40,337 nucleotides of DNA, taken from NCBI GenBank assembly GCA_003553525.1, contig PWEO01000044.1, positions 1 through 40,337 on the forward strand. The letters run 5' to 3'. The DNA is from Clostridiaceae bacterium (lineage in GTDB: Bacteria; Bacillota; Clostridia; Peptostreptococcales; T1SED10-28). Both the position numbers and the translations under genes were made by a program. How positions within the stretch are numbered: the first letter of the stretch is position 1; every line of letters starts with the position of its first letter. The notes under the pieces were generated by a model. It made no database searches. It saw only the letters and a program-made list of their open reading frames with translations, and was not told where the DNA came from. This document shows, piece by piece, positions 1 to 40,337 of the stretch.

Positions 1-813
1 GAAAACTTAATCTTGTGGATTGCCTACTTTATAATATACAGTTTTTTAGGTTGGCTTCTGGAAGTCATCCACGCCTATATAGAAAGGGGAGAATGGATAA
101 ATCGAGGGTTTATCAAAGGACCCTTCTGTCCGATTTACGGTTTTGGAGTCCTGCTGCTTTTGGCAGTCCTTTCTCCAATTCAGGAGAATTGGTTCATTCT
201 CTTTCTGGGAGCGGTAGCTTTAATTACCCTGCTGGAATTTGTTACAGGATTGATTTTAGAAACTCTCTTCGGGGCAAAATGGTGGGAGTATAGTGATGAA
301 AAATTTCATGTTAAAGGCTATGTTTGCCTGAAATATTCTTTGCTTTTCGGAGTGGGGGCCATGTTCACCGTAAAATGGGTTCATGCCTTTGTAGAAAATG
401 CCCTCGAGGGAATACCGGAAACTTATTTACAGGCCCTGGCCTTGATTCTTCTTACCTATTTAGCGGTGGATTTTATTCAGACCATCCTGGAGATCATCGG
501 GCTGAACCGACTGCTTCGAGACCTTCAGCAAAAGGTCGAAGAACTGCAGCAATTGGAAGTTCGCGAAACCCTATTGAAAGAGCGAAAAGAAAGACTTGGG
601 AAAATGGAAAAGCAGGTAGAGGAAATAGAATTACGGATGAACATGATCAAAGATCATTTCAAGGAGCTTAAAATCGAGTACGAAGCCATACTGAGAGCGG
701 GAATGGGCCGTTATCGAAGGATATTAAAAGCCTTTCCGAAGTTCCAGTCCAAACGTTTTCAAGAGGGGTATAAGAAATTAAAGGAACGCTTCCGGAGTTT
801 TAGAAACGGGTAA
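1..813 (+). CDS. CmpB-like membrane protein (putative ABC-transporter type IV family), 5' end probably outside window
   Basis: The reading frame is open to the left edge. The first start-like codon inside the window is a TTG at 13 with no ribosome site visible, so the true start is probably upstream. Residues 1-165 (counted from the TTG) hold about five hydrophobic segments, beginning with FLGWLLE and the GPFCPIYGFG motif typical of the family often labelled putative ABC-transporter type IV (CmpB-like). The last 100 residues are charged and look like a cytoplasmic coiled coil rich in Glu, Lys and Arg. No ATPase gene lies beside it here, so a transport role is not supported by context. The family call is fairly sure; the function is unknown. 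Confidence 0.7.
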   Translation, partial: ENLILWIAYFIIYSFLGWLLEVIHAYIERGEWINRGFIKGPFCPIYGFGVLLLLAVLSPIQENWFILFLGAVALITLLEFVTGLILETLFGAKWWEYSDEKFHVKGYVCLKYSLLFGVGAMFTVKWVHAFVENALEGIPETYLQALALILLTYLAVDFIQTILEIIGLNRLLRDLQQKVEELQQLEVRETLLKERKERLGKMEKQVEEIELRMNMIKDHFKELKIEYEAILRAGMGRYRRILKAFPKFQSKRFQEGYKKLKERFRSFRNG

Positions 814-894
814 CCGAGTAACCGGAATTAAATAAGCAAAGCAAGGGAGAAAGGGAGCAAGGAAAAAATAGTAAAAAATATCAAAACAGGAGAT

Positions 895-932
895 AAAAAA
901 AGTGCCGCGATATGATGTCGCTGCACTTTTTT
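895..932. terminator. Bidirectional intrinsic terminator between convergent genes
   Basis: A 10-bp stem with one mismatch (901-910 with 918-927, 7-nt loop) is flanked by an A run on the left and a T run on the right. It can therefore stop transcription from both the CmpB-like gene on the plus strand and the hemolysin III gene on the minus strand. Confidence 0.75.
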
Positions 933-936
933 GTAC

Positions 937-1593
937 TTAAGCTTCCATGGGAAGGACATAAAAATACATCAGGAAGAAATGAAATAGACTGCCCAGCATA
1001 ACAAAGATGTGAAAAATTTCATGGAATCCGAAATGCTCCGTGGTAATATTCGGCCGTTTCAATCCGTAGATGACGGCACCGACACTGTAAAAAAGACCTC
1101 CAAGAAGCAGGTAGAAAAACCCACCGAAGGACAGGGCCTGATAAATCGGAATGATGGCCACCACCACCAACCAGCCCATGACTAAATAGATGCCCGTAGA
1201 GAACCACCGGGGAGCGTTAATCCAAAAGGCTTTAAGAAAAACACCGCCCAGGGCAAAGGTCCAGATGCCGATCAGCATACCAGTACGCCACCAACCCTGC
1301 AGGGCCAAAAGACAAACCGGGGTATAGGTGCCGGCAATCAATATAAAAATCATCATATGGTCAATCTTTTTCAGGGTGCGTACCCCTTTTTCCGATAGGG
1401 GAAGCAAATGATACAGGGTGCTGGCGGTGTAGAGTAAAATCAAACTCAGTCCAAAAATCGCAAAGGCCAGAATATGCATGGGCCCTCCCTGTTGAATCGA
1501 GTGAAACAGTAAAAAACTCAATCCGATTAGAGAAAGAATGGCTCCTGCCATATGGGTAAAGCCACTAACCGGCTCTCGAAAAACTTTTCCCAA
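937..1593 (-). CDS. Hemolysin III family membrane protein
   Basis: This 218-residue integral membrane protein has seven predicted hydrophobic segments. It shows the family marks REPVSGFTHMAG near the N-terminus, STLYHLLP, DHMMIFILIAGTYTP and FGFHEIFHIFV near the C-terminus. The scattered conserved His and Asp residues in these motifs are typical of the hemolysin III/PAQR (YqfA) superfamily, where a metal site is expected. The frame stays open far upstream, but the start chosen is TTG at 1593: it has AGGAGG (1601-1606 complement) seven bases before it and gives the normal family length. Homologues were named for haemolysis in a cloning host; the native role is unclear. Confidence 0.85.
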   Translation of the reverse strand: MGKVFREPVSGFTHMAGAILSLIGLSFLLFHSIQQGGPMHILAFAIFGLSLILLYTASTLYHLLPLSEKGVRTLKKIDHMMIFILIAGTYTPVCLLALQGWWRTGMLIGIWTFALGGVFLKAFWINAPRWFSTGIYLVMGWLVVVAIIPIYQALSFGGFFYLLLGGLFYSVGAVIYGLKRPNITTEHFGFHEIFHIFVMLGSLFHFFLMYFYVLPMEA

Positions 1594-1675
1594 AAAAATC
1601 CCTCCTAATAAATCATTTTGTAAACTTGATTTCAGTATAACGAAAAATCCGAAAGAAAGAAAGAAATTAATAAAA

Positions 1676-1718
1676 TGTGATTTTTGCCACAGTATCCTTA
1701 GAACATATCCCGTATACT
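1676..1718 (+). promoter_or_regulatory. CRP/FNR-type operator over a weak-35 promoter
   Basis: A near-perfect CRP-type palindrome, TGTGA-N6-CCACA, lies at 1676-1691. A -10 element TATACT lies at 1713-1718, with only CAGTAT where the -35 should be. With a start site about seven bases past the -10, the operator centre falls near -41.5, the class II activator position. The downstream Crp/Fnr protein has a CRP-like recognition helix. The pairing of that protein with this site is inferred. Confidence 0.5.
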
Positions 1719-1815
1719 GAGTATAGAAAATGAAATCCGAATAAAAGCCAATTGGATAAGCTTGAAATGTATGAGGTTTTAAAGGATTCGAAATAAAAAT
1801 CAGGAGGAAACTAAA

Positions 1816-2649
1816 ATGATAAAAAGAGATATTGTACAAATTGATGAAGATAAGTGTGTGGGCTGCGGTCTTTGTATCCCGAAATGTCAAGAAGGGGCTT
1901 TGAAAATTATTGACGGGAAAGCAAGACTCAGCAGTGAAGCCATGTGTGACGGACTGGGGAAATGTCTTGGAAGCTGTCCCATGGATGCCATTACCATTGT
2001 GGAAAGAGAAGCTCCAAGTTTTGAAGAGCAACAGGAAAAACATGAAGGTCATGCAGCAGGACCTAAAGGCCACGAAGGAGATCAACATCACGGGCACAAC
2101 CATGGTCATCACCACGGGCACCAACCTGGGACTCACCAAGGACACGGTCATAAAGAAGCACATTCAGCCAAGAAATCCACAGGATGCGGATGTCCCGGGA
2201 CAGCTATGCAAAGCTTCGAAGAAGAAGCGGTAGAGGAAAATATTCAAGGGGTATCCAGTGACGATATGGAAGTTCGTATCAAGCCCCAGCTAAAACAGTG
2301 GCCGGTACAGCTCAGTCTGGTTCCAGTGGCAGCTCCCTACTTTAAGAATTCCGACATCTTAGTAACTGCGGATTGTGTACCCTATGCCTACCCCAATTAT
2401 CATTTAGAGCTGTTAAAAGGCAAAAGTGTGGTAATCGGTTGTCCGAAGCTGGATAACAATCAAAGCTATGTGGCAAAGCTTACGGAAATCTTTAAAGAAA
2501 ATGATTTAAACAGCATTACTGTAGCCCATATGGAAGTACCCTGCTGCAACGGCATTGTCTGGGCCGTGGAAGAGGCTTTAGCTAAATCCGGAAAGAACAT
2601 TCCCTTAAACAAAGTGGAAATCAGTGTTCGGGGACAACGAAAAAACTAG
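1816..2649 (+). CDS. 4Fe-4S ferredoxin-domain protein with histidine-rich linker
   Basis: 277 residues. The N-terminus holds a ferredoxin-type domain: C14, C17, C20 and C24, then C44, C50 and C54 followed by Pro, in the form common in a clostridial family with a CDGLGxCLGxCP second motif. Residues 76-116 carry 15 histidines in 41 positions, mostly as HGH and HHG, followed by a CGC at 124-126. The C-terminal half has more cysteines (ADC, IGCP, PCCNG) and may form another redox or metal site. The start has AGGAGG about nine bases before it. The Crp/Fnr gene follows after a terminator. Electron transfer or metal handling is likely; the exact role is unknown. Confidence 0.8.
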   Translation: MIKRDIVQIDEDKCVGCGLCIPKCQEGALKIIDGKARLSSEAMCDGLGKCLGSCPMDAITIVEREAPSFEEQQEKHEGHAAGPKGHEGDQHHGHNHGHHHGHQPGTHQGHGHKEAHSAKKSTGCGCPGTAMQSFEEEAVEENIQGVSSDDMEVRIKPQLKQWPVQLSLVPVAAPYFKNSDILVTADCVPYAYPNYHLELLKGKSVVIGCPKLDNNQSYVAKLTEIFKENDLNSITVAHMEVPCCNGIVWAVEEALAKSGKNIPLNKVEISVRGQRKN

Positions 2650-2700
2650 GATTTTAAATATTCCCGAAAAAGGGTATACTATAAGAGTAAGAAAAGATAA

Positions 2701-2722
2701 GGGCTTATGATAAGCCCTTTTT
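2701..2722 (+). terminator. Intrinsic terminator after the Fe-S protein gene
   Basis: A perfect 7-bp stem, GGGCTTA with TAAGCCC (2701-2707 and 2711-2717), has a 3-nt loop and is followed by TTTTTC. It lies just upstream of the Crp/Fnr gene, which argues that the gene has its own promoter and that the in-frame ATG at 2707, inside the hairpin, is not the start. Confidence 0.75.
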
Positions 2723-2760
2723 CTTTGATGAAAAGCGAATATAAAAAGGCAGGTGACCCT

Positions 2761-3444
2761 ATGGCTTCAACAAAAGAATATTTAGAACGGATTCCCATGT
2801 TTTCGGGATTGAAAAAAGAAGAACTCGAGCTGTTATCCAAGTATGAAGTGGAAAAGACCTATCAAAAAGGAGAAGCCATCTTTATGGAAGGGGATCCCGG
2901 TGAAGCGGTTTATTATATTAAATCGGGAAAAATCAAACTCTACAAAACCTCTCTGGAGGGGAGGGAAGTAACCCTGAATATTTTAGGCCCCGGCAGCATT
3001 TTCGCCGAGGTAACCATGTTTAGTGATTTGGACTATCCCGCCACGGCCATGGTTTTAGAAGATGTTTTAGTGGGCATGATTCGAAACGATGACCTGGAAA
3101 AAATCGTTCGGGAAAACGGGAACATCGCCCTGAGCTTAATTAAAGAGCTGAACCGGAGGCTGTATTATGCTCAGGTAAAAATCAAAGATATGGCCCTTCA
3201 TGATGTAAACGGCCGGGTAGCCAAGGTGCTTTTGGATTTGGCCTACCGTTATGGAAAGAAAAACAGTCACGGGATTCAAATTGATTTGAAAATGACCAAA
3301 ACGGAAATCGCCAATATTGTGGGAACTTCCAGGGAAACCGTCAGTCGCTCCCTCAGTCAATTAAAAAGTGACGAGGTTATTGATATGAAAGGAAAACTGG
3401 TTTATATCAAATCCTTAGAGGAACTGGAAGAACTGAGTTTGTAG
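2761..3444 (+). CDS. Crp/Fnr family transcription regulator
   Basis: 227 residues from ATG 2761. In-frame ATGs at 2707 (inside a terminator) and 2728 are less likely starts. The N-terminal part is a cyclic-nucleotide-binding-fold sensor domain (KGEAIFMEGDPGE, VYYIKSGKIKL, LGPGSIFAEV), followed by a dimer helix and a winged helix-turn-helix (TKTEIANIVGTSRETVSRSL). The recognition helix SRETVSR keeps the Arg, Glu and second Arg used by E. coli CRP to read TGTGA. There is no N-terminal cysteine cluster as in FNR, so an oxygen-sensing Fe-S centre is not evident, and the sensed signal is unknown. A CRP-like box sits ahead of the preceding Fe-S gene. Confidence 0.85.
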   Translation: MASTKEYLERIPMFSGLKKEELELLSKYEVEKTYQKGEAIFMEGDPGEAVYYIKSGKIKLYKTSLEGREVTLNILGPGSIFAEVTMFSDLDYPATAMVLEDVLVGMIRNDDLEKIVRENGNIALSLIKELNRRLYYAQVKIKDMALHDVNGRVAKVLLDLAYRYGKKNSHGIQIDLKMTKTEIANIVGTSRETVSRSLSQLKSDEVIDMKGKLVYIKSLEELEELSL

Positions 3445-3542
3445 TCCCGGTTTCTAATCATCCTTGGAAGTAGCAGTAGGTAGGATATAACAGTATATAA
3501 ATCGAAGATATTTCCGCTGGCATTATAAAAAGGAGGATTACT

Positions 3543-4292
3543 ATGGGTTTTTATGAAGATTTCAGCAAGTATTACGATTTAATTTTTCAGGCGAAAAAGC
3601 CCCAATTGGATTTTATTAAAAAGCGCACCCCGAAGAAGGGAAGAATTTTAGATGTGGCAGCGGGGACCGGGAACCATGCCCTTGCCCTTGGGGAAGATGG
3701 ATATGATGTACGGGCTGTGGAATATGATGACAAGATGCTTGAGGTATTGGAAGACAAGCAGGAAAAACCAAACCCGGAAGTTAAGGCTCGCCGCGGGGAT
3801 ATGAAAGAGATCCTGGACTATTACCCTCGAAGTTTTTTTGATACGGTCTACTGTATCGGAAACTCCCTGGTGCATCTTACCACGGTTGCAGAAATTGAAA
3901 AATTTCTGGAAAGCGCCTATGCAGTCTTGAAAACCGAGGGGACGTTGATTATTCAAATTATTAACTATGACCGGATATTAGATCAGGATATTCATGGGCT
4001 GCCCACGATTAAAAATGAACAGGACCCTAAGCTGAAAGCGGAATTTGTACGGAGTTATGAAAAAATCCCAAACTCTGATCTCCTGGATTTTCAAACCCGT
4101 TTGACCATTAAAAAAGACGGCGAGGAAAAAGTATTCGAAAATCATACACCCCTGCTCCCCATACGATATCAAGAATTGAAGCGCTTGCTTGAAGAAGCAG
4201 GATTTAGAAACATCGAAGCCTATAGTAATTTTATGGAAGAAGACTATGATCCCGAGGCTCCGCCCTTGATTATGACTGGGAAGAAATTATAA
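3543..4292 (+). CDS. Class I SAM-dependent methyltransferase
   Basis: 249 residues with a Rossmann methyltransferase core: motif I ILDVAAGTGNHALAL (about 36-50) for S-adenosylmethionine binding, an acidic residue at the end of strand two (VEYDDKMLEVL), and FDTVYCIGNSLVHL as motif IV. The C-terminal part (FQTRLTI, FENHTPLLPIRYQELKRLLEEAGF) is the usual substrate-side half of small-molecule methyltransferases. The start has AAGGAGG at good spacing. It stands alone, and the promoter of the pyr operon begins immediately after its stop codon. The substrate cannot be told from sequence. Confidence 0.85.
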   Translation: MGFYEDFSKYYDLIFQAKKPQLDFIKKRTPKKGRILDVAAGTGNHALALGEDGYDVRAVEYDDKMLEVLEDKQEKPNPEVKARRGDMKEILDYYPRSFFDTVYCIGNSLVHLTTVAEIEKFLESAYAVLKTEGTLIIQIINYDRILDQDIHGLPTIKNEQDPKLKAEFVRSYEKIPNSDLLDFQTRLTIKKDGEEKVFENHTPLLPIRYQELKRLLEEAGFRNIEAYSNFMEEDYDPEAPPLIMTGKKL

Positions 4293-4293
4293 A

Positions 4294-4322
4294 TTGACAA
4301 GATTTCCCGAGTATGCTATTCT
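4294..4322 (+). promoter_or_regulatory. Sigma-A promoter of the pyr operon
   Basis: TTGACA at 4294-4299 and TATTCT at 4317-4322 are separated by 17 bases. The -35 begins two bases after the methyltransferase stop codon. Transcription would start near 4329 and run through the PyrR leader. Confidence 0.75.
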
Positions 4323-4372
4323 ACATTAGAATATAAGGGAATCCCTTCACTGAGTAAGCGGAGTTCAATATA

Positions 4373-4402
4373 CCTTTAAAAAGGTCCTGAGAGGCCTAAA
4401 GG
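4373..4402 (+). promoter_or_regulatory. PyrR-binding loop in the pyr operon leader
   Basis: This RNA element has the shape of a PyrR anti-antiterminator. The lower stem is CCTTTA (4373-4378) with TAAAGG (4397-4402), followed by a purine-rich internal bulge. The upper hairpin contains GGTCCTGAGAGGCC, matching the known PyrR consensus TCCNGAGAGGC. UMP- or UTP-bound PyrR should stabilise it and so allow the terminator at 4524 to form. The whole stretch 4293-4674 has no accepted gene: it holds the promoter, this site, the terminator and the pyrC ribosome site. The competing antiterminator pairing was not resolved by eye. pyrR itself is not in the window. Confidence 0.8.
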
Positions 4403-4523
4403 AGCGATTGTTATGTTAAGTACCGGAAAAAAGCGAAAAGGCTTTGAGGATTGTGCTACCCAAAAGGCATACAGCGGAAATGATTTGATTAACGAAAAAT
4501 CTTTAAATAATGGAGATATTCGA

Positions 4524-4568
4524 GACAATACAGGTTTTTGCAAACCTGCTATTGTCTTTTTATTTTTG
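4524..4568 (+). terminator. Attenuator terminator of the pyr operon
   Basis: The arms GACAATA-CAGGTTT (4524-4537) and AAACCTG-C-TATTGTC (4542-4556) pair with a single bulged C and a 4-nt loop, followed by TTTTTATTTTT. It lies 107 bases before pyrC and after the PyrR loop, as expected for transcription attenuation by pyrimidine supply. Confidence 0.85.
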
Positions 4569-4674
4569 TCTAAAAACTTACTGCAATATTAAAAAACTGT
4601 TATAAATTTTGGATATAGAGTATTAGTAAATCAAAAGCGTAAAGCGTCCCAGAAATTTGGTGAGGAGGTTGTTT

Positions 4675-5973
4675 ATGAAAACAATATTTAAAGAAGTACG
4701 AGTGTTGGACCCGGAAAGCCGCAGGGATGAAGTTCTGGATGTGGTTGTTGAAGAGGAACGAATAGTAAAAATCGGGAAAAAATTAGGGGCAGAGAAAGGA
4801 AAAGTCATCGAAGGACAAGGAAAGTGGCTGGTTCCGGGACTGATTGATGTCCACGTACATCTTCGGGAACCGGGTTTCGAGTATAAAGAAACCTTCATTA
4901 CCGGCAGTCACAGCGGGGCTAGGGGAGGTTTTACCACGATCGCCTATATGCCGAATACCAATCCCGTCATCGATAATCCAGAGATCATAGGAGAGCTTAT
5001 AGAGAAAGGAAAGGCGGAAAGCATTATCAATCTTCATCCTGTCGGTGCCATGACCCTGTCTCAACAGGGAGAAACTTTGGGGGACTATCATGAAATGAAA
5101 AAAGCCGGGGCCGTGGCCCTCAGCGAAGACGGAAAAAGTGTGCTGGACAGTTACGTAATGAAACAGGCTCTATTGAAAGCCAAGAAAGAGGACTTGCCGG
5201 TTCTGGTCCACTGCGAAGATCCCTCATTAGTTGCGGGAGGGGCCATGAACGAAGGGAAGAAAAGCAGGGCCTTAGGGATTAAAGGAATCCCCAACAGCGC
5301 CGAGGACGTGATTACCGCCCGGGATTTGATCCTCAGTCACGAGACGGGAGGGAAGGTGCACTTATGTCATATGAGTACCAAGGGCAGTGTGGAAATACTG
5401 CGGGAAGCAAAGGCCAAGAATCCCTTAGTTTCCGGGGAAGTATCCCCCCACCATTTTACTTTAACAGAAGAAATCATCGATGGTATCGATACCAATACGA
5501 AAATGAATCCTCCTCTTCGACGGGAAGAGGATCGACAGGAATTGATTCGAGGACTTCAGGAAGGGGTCATCGATATTATTGCAACGGATCATGCCCCCCA
5601 CAGTAAAGAGGATAAAAATCAAAGTTATGAAAAGGCCCCCTTCGGGATTGTAGGTCTGGAAACCGCCCTTAGTATCGGTCTGACAGAGCTGGTTCACACC
5701 GGGATTCTGTCTCCCTTGGATTTCTTTGAAAAGCTTACAATCAATCCGGCGAGGCTTTTAGGAGTCTCCCGGGGAAAACTCCAAACAGGAGAAATTGCGG
5801 ACATTACTCTCGTTGACCCGGAAGTCTCTTACAAGATCAACCCGAAAGATTTTCATTCAAAAAGCAGGAACACCCCCTTTAAGGGGAGAGAAGTTAAAGG
5901 GAAAGCAGTTCTAACCATGGTTTCGGGAAATATCGTCATGGAAAACAGTAGGCTAAAGGAGGCTAACAAATGA
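4675..5973 (+). CDS. pyrC: Dihydroorotase
   Basis: 432 residues. It closes N-carbamoyl-aspartate to dihydroorotate in pyrimidine synthesis. The amidohydrolase metal motif DVHVHLREPG lies near residue 54, followed by MPNTNP, the metal-ligand histidines in LVHCED and HLCHMS, and the catalytic ATDHAPHS. These features and the length place it with the type I bacterial dihydroorotases. The start is ATG 4675, with GAGGAGG about seven bases upstream; an in-frame codon at 4657 lacks a ribosome site. The stop overlaps the pyrF start as ATGA, suggesting coupled translation. It is the first gene of the pyrC-F-K-D-E operon. Confidence 0.95.
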   Translation: MKTIFKEVRVLDPESRRDEVLDVVVEEERIVKIGKKLGAEKGKVIEGQGKWLVPGLIDVHVHLREPGFEYKETFITGSHSGARGGFTTIAYMPNTNPVIDNPEIIGELIEKGKAESIINLHPVGAMTLSQQGETLGDYHEMKKAGAVALSEDGKSVLDSYVMKQALLKAKKEDLPVLVHCEDPSLVAGGAMNEGKKSRALGIKGIPNSAEDVITARDLILSHETGGKVHLCHMSTKGSVEILREAKAKNPLVSGEVSPHHFTLTEEIIDGIDTNTKMNPPLRREEDRQELIRGLQEGVIDIIATDHAPHSKEDKNQSYEKAPFGIVGLETALSIGLTELVHTGILSPLDFFEKLTINPARLLGVSRGKLQTGEIADITLVDPEVSYKINPKDFHSKSRNTPFKGREVKGKAVLTMVSGNIVMENSRLKEANK

Positions 5974-6896
5974 TTGATCAGTTAATTGGTTCTATCGAGA
6001 AGCTACAAAACCCAACGGTGGTGGGACTGGATCCAAGACTGGGGTTTGTCCCCGAACCTATTAAGGAAGAGGCTTTTGAAAAATATGGAAAAACCTTAAA
6101 AGGAGCCTCGAGGGCTTTCTACCAGTTTAATAAGGAAATCATCGATGAGATTAAAGATATTGTACCGGCAGTTAAGCCCCAGGTGGCCATGTATGAGCAG
6201 TTCGGTTATGAAGGCATAAAAGCCTACATGGATACCATACAGTATGCCAAGGACCGGGGGCTGATCGTAATCGGGGATGTGAAACGGGGAGATATTGCCT
6301 CCACGGCAAAGGCTTATTCCGACGGTCATATCGGCCTGGCGGATATTGAAGGAGAGAAGATTGAAGTGTTTAAAGAAGATTTTATCACCCTTAGCCCGTA
6401 TCTGGGTTACGATTCCATTGAACCCTATGTAAAGGATTTAAATGAGCGAAACAAAGGACTGTTTATACTGGTAAAGACCTCAAATCCCAACAGCAAGGAA
6501 ATTCAAAACCTTCCCGTGGAAGGGGAACTGCTTTACGAACGGGTGGCAAAGCTCCTAAAGACCTGGGGAGAAGCAGCTATGGGAGACCTGGGATACAGCC
6601 GTATGGGAGCGGTGGTCGGGGCAACCCATCCGAAGGACGCGGAAACGATCCGGAAAATACTGCCCGACACCTTTTTCCTGGTGCCGGGATACGGAGCCCA
6701 GGGGGCTACGGCGGAGGACTTGATTCCCAACTTTAATAAAGGGGGCAGAGGCGCAATCATCAACTCCTCCCGAGGAATTATCGCCGCCTATAAAAATGAA
6801 AAGTATCAAAAAGATTTTGAACCGAAGGACTTTGCCAAGGCCGCAAGAGCCGCGGCATTGGATATGAAAATAGATTTGCAGCGGGTAATGGACTAA
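5970..6896 (+). CDS. pyrF: Orotidine 5'-phosphate decarboxylase (long-form type 2)
   Basis: 308 residues. It converts OMP to UMP, the last step of UMP synthesis. It begins with VGLDPRLGFVP and has the catalytic GDVKRGDIAST, with the Asp-Lys-Asp network of the family. VVGATHP and PGYGAQGA close the phosphate site. The length fits the roughly 300-residue type 2 group, not the 230-residue B. subtilis type. The ATG overlaps the pyrC stop by four bases. Confidence 0.95.
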   Translation: MIDQLIGSIEKLQNPTVVGLDPRLGFVPEPIKEEAFEKYGKTLKGASRAFYQFNKEIIDEIKDIVPAVKPQVAMYEQFGYEGIKAYMDTIQYAKDRGLIVIGDVKRGDIASTAKAYSDGHIGLADIEGEKIEVFKEDFITLSPYLGYDSIEPYVKDLNERNKGLFILVKTSNPNSKEIQNLPVEGELLYERVAKLLKTWGEAAMGDLGYSRMGAVVGATHPKDAETIRKILPDTFFLVPGYGAQGATAEDLIPNFNKGGRGAIINSSRGIIAAYKNEKYQKDFEPKDFAKAARAAALDMKIDLQRVMD

Positions 6897-6912
6897 GAAG
6901 GAGGCGGATATA

Positions 6913-7713
6913 ATGGTTCATAAGAGCATAGAGAAAGCATTGATACTGAAAAATCAAGCCTTAACCCCGGAAATTCATGAGATGGTTTTAGGGGTAAAAA
7001 CCACATTGGGAGTGACTCCGGGACAGTTTATCAATCTTTACTGCAAAGACGGTTCCCGGTTACTGCCTCGGCCAATCAGTATCTCCGAGGCGGATGAAAA
7101 GGGCGGTACCCTTCGCTTAATTTACAAAGTACTGGGTAAAGGAACCGAGGAGTTCGCAAATCTTCAAAAGTATGAAGAGATCGACTATCTCGGTCCCCTG
7201 GGAAAGGGCTTTACCCTGGAAAAGGATGATGGAAAAACGGAAACCCAAGAAACACAAGAAATCCTGATTATCGGCGGCGGCGTAGGGGTGCCCCCGTTAC
7301 TGGAACTATCAAAACAGCTGAAGGGTAAAAAGCGGGTGCTGTTGGGATTTGAAAAAGAAAGCATTTTGATCGAAGATTTTAAAAAAGTTGCAACGGAAGT
7401 GGCGGTTGCCACAACCACGGGAGATGAAGGGATAAAGGGTACGGTAATGGACCTTTTGGAGCAGGGAGCATATGCTCCGAAGAAGATTTACAGTTGCGGA
7501 CCCAAAGGAATGTTAAAGGCGGTACAGGCCTGGGGCCGTGAGCGTAACATTCCCATGGAGCTATCCCTGGAAGAGCGCATGGCCTGCGGTATTGGGGCTT
7601 GTCTGGTTTGCACCTGTAAGACCAAGGAAGGGCCCCATGAAGAAGACTGGAGTTATAAGCGCGTTTGTAAAGACGGACCGGTATTTAAGGGAGATGAGGT
7701 GATGTTTGAATGA
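6913..7713 (+). CDS. pyrK: Dihydroorotate dehydrogenase electron-transfer subunit
   Basis: 266 residues. It passes electrons from PyrD to NAD through FAD and a 2Fe-2S cluster. RPISISEAD is the FAD-binding motif of the ferredoxin reductase fold. GGGVGVPPL is the nucleotide-binding loop and YSCGPKGML the NAD-side motif. The cluster cysteines are C225, C230, C233 and C252, with an extra C235. The start follows GGAGG closely. The stop overlaps the pyrD start (ATGA), fitting the stable PyrK-PyrD complex. Confidence 0.95.
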   Translation: MVHKSIEKALILKNQALTPEIHEMVLGVKTTLGVTPGQFINLYCKDGSRLLPRPISISEADEKGGTLRLIYKVLGKGTEEFANLQKYEEIDYLGPLGKGFTLEKDDGKTETQETQEILIIGGGVGVPPLLELSKQLKGKKRVLLGFEKESILIEDFKKVATEVAVATTTGDEGIKGTVMDLLEQGAYAPKKIYSCGPKGMLKAVQAWGRERNIPMELSLEERMACGIGACLVCTCKTKEGPHEEDWSYKRVCKDGPVFKGDEVMFE

Positions 7714-8636
7714 GCAAAAGTGAGAAAAGACCGAATCTGGCGGTAAAACTTTCCGGCGTGGAGCTGAAAAACCCCATAATGCCGGCCTCCGGCACCTTCG
7801 GGTCGGGAAAGGAGTTCGATGAGTATTTGGATCTTAACCGACTGGGGATGGTGGTTACCAAAGGGGTTGCGGATGTACCCTGGAAAGGGAATGCCACTCC
7901 AAGGGTTGCGGAGACCTACGGAGGAATGCTTAACAGTGTGGGTCTGCAAAATCCAGGAATTGAGCATTTTATTCGGGAGGACATCCCTTTTTTACAAAAT
8001 TATAATACGAGAACCATGGTAAATATCGCAGGAAGAAGCATTGAAGAATATGTAAGGGTGGTTACCGCCCTGCAAAATCAGCCGGTGGACTTATTAGAAC
8101 TGAACATTTCCTGTCCCAATATCAAAGAGGGGGGCGTGGCCTTTGGTACCGACGTGGACATGGCTTACAGGGTAACTAAAAAGGTAAAGGAAGCGTCAAG
8201 ACAACCGCTGATCGTAAAGCTCAGTCCCAACGTAACGGATATCGTGGCGGTAGCCAAGGCCTGTGAAGCCGCAGGGGCCGATGGAATCAGTCTAATCAAC
8301 ACTCTGTTGGGGATGAAAATGGACATAAAGACCCGTAGACCTCTGCTTGCCAATACCTTTGGAGGACTGTCGGGGCCGGCGATTAAGCCCGTGGCTCTAC
8401 GAATGGTCTACCAAGTAGCTAAAGAAATCAAAATCCCGATTATCGGTATCGGCGGTATTACCACTTGGGAAGATGCCCTGGAGTTTATACTGGCCGGGGC
8501 TACGGCGGTGCAAGTGGGTACCGCGAACTTTCGAAATCCACGGGTAATGGTTGAAATTATTGAAGGATTGGAAAACTATCTAAAGGAAGAAAACATCGAC
8601 GGCATCGAAGAACTCATCGGCGCAGGACATGAATAA
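7710..8636 (+). CDS. pyrD: Dihydroorotate dehydrogenase catalytic subunit, class 1B
   Basis: 308 residues. An FMN barrel enzyme oxidising dihydroorotate to orotate. It shows NPIMPASGTFG near the N-terminus, LNISCPNIKEGG with the catalytic C135 (the class 1B base is a cysteine), VKLSPNV, and the FMN phosphate motif IIGIGGITTWEDALEFILAG. Class 1B is confirmed by the adjoining pyrK. It is NAD-linked and cytoplasmic, as suits an anaerobe without a quinone-dependent class 2 enzyme. Confidence 0.95.
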   Translation: MSKSEKRPNLAVKLSGVELKNPIMPASGTFGSGKEFDEYLDLNRLGMVVTKGVADVPWKGNATPRVAETYGGMLNSVGLQNPGIEHFIREDIPFLQNYNTRTMVNIAGRSIEEYVRVVTALQNQPVDLLELNISCPNIKEGGVAFGTDVDMAYRVTKKVKEASRQPLIVKLSPNVTDIVAVAKACEAAGADGISLINTLLGMKMDIKTRRPLLANTFGGLSGPAIKPVALRMVYQVAKEIKIPIIGIGGITTWEDALEFILAGATAVQVGTANFRNPRVMVEIIEGLENYLKEENIDGIEELIGAGHE

Positions 8637-8651
8637 AAGGAGGAAGTCCAT

Positions 8652-9230
8652 ATGTTAACAAGAGAGCGAATGATTGAAATTTTAGAGGAAACCGAAGTAC
8701 TGCTTAGAGGTCACTTTTTACTGACCTCGGGAAAGCACAGCAAAGAGTATATGCAATGTGCCAAACTTTTACAGTATCCGAATTATGCCAAGGAAATCAT
8801 CGGAGATTTGGCCAAGCGTTTTAAAAATCAGGATATTGACATGGTCATCGGGCCCGCAGTGGGGGGCATCATAGTGGCCTATGAAATGGCCGGTCAGCTA
8901 GGGGTAAAAAATGTGTTTGCCGAAAGAGAACAGGGGAAAATGACCCTTCGAAGAAATTTTTCCATCCCGAAAGGGTCGAAAGTGCTGGTGGCTGAGGACG
9001 TAGTAACCACAGGAGGCTCCGTAAGAGAAGTAATGGATGTGGTACGGGAGCATGGTGCTGAGGTTGCGGGAGTTGCAGTGATCGTTGACCGAAGTAACGG
9101 AACGGCGGAGTTCGGGGTACCCTTCGAGTCTGCTCTGGCCGTGGAGGTTATTGCCTACGACGAAAAGGATTGTCCACTATGTAAAGAAGGACATTCAAAG
9201 GCTTATAAACCGGGGAGTCGGAATATTTAA
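8652..9230 (+). CDS. pyrE: Orotate phosphoribosyltransferase
   Basis: 192 residues. It joins orotate to PRPP to give OMP. The PRPP-binding motif VLVAEDVVTTGGSV lies near residue 115, preceded by VIGPAVGGIIVAYEMA and the catalytic-loop lysine in EREQGKMTLRR. The C-terminus carries a CPLC pair, common in clostridial PyrE. A strong AAAGGAGG precedes the ATG. It is the last gene of the operon and a terminator follows. Confidence 0.95.
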   Translation: MLTRERMIEILEETEVLLRGHFLLTSGKHSKEYMQCAKLLQYPNYAKEIIGDLAKRFKNQDIDMVIGPAVGGIIVAYEMAGQLGVKNVFAEREQGKMTLRRNFSIPKGSKVLVAEDVVTTGGSVREVMDVVREHGAEVAGVAVIVDRSNGTAEFGVPFESALAVEVIAYDEKDCPLCKEGHSKAYKPGSRNI

Positions 9231-9308
9231 AGTAAAGAGTGAGAGATCATGCAAAGTTAGGGTGCTCATAACGGGAACCTGAATAAAATCATAATATGGG
9301 AATTAGAG

Positions 9309-9359
9309 AAGACCTTTATGGAGAATGGATTAAGTCCTTTTCTTACGAAGGTCTTTTTT
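9309..9359 (+). terminator. Probable terminator of the pyr operon
   Basis: AAGACCTT (9309-9316) pairs with AAGGTCTT (9348-9355), followed by a T run. The loop is long at 31 nt and may pair internally. It lies 79 bases after pyrE. Confidence 0.6.
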
Positions 9360-9468
9360 GTATTTTCGGTTGTTATTGATGTAGCCAGCGCTATTTTATC
9401 TGTGTCATTTGGATAAGAATCGGGTATAAATGAAATTATCTTAACATGTATAAAAAGGAGGAATGCCT

Positions 9469-10272
9469 TTGAATCCATATATCGAATCTTTTATTCGAAA
9501 AACTCACTTTCACCATCATCGTTTATTTAAAGGACGAAAAAGCAAGATAATGACCTATCACAAATGTATCAAAAATTTTATCGTTTATCGTGTCACGGGA
9601 TTTGCCCGGGGGAAAATCAATCTGGGCACCTTGGATATTCTGGAGCTGCAAGGAAGACTGCAGGGAAAGGAGGAAGCGGTTAATCGAAGGATTATTGATA
9701 AGGAAATCAGTACGATTAATCAGCGAAATGAGTTTCGAAGTTTCTTTTTCTTTCTTCAAAAGGAATTTCCGGAATCTTATCAGCACATCCCCTTTATTAA
9801 AAGTGAGCGTCCGGATTTTCTGCTTCGATACAAAAATAAAGTAAGCGGGATAGAAGTAACGGAAGCTATCGAAGCCGGAGATGCCCGGCTTCGAGGGAAG
9901 GTCTATAAAAGTGATTTAAGAGGAAGAAAATCCCGGGAAATTGAGCGGTATGTGGATCAAAACCCCACAGTCCCCCTGGAGAAGGCAGGATCCTCCTTAG
10001 AAAAACTGATCCTTAAGCGAATTAAGGACAAAAAGGAGAAGTTCGGAGAATTTCAATCCGTGGATCGGGAAATTCTGATCATTATTGCAAACCATCATGA
10101 ATTCCAAAATCCCGGAGATATTGAAAAAACAAGAAAAGTACTGGAAGAGAAGGGTTTTCTGGAAAAAGCCCCCTTCTCTTTGGTGGTAATGAATCTTATT
10201 CATGGCGGCTATGCACATTTTCGATGGGTAAAGGGCGGCGTCATCTTGGAGAAAAGTGACGGAGAAAAATAA
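9469..10272 (+). CDS. Unknown protein with PD-(D/E)XK nuclease-like motif
   Basis: 267 residues from TTG 9469. An ATG at 9463 is in frame but only one base after AGGAGG (9456-9461), whereas the TTG is seven bases away. Homology to a named family was not recognised. The middle holds RPDFLLRYKNKVSGIEVTEA, which has the strand-turn-strand look of the PD-(D/E)XK nuclease core, with Thr where the last Lys usually stands. It is followed by a Lys-rich helix (LEKLILKRIKDKKEKFGEF) and a hydrophobic strand (REILIIIA). The N-terminal 100 residues are basic. It stands alone between the pyr operon and the ATP-grasp gene. The nuclease idea is an inference. Confidence 0.6.
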   Translation: MNPYIESFIRKTHFHHHRLFKGRKSKIMTYHKCIKNFIVYRVTGFARGKINLGTLDILELQGRLQGKEEAVNRRIIDKEISTINQRNEFRSFFFFLQKEFPESYQHIPFIKSERPDFLLRYKNKVSGIEVTEAIEAGDARLRGKVYKSDLRGRKSREIERYVDQNPTVPLEKAGSSLEKLILKRIKDKKEKFGEFQSVDREILIIIANHHEFQNPGDIEKTRKVLEEKGFLEKAPFSLVVMNLIHGGYAHFRWVKGGVILEKSDGEK

Positions 10273-10296
10273 GTAGAGATTCCCTGTTGTTTAATA

Positions 10297-10326
10297 TTGT
10301 TATGGATGGGTTAAATAGGGTATAAT
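10297..10326 (+). promoter_or_regulatory. Probable sigma-A promoter of the ATP-grasp gene
   Basis: TTGTTA at 10297-10302 and a perfect TATAAT at 10321-10326 are 18 bases apart. They lie 66 bases before the start codon, with nothing else coding between. Confidence 0.5.
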
Positions 10327-10391
10327 TAGATAGCGAAAAATTGTTGCAATATTTTTAAAACTATCATAAAAAAATGTAGAGGAAGATGTAT

Positions 10392-12536
10392 ATGAAAATT
10401 GCTATTGTATATAATCGTGAGAGCCAAGCGGTAATCAATCTTTTTGGAATTCCCAATAAAGAAAAATACGGACTTAATACCATTTCCATGGTGGAGACCG
10501 CATTAGTTGAACACGGACATCAAGTGGAAACCTTTGAAGGGGATAAAAACATTATTCGGAAACTGGAAGAGTTTATGCCTCGCGTGGTTTCAGGAGAAAG
10601 ACCGGGACTGGTATTTAATTTAAGCTACGGAATTCAGGGAAAAGGTCGATATATGCATATTCCGGGAATTCTGGAGATGCTGGGGATTCCCTATGTAGGT
10701 TCGAATCCTGAAACCCATGCCATTGCCCTGGATAAGGTCATTACAAAAATGATTCTTTTGCAGCGGGGAATCCCTACACCGAAATTTGCAGTGCTGGAAA
10801 CTCCAAAGGATGAGCTTCGGGAAAAATTAACCTATCCTTTAATAGTAAAACCAAAAAGTGAAGCGGTATCCTTCGGCCTGAAAATTGTTCATAATCCTGA
10901 AGAATTAAAAGCAGGAGTGGAAAATATCTATAATGAGTTCAAAGCCCCTACCCTAGTGGAAGAGTATATTGAAGGACGAGAGGTGAATGTGGGTCTTTTG
11001 GGCAATGATGAAGTGGAAGCTATGCCGGCGGTGGAACTGATCTTCGGTGAAGGGGAAAAAATATTTACCTTCGAAGACAAAACCCATCAAAGCGGACGCA
11101 GTGTGGGGCGAGAATGTCCTGCAAACTTAACTCCGGAGTTGGAAGAAAAGGTAAAAACCTTAGCCATACGAACTTTTAAAGCCTTGGACTGTTATGACAG
11201 CGCCCGGGTGGATTTTAGAATTGATGAACAGGGGAATCCCTATGTGCTGGAAGTAAATTCCATGGCTAGTCTTGCGCCGACGGCTTCCTACGTATATGCG
11301 GCGGAAAAAATGGGACTGCCCTATAATAAACTGGTGCAGCGATTAATCGAAGTGGCTTCTCAGCGGTACTTCGGGTCTATTTTAGAAGGCCCGGGAGATG
11401 GGGTTCAGGACTATGAAAATTCTGCATTTTCTTATATTACACAAAATCGTGACAGTATGGAGAGTGAACTTCGTTCCTGGACCAATATGTACACCGCCAC
11501 CGACGATCCCGTAAGCAAGCAGGCTTTTATCCGGAAGCTGGATTATCGACTTAGAAAACTGAAGCTGAAAAAGAGCACTCACTACACCGATGGAAAGTCC
11601 TCCTGGTTTTGGACAGGGAAAAAAGGATTTCAAGAGGGTACCGTATTTGTGATTCCCGCAGATATTCCGGGGAACCGGGGCGCCTACCCCATACCCTTTA
11701 GGAAGGAACCGGAAAACCTATATGGAGAGGGGATTGCCTCCAGTCGAGCAGGTCTCATATCTGTATTAAAAGCCTTGGATGCCTTAAAACATCTGGGCAG
11801 AATAGATGATGCCAATTTTGGAGTATTTGTCTATGGAGATGAAGGACTGGGTATGCGTTACAGTTCGGAAATTTTGAAAAAAATAGGGAAAAGAGCAAAA
11901 AATATCGTGGTAATGCATCCCGGATACAATGACAATAAAGTGGTGAATCAGCGAAGGGGAACCATTAAGCTTAAAGTGGTCATTGAAGGAAGTTCCTTAC
12001 GAATCGGCAGCCAGAGTAGCACCTCCAATGCTTTAGACTTTTTGTTGGATAAGTCCGTAGATATTAAAAAAATCGATAAGGAAAATAAATACCTAACCGT
12101 GGCGATCCAGGATATTCAGTCCAATCGATACAGTATGCTTATTCCCCATCGGGTCAGTGCCAATATGTTTATTACTTATATTGATGAGGAACGGGCCAAA
12201 AAAGTGGAAACCCAGGTACGAAAGCTTTTTCAAACGAAGAAAAAAGGCATCAAAACCTATATCGAGAAATTGGAAGAGCGGCCCCCAATGATAAAAAGCC
12301 CGGATAGCGAAAGATTGATTGCAGAACTACAGGAAATCAGTGATAAGTGGAAAATTCCCTTTGATGTGGAATCCACTCTACTTCCATCTGCTGCCGGGGT
12401 AGTAAGTAAGGAGTGTGCTGTAGTTTGCGGGATGGCCCCAAGTTCGAAAAATCTGTATACACCGGAAGAATCTATAAGCCGAACAGAACTTGTACAAAAA
12501 ACATTGCTGATCAGTCAGTTTTTACTGAAAGAATAA
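10392..12536 (+). CDS. ATP-grasp (D-Ala-D-Ala ligase-like) protein fused to a degenerate M20-type peptidase domain
   Basis: 714 residues from ATG 10392; the ATG at 10386 is too close to the AGAGG site. Residues 1 to about 320 form an ATP-grasp ligase like D-alanine-D-alanine ligase: YPLIVKPKSEAVSFG, VEEYIEGREVNVG, and the Mg-binding DFRID and VLEVN motifs. Residues about 380-714 resemble M20 zinc peptidases in layout, including the inserted dimerisation domain (NQRRGTIKLKVVIEG). But the metal and catalytic positions are changed: P422-A-D where HxD is expected, S450/S451 in place of the bridging Asp, D483-E-G in place of DEE, and Y689 (NLYTPEE) where the last His would be. The ligase half looks active and the peptidase half looks dead. 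The substrate is unknown. Confidence 0.8.
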   Translation: MKIAIVYNRESQAVINLFGIPNKEKYGLNTISMVETALVEHGHQVETFEGDKNIIRKLEEFMPRVVSGERPGLVFNLSYGIQGKGRYMHIPGILEMLGIPYVGSNPETHAIALDKVITKMILLQRGIPTPKFAVLETPKDELREKLTYPLIVKPKSEAVSFGLKIVHNPEELKAGVENIYNEFKAPTLVEEYIEGREVNVGLLGNDEVEAMPAVELIFGEGEKIFTFEDKTHQSGRSVGRECPANLTPELEEKVKTLAIRTFKALDCYDSARVDFRIDEQGNPYVLEVNSMASLAPTASYVYAAEKMGLPYNKLVQRLIEVASQRYFGSILEGPGDGVQDYENSAFSYITQNRDSMESELRSWTNMYTATDDPVSKQAFIRKLDYRLRKLKLKKSTHYTDGKSSWFWTGKKGFQEGTVFVIPADIPGNRGAYPIPFRKEPENLYGEGIASSRAGLISVLKALDALKHLGRIDDANFGVFVYGDEGLGMRYSSEILKKIGKRAKNIVVMHPGYNDNKVVNQRRGTIKLKVVIEGSSLRIGSQSSTSNALDFLLDKSVDIKKIDKENKYLTVAIQDIQSNRYSMLIPHRVSANMFITYIDEERAKKVETQVRKLFQTKKKGIKTYIEKLEERPPMIKSPDSERLIAELQEISDKWKIPFDVESTLLPSAAGVVSKECAVVCGMAPSSKNLYTPEESISRTELVQKTLLISQFLLKE

Positions 12537-12552
12537 TATAAATAATTGCCAT

Positions 12553-12583
12553 AGAACGTCTGCCCACAAGGGGTGGGCGTTCT
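12553..12583 (+). terminator. Hairpin after the ATP-grasp gene
   Basis: AGAAC and GCCCAC (12553-12567) pair with GTGGGC and GTTCT (12573-12583) around a small asymmetric bulge. There is no long T run after it, so termination may be weak or partial. Confidence 0.45.
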
Positions 12584-12661
12584 TAGTATATTGATAATCC
12601 GGAAATTTGAAAAAGCGTTCAATCTAAAGGAATTAGACAAAATAGAGAAAGAGGGAAAATT

Positions 12662-14269
12662 ATGAAGACAAAAGTTGTTCCGGTTTTTCGAAGCAAGAAA
12701 GGAATGGTATCTTCCGCTTCAAGACAGGCAACGGAAGTAGGTGCAGAAATTTTGGCCAAGGGCGGCAATGCTTTTGATGCCGCCGTGGCGGTGTCTTACT
12801 GCCTTGGAGTTACAGAGCCTCAAGCATCAGGAATCGGCGGACAATCCATGGCAGTGATATATCTTGCCAAAGAGAAGAAATATTTTGCTCTGGATGGCTC
12901 CTCTATGGCACCCTACCATTTTCAGCCGAAGGATATGCCGAAAAAGCCCCTGAAATTAGGCTTGAAGGCCTCAACCCTTCCATCTACTCCGGCCTTTTAC
13001 GGTTATCTAGTGGATAATTACGGAACCATGTCCTTTAAAGAATTAGTGGAACCTGCAATTAAAATAGCCACCGAGGGATTTTCCGTAACCCCTTTGATAC
13101 ATTCATTAATTGATCGAAGCAAAGAGGAATTAAAAAATGATCCCCAGGCAAAAAAGAATTTTCTCAAAGAGGATAAATCCTTAAAAGTCGGAGATGTTCT
13201 TACCCAACCGGAACTTGCGGGAATGATGAAGCGAATGGGAGAAAAGGGTTGGAGGGATTTCTACACAGGTGAAATCGGGAAAGAAATCATTGCGGATATG
13301 AGAGCTAGGGACGGATTGCTCACGGCGGAAGATTTAAGTCAAATCCCCATACCCATCGAGCGACCGGTATTGGAAGGGAAATACCGGAAATATGGAATTG
13401 TGACCTTTCCTCCTCCGGGAGCCGGTCGTGTGTTAATGCAGATTTTGAATATTCTTGAAAACTTTACGGAAGAGGATATCGATTTGGACAACCCTTACGG
13501 TAATTTAATTTTGGCTTTAGCCTTTCAATATACCCTCCGGGATCGGAAACGGATGCCGCAAAATCCGGATATTTATTTTCAACAAGCCACAAGAAAAATG
13601 ACCAACAAGAAATATAGTCGGGAAGTCACTGAAAATATTCGTAGAATTATTGAGAAATACTCAGAGAATATCAGTCATCTTCCTCCGGAAACTTCAGGAG
13701 AGACTACCCACTTTTCCGTTGCGGACAGCGAAGGAAATATTATAGCGGTAACGCAATCCATTGAACTGGTTTTCGGCTCGAAGCGAACCGCCCATGGGTT
13801 AGGGTTCTTCTATAATAACTATATGAGTGCTTTTGAATATAAGGACCGTACCCATCCCTATTATCTTTTGCCGGGAAACAAGCCTTGGAGCAGTGTGGCA
13901 CCGACGATTATTACATCCAGGAAAAAGCCTGTACTGGTCCTTGGAAGCCCGGGAAGTGAGCGAATTTCCACGGCTCTCAGTCAAGTGATTCTTCGATATA
14001 TTGACGGAAAGCAGGATTTATCCACGGCTATAGAAAAACCGAGATTCCATACTTCGGATTTGAAGAAAATGCAGTTGGAGAAAAAGCGGTTTTCCAAGGA
14101 AATCGAAAATACCTTTGATGAAACCGGATTTGAAATCCGCCCTCGGGGGTCCTATAGCTTTTATCTCGGTTGTGTCCAGGGAATTGAAATGCCCCACAAA
14201 AAAAACGGATATCAATTTTACGGAGTGGCGGACCCGAGAAGAGACGGATCTGCCAAAGGGCCGGAGTAG
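12662..14269 (+). CDS. Gamma-glutamyltransferase-family Ntn hydrolase, no signal peptide
   Basis: 535 residues. Family members cut or transfer gamma-glutamyl groups after self-cleavage into two chains. It starts with KGMVSSASRQATEVGAEIL and GGNAFDAAVAVSYCLGVTEP, typical of the large chain. Self-cleavage should fall before T348 in GETTHFSVAD, giving chains of about 347 and 188 residues. LGSPGSERIS replaces the usual GSPGG loop. There is no N-terminal signal peptide, unlike secreted glutathione-degrading enzymes, so it should act in the cytoplasm. It sits between the ATP-grasp gene and an N-formylglutamate amidohydrolase, which suggests an internal gamma-glutamyl or peptide substrate. Confidence 0.88.
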   Translation: MKTKVVPVFRSKKGMVSSASRQATEVGAEILAKGGNAFDAAVAVSYCLGVTEPQASGIGGQSMAVIYLAKEKKYFALDGSSMAPYHFQPKDMPKKPLKLGLKASTLPSTPAFYGYLVDNYGTMSFKELVEPAIKIATEGFSVTPLIHSLIDRSKEELKNDPQAKKNFLKEDKSLKVGDVLTQPELAGMMKRMGEKGWRDFYTGEIGKEIIADMRARDGLLTAEDLSQIPIPIERPVLEGKYRKYGIVTFPPPGAGRVLMQILNILENFTEEDIDLDNPYGNLILALAFQYTLRDRKRMPQNPDIYFQQATRKMTNKKYSREVTENIRRIIEKYSENISHLPPETSGETTHFSVADSEGNIIAVTQSIELVFGSKRTAHGLGFFYNNYMSAFEYKDRTHPYYLLPGNKPWSSVAPTIITSRKKPVLVLGSPGSERISTALSQVILRYIDGKQDLSTAIEKPRFHTSDLKKMQLEKKRFSKEIENTFDETGFEIRPRGSYSFYLGCVQGIEMPHKKNGYQFYGVADPRRDGSAKGPE

Positions 14270-14362
14270 AATCAATAGTTTCCCGGATGAATGGGGAAAA
14301 CAAAGAACTATACTGAACTATAAAGGTATTGGATTGAAGGAAACAGAAGGAGATGACGAGGG

Positions 14363-15151
14363 ATGAAAGATCAGAAATTGCCGGTTATCATATCCATACC
14401 CCATGGAGGAACCCAAGTGCCGAAGAAAGTGCAGGGGATTTTTCAACTGGGAGAGCAGGAGGTTTTACGGGACGGAGATACCTGGACCCGAGAAATTTTT
14501 GATTTTAAAGAGAAGGTATTGGAGTTGGTGGAAACCCAAGTGCCGCGAGTGGTCCTGGATTTAAATAGGGGAATCGATGATCTGCCGCCTGAAAATTTTG
14601 ACGGCGTAGTCAAGACTAAATCCGTATTTCTGAATCCCGTGTGGGAAGACCCCCAGGGTTTAGAAGAAGTATATCGAAACCATTTAATTGAAAAATACTA
14701 TAAACCTTATTACCAAAAGATTTCCGATGCCCTGAATAATCCTGCAATCAAACTGGGAGTAGACTGTCACAGCATGCTTCCGGAAAATCCTTTTGACAAA
14801 ACCGCAGAAAAAAGACCCATGTTTTGTATCAGCAATCGTGGGGGAAAAAGGGGCGAGCTTCTTAAGGAGCCCCTCAGTGCATCGACGGAATTGATTCTCT
14901 TTTTTAAAGAATCTCTGGAAAGAGAATTTGGAAAGGGAAGCGTTAAAATGAACGACCCCTTTACAGGAGGCTTCATTACCCGGTACTTCGGAATGAAAAA
15001 GGGTGTGCCTTGGATTCAATTGGAAGTAAACCGTAGTATGTATCTTCCTTCAAAAGGAGAAATCACTCCGAGTCCTGAAAAAAAACATCGGGATATTGTA
15101 CAGGAACTGAACCGAAAAATCTTGAAAGCAATTAAGGGCTTAACGCTATAA
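14363..15151 (+). CDS. N-formylglutamate amidohydrolase family protein
   Basis: 262 residues. The family hydrolyses N-formyl-glutamate to glutamate and formate and shares a fold with zinc carboxypeptidase-like enzymes. Visible motifs are IISIPHGG near the start, DGDTWTREIF, VVLDLNRG, GVDCHSMLP (metal and catalytic His), FTGGFITRYFG and the C-terminal IQLEVNRSMY. No histidine-utilisation genes are nearby, so the classical role in histidine breakdown is not supported. The pairing with a gamma-glutamyltransferase 93 bases upstream suggests work on a related acyl-glutamate. GGAGATGACGAGGG precedes the ATG. Confidence 0.88.
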   Translation: MKDQKLPVIISIPHGGTQVPKKVQGIFQLGEQEVLRDGDTWTREIFDFKEKVLELVETQVPRVVLDLNRGIDDLPPENFDGVVKTKSVFLNPVWEDPQGLEEVYRNHLIEKYYKPYYQKISDALNNPAIKLGVDCHSMLPENPFDKTAEKRPMFCISNRGGKRGELLKEPLSASTELILFFKESLEREFGKGSVKMNDPFTGGFITRYFGMKKGVPWIQLEVNRSMYLPSKGEITPSPEKKHRDIVQELNRKILKAIKGLTL

Positions 15152-15195
15152 CCTGGTAGGATAGGGGGCAAAGTAAGAAGACAGGCGGACAGGGG

Positions 15196-15270
15196 GAAGG
15201 GGGACAGGGGGACGGAGTAATTGTCCCTCTTAGTTAAGAGGACAATTACTCCGTCCCCCTGTCCCCCTTC
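15196..15270. repeat. Long near-perfect inverted repeat (REP/MITE-like hairpin)
   Basis: Left arm 15196-15232 (37 nt) pairs with right arm 15235-15270 (36 nt) across a 2-nt loop, with one bulged G as the only defect. The arms contain GGGGGACAGGGGGACGG and GTAATTGTCC. Related GGGGGACAG words extend on both sides (15181-15205 and 15251-15290). Such GGGGACGG/TGTCC hairpins are known as dispersed repeats in clostridial genomes. A T-rich stretch at 15290-15295 means it could also end transcription of the amidohydrolase gene. Confidence 0.8.
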
Positions 15271-15336
15271 TGTCTCCTTCTGTCTCCCTGTTTTTCTATG
15301 TCTCCTATGCCCTTTTTATTTTTTTGATTTATAAAA

Positions 15337-15361
15337 TGAACTTTTTGTCGGCGGGTACGTT
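15337..15361 (+). promoter_or_regulatory. ECF-type promoter of the sigma factor operon
   Basis: TGAAC at 15337-15341 and CGTT at 15358-15361 are 16 bases apart, 21 bases before the sigma factor ATG. The same TGAAC-N16-CGTT arrangement, with 13 identical bases at the -35 side, occurs on the minus strand at 20026-20056. The pattern resembles the TGAAC/CGTC promoter type of ECF factors such as SigY, so autoregulation is likely. Confidence 0.65.
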
Positions 15362-15381
15362 ATATTTAGGGAGAGGGTAAT

Positions 15382-15939
15382 ATGACGGAACGGGAATTAA
15401 TTAAAAAAGCTCAAGCGGGCCATAACCAGGCGTTAAATCAGCTGCTTTTGGACAATTATTCGATCCTGAAGGGCTATTTAATCAAACTTACCCTGCAGAA
15501 AGAGCTGGCGGAAGACCTTACCCAGGAAACCTTATTTAAAGCCGTTACAAAGATCCAGGACTATGAACCCCAAGGGAAGTTTAGTACCTGGTTAATTGTG
15601 ATCGGAAAAAATCTTTACTTCGATTATTTGCGCAAAAACAAAAGAACCGGAAGTTTTGAAGAGTATGAGTCGACTTCCGGCGGGAGCCTAGAAAAAAAGG
15701 GGCGGAGTTTGGAAGAGGGAGTTATGAATACCTTCGCCGTGGAAAAAATGAAAGAAAGTCTATCAAGGCTCAGTCGGGAAAAGCGCAGCGTATTTATTTT
15801 AAAGCATTATTACGGTTATTCCTATAAGGAAATTGCAGAAATTGAACAGTGTCCCGTAGGTACTGTACGTTCCCGGTTACATAACAGCATTGAGGAGATT
15901 CGACAAGCCATGGAAAAGGAGGGGTTGGATGGATTCTAA
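15382..15939 (+). CDS. ECF-type RNA polymerase sigma factor
   Basis: 185 residues. Region 2 (LAEDLTQETLFKAV, GKFSTWLIVIGKNLYFDYLRKNKR) and region 4 (LSREKRSVFILKHYYGYSYKEIAEIEQCPVGTVRSRLHN, with the helix-turn-helix) are both complete, without regions 1 and 3, as in extracytoplasmic-function sigma factors. The next gene overlaps it by 11 bases and encodes a zinc-finger anti-sigma factor. Its own promoter and that of the facing ABC operon share an ECF-like motif, so it probably controls both. The gene set resembles B. subtilis sigY-yxlCDEFG; direct orthology was not tested. Confidence 0.92.
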   Translation: MTERELIKKAQAGHNQALNQLLLDNYSILKGYLIKLTLQKELAEDLTQETLFKAVTKIQDYEPQGKFSTWLIVIGKNLYFDYLRKNKRTGSFEEYESTSGGSLEKKGRSLEEGVMNTFAVEKMKESLSRLSREKRSVFILKHYYGYSYKEIAEIEQCPVGTVRSRLHNSIEEIRQAMEKEGLDGF

Positions 15940-16384
15940 ATGTAGAGAAACCCAATATAAAATGTTGGACTGGTTTTACAATGAACAAGGAACAAAGAGT
16001 TGGGATTTTGATCATGCTCAACAATGCACGGAATGCCGGGGCTATTATGATAAACTGCTGAAACTAGAAGAAAATTTGCCAAGAGAACCTTTGGAATTTC
16101 AAGCATCCGATGCATTCGTTCGAGCCTTGGAGGACCAGATTCGAGAAGAGAGGATACGGTTCGAAGAAAAAAGGGGAAAAAGAAGTTTTTTAAAAGAACT
16201 GGGGGCTTTTCCCGCGGTGGCTTTTATCCTTCTGCTTGCCATGGGCAGCCTCTTTTACTTCGATGTGGGGCCCTCTTTTATGCAGGTACAGCTGATAGGA
16301 CTCTTAATGTTTCCATTGATTATTCCAATCCTGGGAGCCCTTGAAAAAAATCGACAGCAGGGGCGTGATTCTTATGGCTCATGA
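15929..16384 (+). CDS. Membrane-anchored zinc-finger anti-sigma factor
   Basis: 151 residues from ATG 15929, which has AAAGGAGG before it; the longer frame from 15890 has none. The cytoplasmic N-terminus carries H29-x3-C33-x2-C36 (HAQQCTEC), the ZAS motif of zinc-binding anti-sigma factors. Two hydrophobic segments (about 90-112 and 118-140) anchor it in the membrane. It overlaps the sigma gene by 11 bases and the following gene by 11, so the three are probably translated together. It should hold the sigma factor inactive until a signal, possibly thiol or envelope stress, arrives; the signal is inferred only from the ZAS motif. Confidence 0.8.
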   Translation: MDSKCRETQYKMLDWFYNEQGTKSWDFDHAQQCTECRGYYDKLLKLEENLPREPLEFQASDAFVRALEDQIREERIRFEEKRGKRSFLKELGAFPAVAFILLLAMGSLFYFDVGPSFMQVQLIGLLMFPLIIPILGALEKNRQQGRDSYGS

Positions 16385-16676
16385 TTTAGCGGAAGTTCCG
16401 GTAATACTTTGGGTACTGCTAGGCACGGTATTGCTTCTCCAAGGCTCCTGGATGTTTTACGACGCGAAAAAAAGAAAGGAATATCCCTGGATTTGGGGGA
16501 TTTTCGGACTGCTGAACACCCCGACAAATTTACTGATTTATTTAGTGGTCACCAGAATAATCAAGAAGAAAAAAACTTGTCCCCACTGCGGAGAAATGGT
16601 GGAAGAGAAAGGGACTTACTGCAGTTACTGCGGCGAAGAAATTCCCGAGAATCCAAAGGATGAAAAAGGGAAATAG
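16374..16676 (+). CDS. Small membrane protein with C-terminal zinc ribbon
   Basis: 100 residues from ATG 16374, overlapping the anti-sigma stop. Two hydrophobic segments (about 8-27 and 48-66) flank a short basic loop FYDAKKRKEYPW. The C-terminus is a zinc ribbon, CPHCGEMVEEKGTYCSYCGEE, with four cysteines as two CxxC knuckles. The membrane part recalls the small Yxl-type accessory proteins of the SigY operon. Tight coupling to the sigma and anti-sigma genes suggests a third part of the sensing complex. Function is not known. Confidence 0.75.
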   Translation: MAHDLAEVPVILWVLLGTVLLLQGSWMFYDAKKRKEYPWIWGIFGLLNTPTNLLIYLVVTRIIKKKKTCPHCGEMVEEKGTYCSYCGEEIPENPKDEKGK

Positions 16677-16680
16677 AAAG

Positions 16681-16718
16681 ATACCCATATAATCAATGAA
16701 AATCGATTATATGGGTAT
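16681..16718 (+). terminator. Strong hairpin ending the sigma operon
   Basis: A perfect 14-bp stem (16681-16694 with 16705-16718) has a 10-nt loop. It lies five bases after the zinc-ribbon gene and separates the sigma operon from the selenoprotein gene. The T content after it is modest. Confidence 0.65.
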
Positions 16719-16812
16719 TAATGTTTATAAATAGGGTTTTCGATTTTTGTAACACGCTTCAGAGAACAGGTGGAAAGTCCTCGGAAAAAACTCAGAAAAG
16801 AAGGTGAGAGCA

Positions 16813-17103
16813 GTGAAAATTGAAATAAGCGAAAAAGCCAAGGAATACGCCTTAAGCGTGGGAAAGCCCGTCATCATCCGTTATGATAAAAAAGGATGAT
16901 GCCACAGCGGCTTTCGCTATGTTCCGGTGATTGATTTTAGCGATGGCAAAGATAGTCTGGAAGACTATGAAAAACATGAAGTTCAGGGAATTACGCTTTA
17001 TATCAGCAAAAAAGCGGAGTTGGAGGATGAAAAGATTACTATTGATCTTGCTCAGTTGTTTAAATGGAAACAGTTTACCGTGGAAGGTCTGAAGGTGGTA
17101 TAA
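16813..17103 (+). CDS. Selenoprotein with Sec-Cys motif (HesB-like / CC-Se motif family)
   Basis: 96 residues when the in-frame TGA at 16897-16899 is read as selenocysteine (residue 29), directly followed by Cys30 in a KKGUCHSGF context. Start is GTG 16813 with AAGGTGAG upstream. Coding continues in frame for 67 codons past the TGA to TAA 17101. The N-terminus KIEISEKAKEYAL and the C-terminus (GITLYISKKAEL, ITIDLAQLFKWKQFTVEGLKV) look like the small HesB-like family, in which a Cys-Cys or Sec-Cys pair sits after the first strand. A downstream stem-loop may be the bacterial SECIS. Its 3' end overlaps the convergent PLP-enzyme gene by 29 bases. The molecular role of the family is not settled; redox or selenium/sulfur transfer is plausible. 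Confidence 0.85.
16903..16943 (+). other. Candidate bacterial SECIS element
   Basis: Just 3' of the TGA codon two exclusive folds are possible. One is TCGCTA (16914-16919) with TAGCGA (16938-16943), an 18-nt loop containing GGTG, starting 14 bases after the TGA. The other is a shorter stem with AGCG (16906-16909), CGCT (16915-16918) and loop GCTTT. Bacterial SECIS loops usually lie about 16-37 bases after the TGA with a G in the apical loop, which favours the first. Confidence 0.45.
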
Positions 17104-18070
17104 GCCCGAAGACCCCGCCGGTATGAATGAAAAGGATCCTTTGAGCGTTATTAAAGGTTCCTTTTTTGATTTCCTCTGTTAAACCATACAGCGCTTTCCC
17201 TGTGTAAACGGGATCCAAGAGAATTCCCTCGGACCGGGCAATGTGTTGCAGGAAATCCCATTCCACGGCTCGGCTTTTTCCATATCCTTCTCCCACATAG
17301 CCGTCAATAATGGTAATGTTCTCCGGCACGAACCGGGGATGATGGGCATCCGGGGGAGTGGAATCAATATAGGTTACCGCTTCTTTAAGTATCAAGGAAA
17401 TCCGGTGCTGAAATGTTTTAGCATCGGCGGCAATATTAAAACCGATAATTTCTCCGGGGTAGTCATACATAACTTTTCCTAAAATTAAGCCTCCTAAGGT
17501 AGAACCGGAGCCCGTAGGAACAACCACCGCGTCAAAGGAAAAGCCCAAGGACTTTTCCTGTTCTTGAATTTCTTTAATTACATCACTATAGCCGAAACAG
17601 CCTAGACCGTTGGAAGCCCCTTCGGGAATGATGTAAGGGGTTTTCCCCTGGTTTATTAACTGATTTGCCAGGTCTTCGAGAAGCTCTTTCCGGCGGTGCT
17701 GATAATCGGATTCGCTGATCCGTTTAATGGTAGCACCAAAAAGATGATCCAGCAAATAATTTCCGATCATCTCCGGTTCCCGGTTTTCCTTTAAAATCAG
17801 ATACACGGGAATCCCCAGTTTGGCCCCCAGGGCGGCAGTGGCCCGGCAGTGGTTGGATTGGATCGCTCCGCAGGTAATTAAAGCGTCGGCCCCTTTCCCG
17901 AAGGCTTCCTCCATTAAGTATTCCAGTTTTCGGATTTTATTCCCGGAGAATTCTATTCCCGTTTGGTCGTCTCTTTTGATATAAATCTCGGGACCCTTTA
18001 AGGATTTGCTTAATCGGCCAAGCTTTTCTATTTTAGTTGGCAACGTGGCGTAAGATCTTTTGTTTAACAT
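17075..18070 (-). CDS. PLP-dependent D-cysteine desulfhydrase / ACC deaminase family enzyme
   Basis: 331 residues from the ATG at 18070, which follows AAGGAGG; the longer frame upstream runs into the permease gene. Fold-type II PLP enzyme: the PLP lysine is K45 in FSGNKIRKLEYL, followed by GAIQSNHCRATAALGAKLG and the glycine-rich phosphate loop VPTGSGSTLGGL. The family includes D-cysteine desulfhydrase (giving pyruvate, sulfide and ammonia) and 1-aminocyclopropane-1-carboxylate deaminase; the first is more likely in an anaerobe. It is the last gene of the ABC operon, 23 bases after the permease stop, and its tail overlaps the selenoprotein gene. Confidence 0.82.
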   Translation of the reverse strand: MLNKRSYATLPTKIEKLGRLSKSLKGPEIYIKRDDQTGIEFSGNKIRKLEYLMEEAFGKGADALITCGAIQSNHCRATAALGAKLGIPVYLILKENREPEMIGNYLLDHLFGATIKRISESDYQHRRKELLEDLANQLINQGKTPYIIPEGASNGLGCFGYSDVIKEIQEQEKSLGFSFDAVVVPTGSGSTLGGLILGKVMYDYPGEIIGFNIAADAKTFQHRISLILKEAVTYIDSTPPDAHHPRFVPENITIIDGYVGEGYGKSRAVEWDFLQHIARSEGILLDPVYTGKALYGLTEEIKKGTFNNAQRILFIHTGGVFGLIPPSDLPR

Positions 18071-18093
18071 AAATACCTCCTTACAATCTAGGT

Positions 18094-18861
18094 TTAAAGA
18101 ATTTCCATGGTTTTTATCCGTCGAATGGTTCCAAACAGGCATAGGGCAGTTAAAACAATGGTACTTCCTAACACCGGGGCTAGAGAAGACCAGTCAAAGA
18201 AAAATTTCGCGCTTTCCTCTATTAAACCGTAGGGAAGGAAATTTTGCAAGGAACTAAAATTATTCAACAGAGGAAAAATCAGGAAAGAAACAAACAATGT
18301 CAACAGTACCGAGGGAATTCCTTTTTGGATAATGCTGATTAAGAGGAACAACAGGGAGATAAGAAAAATAAAGTACAGGGAAAAAAGCATGCCCCCCTGG
18401 AGCACTCCCGATATATCCAAACCGGTATATTCAAACAGTACTCGGCCGTAAAAGTTATTTACCATAAATCCCAAAAGGGTGGCAACCACAAGTCCGGTTC
18501 CGTACAAGAGGAATTTTGATAAAACCAGGGTCGTGGCACTTCCGCCTTTGCTTCGGGGAAGAATCCAATATTTTCTCTGTAATTCATGGGCAAGGGTTCC
18601 CATAATCGTAAGGGTTACCACAATCAATCCGATCTGGGAAAGGTTGCCCATATAACTTCTAAGAAGTCCCTGTTGGGAGGTATCCATCATCCCCATCATG
18701 GCAGGATCAAAGCCTTCGCTTTCCAGGATCAAGGGAAGCATTCGATACATAATCGGTTCCATCAGTCCGAAAAGAATGTAGGTAATGATCAGAATTAATA
18801 TTCGATAGGTTCGAAGATTTTCGAGAAATTCTTTCTTAAAGTACGCGAAAAAGTTTTTCAT
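18094..18861 (-). CDS. ABC transporter permease (YxlG-like)
   Basis: 255 residues. Six hydrophobic segments, with a short cytoplasmic N-terminus FFAYFKKEFLENLRTYR and a large outer loop between the first two, as in ABC-2 permeases. IGLIVVTLTIMGTLAHELQRKYW is a typical ABC-2 stretch. It overlaps the ATPase stop by four bases (ATGA) and has AAGGTGGTGA before its ATG, so the two are co-translated. In B. subtilis the comparable permease YxlG belongs to the SigY operon. The transported compound is unknown. Confidence 0.82.
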   Translation of the reverse strand: MKNFFAYFKKEFLENLRTYRILILIITYILFGLMEPIMYRMLPLILESEGFDPAMMGMMDTSQQGLLRSYMGNLSQIGLIVVTLTIMGTLAHELQRKYWILPRSKGGSATTLVLSKFLLYGTGLVVATLLGFMVNNFYGRVLFEYTGLDISGVLQGGMLFSLYFIFLISLLFLLISIIQKGIPSVLLTLFVSFLIFPLLNNFSSLQNFLPYGLIEESAKFFFDWSSLAPVLGSTIVLTALCLFGTIRRIKTMEIL

Positions 18862-19775
18862 TTTCCATTCACCACCTTTACAAAAATATCTTCCAGACTG
18901 GAGCGTTTCAGGGATAAAGAAATGATCGGTAAAGAAAACTCACTGAGGACTTCCAACAGTTTTCCCTGGGCTTTTTTTCGATCATGGACGTATAGGGTCA
19001 TATGGTTGTTATTGATGTTGATTTTATCCACCCAGGTCTGCTGTAACAGGGGATCTTTAAGTGCGCTGCAATTGCCCTCCCACTGAATTTCATAGATCGG
19101 TTGAAGGTATTGTTCCTGAAGGGTTTCCAAACTTTCTTCCAAGTGGATGGTTCCTTCATGGAGAATCGCAATACGGTCACAGATTTTTTCCACATCACTT
19201 AAAATATGGGTGGACAGAAAAATCGTGGTGTTTTCATCCTTGAGACCAAGGATGATGTCCAGAAGCTCACGTCTTCCCTGGGGATCCAAGGCCGAGGAAG
19301 GTTCGTCAAGAAATAAAATTTTTGGGTGGTTGTAAACCGAGACCGCAAGTCCCAGTCTTTGCCGCATCCCCCGGGAGTATCCTCCTATTTTTCGAGTGGA
19401 GGCTTCCGTTAAGTCCACCAGCTTTAAAAGTTCCCGGTTTCGGTTGTTTATATCTTCCCGATTATAGCCGCTGATTTTCCCGATGTATTCCAGGTATTCG
19501 ATGCCTTTCATATAGGGATAAAATTGAGGATCCTCGGGGAGATACCCGATGACTTTTTGAAGCTTTTCAATATTTCCCTGCAGGGGCAGTCCGTCAATCC
19601 TGATGTCTCCTTCCCTATAAGAGGTGAGTCCCGTCAGGATATTCATGGTTGTGGTTTTTCCGGCACCGTTCTGTCCGAGAAATCCATAAATTTCACCGGG
19701 GTTTATGGTAAAATCGATGCCTTTTAAGACCTGATGTTTCCCGAATTGTTTTTGTAAATTTTTCACCTGTATCAT
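18858..19775 (-). CDS. ABC transporter ATP-binding protein (YxlF-like)
   Basis: 305 residues. Walker A GQNGAGKTT near residue 37, Q-loop region VIGYLPEDPQFYPYM, signature YSRGMRQRLGLA, Walker B ILFLDEPSSALDP and the switch STHILSD are all intact. The C-terminal 90 residues form the accessory domain usual in ABC-2 exporters. It follows the small PLDc_N gene by one base and overlaps the permease. A role in export or in sensing for the sigma factor is inferred from the operon. Confidence 0.92.
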   Translation of the reverse strand: MIQVKNLQKQFGKHQVLKGIDFTINPGEIYGFLGQNGAGKTTTMNILTGLTSYREGDIRIDGLPLQGNIEKLQKVIGYLPEDPQFYPYMKGIEYLEYIGKISGYNREDINNRNRELLKLVDLTEASTRKIGGYSRGMRQRLGLAVSVYNHPKILFLDEPSSALDPQGRRELLDIILGLKDENTTIFLSTHILSDVEKICDRIAILHEGTIHLEESLETLQEQYLQPIYEIQWEGNCSALKDPLLQQTWVDKININNNHMTLYVHDRKKAQGKLLEVLSEFSLPIISLSLKRSSLEDIFVKVVNGK

Positions 19776-19776
19776 A

Positions 19777-19995
19777 TTAATGCTCCTTTCGTCCGAAAAT
19801 TAAAAAGGCGATGGGGCCCAGGGTATTTACCAAGAGCACAATGGCGACCCACCAAAGTTCCGATAGGTTACGAACCCCTCGATTTCCGATGATGGAAAAA
19901 CATAAAATCTTCAACCCAAGCTCCAAAATCACTAAGGGCACAATAATTAAAACAATTTCCATGGTTTCCAGATTCCCCAAAAATTCCTGAATCAT
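19777..19995 (-). CDS. Small PLDc_N-domain membrane protein (YxlE-like)
   Basis: 72 residues from ATG 19995, which follows GGAGGTGG; a GTG at 20004 lies inside that site. Two hydrophobic segments enclose RGVRNLSELWWVAIVLL, ending with NTLGPIAFLIFGRKEH. This is the pattern of the phospholipase D-nuclease N-terminal (PLDc_N) small proteins, such as YxlE, an accessory anti-sigma component of SigY. It is the first gene of the minus-strand operon and lies directly behind the ECF-type promoter at 20026-20050. Confidence 0.78.
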   Translation of the reverse strand: MIQEFLGNLETMEIVLIIVPLVILELGLKILCFSIIGNRGVRNLSELWWVAIVLLVNTLGPIAFLIFGRKEH

Positions 19996-20025
19996 AAATG
20001 CCACCTCCAGTTTCTTTATTAATAA

Positions 20026-20050
20026 AACGAAAAAAGTGGAAAGAAGTTCA
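20026..20050 (-). promoter_or_regulatory. ECF-type promoter of the ABC operon
   Basis: On the minus strand TGAAC (20050-20046) and CGTT (20029-20026) are 16 bases apart, exactly as ahead of the sigma factor gene. The 13 bases ATAAAATGAACTT are identical in both places. The -10 lies about 30 bases before the first start codon of the operon. Confidence 0.65.
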
Positions 20051-20158
20051 TTTTATTTCATGGAATTTGGATTTAATCATCATAATTTTTTTCAGAGCTC
20101 AAAGGAGCAGGCTAATTCAGGGAAAGGATGAACTAAGTAATTTAACTATGTAAAAGAA

Positions 20159-20186
20159 AAAGCATCCCGGGAAAAAGGGATGCTTT
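20159..20186 (-). terminator. Intrinsic terminator of the symporter gene
   Basis: A 10-bp perfect stem (20159-20168 with 20177-20186) has an 8-nt loop. Read on the minus strand it is followed by a T-rich tract ending TTTTCTTTT. It lies 21 bases after the symporter stop codon. Confidence 0.8.
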
Positions 20187-20207
20187 GCTGAATCGAATAT
20201 CATAAAC

Positions 20208-21515
20208 CTATTTATCTTTATCAACTTCCACTGGAGTTTTTTCCACTTCCCCAACCCAAGCGCCGGCATTCAAGTCGATTTTATTATTCCACTTGGCAAC
20301 CACACTGGATACGGATAAGTCTCCGGCCACATTATTCATGGTTCTAAAGGCATCGAGTATGGGATCCACACCGGCCACAAAAGCTACAACACCTAAGGGA
20401 AGTCCCAATTGGGTAAGAACTAAGGAAAGCATAATCAGACCGGCTCCCGGTACGCCTGCGGTACCGATACTGGCCAATACCGTAGTGGTTACGATGGTAA
20501 GTTGTTGCGCAAGAGTTAGGCTCTCTCCAATCAGGTTAGCAGCAAAAATTGCAGCAACCCCTTGGTACATTGCGGTACCATCCATATTAATGGTGGCTCC
20601 CAGAGGCAATGTGAAAGAATAAATACTCTCATCAATTTTTAAATTATCCTCTGCGGCTTTCATGGAAACCGGCAACACACCGGCACTGGATCTTGTGGCA
20701 AAGGCCATTAATAAAGCTTCTTTTGTACCGCTAATAAAACGAAGAGGGGATTTCTTTAAGATCAAAACATTTAAAACCAGTCCATAGACTAAGGTCATAT
20801 GGATCGCCACGCCGATGACAAAGGCGGCAATTAAAATCCCAAAATCCACCAAGGCTTCCGGTCCCGTATTTCCAAAAGTTGTAGCAAGGAGGGCGAACAC
20901 TCCGAATACACCAAACTCCATCACTCCTCGAACAATTTTAAACATAACTTCCGAGGCGGTTTCCGTGATGCTGAAAATGATGTCCACGCCTTTTTGTATT
21001 TCCGGTTTAGCGGTTTCCCGAAGGAAGGCCATTCCGATTCCGAAAATAATGGCAAAAACTAATACTTGAAGGATTTCCGCATCGGCCATGGCTCGGAACA
21101 CATTTCTAGGAACCAGGTTTAGGAATACATCGATCATCCCCGGAGCTTCGGATGGATCCATGGTAAAATCTCCCGGTAAGGTAAGGCCGGTACCGGGATT
21201 AAAGATGTTGGCCATAATCAGTCCGATAACGATGGCTACTGCAGTGGTTAGGATATAAAGTAATAAGGTTTGCCCCCCCACACGGCCCAATTGATTGGGC
21301 GTAAGCTTTTTCATAGCGGTAATCAGGGTAAAGATGACAATAGGGATTACCACCATCTGTAACAGTCTTAAGAATAGGGTACCGATGGGTTCAATAACGG
21401 TGATGGGCTCCCCGACAATCAGACCGGCAATGATTCCCAAAACAAAGGCGACTCCCATTCTTTGGATAAAAGGTATTGAAAAATAGCGTTTAAAAAAGCT
21501 TTGTTGCTCTGCCAT
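20208..21515 (-). CDS. Dicarboxylate/glutamate:cation symporter (DAACS family)
   Basis: 435 residues from ATG 21515, with AAGGAGG upstream. An integral membrane carrier of the GltP/GltT type taking up glutamate, aspartate or C4-dicarboxylates with Na+ or H+. Re-entrant loop one carries FATRSSAGVLPVS (the Ser-rich tip), transmembrane seven NMDGTAMYQ and re-entrant loop two GTAGVPGAGLIML. The helix-eight motif DPILDAFRTMNNVAGD holds the Asp, Arg and Asn of the substrate site; the Arg fits acidic substrates. It is a single gene with its own promoter and terminator. Confidence 0.92.
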   Translation of the reverse strand: MAEQQSFFKRYFSIPFIQRMGVAFVLGIIAGLIVGEPITVIEPIGTLFLRLLQMVVIPIVIFTLITAMKKLTPNQLGRVGGQTLLLYILTTAVAIVIGLIMANIFNPGTGLTLPGDFTMDPSEAPGMIDVFLNLVPRNVFRAMADAEILQVLVFAIIFGIGMAFLRETAKPEIQKGVDIIFSITETASEVMFKIVRGVMEFGVFGVFALLATTFGNTGPEALVDFGILIAAFVIGVAIHMTLVYGLVLNVLILKKSPLRFISGTKEALLMAFATRSSAGVLPVSMKAAEDNLKIDESIYSFTLPLGATINMDGTAMYQGVAAIFAANLIGESLTLAQQLTIVTTTVLASIGTAGVPGAGLIMLSLVLTQLGLPLGVVAFVAGVDPILDAFRTMNNVAGDLSVSSVVAKWNNKIDLNAGAWVGEVEKTPVEVDKDK

Positions 21516-21556
21516 ATTAATCCTCCTTCTTATTAAAATATTTGAATATTGAAACA

Positions 21557-21585
21557 ATTATAACAAAGTTTAAACTAAAGTTCAA
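21557..21585 (-). promoter_or_regulatory. Sigma-A promoter of the symporter gene
   Basis: Minus-strand TTGAAC (21585-21580) and a perfect TATAAT (21562-21557) are separated by 17 bases, about 40 bases before the ATG. Confidence 0.7.
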
Positions 21586-21702
21586 TAAAAATCATTTTTT
21601 CTTTAGATAATATTCATGGTATAATCGATAGACATACAGAACAATATAATCCGAAGTTTCACGGAAAAACTTCATATGGAATTAAATAGAGGAGGGAATG
21701 AG

Positions 21703-22254
21703 ATGTTTTATTATCCCATAGATCAAGAGGTGAAAATGGGGCTTCTGGAACTAAAAGATGCTCCGAAGCTTTATCGTCTCATTCAGGAAAATCGGGAGCA
21801 TCTGAAAACTTGGCTGGGCTGGGTAGACAGTATCAATAGTATTCAGGACACAAAGCACTATATTAAAGTGGTGCAGAGTAAAATGGTGGAGGGACAAGGA
21901 TTTCAAAGCAGTATCTGGGTTAAGGGAGAACTGGCGGGATTAATCGGATTTCACAATTTCAGTATGCAAAATCGTTCAGTATCCATAGGGTACTGGCTTG
22001 GGAAAAAATATCAAAAACAAGGAGTTGCTGTCCGGGCTACTGAGGCCCTTGTGGAATATGCCTTTAATCAATGGGATATCCACCGGATTGAAATACGTTG
22101 TGGCGCTGAAAATTTTGGAAGTCAGCGTATTCCTGAAAAATTGGGGTTTCAACAAGAAGGACTGCACCGGGAGGTTGAATGGCTGTATGATCACTATGTG
22201 GATCACCGGGTGTATAGTATGTTAAAACAGGAATGGGAAGAAAAAAACAGGTAA
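21703..22254 (+). CDS. GNAT acetyltransferase, RimJ/RimL-like
   Basis: 183 residues from ATG 21703, preceded by GAGGAGGG. It has the RimL/YdaF-type layout: LLELKDAPKLYRLIQENREHLKTWLGW at the N-terminus, acetyl-CoA motif A YWLGKKYQKQGVAVRATEALVEYAF, and motif B IEIRCGAENFGSQRIPEKLGFQQEG. Such enzymes acetylate the N-terminus of ribosomal proteins or small amines. A 7-bp hairpin (21653-21659 with 21667-21673) lies in its leader, of unknown meaning. The psd gene follows 12 bases later, so the two may be co-transcribed. Confidence 0.87.
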   Translation: MFYYPIDQEVKMGLLELKDAPKLYRLIQENREHLKTWLGWVDSINSIQDTKHYIKVVQSKMVEGQGFQSSIWVKGELAGLIGFHNFSMQNRSVSIGYWLGKKYQKQGVAVRATEALVEYAFNQWDIHRIEIRCGAENFGSQRIPEKLGFQQEGLHREVEWLYDHYVDHRVYSMLKQEWEEKNR

Positions 22255-22266
22255 TGGAGTGAAAAT

Positions 22267-23163
22267 ATGCGAATTATGTATATCGAACGAAAAACCGGGG
22301 AGCTCAAAGAGGAAAAGGTTCCGGGACGGGTTTTTCTACAGTGGATTTATGGAAATCGATTAGGAAAACTCACACTTTGGGCCCTGGTTAAACGAAAGTG
22401 GGTTTCGAAGTGTTATGGGAAAATCCAGGACCGGCCCTTTAGCAGGAGAAAAATCCAAGAGTTTGTTTCGAATCAAGGTATCGATATGACCGAGGCGGAA
22501 CGAGAGAACCCTGAGGACTACCATAGCTTTAACGACTTTTTTTGCCGGAAACTAAAAGCCAAGGCAAGGCCTGTAGCTCCCGAAGAAAAAACGTTGGCAT
22601 CTCCCGCCGATGGAAAACTATTGGCCTATGAAAATATTGATAGGGAAGAGGTCGTTCAGATCAAGGGATTACACTACTCCCTGGGGGAACTGATTGGGGA
22701 TAAAACCTTAGCAAAAGCTTATCAAGGGGGAAGTAAGATTATTATTCGCCTGGCACCCGCTGATTACCATCGATTTCATTTTCCTGACAATGGAGTAGTG
22801 GGTAGCACAAAAAAAATAAAAGGGAGTTACAGCTCGGTAAATCCCATGGCCTTAGAGAAAATCATACGACTGTATGTACAAAACAAGCGGGACATCACGG
22901 ATTTTATGTCCGAGAATTTTGGAGAAATTTTATACATAGAAATCGGTGCTACCTGTGTCGGAACCATTATTCAGTCGGTGGAAGAGCATCAGCGGGTTGA
23001 AAAAGGAGAGGAAAAAGGATATTTTGCCTTTGGCGGCTCCACGGTGATTTTATTTTTCAAGGAAGGCAAGGTGAAAATCCACGAAGATTTACTGGAAAAC
23101 ACAAAAAAAGGTTTGGAAACAATGGTCTATATGGGAGAAGGAATTGGAGAGAAGAAGCGTTAA
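22267..23163 (+). CDS. psd: Phosphatidylserine decarboxylase
   Basis: 298 residues. It makes phosphatidylethanolamine at the membrane. YHSFNDFFCRKLK and SPADGKLLAY are family marks, as is APADYHRFHFP with the catalytic His. The pyruvoyl group should form by cleavage before S258 in the FGGST motif (LGST in many relatives), giving a small alpha chain of about 41 residues. The length and the N-terminal extension match the clostridial type II enzymes. The ribosome site TGGAGTG is weak. A terminator follows. Confidence 0.93.
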   Translation: MRIMYIERKTGELKEEKVPGRVFLQWIYGNRLGKLTLWALVKRKWVSKCYGKIQDRPFSRRKIQEFVSNQGIDMTEAERENPEDYHSFNDFFCRKLKAKARPVAPEEKTLASPADGKLLAYENIDREEVVQIKGLHYSLGELIGDKTLAKAYQGGSKIIIRLAPADYHRFHFPDNGVVGSTKKIKGSYSSVNPMALEKIIRLYVQNKRDITDFMSENFGEILYIEIGATCVGTIIQSVEEHQRVEKGEEKGYFAFGGSTVILFFKEGKVKIHEDLLENTKKGLETMVYMGEGIGEKKR

Positions 23164-23206
23164 AGCATTAAATGTTTTATTGTAATTCTTGAATTTGCAA
23201 CATAGA

Positions 23207-23243
23207 AAAAGACGAAGGCCTCACTACGAGTTCTTCGTCTTTT
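23207..23243. terminator. Bidirectional intrinsic terminator
   Basis: A perfect 11-bp stem (23207-23217 with 23233-23243) has A and T runs at its foot and a 15-nt loop. It lies between the convergent psd and rubrerythrin genes and can serve both. Confidence 0.85.
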
Positions 23244-23286
23244 ATCCATTTTTAATACTCACTATGAATATACTGTAAAGCCGAAA

Positions 23287-23844
23287 TTAATTCTTAGTAA
23301 CAAAAGTGGTAAACATGTCGGTTCGGGCTTTACAGATCGGACAGTCATCCTCTAGAGCACCGGTGATGGTGTAACCACAGATATCACAAACATGAACCGT
23401 GCTTTGATCAAAGTCCTTGTTGGCATCCACCGCTTCTTTGGCTTTACCAAAAAGCTCGGCGTGGGTTTTTTCCGCTTCCAGGGCAAATTCGAAGGATCGA
23501 ATGCTTCCCTTTTCCTCTTGCATATTGGCAACGGAAATAAAAGCGGGATACATTTGCTCTACTTCGTGGTTTTCGCCATCAATGGCACCTTGTAGATTTT
23601 CTGAAGTGTTGGTTAAACCAAAACCTGCTCCGGCAGTTACTGAAGCGTCGCCTACTTCTTTTCGAAGCTCTCTGAAGTGATTTCCTGCATGAACCTGCTC
23701 AGCGTAAGCTACGGCTTCAAAAAGGTTTCCTACATTGGGATAGCCTTCCTTTACAGCGGCTTTTCCCCAATAGATATAACGCATGTGCGCCATGGACTCT
23801 CCACCAAAAGCGGATTTTAAATTATCAGCGGTCATTGGATTCAT
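23287..23844 (-). CDS. rbr: Rubrerythrin
   Basis: 185 residues. A di-iron peroxidase of anaerobes that reduces hydrogen peroxide in the cytoplasm. The four-helix ferritin-like domain carries FGGESMAHMRY, EAVAYAEQVHAGNHF, DGENHEVEQMYP and EAEKTHAELF with the iron-binding Glu and His residues. The C-terminal rubredoxin-like domain has CDICGY and CPICKA, two CxxC pairs for one iron. The length is close to the standard type. AAGGAGA precedes the ATG. A good sigma-A promoter lies upstream; no clear PerR box was seen. Confidence 0.95.
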   Translation of the reverse strand: MNPMTADNLKSAFGGESMAHMRYIYWGKAAVKEGYPNVGNLFEAVAYAEQVHAGNHFRELRKEVGDASVTAGAGFGLTNTSENLQGAIDGENHEVEQMYPAFISVANMQEEKGSIRSFEFALEAEKTHAELFGKAKEAVDANKDFDQSTVHVCDICGYTITGALEDDCPICKARTDMFTTFVTKN

Positions 23845-23967
23845 AAAACATCTCTCCTTATTATAAGTTTATTTTGCATACAATTTTGCACACAAGTTAC
23901 TTATACCCAACCACCATAAAAGTAATCAAAAGTTGTAAATTATGGCAGTAAAGATATGAGTAAAAAG

Positions 23968-23995
23968 ATTATAACACAGAATCAATCCTAGTCAA
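23968..23995 (-). promoter_or_regulatory. Sigma-A promoter of rubrerythrin
   Basis: Minus-strand TTGACT (23995-23990) and TATAAT (23973-23968) are 16 bases apart. This leaves a leader of about 115 bases before the ATG. Confidence 0.6.
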
Positions 23996-24124
23996 AGGTT
24001 GAGAAAACCGATATAATAAGAAATCAAGGAGTTCTTACAGATCTTTAGAATCTGAAAAAAACGGGATAAGAATTTCAAAAATACATGATATATATAATGA
24101 AAAACCAGGGATAGGAGGAGCGTT

Positions 24125-24529
24125 ATGGGTAAGAGCGAGAAGAACAAGAGGAAAAAGCAAAAAATTGACAAAACAGAGAAAAAGCAAGATGAAAGGGAAA
24201 AACAGAGTTTTGGAGAGGCCACCAAAGGACTTTTGCGGGAGGCTGGAATCTGGATTTTTTCCGTGATCATCATCACGGGAATATATGCAATTATAATGGG
24301 GAGCCCTTTGCTTTTCACCGTGCACCGAAGCCTTTATATCATGGGAATGGCTCTTGGGATATATGCAATCGTGGAAAGTATTATAAAAAAAGAACGGGGG
24401 TTAAAAGAGGAAGAAGCAAGAAGGAAAGAGGCGGAACGTGTTCGAAAGCGTCGGAACATTGGAATATATCGGGGATTTATGGTTATGGCTGGGGCTTTTA
24501 TATTAGAGCTCTTGGATTATTTTATATAA
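24125..24529 (+). CDS. Unknown small membrane protein with charged ends
   Basis: 134 residues; no family recognised. The first 38 residues are very rich in Lys and Glu and likely disordered. Two hydrophobic segments follow (about 41-60 and 65-84), then a charged helical stretch rich in Lys, Glu and Arg (about 85-110) and a third hydrophobic segment at the end. AGGAGG precedes the ATG. It is followed 58 bases later by the YhaM-like gene on the same strand and might share its transcript. Confidence 0.65.
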   Translation: MGKSEKNKRKKQKIDKTEKKQDEREKQSFGEATKGLLREAGIWIFSVIIITGIYAIIMGSPLLFTVHRSLYIMGMALGIYAIVESIIKKERGLKEEEARRKEAERVRKRRNIGIYRGFMVMAGAFILELLDYFI

Positions 24530-24587
24530 AAAGCAAAATTACTAAGAAAATAAAGATGATCAATCTATTCCAGGAGGAGGGAGTTTA

Positions 24588-25541
24588 ATGCAATTAAAAG
24601 AGATTAACAAAGAGCATCTCAACGAGGTGCTGGAATTTGCGGTACTGATTTCCGACATTCGGTTAAAGAAAACCAAGACCGATAAAGTTTATGCGGATCT
24701 TACGGTACAGGACGCTTCGAAAATTATGGAGGTGAAATGCTGGGATTATGAAAAATATCAGCACATTTTTGAAGAAGTCGAAGCCAATGATCCTGTGGAA
24801 ATTAAAGGAGCCGTGGGAGAATATAATGGTCAGATTCAGTTGACGGTAAAGGAAATCAGAAAACTTCCGAAGGGGGAATACAACGTTCAAAACCTGATTC
24901 CCACCAGCACCTGGGATTATGAGGATATGGAAAAGGGACTCAAGGGGTTTTATGAAAAAATTGAAACCCTGGAATTTCGCAAGCTGTTGGATGAGTTGAT
25001 TTTCTCTGAGAAATATTATGAGAAATTCATGACTTATCCTGCGGCAAAGAGAGTGCATCATAATTTCTATCACGGAATCCTGCAGCATACCTTGGAGGTG
25101 CTGAAATACTGCTTAACCGTAGCCAAGACCAAGAAATTGAGTCAGCGGCAAATCGACCGCTTAATGGTCATGGCCTTTCTCCATGATTGGGCAAAGATTA
25201 AGGAATATGCGCCCCTGCCGAAAAATGATTTAACCGATGAAGGAATAATGCTGGGACATATTTTTCTCGGCAGTCATGAAGTATTGAATACAATCAACAG
25301 CATTGACGGGTTTAGGGAAGCGGATAAACTGATTATTTTAAACGGTCTTTTAGGCCACCATGGAGCCTTAGAATGGGGATCTCCAGTACTACCCAAAACT
25401 ATTGAAGCCCAAATCCTTCATCAGTCGGATAAAATGTCCGGGGACATTGAAAGTATTTTATCCTTTATGGATGAAAATCAGGATGAAGAATCCTTTACCC
25501 CGAAACTTTGGAATATGGGAACGGGATATTACAAAAAGTAG
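24588..25541 (+). CDS. yhaM: YhaM-type 3'-5' exoribonuclease (OB fold plus HD domain)
   Basis: 317 residues, matching the B. subtilis protein in length. Residues 15-95 form an OB-fold nucleic-acid-binding domain (VYADLTVQDASKIMEVKCWD, VEIKGAVGEYNGQIQLTVKEI). The rest is an HD-type metal phosphohydrolase: HHNFYHGILQHTLEV, FLHDWAKIKEY with the His-Asp pair, LGSHE, LGHHGALEWGSP and ILHQSDKMSGD. It degrades RNA from the 3' end in the cytoplasm. AGGAGGAGG precedes the ATG. Confidence 0.9.
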   Translation: MQLKEINKEHLNEVLEFAVLISDIRLKKTKTDKVYADLTVQDASKIMEVKCWDYEKYQHIFEEVEANDPVEIKGAVGEYNGQIQLTVKEIRKLPKGEYNVQNLIPTSTWDYEDMEKGLKGFYEKIETLEFRKLLDELIFSEKYYEKFMTYPAAKRVHHNFYHGILQHTLEVLKYCLTVAKTKKLSQRQIDRLMVMAFLHDWAKIKEYAPLPKNDLTDEGIMLGHIFLGSHEVLNTINSIDGFREADKLIILNGLLGHHGALEWGSPVLPKTIEAQILHQSDKMSGDIESILSFMDENQDEESFTPKLWNMGTGYYKK

Positions 25542-25566
25542 AGGAACCTCCTAAAAATAAGCCTAT

Positions 25567-25594
25567 GAAAGGCCGTGTACTTAACCGGCCTTTC
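25567..25594. terminator. Hairpin between convergent genes
   Basis: A 9-bp stem, GAAAGGCCG with CGGCCTTTC (25567-25575 and 25586-25594), has a 10-nt loop. It overlaps the last codons of the minus-strand polyferredoxin gene. On that strand a TTATTTTT tract follows about ten bases later. A weak terminator for either strand. Confidence 0.45.
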
Positions 25595-26381
25595 GCTCAT
25601 TCTCCTCTCCGGGATTAGTTCCGATATCAACGCTCGGGACAGGTATGTTATCAACCTCCTTCTTTTGTACCCTATCATAGGATAAAATTTTCGTAGGGCA
25701 AGTGTATACGCAAGTGGAACATTTAATACACTCAGGGTGAGTAAATTGTTTTCCGTCTTTAAAGGTTTCATGGGGAGAAAGTTGAGCGGGGCAAGCCTTT
25801 GAGCATAGTCCGCAGGCTTTACACTTATTGGATTCGGGTGTAAGGACTTTATGAGTATTTTTGTTGATTCCGGTTTTGGTGCCGATATAATGCATAACCT
25901 TCTGGATCGTCCCCATAGGACAAAAGGAGCACCAGGTACGGGGGGCGAAAAAGACGCCCAAAAGACTTCCTACAATGGTCACCATCAGATAGGTACCGAC
26001 GAAAATCATGCCTAACTGATCCCAAAAGGAAGCGCTGCCCCAAAATTCCTGAAGGGCCAGTATTCGTCGAGTAATGTTGAATCCGAAAAACAGAAAGATA
26101 AAGCCGATAAAGTAAGCATTTTTTACGATTTTCGGAAAAACTTTATTTTTACTGTAAGGAAGGATGAGTGCATCAAAAAGACTTCCGTGGGCACAGACAT
26201 TTCCGCACCAATATTTTCCGTTGAATAATGAACTGACCGTAAGTCCGAAAATGATCAAGGGGACGGTCAGGCCTAATTTCGGAAACCATAAGCCGCCGAA
26301 GGCAACAATAAGGGTATAAATCCAAGCATATTTTCTAAGTGTGGTAAAAGTGCGGTTTTTTTTAATAAAGGGTTGTTTCAT
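25581..26381 (-). CDS. NapH-like membrane polyferredoxin
   Basis: 266 residues from ATG 26381, seven bases after AGGAGG; a TTG one codon earlier is too close. Four or five membrane segments carry two CxxxCxxG-type motifs (KYWCGNVCAHGSLFD and RTWCSFCPMGTIQK), as in NapH/YccM/NosR proteins. The C-terminus holds two 4Fe-4S sites, CKACGLCSKACP and CIKCSTCVYTCP. It should move electrons across or along the membrane to an unknown reductase. No partner enzyme is adjacent. It has an unusual control region upstream. Confidence 0.88.
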   Translation of the reverse strand: MKQPFIKKNRTFTTLRKYAWIYTLIVAFGGLWFPKLGLTVPLIIFGLTVSSLFNGKYWCGNVCAHGSLFDALILPYSKNKVFPKIVKNAYFIGFIFLFFGFNITRRILALQEFWGSASFWDQLGMIFVGTYLMVTIVGSLLGVFFAPRTWCSFCPMGTIQKVMHYIGTKTGINKNTHKVLTPESNKCKACGLCSKACPAQLSPHETFKDGKQFTHPECIKCSTCVYTCPTKILSYDRVQKKEVDNIPVPSVDIGTNPGEENERKAG

Positions 26382-26400
26382 CAAGACACCTCCTGAAATT

Positions 26401-26421
26401 ACCCCCCCATATAGAGGGGGT
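26401..26421 (-). promoter_or_regulatory. C/G-tract palindrome, CsoR/FrmR-like operator or leader hairpin
   Basis: ACCCCC (26401-26406) and GGGGGT (26416-26421) flank a 9-base AT-containing centre. This resembles the poly-C/poly-G operators of the CsoR-CstR-FrmR repressor family. It lies between the promoter and the ribosome site of the polyferredoxin gene, so it could also act as an RNA hairpin. No such repressor gene is in the window. Confidence 0.4.
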
Positions 26422-26431
26422 GCATTTAGAA

Positions 26432-26482
26432 ATTATAAGGGCTGAAACAGCAAATGTCAACCGCTGTTTCAGCCCTTATAAT
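26432..26482 (-). promoter_or_regulatory. Consensus sigma-A promoter embedded in a perfect 20-bp inverted repeat
   Basis: Arms 26432-26451 and 26463-26482 are perfectly complementary across an 11-base centre. On the minus strand TTGACA (26460-26455) lies in the centre and TATAAT (26437-26432) ends one arm, 17 bases apart, giving a full-consensus promoter for the polyferredoxin gene. The repeat could be an operator or a hairpin ending the upstream minus-strand gene. Confidence 0.75.
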
Positions 26483-26525
26483 ATGTTCTAAAGTATTGAA
26501 TTTTCAGAATTGCTTTTGGGGGGAA

Positions 26526-27005
26526 TTATCGTTTTTTTATAATCAGAAACAGTCCTGCCAATATTAAAATTATAGGGACCGCCAGTTGAAAATCAAAGGC
26601 ATAATAATTCTGAAGAATATTCGACAGTCCTAAAATGGTAAGGAGTACAGTGGGCAATAGTAACGATCGATCCTGATTTCCGAATACATAAAGCTGAAAT
26701 AAACCGAAGGCCACCCCTAATAAAAGAAAGGGCCATACCGGGGATAAAAAAGCCCAGCCATAATAGGCGTCCAGGAAAAAAACCAAACCGTAAACTGTTA
26801 GAATGCCTCCGGGAACCAATAGGGCGTTATTTTTCCTTCGACTGAAAAGATAACTGAACTCAAAAATCAGTCCCGGAATTAATAAAAACAGAGGCCAGAG
26901 TAATGCAAAACGGAAGGCTATGAAGTCTAAATGGTTCAATAACATAAAGACTCCCAAAAACAAAAGTATAATACCGACAAATATTCGTCCCTTTGATGCT
27001 TTCAT
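26526..27005 (-). CDS. LiaF/DUF5668-like membrane protein
   Basis: 159 residues from ATG 27005, which follows AAAGGATGA; an ATG at 27029 has no ribosome site. It is nearly all membrane: six to eight hydrophobic segments, arranged as repeats of the type GIILLFLGVFMLL, LWPLFLLIPGLIFE and PVWPFLLLGVAFGLFQLY. The phrase (L)WPLFLLIPG is the mark of the LiaI/LiaF transmembrane region (DUF5668). The soluble LiaF domain is absent. Role unknown; relatives act in envelope stress sensing. Confidence 0.75.
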   Translation of the reverse strand: MKASKGRIFVGIILLFLGVFMLLNHLDFIAFRFALLWPLFLLIPGLIFEFSYLFSRRKNNALLVPGGILTVYGLVFFLDAYYGWAFLSPVWPFLLLGVAFGLFQLYVFGNQDRSLLLPTVLLTILGLSNILQNYYAFDFQLAVPIILILAGLFLIIKKR

Positions 27006-27133
27006 GGGATCATCCTTTCTTTGTGTCATATTTCTTATCCTAATACATTATACATTATTCGATAAAGATTTAAAAAATCCTTTAAAAAAATGATATAATA
27101 TTTAGAAAGTCGATTTAAAAGGAGGAACGTCTT

Positions 27134-30100
27134 ATGCCGCTGCGCTATTTAATGGGGAGAGCCCATAGTAATCTTCAAAAAACCTTATTTCAGGAAATCA
27201 GCCGTCGTCAGGAAGAAAATCCCGAAGGCCGTTTTTTTTTAATTGTACCGGAACAGTTCACTTTGCAAACGGAAAGAGCTTTAATTGAATCCCAGGAGCT
27301 TTTGGGAATTTTAAATGTGGAGGTGTTAAGTTTTACCCGATTAGGATATCGGGTATTTAATGAAGTGGGAGGCATCACCTCCGTGGTTATTGACGAGCTG
27401 GGGAAAAACATGATGATCAAAAAAATCCTTCAGGAGCATCGTGAAAAACTGTTGATGTATGAGAAAATTTCCGATCAATTAGGATTTGCCAAGAAAATGG
27501 GAGAGATGATTACGGAACTGAAAAGACATCGGATTACCCCCATTGAGCTGCATCAAACCATCAGCCAACTGGAAGATGAAGGCCAGGAAGACAGTCCGAT
27601 TAATTATAAACTATGGGATATCAGCATGATTTATGAAAAATTGAATCAGAGGTTGGAAGATAATTATTTAGACAGCGAAGATCGAATGAATCAAATGATC
27701 GCCTATCTTCCCGATGCATCCTTTATCAAGGATACCGAGATTTGGGTTCATGGATTTTATCAGTATACCCCTCAAATGGAGTCCTTAATAGAAACTCTGG
27801 AAAAAGAGGGGAAAAATGTGACTCTTACCTTTGTGATGGAACAAAATCCCCGGGAGGAAGAAAAAGAGCTCTTCTCCGTTCCGGAAAAGGCTCTGTTGAA
27901 GTTTCGAGCCATGGCAAAAGAAAGCCAAATAAAAGAGACCTTTATTTATTCAAAGGAAGGAAACATCGATAGTATCCCCAAGGCATTGCAACATATTGAA
28001 AGAGAGTTTTATGCCTACCCTTATGAAAAATTCCCGGAAAATCCTGAGGGGATTGAACTCTTTGCCGGAGCAAATCCCTATGGGGAGGTGGAGGAAATGG
28101 CCCGAAGGATCATTTCCTTAGTACGGGAGAAGAACTATCGATTCCGGGATATCGCCATAGTATCGGGCAATATTCAGGGATATACCATGCTTATTCGACG
28201 AGCTTTTGAGGAGTACGGCATTCCTTTTTTCCTAGATGAAAAAAGAAGTTCCGTGGATCGTCCCGTTATGGAATGGATCCTTTCGGCATTAAAAACCGTG
28301 GAAACCAACTACCGTTATGATCAGGTTTTTCGGTTTTTGAAAACCGGTTTTCACAATTTAACCGTGGATGAGGTGGAGAGCCTGGAAAACCATGTGTTAG
28401 CCTATGGAATTCGGGGAAAATCCTGGAAGGAGGATTTCTGTTACGGAAAAGAGGAGACGTTGGATGAGTTGAATGAGATTCGAAAAAAATTCATTGCTCC
28501 CTTTCTAATTTTAGAAAAACCCTTAAAAGGAAAAAAGAACGTTGAGGAAAAAACCAAGTCCTTATTTAAATTTATGGATAAACAGGGACTTAAGGAAAAA
28601 CTGGATGCTTGGCTGCAGAAGCTAAAGCAACAGGGACATTTTGAAAGTCACAGTGAAAACACCCAGGTTTGGAACCAAACCATGGAAATTTTCGATCAAT
28701 TGGTGGAGATTTTAGGGAATCAGAAACTGTCGCTAAAAGAGTATATCAAGGTCTTAGAATCCGGGTTTGAAGGTGCGGAGGTAGGGGTGATACCCTCTAC
28801 CATTGACCAGGTGTTAGTGGGAAATCTGGAGCGTTCCCGAGCTCAGGATATTAAGGCAATGTTTTTAATCGGTGGAAATGACGGAGTAATTCCCTACATT
28901 GAAGAAAAAGAAGAACTGTTCTTGGATCATGAGCGGGTGTTGTTAAAGAAAAAAGGGCTGGAAATTGAAGAGGACGGAGAAACTAAGCTGTTTGAGCAAA
29001 ACTACGGGATTTACTTGGCATTAACGAAACCTGAAAGTTATCTTTGGTTTAGTTATTCGGTTTCCGACAATGAAGGAAAAGCCCTTCGTCCTTCAATTTT
29101 GGTGGAACGGTTTTTAAGCCTGTTTCCGAAGCTGGAAATTCGAGACGAGCGGTTTGATCGGGAAGAGGAGCTTGAAAAAATCTCCACAGCCTCGGGAACC
29201 TTTAACGGGCTTACGGATAAAATGCGGGAATATGTTGAGGGCAAAGATATTGACCCTTTATGGTGGGACGTGTACAGTTTTTACGTAGAGAAGGATGAGT
29301 GGCAACAACGAAGAAGAACCATGGTCAAAGGTCTTTTTTATGAGAATCAGCGGGAAAGCATTGATTCGAGCTTGGCTAAGAAACTCTATGAAACTCCCGT
29401 AAGAGCCAGCGCATCAAGATTTGAAAAATTTCATAACTGCCCCTTTGCTCATTTTGTCAGCTATGGCCTTCGTCCCAAGGAGCGAAAGAAGTATGAAGTG
29501 CAAACCGTGGATATGGGGGATCTTTTCCATCAGTCCATCGATTCCTTTGCCAAACGCTCCGAGGAACAAAAACTGAACTGGAAAACCATGGATCCCCGAC
29601 AAGGGGAAGCCTTAGTGGAGGCGGTGATCGATGAACTGGCGCCGAGCTTCGGCAACGGCGTGCTGACCAGCAGTTACCGCTATCAATATCTAACGCAGCG
29701 GCTGAAACGGATCAGTAAAAAAACCGTCAAAACCTTAATAGAACAGGTACAGCAAGGGGAGTTTGAACCCTATAAGCATGAATTCGCCTTCGGGGGCGGA
29801 ATGGTTGAAAAACTGCCCTTTGTCATTGAACTGTCGGGAGGGGAAAAAATTCATCTGGAAGGACGGATTGACCGTTTGGACCGTCTGGTAGAGGAAGACG
29901 GCAGTTATATAAAAGTGATGGACTATAAGTCCGGATATGCGGAGTTTGATTTAAACGCCCTGTACCATGGGCTGAAAATCCAACTGCTGCTGTATTTGGA
30001 TGCGGCCCTGTCCTATGAGAGCCTGGGTCAGGGAGAAACTCTTCGTCCCGCCGGGGTGTTTTACTTTAAGATCGAGGATCCCATGGTAAAGGATCCCGGT

Positions 30101-30628
30101 TCCGAGGATCCTACGGAAGATCAGCGGGAAGCCTATGAAAAGGCTGTGGAAAAAGAAATCAATAAGCAGTTGAAAATGAAAGGGTTGGCTTTGAAGGATG
30201 TGGAGGTTCTCAAAAAAATGGATCAAAACCTGGGGGCCGGTTCCGAGATTTTGCCCGTGGGCATAAAAAAGGACGGGGATTTTAAAAAGACATCCTCGGT
30301 AGCCTCGGAAGAAGAATTTCAAGGAATGATCCAATACGTCAGGAATCTCCTGAAAGAATCGGGAGAGGATATTCTTCAGGGAAAAATTACCGTTTCCCCC
30401 TGCAAGGTGGGAGACCGTACTCCTTGTGATTACTGCGAATACGGAGGTATTTGCCAATTTGATCTGCAACTGAAGGATAATCAATTTCGCTATTTGAAGG
30501 ATCGAAAACCCGAAGAAGTGTTAGGAAAAATCCTGGAAAAGTCCGGAGTTCAATCTCAAAGTCAATCTGAAACAGAATCCGAAAAGAACTCGAAAACCTA
30601 CGGGAAGGAGGGTGGTAAAAATGCCTAA
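27134..30628 (+). CDS. addB: AddAB helicase-nuclease, subunit AddB
   Basis: 1164 residues, the normal length. Together with AddA it resects double-strand breaks and recognises Chi. RFFLIVPEQFTLQTERAL near the N-terminus is diagnostic. The nuclease domain has HLEGRIDRLDRL and VMDYKSGYAEF. The four cluster cysteines are in NCPFAHF and, at the C-terminus, within CKVGDRTPCDYCEYGGIC. The N-terminal Walker A loop, GRSGSGKS-like in many relatives, reads GRAHSNLQKT here and looks degenerate. The ATG follows AAAGGAGG. The C-terminal end is a Gln/Ser/Glu-rich tail. It overlaps addA by eight bases. Confidence 0.95.
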   Translation: MPLRYLMGRAHSNLQKTLFQEISRRQEENPEGRFFLIVPEQFTLQTERALIESQELLGILNVEVLSFTRLGYRVFNEVGGITSVVIDELGKNMMIKKILQEHREKLLMYEKISDQLGFAKKMGEMITELKRHRITPIELHQTISQLEDEGQEDSPINYKLWDISMIYEKLNQRLEDNYLDSEDRMNQMIAYLPDASFIKDTEIWVHGFYQYTPQMESLIETLEKEGKNVTLTFVMEQNPREEEKELFSVPEKALLKFRAMAKESQIKETFIYSKEGNIDSIPKALQHIEREFYAYPYEKFPENPEGIELFAGANPYGEVEEMARRIISLVREKNYRFRDIAIVSGNIQGYTMLIRRAFEEYGIPFFLDEKRSSVDRPVMEWILSALKTVETNYRYDQVFRFLKTGFHNLTVDEVESLENHVLAYGIRGKSWKEDFCYGKEETLDELNEIRKKFIAPFLILEKPLKGKKNVEEKTKSLFKFMDKQGLKEKLDAWLQKLKQQGHFESHSENTQVWNQTMEIFDQLVEILGNQKLSLKEYIKVLESGFEGAEVGVIPSTIDQVLVGNLERSRAQDIKAMFLIGGNDGVIPYIEEKEELFLDHERVLLKKKGLEIEEDGETKLFEQNYGIYLALTKPESYLWFSYSVSDNEGKALRPSILVERFLSLFPKLEIRDERFDREEELEKISTASGTFNGLTDKMREYVEGKDIDPLWWDVYSFYVEKDEWQQRRRTMVKGLFYENQRESIDSSLAKKLYETPVRASASRFEKFHNCPFAHFVSYGLRPKERKKYEVQTVDMGDLFHQSIDSFAKRSEEQKLNWKTMDPRQGEALVEAVIDELAPSFGNGVLTSSYRYQYLTQRLKRISKKTVKTLIEQVQQGEFEPYKHEFAFGGGMVEKLPFVIELSGGEKIHLEGRIDRLDRLVEEDGSYIKVMDYKSGYAEFDLNALYHGLKIQLLLYLDAALSYESLGQGETLRPAGVFYFKIEDPMVKDPGSEDPTEDQREAYEKAVEKEINKQLKMKGLALKDVEVLKKMDQNLGAGSEILPVGIKKDGDFKKTSSVASEEEFQGMIQYVRNLLKESGEDILQGKITVSPCKVGDRTPCDYCEYGGICQFDLQLKDNQFRYLKDRKPEEVLGKILEKSGVQSQSQSETESEKNSKTYGKEGGKNA

Positions 30629-33600
30629 ATGGACACCGGAGCAGCAACATGCCATTGAATCCAGAGGGGAGAACCTACTGCTGTCCGCAGCTGCGGGCTC
30701 AGGGAAAACCGCGGTATTGGTAGAACGGATTATTCAAATGATTACCAAGGATGAACTGGATATTGATCGACTGCTGATTGTAACCTTTACAAAGGCCGCA
30801 GCGGGAGAGATGCGGGAGCGAATCGGGAATGCGGTGGTGAAGGCCTTAGAGGAAAAAACGGGAAACTCCGATCATCTGCGACGACAGATGACCCTGTTAA
30901 ACCGGGCGAAGATCACGACTCTTCATGCCTTTTGCATCGATGTGATCCAAAAGAATTTTCATTTGATAGATTTAGATCCCGCCTTTCGCATCGGGGATCA
31001 GACAGAAAACAATCTTTTAAGTCGGGAAGCTCTGGAAAACGTCTTCGAGGAGCACTATGAAAACCAAAATCCGATCTTCCATCAGCTGGTGGAAAGCTTC
31101 GGAGGCAGCAAAGAGGATGACCCCTTAAAAGAAATGGTGCTGAAGTGTTACCGCTTTACCCAGAGTCAGCCGGACCCTATGGAGTGGCTGGAAAAACAGA
31201 TGGAGAACTTTCACGTGGAGAAAGAAGCGGACTTGGAAAATCATCCCTGGACATTAGAACTTAAAAAAGGGATTAACCGAAGGCTAAAAGGGGCAAAAGA
31301 TCTGTTTCAAAGAGCCCTGGAGACAGCCCAAAGTCCCGGAGGACCGGAACCTTATGCCTCGGCCATAGAGGAAGACCTTAAAAATATCGGAGAACTTCAA
31401 TCCTTGGGAGAAAAGGATTTGAATGCGTTTTATCAGGAACTAAAGACGTTGAAGCATCCCCGTTTGAAGGCGGTAAAGAAAGAGAGCTGTGATGAAGCCT
31501 TAAAAGAGGAAGCGAAATCCCTTCGGGACGACGGAAAAGATTTAATCGATAAAATCAAAAAAGAACAGCTGCAACAAAGTCCTGCCCGATATTTTAAAGA
31601 TTTACAGAGAATTGCTCCGCTGATGGATTATTTTTATGATCTGGTCAAAGCCTATCATCAGGAGTACGGTGATAAAAAACGGGAACAGGGAGTAATGGAC
31701 TTTAACGATTTGGAGCATTTCGCCCTGGAAATATTAAAGGATTCGAAGGCGCAAAAGATGTACCGGGAACAATTCGAACACATTTTCATCGATGAGTATC
31801 AGGACAGCAATATTGTGCAGGAGACTTTGATACAGCGGATTTGCAGAGAAAACAATCTTTTTATGGTGGGAGATGTAAAACAGAGTATTTACCGTTTCCG
31901 ACTGGCGGATCCCACGCTGTTTCTGGAGAAGTACGAAACCTTTGATAAAAAAGCTGGGGAAGAAAGCGGACCCCTGCTGAATCGAAGAATCGATCTATCG
32001 AAAAATTTCCGGAGCCGCAGTTCCGTCATTGACGGAGTGAATTTTCTATTTCGTCATTTGATGTCCAGGGATCTCGGAGAAATTCATTACGATGAAAGCG
32101 CCTATTTATACAGGGGAAGGGATCATCAGCCCATTGAAGATTCTGATTTGGAACTGCATTTGATTGAAAAAAAGGAAGAGGATCTTCAAGGGGTGGAAGA
32201 GGAACTGCAAGAACTGAAGGCCATGGAATTTGAAGCCAGGGTTGTGGTTAAACGAATCAAGGAACTGACCGGGGATATGGAAATTTACGATGAAGAACTG
32301 GAAGCCTACCGAAAGGTTACCTACCGGGATATGGTCATTCTTCTTCGCTCTACAAAAAGCTCCACGAATATATTTCAGGAGGAGCTGGCCCGGGAAGGGA
32401 TTCCCGCCTATGCGGATTCCGACAGCGGCTACTTTGAAGCGCTGGAAGTTCAAATGTTTCTGGATCTTCTGCGGGTAGTGGATAATAAAGCCCAGGACAT
32501 TCCCTTAATCAGTGTTATGCGCTCCCCTATGGGAGGATTTACCACGGAGGAACTGATTAATATTCGCCTGGAAAATAAACAGGGTTCCTATTTTGAAGCC
32601 TTGAAAAATGCGGCTTATCACAGGGAGTACCCCCTGGGAGAAAAAGCCGGAAAATTCCTGGCAAATTTACGGAAATGGAAGGAAGATTCCAGGCTATATA
32701 AAATTGATGAATTTATTTGGAAACTACTTAGAGAGACGGGATATTATTATTTTCTCGGAGCCATGCCCGGGGGAAAACAACGCCAGGCAAATCTTCGGAT
32801 ACTGCTGGACCGGGCCACGGAATTTCAACAAACATCGATTAAAGGGCTGTTTCAATTTATCGAATTTATGGAGAAAATAAAACAGGGCAGCGATGACTTC
32901 GGGGCGGCGAAAATCCTCGGAGAGAAGGAAAACGTGGTCCGGCTGATGAGTATCCACAAAAGCAAAGGGCTGGAGTTTCCTGTAGTGTTTTTAGCCGGAT
33001 TGGGCAAACAGTTCAACAAAATGGATGTCAGGAGCAATATGCTGATGCATAAGGATCTGGGTATGGGACCGAAGTTTGTGGACCTTAAAACCCGGACCTA
33101 TCGGGACACTTTAGGGAAAGTGGCCATGAAAGAAGTGATTGAAGGGGAAAATCTTTCGGAGGAAATGCGGATTTTGTATGTGGCCCTAACCCGAGCTGAG
33201 GATAAGGTAGTGCTTACCGCCTCGGTTCCAGGGATAGAGAAACAGCTGGAGAAATGGGGAAAGTCCAAGGGCAGTTATGCACTTCGGTCGGCTCAAAGCC
33301 CTATGGACTGGATCGGCCCCTTGCTGATCAGGCATCAAGGGGTTACTGCTTTTAGAGATATTCTGACCTATGAAACTCCCCGGGGGGAACTGATTAAGGA
33401 TGAAAGTCCCTGGCGATTGGATTTAGTAGACCGAAAAGGATTCTCCGAAGAAATTCGTGAGACCCGGGAAAAAAAGGATCAGGATCAGCAGAAATTTAAG
33501 GAACTGGAAAATCCCGGCGGGGAACCCCGCAGTCCATACCGCGACAATATTCATAAGAAGCTGGACTGGGTGTATCCCTATAAAAGCAGTGAGAATATTC

Positions 33601-34232
33601 CTTCAAAACTCACGGTTACAGACTTGAAATCCTTTAATCGGGATTCCATGGAACGTGTAAAATACCGGGCACCCAGTTTGAAAGAACGTCCCCGTTTCCT
33701 GGAGGAACGAAAAGCCTTTGAGGGAAAGGAATTAGGAACCATCCTGCACTTTTTTATGCAGCATTTGGATTTTCATAATACCAAAGATCTCTCGGCTCTA
33801 GAAAAGCAGAAGGATCGAATGGTTGCCCGGGGCCTTCTTCGGGAAGAGGAAGCAGAATCCTTAGAACTGGAAAAAGTAGAGCTTTTTCTCCAAAGTCTTC
33901 TGGGTCAACGTATGAAAGCTGCAGAAAAGATTCATCGGGAAGAACCCTTTAATATTTGGAAAAAGGCCGAGGACCTGTCTACGGAACTGGAGGGCTGTGA
34001 AGACAAAGTACTGATTCAAGGGATGATTGACTGCTACTTTGAAGAAGAGGGACAGTGGGTGCTGGTGGACTACAAAAGCGATTACCTGTGGGAGGGGAAC
34101 CGCAGGGAAAAACTTGAAACCTATAAACCTCAACTAACCCTTTACCGGGAAGCTCTGGAGTCCATTACCGGAAAAAAAGTAAAAGAAACGATCATTCATT
34201 TTTTCTATACGGGAGAATCTATCGAAATATAA
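30621..34232 (+). CDS. addA: AddAB helicase-nuclease, subunit AddA
   Basis: 1203 residues from ATG 30621, eight bases after AGGAGGG; a GTG at 30612 overlaps that site. A UvrD-type superfamily 1 helicase: Walker A AAAGSGKT (23-30), VTFTKAAAGEMRERI, Walker B FIDEYQDSN, VGDVKQSIYRFR, SIHKSKGLEFPVVFLAG and LYVALTRAEDKV are all intact. The C-terminal RecB-type nuclease carries GTILHFFMQHLD, IQGMIDCYF and VLVDYKSDYL with the metal-binding Asp and Lys. The gene is translated with addB. The complex works in the cytoplasm on broken DNA ends. Confidence 0.96.
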   Translation: MPKWTPEQQHAIESRGENLLLSAAAGSGKTAVLVERIIQMITKDELDIDRLLIVTFTKAAAGEMRERIGNAVVKALEEKTGNSDHLRRQMTLLNRAKITTLHAFCIDVIQKNFHLIDLDPAFRIGDQTENNLLSREALENVFEEHYENQNPIFHQLVESFGGSKEDDPLKEMVLKCYRFTQSQPDPMEWLEKQMENFHVEKEADLENHPWTLELKKGINRRLKGAKDLFQRALETAQSPGGPEPYASAIEEDLKNIGELQSLGEKDLNAFYQELKTLKHPRLKAVKKESCDEALKEEAKSLRDDGKDLIDKIKKEQLQQSPARYFKDLQRIAPLMDYFYDLVKAYHQEYGDKKREQGVMDFNDLEHFALEILKDSKAQKMYREQFEHIFIDEYQDSNIVQETLIQRICRENNLFMVGDVKQSIYRFRLADPTLFLEKYETFDKKAGEESGPLLNRRIDLSKNFRSRSSVIDGVNFLFRHLMSRDLGEIHYDESAYLYRGRDHQPIEDSDLELHLIEKKEEDLQGVEEELQELKAMEFEARVVVKRIKELTGDMEIYDEELEAYRKVTYRDMVILLRSTKSSTNIFQEELAREGIPAYADSDSGYFEALEVQMFLDLLRVVDNKAQDIPLISVMRSPMGGFTTEELINIRLENKQGSYFEALKNAAYHREYPLGEKAGKFLANLRKWKEDSRLYKIDEFIWKLLRETGYYYFLGAMPGGKQRQANLRILLDRATEFQQTSIKGLFQFIEFMEKIKQGSDDFGAAKILGEKENVVRLMSIHKSKGLEFPVVFLAGLGKQFNKMDVRSNMLMHKDLGMGPKFVDLKTRTYRDTLGKVAMKEVIEGENLSEEMRILYVALTRAEDKVVLTASVPGIEKQLEKWGKSKGSYALRSAQSPMDWIGPLLIRHQGVTAFRDILTYETPRGELIKDESPWRLDLVDRKGFSEEIRETREKKDQDQQKFKELENPGGEPRSPYRDNIHKKLDWVYPYKSSENIPSKLTVTDLKSFNRDSMERVKYRAPSLKERPRFLEERKAFEGKELGTILHFFMQHLDFHNTKDLSALEKQKDRMVARGLLREEEAESLELEKVELFLQSLLGQRMKAAEKIHREEPFNIWKKAEDLSTELEGCEDKVLIQGMIDCYFEEEGQWVLVDYKSDYLWEGNRREKLETYKPQLTLYREALESITGKKVKETIIHFFYTGESIEI

Positions 34233-34293
34233 CCTGCGAACCGGTAATTATAATTTGGATGATTAACCGGCAGATACAATTGGAGGGATAAGA

Positions 34294-35262
34294 ATGAAAG
34301 AGACAGGAATACCGATGCATCAGTTGGAAAAAGCCAGGGACCGTTTAATAGGCCGGGCAAAAATCACTCCCCTGCTTCGGGGGGAAACCCTGGATAAGTT
34401 GATAGGAGCCCAGGTTTATCTGAAACCGGAAAATCTGCAAGTAACAGGATCCTTTAAAATTCGCGGTGCCACCAATAAAATGCTCACTTTAAGCCGCGGG
34501 GCTCTTGAAAAAGGGGTCATTGCCGCATCATCAGGAAATCATGCCCTGGGCGTCAGTTACGCCGCGAAGGTTTTGAACACGAAAGCGGTAATTGTGATGC
34601 CCGTGGATGCTCCGAAAATAAAACAGGCCAAGGCCAAGGCCCTGGGAGCGCAAGTGATCCTTTGCGGGGCCACCTCCAAGGAACGTTACGATAAGGCGGA
34701 AGAGTTGATTGATGCTCATGGATATACGTTGATCCATTCCTATGCCGATGAAGACTTGATGGCAGGTCAGGGAACCGTGGGTTTGGAGATCGTAAAAGCT
34801 TTGCCTGAGGTGGATCTGGTTGTGGTACCCTTAGGAGGAGGGGGGTTGCTGTCCGGGGTGGTAAGTGCCCTGAAAGGAAAAAATACCGAAATCAAGGTGG
34901 TGGGAGTGGAAACCGAAGCGGTGCCCCGATATACTGCAAGTCTTAAAAATGGAAGGCCTACCACGGTGGAGATTAAGGACACCTTTGCCGACGGACTTAA
35001 GGTGGTAGAGCCGGGAAGACGGAATTTTGAAATCATCAGCGCCCTAGTGGACGAGGTGATAACCGTAGGAGAAGAGGATCTTCGTCGAGGAGCAAAGACC
35101 CTATATATGGAAAGCAAACTTGTGGTGGAGCCTTCTGCTGCGGTGGGTATCGCTGCGGCCTTGTCAGGAAAACTAACAATGAAAAATAAGGATAAGGTGT
35201 GTTTTCTTCTCAGCGGAGGAAATGTAGACGAAGAGAAAATGATCGAAATACTGAAAGGGTGA
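34294..35262 (+). CDS. Threonine dehydratase, catabolic type without ACT domain
   Basis: 322 residues. A fold-type II PLP enzyme deaminating threonine (and often serine) to 2-oxobutyrate and ammonia. The PLP lysine is K55 in TGSFKIRGAT; ASSGNHALGVSYAA and the phosphate loop VPLGGGGLLSG are intact. It ends at SGGNVD without the C-terminal regulatory domain of biosynthetic IlvA, so it resembles TdcB. The M19 dipeptidase gene follows after four bases, and a CoA-transferase pair comes next. This fits amino-acid fermentation. Confidence 0.88.
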   Translation: MKETGIPMHQLEKARDRLIGRAKITPLLRGETLDKLIGAQVYLKPENLQVTGSFKIRGATNKMLTLSRGALEKGVIAASSGNHALGVSYAAKVLNTKAVIVMPVDAPKIKQAKAKALGAQVILCGATSKERYDKAEELIDAHGYTLIHSYADEDLMAGQGTVGLEIVKALPEVDLVVVPLGGGGLLSGVVSALKGKNTEIKVVGVETEAVPRYTASLKNGRPTTVEIKDTFADGLKVVEPGRRNFEIISALVDEVITVGEEDLRRGAKTLYMESKLVVEPSAAVGIAAALSGKLTMKNKDKVCFLLSGGNVDEEKMIEILKG

Positions 35263-35266
35263 TGTT

Positions 35267-36220
35267 ATGAAAATTATTGACTTTCACTGTGATACAATGT
35301 TGAAAATCATGGAAAGCAATGAAAAAGCAGGATTAAAAGAAAACGACTTTCAGGTGGATATCGGGAAACTTCAACGGGGTCAAGCCCTGGCCCAGTTTTT
35401 TGCCCTGTTTTTTGAACTGGATGTTATGAGGGAGAAAAAGAAAAGTCCCTATGAACATACTCTTGAAATGCTTGGAAGCTTTGAAGAGGAACTGAAGAAA
35501 AACACAGAGGATATTGCCTTGGCTAAAGGATTTGAAGACCTTGCAAAAAATGAAAAAGCAAATAAAATCTCTGCTTTTTTAACCATTGAAGAGGGCGAAG
35601 CCTTGGAAGGCAGTCTTGATAAATTATCATTTTTTCACAAAAAAGGTGTTCGTTTGATCACTCTTACATGGAATCATGAAAATCAAATCGGCTTTCCAAA
35701 TATCCGATACAAAAGTCGGGAGCGGGGACTAAAGCTCTTCGGAAAGGAAGTTGTGGAAGCAATGAACCACTTAGGGATGTTGATTGATGTTTCCCATCTA
35801 TCCGACGGAGGTTTTTGGGATGTGGCGGAACTGTCTAAACAGCCCTTTATCGCGTCCCATTCCAATGCACGGAGTGTGAAACCCCATCCTCGGAACCTCT
35901 CCGATGAGATGCTAAAAGCTCTGGGTAACGGCGGCGGCGTTGCGGGATTGAACTTCGCCAATTATTTTTTAAGTGAGGATCCCATAAGCAAAATTAAACC
36001 GATGCTTAAGCACATGAGGCATATCATTAACGTAGGAGGAATAGAGGCTTTGGTTCTAGGCACAGACTTTGATGGCATCAGCAGTGAGCTGGAAATCGAA
36101 AATATCGGAGAAATTCAATCCTTGGTTACCGCCATGGAAAAGTCTGGCTTTTCATCGAAGGAAATTGAGCATATTACCCATAAAAACGGACTTCGTATCA
36201 TTAGGGAAGTTCTGGGTTAA
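35267..36220 (+). CDS. Membrane dipeptidase (peptidase family M19)
   Basis: 317 residues. A zinc dipeptidase of the renal dipeptidase family: DFHCDT holds the first His and Asp (H7, D9), AFLTIEEGEAL the bridging Glu, LIDVSHLSDGGFWDV and FIASHSNARSV the other metal histidines, and GTDFDGI the conserved Asp near the C-terminus. There is no signal peptide, so it is cytoplasmic. Four bases separate it from the threonine dehydratase stop, indicating one transcript. It probably frees amino acids from dipeptides for fermentation. Confidence 0.92.
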   Translation: MKIIDFHCDTMLKIMESNEKAGLKENDFQVDIGKLQRGQALAQFFALFFELDVMREKKKSPYEHTLEMLGSFEEELKKNTEDIALAKGFEDLAKNEKANKISAFLTIEEGEALEGSLDKLSFFHKKGVRLITLTWNHENQIGFPNIRYKSRERGLKLFGKEVVEAMNHLGMLIDVSHLSDGGFWDVAELSKQPFIASHSNARSVKPHPRNLSDEMLKALGNGGGVAGLNFANYFLSEDPISKIKPMLKHMRHIINVGGIEALVLGTDFDGISSELEIENIGEIQSLVTAMEKSGFSSKEIEHITHKNGLRIIREVLG

Positions 36221-36241
36221 GGTTTTTTCATATCCTGGCAG

Positions 36242-36270
36242 TTGTGAAAACCCCGGTCCTGTAATACAAT
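36242..36270 (+). promoter_or_regulatory. Sigma-A promoter of the CoA-transferase operon
   Basis: TTGTGA (36242-36247) and TACAAT (36265-36270) are 17 bases apart, 48 bases before the start of the A subunit. Confidence 0.55.
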
Positions 36271-36318
36271 AGAAGACAATGAAGGAAACTAATTTTATGA
36301 AACAAGGAGTGATGAAGG

Positions 36319-36972
36319 GTGGAAAAAATCATTGACATGCAAGAGGCAATTTCCTATGTTGAAGATGGTATGACCATTATGATCGGAGGATTTTTGGGAA
36401 ATGGAGCTCCGGATCAATTGATTGAAGGTCTTTTGAAAAAAGGGGTTAAGGATTTAACCCTGGTCTGTAACGACACCGGATTTCCCGATCGGGGAATCGG
36501 GAAACTTGTGGTGAATAAACAGGTGAAGAAAGTGATAACATCCCACATCGGAACCAATCCCCAGTCGGGAAAACAAATGCACAGCGGGGAGATGGATGTT
36601 CGTCTGGTTCCCCAGGGAACCCTGGCAGAGCAGATTCGATCTGCAGGAGCAGGCCTTGGAGGATTTTTAACCCCAACGGGAGTAGGTACTGTGGTGGAAG
36701 AAGGCAAAGAAGTTGTGGAAATTGACGGTAAGGACTATTTATTGGAGCTGCCGATTAAAGCGGATCTGGCCCTTATTCGGGGAAGCAAAGTGGACACTAA
36801 GGGAAACGTATGGTATCGCCACTCCACACGAAACTTTAACCCGGTTATGGCCATGGCGGCGGATCGGGTCATTGTGGAAGCGGAAGAGGTTGTGAAAGTG
36901 GGAGAAATCGATCCGAACAATGTGGCAACACCCCATATTTTTGTAGATCATATTGTAAGGGGGAGTAAATAA
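36319..36972 (+). CDS. 3-oxoacid (acetoacetate/butyrate-type) CoA-transferase subunit A
   Basis: 217 residues. The A subunit of a family I CoA-transferase, which moves CoA between acyl-CoA and short-chain acids. GMTIMIGGFLGNGAPDQLI at the N-terminus and SHIGTNPQSGKQMHSGE, GAGLGGFLTPTGVGT and ALIRGSKVDTKGN later are family marks. The start is GTG 36319 with AAGGAG nine bases upstream. The B-subunit ATG overlaps its stop. The exact acid pair (acetoacetate, butyrate or another) cannot be read from the sequence. Confidence 0.9.
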   Translation: MEKIIDMQEAISYVEDGMTIMIGGFLGNGAPDQLIEGLLKKGVKDLTLVCNDTGFPDRGIGKLVVNKQVKKVITSHIGTNPQSGKQMHSGEMDVRLVPQGTLAEQIRSAGAGLGGFLTPTGVGTVVEEGKEVVEIDGKDYLLELPIKADLALIRGSKVDTKGNVWYRHSTRNFNPVMAMAADRVIVEAEEVVKVGEIDPNNVATPHIFVDHIVRGSK

Positions 36973-37622
36973 TGGAAGCGAGAGAGCGAATTGTCAAACG
37001 GGTAGCGAAGGAACTGAAGGATGGGGATATTGTTAATCTGGGGATCGGTATGCCTACGAAGGTAGCTAATTATATAGAAGATGATGTAGAAGTGATTTTT
37101 CAGTCGGAAAACGGATATATCGGCATGGGGGGAGCTCCTGAAGCCGGAAAGGAAGACCCGGATTTGGTGAATGCCGGGGGAATGCATGTCACTGTGAAAA
37201 AAGGCGCGGCATTTTTTGACAGTGCTATGTCCTTTGCCATTATCCGGGGAGGACATGTGGATGCCACGGTTCTTGGAGCCCTTCAAGTGGACCAGGACGG
37301 AAATCTTGCCAACTGGATGATTCCCGGGAAAATGGTTCCCGGCATGGGCGGGGCCATGGATCTCGTAGTAGGGGCTAAAAAGGTAATTGTGGCCATGGAG
37401 CATACGGCTAAGGGAAGTCCGAAAATATTAAAGCAATGCAAACTTCCCCTAACGGCGGAAAAAGAAGTGGACCTGATTGTAACGGAAATGGCGGTGTTTG
37501 AAGTTACGGATCAGGGACTGATTCTTAAAGAGCGGGCGAAGGAAGTGACTTTAGAAGAAATTAAAGAGCTGACAGAAGCGGACTTTACCGTAGCAGAACC
37601 CTTAGAGATTATGAATCCTTAA
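36972..37622 (+). CDS. 3-oxoacid (acetoacetate/butyrate-type) CoA-transferase subunit B
   Basis: 216 residues. The B subunit holds the catalytic glutamate, E46 in FQSENGYIGMG. VNLGIGMPTKVANYI, GGHVDATVLGALQVD and the C-terminal LIVTEMAVFEV confirm the family. ATG 36972 shares its first base with the last base of the A-subunit TAA, so the two chains are made together. In amino-acid-fermenting clostridia such enzymes help channel acyl-CoA to acids and energy. Confidence 0.92.
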   Translation: MEARERIVKRVAKELKDGDIVNLGIGMPTKVANYIEDDVEVIFQSENGYIGMGGAPEAGKEDPDLVNAGGMHVTVKKGAAFFDSAMSFAIIRGGHVDATVLGALQVDQDGNLANWMIPGKMVPGMGGAMDLVVGAKKVIVAMEHTAKGSPKILKQCKLPLTAEKEVDLIVTEMAVFEVTDQGLILKERAKEVTLEEIKELTEADFTVAEPLEIMNP

Positions 37623-37673
37623 GCAGTATAATAAGCAGGAAATCAAGTTCCTGTACTATAAAATCATTGGAAG

Positions 37674-37708
37674 CACTCCCGTAATTATCCTTACGGGGGT
37701 GTTTTTTT
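37674..37708 (+). terminator. Intrinsic terminator of the CoA-transferase operon
   Basis: CACTCCCGTAA (37674-37684) pairs with TTACGGGGGTG (37691-37701), allowing one T-G pair, with a 6-nt loop and seven Ts after it. The words CCTGTACT and AGTACAGG flank it and could extend the stem at long range. Confidence 0.9.
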
Positions 37709-37823
37709 GATTCAGTACAGGAGCACTAAAAATCAGATGAAGAAACAAAGATATTTATAAAAAGCTTTTAAAAAAGAAAAAAAGAGGTATAAATACATAA
37801 ACTAATAAAAAGGATGTGAAGGT

Positions 37824-40247
37824 ATGTTTGAAAATTTTAAGTTGCAAGCGGAGAGACTCACCAGTCCCTGTAATATTGAAGACTTGGATTTTGAAACCAC
37901 TGCGGATTTAAAACCTCTAAAGGGAATCATTGGACAGGAGCGAGCGTCAAAGGCCCTGGAATTTTCACTGAACGTAAAGAAAAAAGGTTATAACGTGTAC
38001 ATTTCAGGACTCAGCGGAACCGGCAGAAACAGTTATGCCCGGTCAATTACGAAAGAGCATGCTAAAGATATGCCGGCTCCCGATGATTGGGTATATGTTT
38101 ATAATTTTTCCGCTCCCGATCGCCCTAAAGCTCTTTCCCTGGAAAAGGGTGCGGGTAAGGAATTCAAAAAAGATCTGGAAGATGTAATTGAAAAACTCCT
38201 GGAAGAGATTCCTAATGCTTTTTCCGGAACGGATTACGAAACTCAAAAGAGTGAGATTCATCAGCAGTTCCAGCAACAGCATAATGAAATCATTAAAAAA
38301 CTGAATGAGATCGCAAAAGAGCACGGCTTTGTTTTTCGGGAAACAGAGCAGGGCCTTGTCACGGCTCCTTTAAGTGACGGAAAGCCTATGAGCCAGGAAG
38401 AATACGAGGAGCTTAGTACGGAAGAAATTCAAGAGCTTCGGGAAAAATCCGAGGAATTGAATCTGGAAACCATTGATCTATTTAATGAGCTCCGAAGCAT
38501 TGAAGAAAATGCCCGGGATGAGATCAAAAAACTGGAAAAACGGATTTGTTATTATGTGATCAATGATTATATTAAAGACCTTATCCGTACCTATGGAAAA
38601 AGAGAAAAAATCGTGGAATACTTAAACGCTATGGAACAGGACATTTTAGAGCATATCAAACAGTTTAAAAACGGAAAATCCAAGGGAGGGCAGAGCCCCC
38701 AGGAAATGCTGCTTATGCAGATGAAGCCGAAAGGGAACTTCATGAACCGTTATCAGGTAAACCTATTCATTGATAACGAGCAAAAAGAACATGCCCCGAT
38801 GATACAGGAAACCAATCCCAGTTACTATAATCTTTTAGGAAGTATTGAATACAAAAATGAGATGGGGGCCCTCAAAACGGACTTTACGCAAATCAAACCG
38901 GGGTCTTTGCATCAAGGCAACGGAGGATTTTTGATTATTCAAGCCAGAGAAATTCTGACCGAGCCCTTTGCCTGGCAAATTTTAAAGAGATCCTTAAAAA
39001 CCGGAGAAATTAATATCGAAAATATGGGTAAGCAATGGGGGCAAGTTGTTACTTCCAGCATTAAGCCGGAACCCATACCCTTGGATATCAAAGTGATTCT
39101 CATTGGAGACCCTTATATTTACCGACTGCTGTTTTCCTATGATGAGGACTTTAAAAAATTGTTCAAGGTAATGTCGGACTTTGATGTGGAAATGGATAAA
39201 ACCCAGGATCATATGATGAAAATGGCGGGCTTTATCTCCGCTCATTGTGAAGAACAGAAATTACTGGATTTTGATAAATATGCAGTAAAGCGGGTGCTGG
39301 AGTACAGTTCCAGAATTGCAGACCATCAGAGAAAACTCAGTTCCCGGTTTAATAAGATTGTAGAGATCTTGTATGAAGCCGATGCCTGGGCATCTACGGA
39401 ACAGGCTGCCCATGTGGGAGCAAAACATGTGGAAAAAGCCATACAGGAAAAAATATATCGTAACAGCAAGTACGAAGAAAAGCTTAATGAAATGTTTGAA
39501 GAGGGAACCTTGTTAATCGATGTTGAAGGGGAAAAAATCGGACAGATCAACGGGTTGGCAGTCATGGGCACCGGAGAACATTCCTTCGGAAGACCCAGCC
39601 GGATTACAGCCTCAACCTATAAAGGGAAATCCGGAATTATCAATGTGGAACGGGAAGTCAAACAGAGCGGAAACATTCATGATAAGGGTGTTTTAATACT
39701 CAGCGGTTATTTGGGATCGAAATTTGCTCAAAAAAATCCTATGGCTCTTTCCGTCAGCATAAGCTTTGAGCAAACCTACTCAGTAATTGATGGTGACAGT
39801 GCATCCAGCACCGAACTCTATGCGATTTTATCCAGTATCGCCGATATTAAATTGAAGCAGGGAATCGCTGTAACAGGATCCGTGAATCAAAAAGGAGAAA
39901 TACAACCCATCGGCGGTGTGAATGAAAAGATCGAAGGTTTTTATGATGTGTGTAAAATGAAGGGCTTAACCGGACAACAAGGGGTTATGATCCCTGAAAA
40001 AAATGTAAGAAACCTAATGCTCAAAGAAGAAGTTATCGACGCAGTAAAGGAAGAAAAATTCCATATTTACGCGATTAATCATGTGGATGAAGGGATCGAA
40101 ATTCTCACGGGAATGCCTGCAGGAAAATGTGATGAAGAAGGGAATTATCCCGAAGGAACCATTTACAGAAAAGTAGCTGAAAAACTGGAAAGGGTTCATG
40201 AAGAGGAAAAAAATGAAAATCACAAGGAAAAATCAAATAAAGACTAG
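37824..40247 (+). CDS. Lon-related AAA protease (AAA_32 / Lon C domain)
   Basis: 807 residues. The N-terminal AAA part has a Walker A-like loop GLSGTGRNSYA in which Arg replaces the usual Lys, as often seen in this Lon-like group (YcbZ/PF13654). A long helical insert (about 110-280) follows. The Lon protease domain has the catalytic pair S659 (DGDSASSTE) and K702 (GGVNEKIEG), 43 residues apart as in Lon, with GSVNQKGEIQPIGG between. It lacks the N-terminal Lon substrate domain. It should be a cytoplasmic ATP-dependent protease; targets are unknown. A monocistronic layout is likely, with the preceding terminator 115 bases away. Confidence 0.9.
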   Translation: MFENFKLQAERLTSPCNIEDLDFETTADLKPLKGIIGQERASKALEFSLNVKKKGYNVYISGLSGTGRNSYARSITKEHAKDMPAPDDWVYVYNFSAPDRPKALSLEKGAGKEFKKDLEDVIEKLLEEIPNAFSGTDYETQKSEIHQQFQQQHNEIIKKLNEIAKEHGFVFRETEQGLVTAPLSDGKPMSQEEYEELSTEEIQELREKSEELNLETIDLFNELRSIEENARDEIKKLEKRICYYVINDYIKDLIRTYGKREKIVEYLNAMEQDILEHIKQFKNGKSKGGQSPQEMLLMQMKPKGNFMNRYQVNLFIDNEQKEHAPMIQETNPSYYNLLGSIEYKNEMGALKTDFTQIKPGSLHQGNGGFLIIQAREILTEPFAWQILKRSLKTGEINIENMGKQWGQVVTSSIKPEPIPLDIKVILIGDPYIYRLLFSYDEDFKKLFKVMSDFDVEMDKTQDHMMKMAGFISAHCEEQKLLDFDKYAVKRVLEYSSRIADHQRKLSSRFNKIVEILYEADAWASTEQAAHVGAKHVEKAIQEKIYRNSKYEEKLNEMFEEGTLLIDVEGEKIGQINGLAVMGTGEHSFGRPSRITASTYKGKSGIINVEREVKQSGNIHDKGVLILSGYLGSKFAQKNPMALSVSISFEQTYSVIDGDSASSTELYAILSSIADIKLKQGIAVTGSVNQKGEIQPIGGVNEKIEGFYDVCKMKGLTGQQGVMIPEKNVRNLMLKEEVIDAVKEEKFHIYAINHVDEGIEILTGMPAGKCDEEGNYPEGTIYRKVAEKLERVHEEEKNENHKEKSNKD

Positions 40248-40295
40248 TATTTTCCAATAAACGATACATTCATAACGTAAAAAAATCCGAGAAAC

Positions 40296-40337
40296 AGAAC
40301 TGAATCAGAACTAAGTCGGAACTAAATCAGAAATAAA
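40296..40337. repeat. 11-bp imperfect tandem repeat at the right edge
   Basis: Units AGAACTGAATC, AGAACTAAGTC, GGAACTAAATC and a partial AGAAATAAA follow one another to the end of the window. The tract may continue beyond. The 48 bases between the Lon-like gene and the repeat hold nothing I can identify. Confidence 0.6.

Follow-up and report, generated by a model that had tools for sequence, protein, structure and literature searches.

A D-Ala ligase-like ATP-grasp protein fused to an M20-like domain that has lost its di-metal site

The fusion gene and its surroundings

The window, that is, the whole stretch of 40,337 nucleotides analyzed here (contig PWEO01000044.1 of a Clostridiaceae bacterium), carries an open reading frame at positions 10386-12536 of the forward strand, encoding 716 residues from its ATG. 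An alternative start at 10392 gives 714 residues and is probably the true one, because most homologues begin with MKIA. Residues are numbered here on the longer frame, so that Pro422, DEG 483-485 and Tyr689 of an earlier note on this DNA are our P424, D485-E486-G487 and Y691, its numbers being ours minus 2. The protein joins an ATP-grasp ligase domain to an M20-like domain, and genes for a γ-glutamyltransferase-like (GGT-like) protein and an FGase-like protein follow on the same strand (Table 1). A 269-aa open reading frame upstream (9463-10272) is conserved in the genus and had no Pfam match. At 15382-16384, on the cassette strand, a SigY-like ECF sigma factor (NCBIfam SigY, 196.9 vs 194) lies with a probable anti-sigma gene, and SigY-like and anti-sigma clusters (20-22) also follow the cassette within the genus and in a sister genus from the same family. 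The remaining genes inspected, at 27134-40247 (AddB nuclease, PLP enzyme, M19 dipeptidase, CoA-transferase subunit and LonB-like protease), are ordinary, and a promoter and terminator scan gave no more signals than were found in shuffles.

Table 1. Features of the fusion gene and its two partner genes (positions in the window; residues on the 716-aa frame)
Feature	Position	Strand	Basis or remark
ATP-grasp (Ddl-like) ligase domain, aa 3-330	10392..11375	+	PF07478 and PDB Ddl match
M20-like domain, aa 343-716, complete fold, di-metal site lost	11412..12533	+	Pfam, CPG2 alignments, full-length model
Former HxD motif, now P424-A-D426	11655..11663	+	His ligand gone, Asp retained
Former bridging-Asp motif, now S452-S453-R454	11739..11747	+	56-row alignment
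Former DEE motif, now D485-E486-G487	11838..11846	+	Catalytic Glu retained, ligand Glu gone
Former Glu ligand, now H511	11916..11918	+	Alignments
Invariant C681	12426..12428	+	56/56 in alignment
Former last His ligand, now Y691	12456..12458	+	56-row alignment
GGT-like Ntn hydrolase	12662..14269	+	PF01019 4.6e-123; autoprocessing Thr348 retained, S80 at R114 position (E. coli numbering)
FGase-like (N-formylglutamate amidohydrolase family) hydrolase	14363..15151	+	PF05013 2.8e-41

Fold of the two halves

The ligase half matched the Pfam family Dala_Dala_lig_C with 8.6e-41 and was closest to D-Ala--D-Ala ligases (Ddl) in a PDB profile search (1.8e-43). The M20 half matched Peptidase_M20 (PF01546; 1.1e-5, 25.9 bits against a cut-off of 24.6) and also M20_dimer (PF07687; 1.3e-4), that is, the lid region is retained; it reached 8e-21, below the cut-off, with the NCBIfam glutamate carboxypeptidase model PRK06133 and 1.7e-17 with carboxypeptidase G2 in the profile search. 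A full-length AlphaFold2 model was built from 52 natural sequences (mean pLDDT 86.1, pTM 0.76) and superseded a model of the M20 domain only, which had a pLDDT of 74 and poor loops at the former metal site. The M20 half of the full-length model matched carboxypeptidase G2 with Z 38.1/37.9 over 365-370 residues and 19% identity (rmsd 4.7 over 365 residues for the Z 38.1 match), and the ligase half matched Pseudomonas aeruginosa DdlA with Z 32.8, rmsd 2.4 over 300 residues and 29% identity. These matches settled the fold question raised by the earlier note: the M20 layout that it had read in the C-terminal half was borne out, and a non-M20 fold was ruled out by the carboxypeptidase G2 match at Z 38.

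The ATP-grasp motifs that the note had recognized in the N-terminal half are indeed in place. Residues K117, K155, E192, K232, R274, D276, E289 and N291, which include the ATP/Mg residues, were invariant in 52 full-length members. Against the NCBIfam D-Ala ligase models, the fusion stayed below every cut-off shown (183.4 vs 243 at best, 168 vs 245.65). The same genome encodes a separate true Ddl (446.4 bits against a cut-off of 262), so the fusion is not the cell's D-Ala ligase, and the candidate explanation that it serves as the only Ddl was ruled out. One lineage carries an ATP-grasp protein of about 330 aa (L126:7994-8986) that is 56% identical to the ligase half and stands alone without the M20-like domain; the ligase may therefore not need that domain. 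Ddl-like ATP-grasp proteins with a single domain also form a sister set at about 35% identity (L120-L125 and G000:C152), and the two of them that were scored both fell below the Ddl cut-offs.

Loss of the di-metal site

To assign the former active site, we used the metal ligands that we take carboxypeptidase G2 to have, with the pairing of motifs coming from the alignments, in which its GIADD, DEE and EPT pair with GIASS, DEG and MHP of the fusion and its HMD stretch with IPAD. All five di-metal ligands were found to be replaced in the window protein (H>P424, D>S452, E>G487, E>H511 and H>Y691), and the lid His of carboxypeptidase G2 is Arg539. The earlier note had listed four of these losses, namely HxD His to Pro, bridging Asp to Ser, DEE to DEG and last His to Tyr, and each was confirmed. 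The fourth ligand, a Glu, is also gone and has become His511, since the alignments pair EPT with MHP; the note's statement that most zinc ligands were lost from a well-preserved fold thus extends to the complete set.

The search for other fusions revealed the same losses family-wide. A locus scan with two peptide patterns, which for that reason favours one clade (clade A), found 59 loci, and 55 of them together with the window were placed in a 56-row alignment; L085, L094, L097 and L100 were left out for interrupted or frameshifted frames. The bridging Asp is absent from every member, and all 56 have Gly for the second Glu of DEE. The HxD His position holds P in 45 members, S in 5, H in 4, A in 1 and Q in 1. 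At the H511 position Glu is absent from all 56 (Q 38, H 7, R 5, A 3, M 2, S 1), and at the last His position Y occurs in 41, F in 11, H in 2 and other residues in 2. On the other hand, D426, D485, E486, R454, C681 and R699 are invariant (56/56 each), that is, the HxD Asp and the general-base Glu remain intact. Among unfused M20 relatives from related genomes (16 fetched, 10 with a readable frame), HMD, the bridging D, EE and the final His were present, except that one of the 10 is without the first motif stretch only.

The HxD His survives in four members only (Desulfonema magnum, a Latescibacterota MAG and two unplaced MAGs). These make up the deepest branch of the clade, which suggests that the ligands were lost stepwise; four of the five are gone even in these deepest clade A members. 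In Anaerotalea alkaliphila (L085:8960-11122) the fusion gene has a single in-frame stop at the codon of the catalytic Glu, which could be either a null allele or a sequencing error.

Distribution and conservation of the family

The fusion is retained across several phyla. An alignment search with the ATP-grasp domain over 398 genomes of the phylum gave matches in 22: 12 are clade A (the window included; one on a truncated 425-aa frame), three are longer clade B proteins, one is the lone ATP-grasp protein mentioned above and six are single-domain relatives at 238-248 bits. Clade B is the same fusion, with frames of 725-742 aa, 413-424 bits and about 32% identity, and none of its three members has a full ligand set. 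The first ligand position is taken by H or N and the bridging position by Glu; DEE reads D-D-W or D-D-T, with Asp instead of the general-base Glu in all three; the next Glu is replaced by H or Q, and the last position has N or H. With a clade B protein as query, three of the 63 genomes of one class were matched, one of them with a broken copy (G653). The two clades split deeply, and that neither has the full metal site is hard to explain by chance.

Two fusion copies with a GGT gene between them are present in one genome, where the arrangement is whole (L081). The L034/L036 genome probably has the same arrangement, with the second copy seemingly split over two contigs. A plasmid search returned only 20 records, all of them weak M20 matches below 60% identity.

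In three same-genus pairs the dN/dS values were, for the M20-like domain, 0.030, 0.054 and 0.034 and, for the ATP-grasp domain, 0.027, 0.017 and 0.016; another three pairs were excluded because their dS was saturated. By these ratios the M20-like domain is under purifying selection. Its conservation is concentrated: six stretches at the former active-site motifs make up 88 of its 372 positions and contain 21 of the 34 positions conserved at 97% or more (p 6e-7) and 33 of the 72 conserved at 90% or more (p 3e-6), p-values that are indicative because the stretches were chosen from M20 motifs after the alignment was seen. This pattern argues for a function that would be carried out without the di-metal centre.

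GGT-like and FGase-like partners

Neighbours were counted at 56 of 60 loci, window included (L046 and L097 were not entered, and at L085 and L102 the fusion gene was not called). A GGT-like gene was present at 41, an FGase-like gene at 37, both at 33 and at least one at 45. Where each side had a flank of at least 2.5 kb (36 loci), the counts were 27, 23, 22 and 28, leaving eight with neither. Clade A partners never lie on the strand opposite to the fusion; the gene order varies, with GGT upstream in many Bacillota and downstream in the window. At one clade B locus (L127) both partners are nearby on the other strand. Nine genomes were checked as a whole: close GGT homologues occurred in three (G000, G209 and G513) and close FGase homologues in two (G000 and G513), two Alkaliphilus genomes had only distant homologues elsewhere in the genome, and G158, G528, G677 and G807 had no GGT or FGase homologue at the thresholds used. 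From the locus counts and the genome checks, the partners often accompany the fusion but are not obligatory.

The GGT-like protein of the window scored above the cut-off of TIGR00066 (389 vs 357.85), has a short N-terminus and showed no secretion signal by eye. After three short GGT rows and one short FGase row had been dropped, all 39 GGT-like proteins were found to keep the autoprocessing Thr and the TTH motif. In E. coli GGT, Arg114 and Asp433 presumably hold the α-carboxylate and the α-amino group of the γ-glutamyl moiety; here R114 is S in 39/39, and D433 is A in 38/39 and S in one. Two more GGT-family proteins are encoded in the same genome; the one on contig C224 has YREI where the Arg would lie, and the one on contig C15 does not. 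The FGase-like protein passed the cut-off of the Pfam FGase superfamily (142.5 vs 28.9) and fell short of that of NCBIfam HutG (80.1 bits vs 278.75). H14, D39, D66 and H136 are invariant in all 36 FGase-like proteins, and this partner is probably active.

Two pathway candidates were set aside. A link to lysine synthesis was dropped because dapB, dapA, a DAP aminotransferase gene and lysA lie upstream in one group only, the Syntrophomonadaceae (named at L081, with the same clusters in L083 and L089). For the synthesis of compatible-solute dipeptides, as of the NAGGN type, no acetyltransferase or amidotransferase recurred among the neighbours.

Habitat of the carriers

The 59 loci come from 57 genomes, of which 22 (24 loci) bear sample labels of Siberian soda-lake studies. 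PMC6146748 and PMC6704655 use such labels and give 871 and 1032 MAGs. On these figures the share of 39% compares with 2.2% expected if all 1,903 MAGs were species representatives among 84,980 (binomial 8e-22, which overstates the enrichment because the genomes are related). The named isolates number 20; 19 belong to alkaliphile genera or species and the remaining one is the marine Desulfonema magnum. We take Alkaliphilus, Evansella, Alkalicoccus, Salipaludibacillus, Alkalihalobacterium, Heliorestis, Litchfieldia alkalitelluris and Anaerotalea to be alkaliphilic or haloalkaliphilic. Soda-lake MAGs and alkaliphile genera dominate the family as sampled.

A proposed role for the M20-like domain

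The explanation that we favour, by a narrow balance of probability, is that the M20-like half is a metal-free ligand-binding module that serves an amino-acid ligase in an uncharacterized, probably glutamyl-related pathway. The half would derive from a carboxypeptidase-G2-like ancestor that became fused to the C-terminus of a Ddl-like ATP-grasp amino-acid or peptide ligase. To judge from its intact motifs, the ligase half would activate a carboxylate with ATP and join it to an amine, as Ddl does. The M20-like half would no longer hydrolyze by the di-metal mechanism; its remodelled pocket, in which the conserved arginines R454, R523, R539, R581 and R699 may replace the cation, would bind a substrate or product that bears a carboxylate and is probably glutamate-like, and would hand it over to, or gate, the ligase. 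The GGT-like and FGase-like hydrolases, where present, may process the same metabolite. A glutamyl compound is suggested because carboxypeptidase G2, GGT and FGase, the relatives of the three proteins, share a glutamate theme, and loss of the GGT residues that read both groups suggests that the free α-amino and α-carboxyl groups of the ligand may be blocked. The earlier note's suggestion of a domain that holds the ligase's amino acid or peptide is reasonable as a putative function. Several observations count against a binding module. The catalytic Glu and its Asp neighbour are both invariant in clade A, and a domain that only binds would not need them. Neither partner is found at eight of the 36 well-flanked loci, the two Alkaliphilus genomes have distant homologues only, and G158, G528 and G677 have none at the thresholds used. 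In addition, the lone ligase of one lineage does without the domain.

The first of these observations also bears on the non-enzymatic role that the earlier note had proposed. The part of it that stood is a function apart from the di-metal centre, in line with the conservation and the family-wide loss of the canonical site; the non-enzymatic part stays conjectural, given the invariant Glu/Asp pair and the new invariant residues R454, C681 and R699. Metal-free catalysis keeps some probability because the pair is invariant and these three residues lie in former catalytic motifs. The domain might then be an enzyme that works in tandem with the ligase to make or break an amide or acyl bond; in it E486 (with D485) may act as base, R454 or other arginines as electrophile and C681 as nucleophile. 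The six residues invariant in clade A and their clustering in the former active-site motifs would fit such an enzyme, but clade B has Asp for the Glu (DDW/DDT) and Glu-Asn-Lys or Glu-His-Lys for SSR, and to our knowledge no M20 member works without metal; we regard it as a tentative alternative, with perhaps one chance in a few.

It is less likely that the domain is only a scaffold, through which the protein would dimerize or dock its GGT-like and FGase-like partners. The lid domain dimerizes many M20 enzymes, the lid region is retained here and the partners are often encoded adjacent; however, the strongest conservation lies in the former active-site motifs rather than being spread over the lid, and the fusion is also present without partners. 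It is improbable that the domain is still a metallohydrolase whose ligands have moved, for example to H588, E448, E695, C681 or D426: conserved candidate residues are there and four deep members still have the HxD His, but the window protein has none of the five canonical ligands and four of them are missing even from those deep members. Decay of a former ligase-hydrolase fusion, with the domain as its relic, was rejected as a likely explanation. The lone ligase of one lineage, the interrupted isolate copy and the broken clade B copy would agree with decay, but dN/dS values of 0.03-0.05 largely refute it and the domain is retained across several phyla.

A wider proposal, put forward with considerable reserve, is that the fusion could be an enzyme with two sites, the former zinc peptidase now giving the ATP-grasp ligase a second site, active or substrate-channelling, that works without metal, and that the ligase-pseudopeptidase, the altered GGT and the FGase could form the core of an undescribed glutamyl pathway serving life at high pH and carbonate.

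The fusion combines two known kinds of protein, an ATP-grasp ligase and a pseudopeptidase. It offers a clean natural case of a metallopeptidase domain without its metal site, kept over several phyla and fused to a synthetic enzyme, and with such a case the purpose of a disarmed peptidase pocket can be put to the test. The cassette recurs and is concentrated in soda-lake and alkaliphile genomes, which points to an uncharacterized metabolite or repair pathway in these organisms. The family also carries a warning for annotation, as similarity would name the fusion a Ddl or an M20 peptidase and its neighbour a γ-glutamyltransferase, each of them without a defining feature. In a literature search of titles, where absence is weak evidence, no title described the fusion or the cassette; a survey of ATP-grasp amidoligase operons, reportedly made in 2009 by Iyer and colleagues, could list the fusion.

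Comparison with known systems

The ligase half resembles the Ddl family in fold and in its ATP/Mg residues, and its Ser301 is at the position that, we assume, reads the carboxylate of the second substrate in Ddl. It differs in having MASL in place of PGMT, an N-terminal motif, YNRESQAVINLFG, that is not that of Ddl, and an M20 domain attached at its C-terminus. Carboxypeptidase G2 and the M20 glutamate carboxypeptidases have the HxD Asp, the catalytic Glu and the whole-domain fold in common with the fusion, which differs from carboxypeptidase G2 in its five replaced ligands, the change of the lid His to Arg539 and the attached ligase. The GGT-like neighbour shares fold and autoprocessing Thr with the GGT family, whereas the Arg114 and Asp433 positions are replaced.

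In the LysW pathway, the ATP-grasp enzyme LysX and the M20 enzyme LysK act on the same glutamyl-linked compound. These are separate proteins with an active metal-dependent M20 enzyme and the LysW carrier, none of which was seen here, and LysK appeared among the structure matches of the fusion as a fold match only. Transferrin receptor and nicastrin are dead peptidases of the M28 family used as binding domains; as in the fusion, the peptidase fold has been retained after loss of metal ligands, but they belong to another family and have no ligase attached.

Follow-up and report, generated by a model that had tools for sequence, protein, structure and literature searches.

A CC/Se motif family gene with an in-frame TGA, almost certainly read as selenocysteine, in a Clostridiaceae bacterium

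In a contig of a Clostridiaceae bacterium, a short gene-like frame runs into a TGA codon and continues beyond it, directly into a cysteine codon. Does this TGA encode selenocysteine (Sec), and if so, to which family does the protein belong and what could it do? The window, i.e. the whole stretch of DNA that was analysed, is 40,337 nucleotides long. The frame begins with a GTG at 16813 and proceeds through 28 codons, the TGA at 16897-16899, a TGC and 66 sense codons to a TAA at 17101-17103. The TGA, codon 29, is the only one in the 96-codon frame. An earlier note on this DNA had described the same arrangement, with its ribosome-binding site, and our reading of the window agrees with it. The features are the following.

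16800-16808, + strand: GAAGGTGAG, ribosome-binding site, spaced by 4 bases from the GTG
16813-17103, + strand: putative selenoprotein gene, 96 codons plus TAA; VKIEISEKAKEYALSVGKPVIIRYDKKG-U-CHSGFRYVPVIDFSDGKDSLEDYEKHEVQGITLYISKKAELEDEKITIDLAQLFKWKQFTVEGLKVV
16897-16899, + strand: in-frame TGA, codon 29, taken as selenocysteine from the reading of the frame and its conservation
16900-16902, + strand: TGC, Cys30, a likely redox partner adjoining Sec29
16910-16947, + strand: candidate bacterial SECIS stem-loop, six-genome consensus, apical loop 16925-16932; weak (z -0.44)
17075-18142, - strand: convergent gene for a PLP enzyme of the D-cysteine desulfhydrase family, a neighbour retained in relatives

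The mechanical ORF finder lists no ORF on the + strand at 16813-17103, as would be expected from the earlier claim that normal gene calling loses the gene. Gene finders split or lose such a gene because a stop codon in its middle is read as selenocysteine, and the annotation given here corrects this. We scanned the window for TGA-interrupted frames, defined by a start, at least 25 codons, a TGA and at least 60 codons. Three cases lie clear of other genes, and 16813-17103 is the one with homologues. A changed genetic code was also considered as the cause of the in-frame TGA and was rejected. TGA terminates five of the 30 genes in the window, so it is an ordinary stop codon in this genome and is not generally reassigned.

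The gene, with a single TGA in each case, is present in the window's genome and in all five others of the taxonomic family. In these five relatives the gene order is the same, with a sigma-factor set on one side of the selenoprotein gene and the gene of the D-cysteine desulfhydrase family on the other. The immediate neighbours match in all five, and in the best-assembled relative 17 neighbouring genes match. Divergence of the relatives' proteins from that of the window reaches 38%, and in the DNA many sites before and after the TGA have changed synonymously (3' of it, 4-11 of 35 codons in pairwise comparisons of six distinct relatives). The segment KKGUCHSGFRY.PVI is kept, and the C-terminal FKWKQLTVEGLKVV is largely kept across six relatives. 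The start codon is GTG or ATG in the relatives, and the AGGTG core of the ribosome-binding site is retained. Because the protein is kept on both sides of the TGA despite synonymous change in the DNA, a chance open frame is ruled out; a pseudogene is rejected by the conservation in six genomes. A scan of named genomes with the single protein returned one close relative only, a Clostridiales MAG record with 86% identity.

The absence of the Sec machinery from the genome had been named beforehand as grounds for abandoning the selenoprotein reading. All four genes, selA, selB, selC and selD, which are expected in a genome with a bacterial selenoprotein, are present. The selA (609 bits), selB (377 bits) and tRNA-Sec (74.6 bits) genes are clustered side by side on contig C122 of the source genome, and ARAGORN calls the tRNA as tRNA-SeC with the anticodon tca (UCA). 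The selD gene is found on contig C143, and its own frame contains one in-frame TGA. Judged from the sequences compared here, the TGA at codon 29 is almost certainly read as selenocysteine.

The evidence for a SECIS element is mixed. According to published criteria (PMC13188914), a bSECIS has an apical loop of 3-9 nt with a G in the first two positions, located 16-37 nt after the UGA, an upper stem of 4-16 bp and an MFE of -7.5 or lower. A consensus stem-loop at 16910-16947 is common to the six genomes, with only two covarying pairs. Its loop has 8 nt, is located 25 nt after the UGA and carries the G in second position (third in the relatives), and the upper stem above an internal loop has 2 bp. 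Loop size, spacing and energy thus lie within the published limits. The stem-loop 3' of the TGA that the earlier note had pointed out is present as a predicted fold of -11.1 kcal/mol, but it is no more stable than shuffled sequence (z -0.44; 66 of 200 shuffles reach this stability), and it fits the bacterial SECIS model in part only. An Rfam search of the whole window gave no match. The synonymous difference is lower in codons +1 to +8 (0.22 versus 0.42 upstream and 0.30 further on) but not in codons +1 to +17 (0.32), so that the variation 3' of the TGA is only suggestive of a SECIS. From the predicted fold, it is plausible that 16910-16947 acts as one.

Against the NCBIfam model NF041239, "CC/Se motif family (seleno)protein", the read-through protein scores 70 bits (curated cut-off 40, E 1.3e-19). 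The match spans residues 1-93 on profile positions 1-91 of 91, i.e. the whole model, and the earlier impression that the protein is continuous in character across the TGA holds, both in this match and in the conservation of the two sides in six genomes. By its profile match, the gene is a member of the NF041239 CC/Se motif family. It has the same size as the family and Sec at the same motif, which in the family is Cys-Cys or Sec-containing and follows a Gly-rich loop; here it reads KKG-U-C-H. The family is already listed by databases and reviews, and the gene is an added member of a known selenoprotein family. A 2026 review lists it as 'CC/Se motif family selenoprotein (hypothetical protein predicted in Moorella thermoacetica)' (PMC13188914, Table 1). 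The review gives CxxU for the motif, whereas the window's gene has Sec-Cys (UC) after KKG. Unlike in the family as known, two extra residues also separate the Sec of the window protein from the conserved Pro. With its relatives, the gene adds six clean UC-type members to the family.

The motif had earlier been likened to a small HesB-like / CC-Se motif family. The CC-Se part of this is borne out by NF041239, while the HesB-like part is reduced to a remote resemblance, as far as profile scores tell. The Pfam Fe-S_biosyn model (PF01521) scores 19.8 bits, below its gathering cut-off of 26.3. More generally, the similarity to the A-type iron-sulfur carriers IscA/SufA/HesB (PF01521, TIGR02011) is weak and below the curated cut-offs. 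The C-terminal CxC of these carriers is missing from the window protein, which has no Cys after residue 30. A point of resemblance to the A-type carriers is a GCSG-like motif around the first of their conserved Cys residues. The HesB-like selenoprotein is listed apart from NF041239 (PMC13188914), under TIGR01911 with a UxGP motif (PMC1794560, PMC13188914). The window protein is like it a small Sec protein with a G-U motif and a remote HesB/IscA resemblance, but it does not match TIGR01911 at E values up to 1, has UCHS instead of UxGP and has no C-terminal Cys. A protein search of plasmids gave no match, a profile search of solved structures gave chance-level hits only, and the single-sequence AlphaFold prediction (mean pLDDT 45.5) is unusable.

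On contig C25 of the source genome (L100:1468-1779) there is a second small protein with an in-frame TGA. It is TIGR01911-like, contains VGUGGPTFG, ends in GGGSC and scores 47 bits against TIGR01911, below the model cut-off of 66. The source genome thus seems to have a separate copy of the classical HesB-like selenoprotein (UGGP).

Across the phylum, family members are found in 90 of 398 sampled genomes. The motif classes of 60 members are UA (21), UC (13), CC (11), UU (6), UG (3) and CU (2), with four members having none. In 23 of the 24 UA/UG members a Cys is located at -3, +3 or +4. The alignment of homologues proposed in the earlier note does find Sec or Cys at the motif elsewhere in the family, in the classes UC, CC, CU, UU, UA and UG, as is expected, along with a conserved in-frame UGA, of a bacterial selenoprotein. 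Neither of the two outcomes that the note had named as refuting its reading, a genome lacking the Sec genes or homologues that stop at the TGA or show no Cys/Sec there, was thus observed. From the alignment, Sec29 likely occupies the same column as the Sec of the Moorella-type members, its column-exact identity being uncertain because the motif alignment needs a gap in the window's clade. A strong selA match is found in 85 of the 90 genomes with the family and in 171 of the 308 without it (p 1e-13, from a hand tally of two lists, uncorrected for relatedness). Three draft genomes (G173, G181, G248) have a TGA-bearing member and no selA match, likely due to an incomplete assembly or a decayed gene.

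Taken together, we consider it probable, at roughly 0.85, that this is a real NF041239 selenoprotein with SelB-driven Sec insertion at codon 29, in which the Sec29-Cys30 pair is most likely a thiol/selenol redox centre. SelB would deliver Sec-tRNA-Sec to the UGA, aided by the RNA stem-loop just 3' of it, and the product would be a 96-residue protein with Sec29 and Cys30 adjacent. Sec29 would attack an oxidised substrate (a disulfide, peroxide or similar), Cys30 would resolve the resulting intermediate, and thioredoxin or a like reductant would recycle the pair.

The link to thioredoxin comes from distant members of the family. At 25 of 97 loci a thioredoxin gene is found within 1.1 kb, always on the same strand; in the main UA clade it is 0-41 bases away, and directly upstream of three UC members there is a thioredoxin-thioredoxin reductase fusion. 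The loci with an adjoining same-strand thioredoxin or fusion gene are L029, L033-L035, L038, L040, L042-L044, L047, L053, L057, L058 and L101; many of them are from related genomes, so the independent events are few. Such neighbourhoods, and the Sec/Cys pair itself, suggest a selenol/thiol redox protein that is coupled to thioredoxin. In the window's lineage no thioredoxin gene is located beside the selenoprotein gene, and its redox role is therefore assigned by family.

Alternatively, the Sec/Cys site could bind metal, selenium or sulfur for delivery, like the A-type iron-sulfur carriers, and not turn over substrates. This would fit with the distant Fe-S_biosyn/IscA resemblance (19.8 bits and 13 bits) and with the enzyme encoded by the convergent neighbour, a member of the D-cysteine desulfhydrase family. 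However, the Cys-x-Cys of IscA/HesB is missing and the distant members accompany thioredoxin and thioredoxin reductase. Little weight attaches to the adjacency of the PLP gene, which is convergent and lies in a region that is syntenic throughout. We find such a delivery role rather unlikely. The selenoprotein gene and the convergent gene share a 29-base 3' overlap (17075-17103), which seems to be present in the relatives too.

The genes directly upstream, on the same strand and kept in the relatives, encode an ECF sigma factor, a protein in the anti-sigma position and a zinc-ribbon protein. The selenoprotein might thus be a redox regulator or sensor that reports the thiol or peroxide state, e.g. 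to this sigma-factor set, and not an enzyme. However, about 136 bases separate these genes from the selenoprotein gene, and the long inverted repeat found there (16683-16720 region) may be a terminator. Synteny here is also general and not specific, and a regulator is improbable. That the TGA terminates translation, so that the 28-codon 5' piece is a short peptide or a dead remnant and is followed by a pseudogene, agrees with TGA as a normal stop and with the empty ORF list, but is scarcely credible given a single identical TGA in six genomes with up to 38% protein difference, the conserved downstream protein, the complete Sec machinery and the Cys at the motif elsewhere in the family.

On the redox reading, a role that can be tested emerges for the family from the motif survey and the recurrent thioredoxin neighbourhood. 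We tentatively propose, as a possibility that may well prove wrong, a thioredoxin-linked redox family in which the vicinal pair is the working centre, Sec and Cys are freely interchangeable at both of its positions (CC, UC, CU, UU), and the resolving Cys shifts to -3 or +3/+4 in forms with Ala or Gly in second place. The natural series CC, UC, CU, UU offers a way of asking what selenium adds. If the proposal is true, the Sec-Sec form would make a vicinal diselenide. Neither the review (PMC13188914) nor the papers searched here describe such a centre, and the review contains no vicinal di-Sec form of this family.

Some genomes hold further copies. In the other genus of the window's taxonomic family, a second, divergent member (L028, G005:C4) has the reversed order Cys-Sec (RCULG). 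L063 and L069 are paralogues without Cys or Sec at the motif (GTAGG), alongside Sec-bearing copies in the same genomes. Eleven paralogues (L141-L151) have two adjacent TGA codons (Sec-Sec, e.g. GUUNAFYAPSG.GKPEN), with the UU at about base 2060-2165 of each. Most of these adjoin an aldehyde ferredoxin oxidoreductase-like gene, and an iron-sulfur hydrogenase-like gene is often found on the opposite side, both identified by eye.
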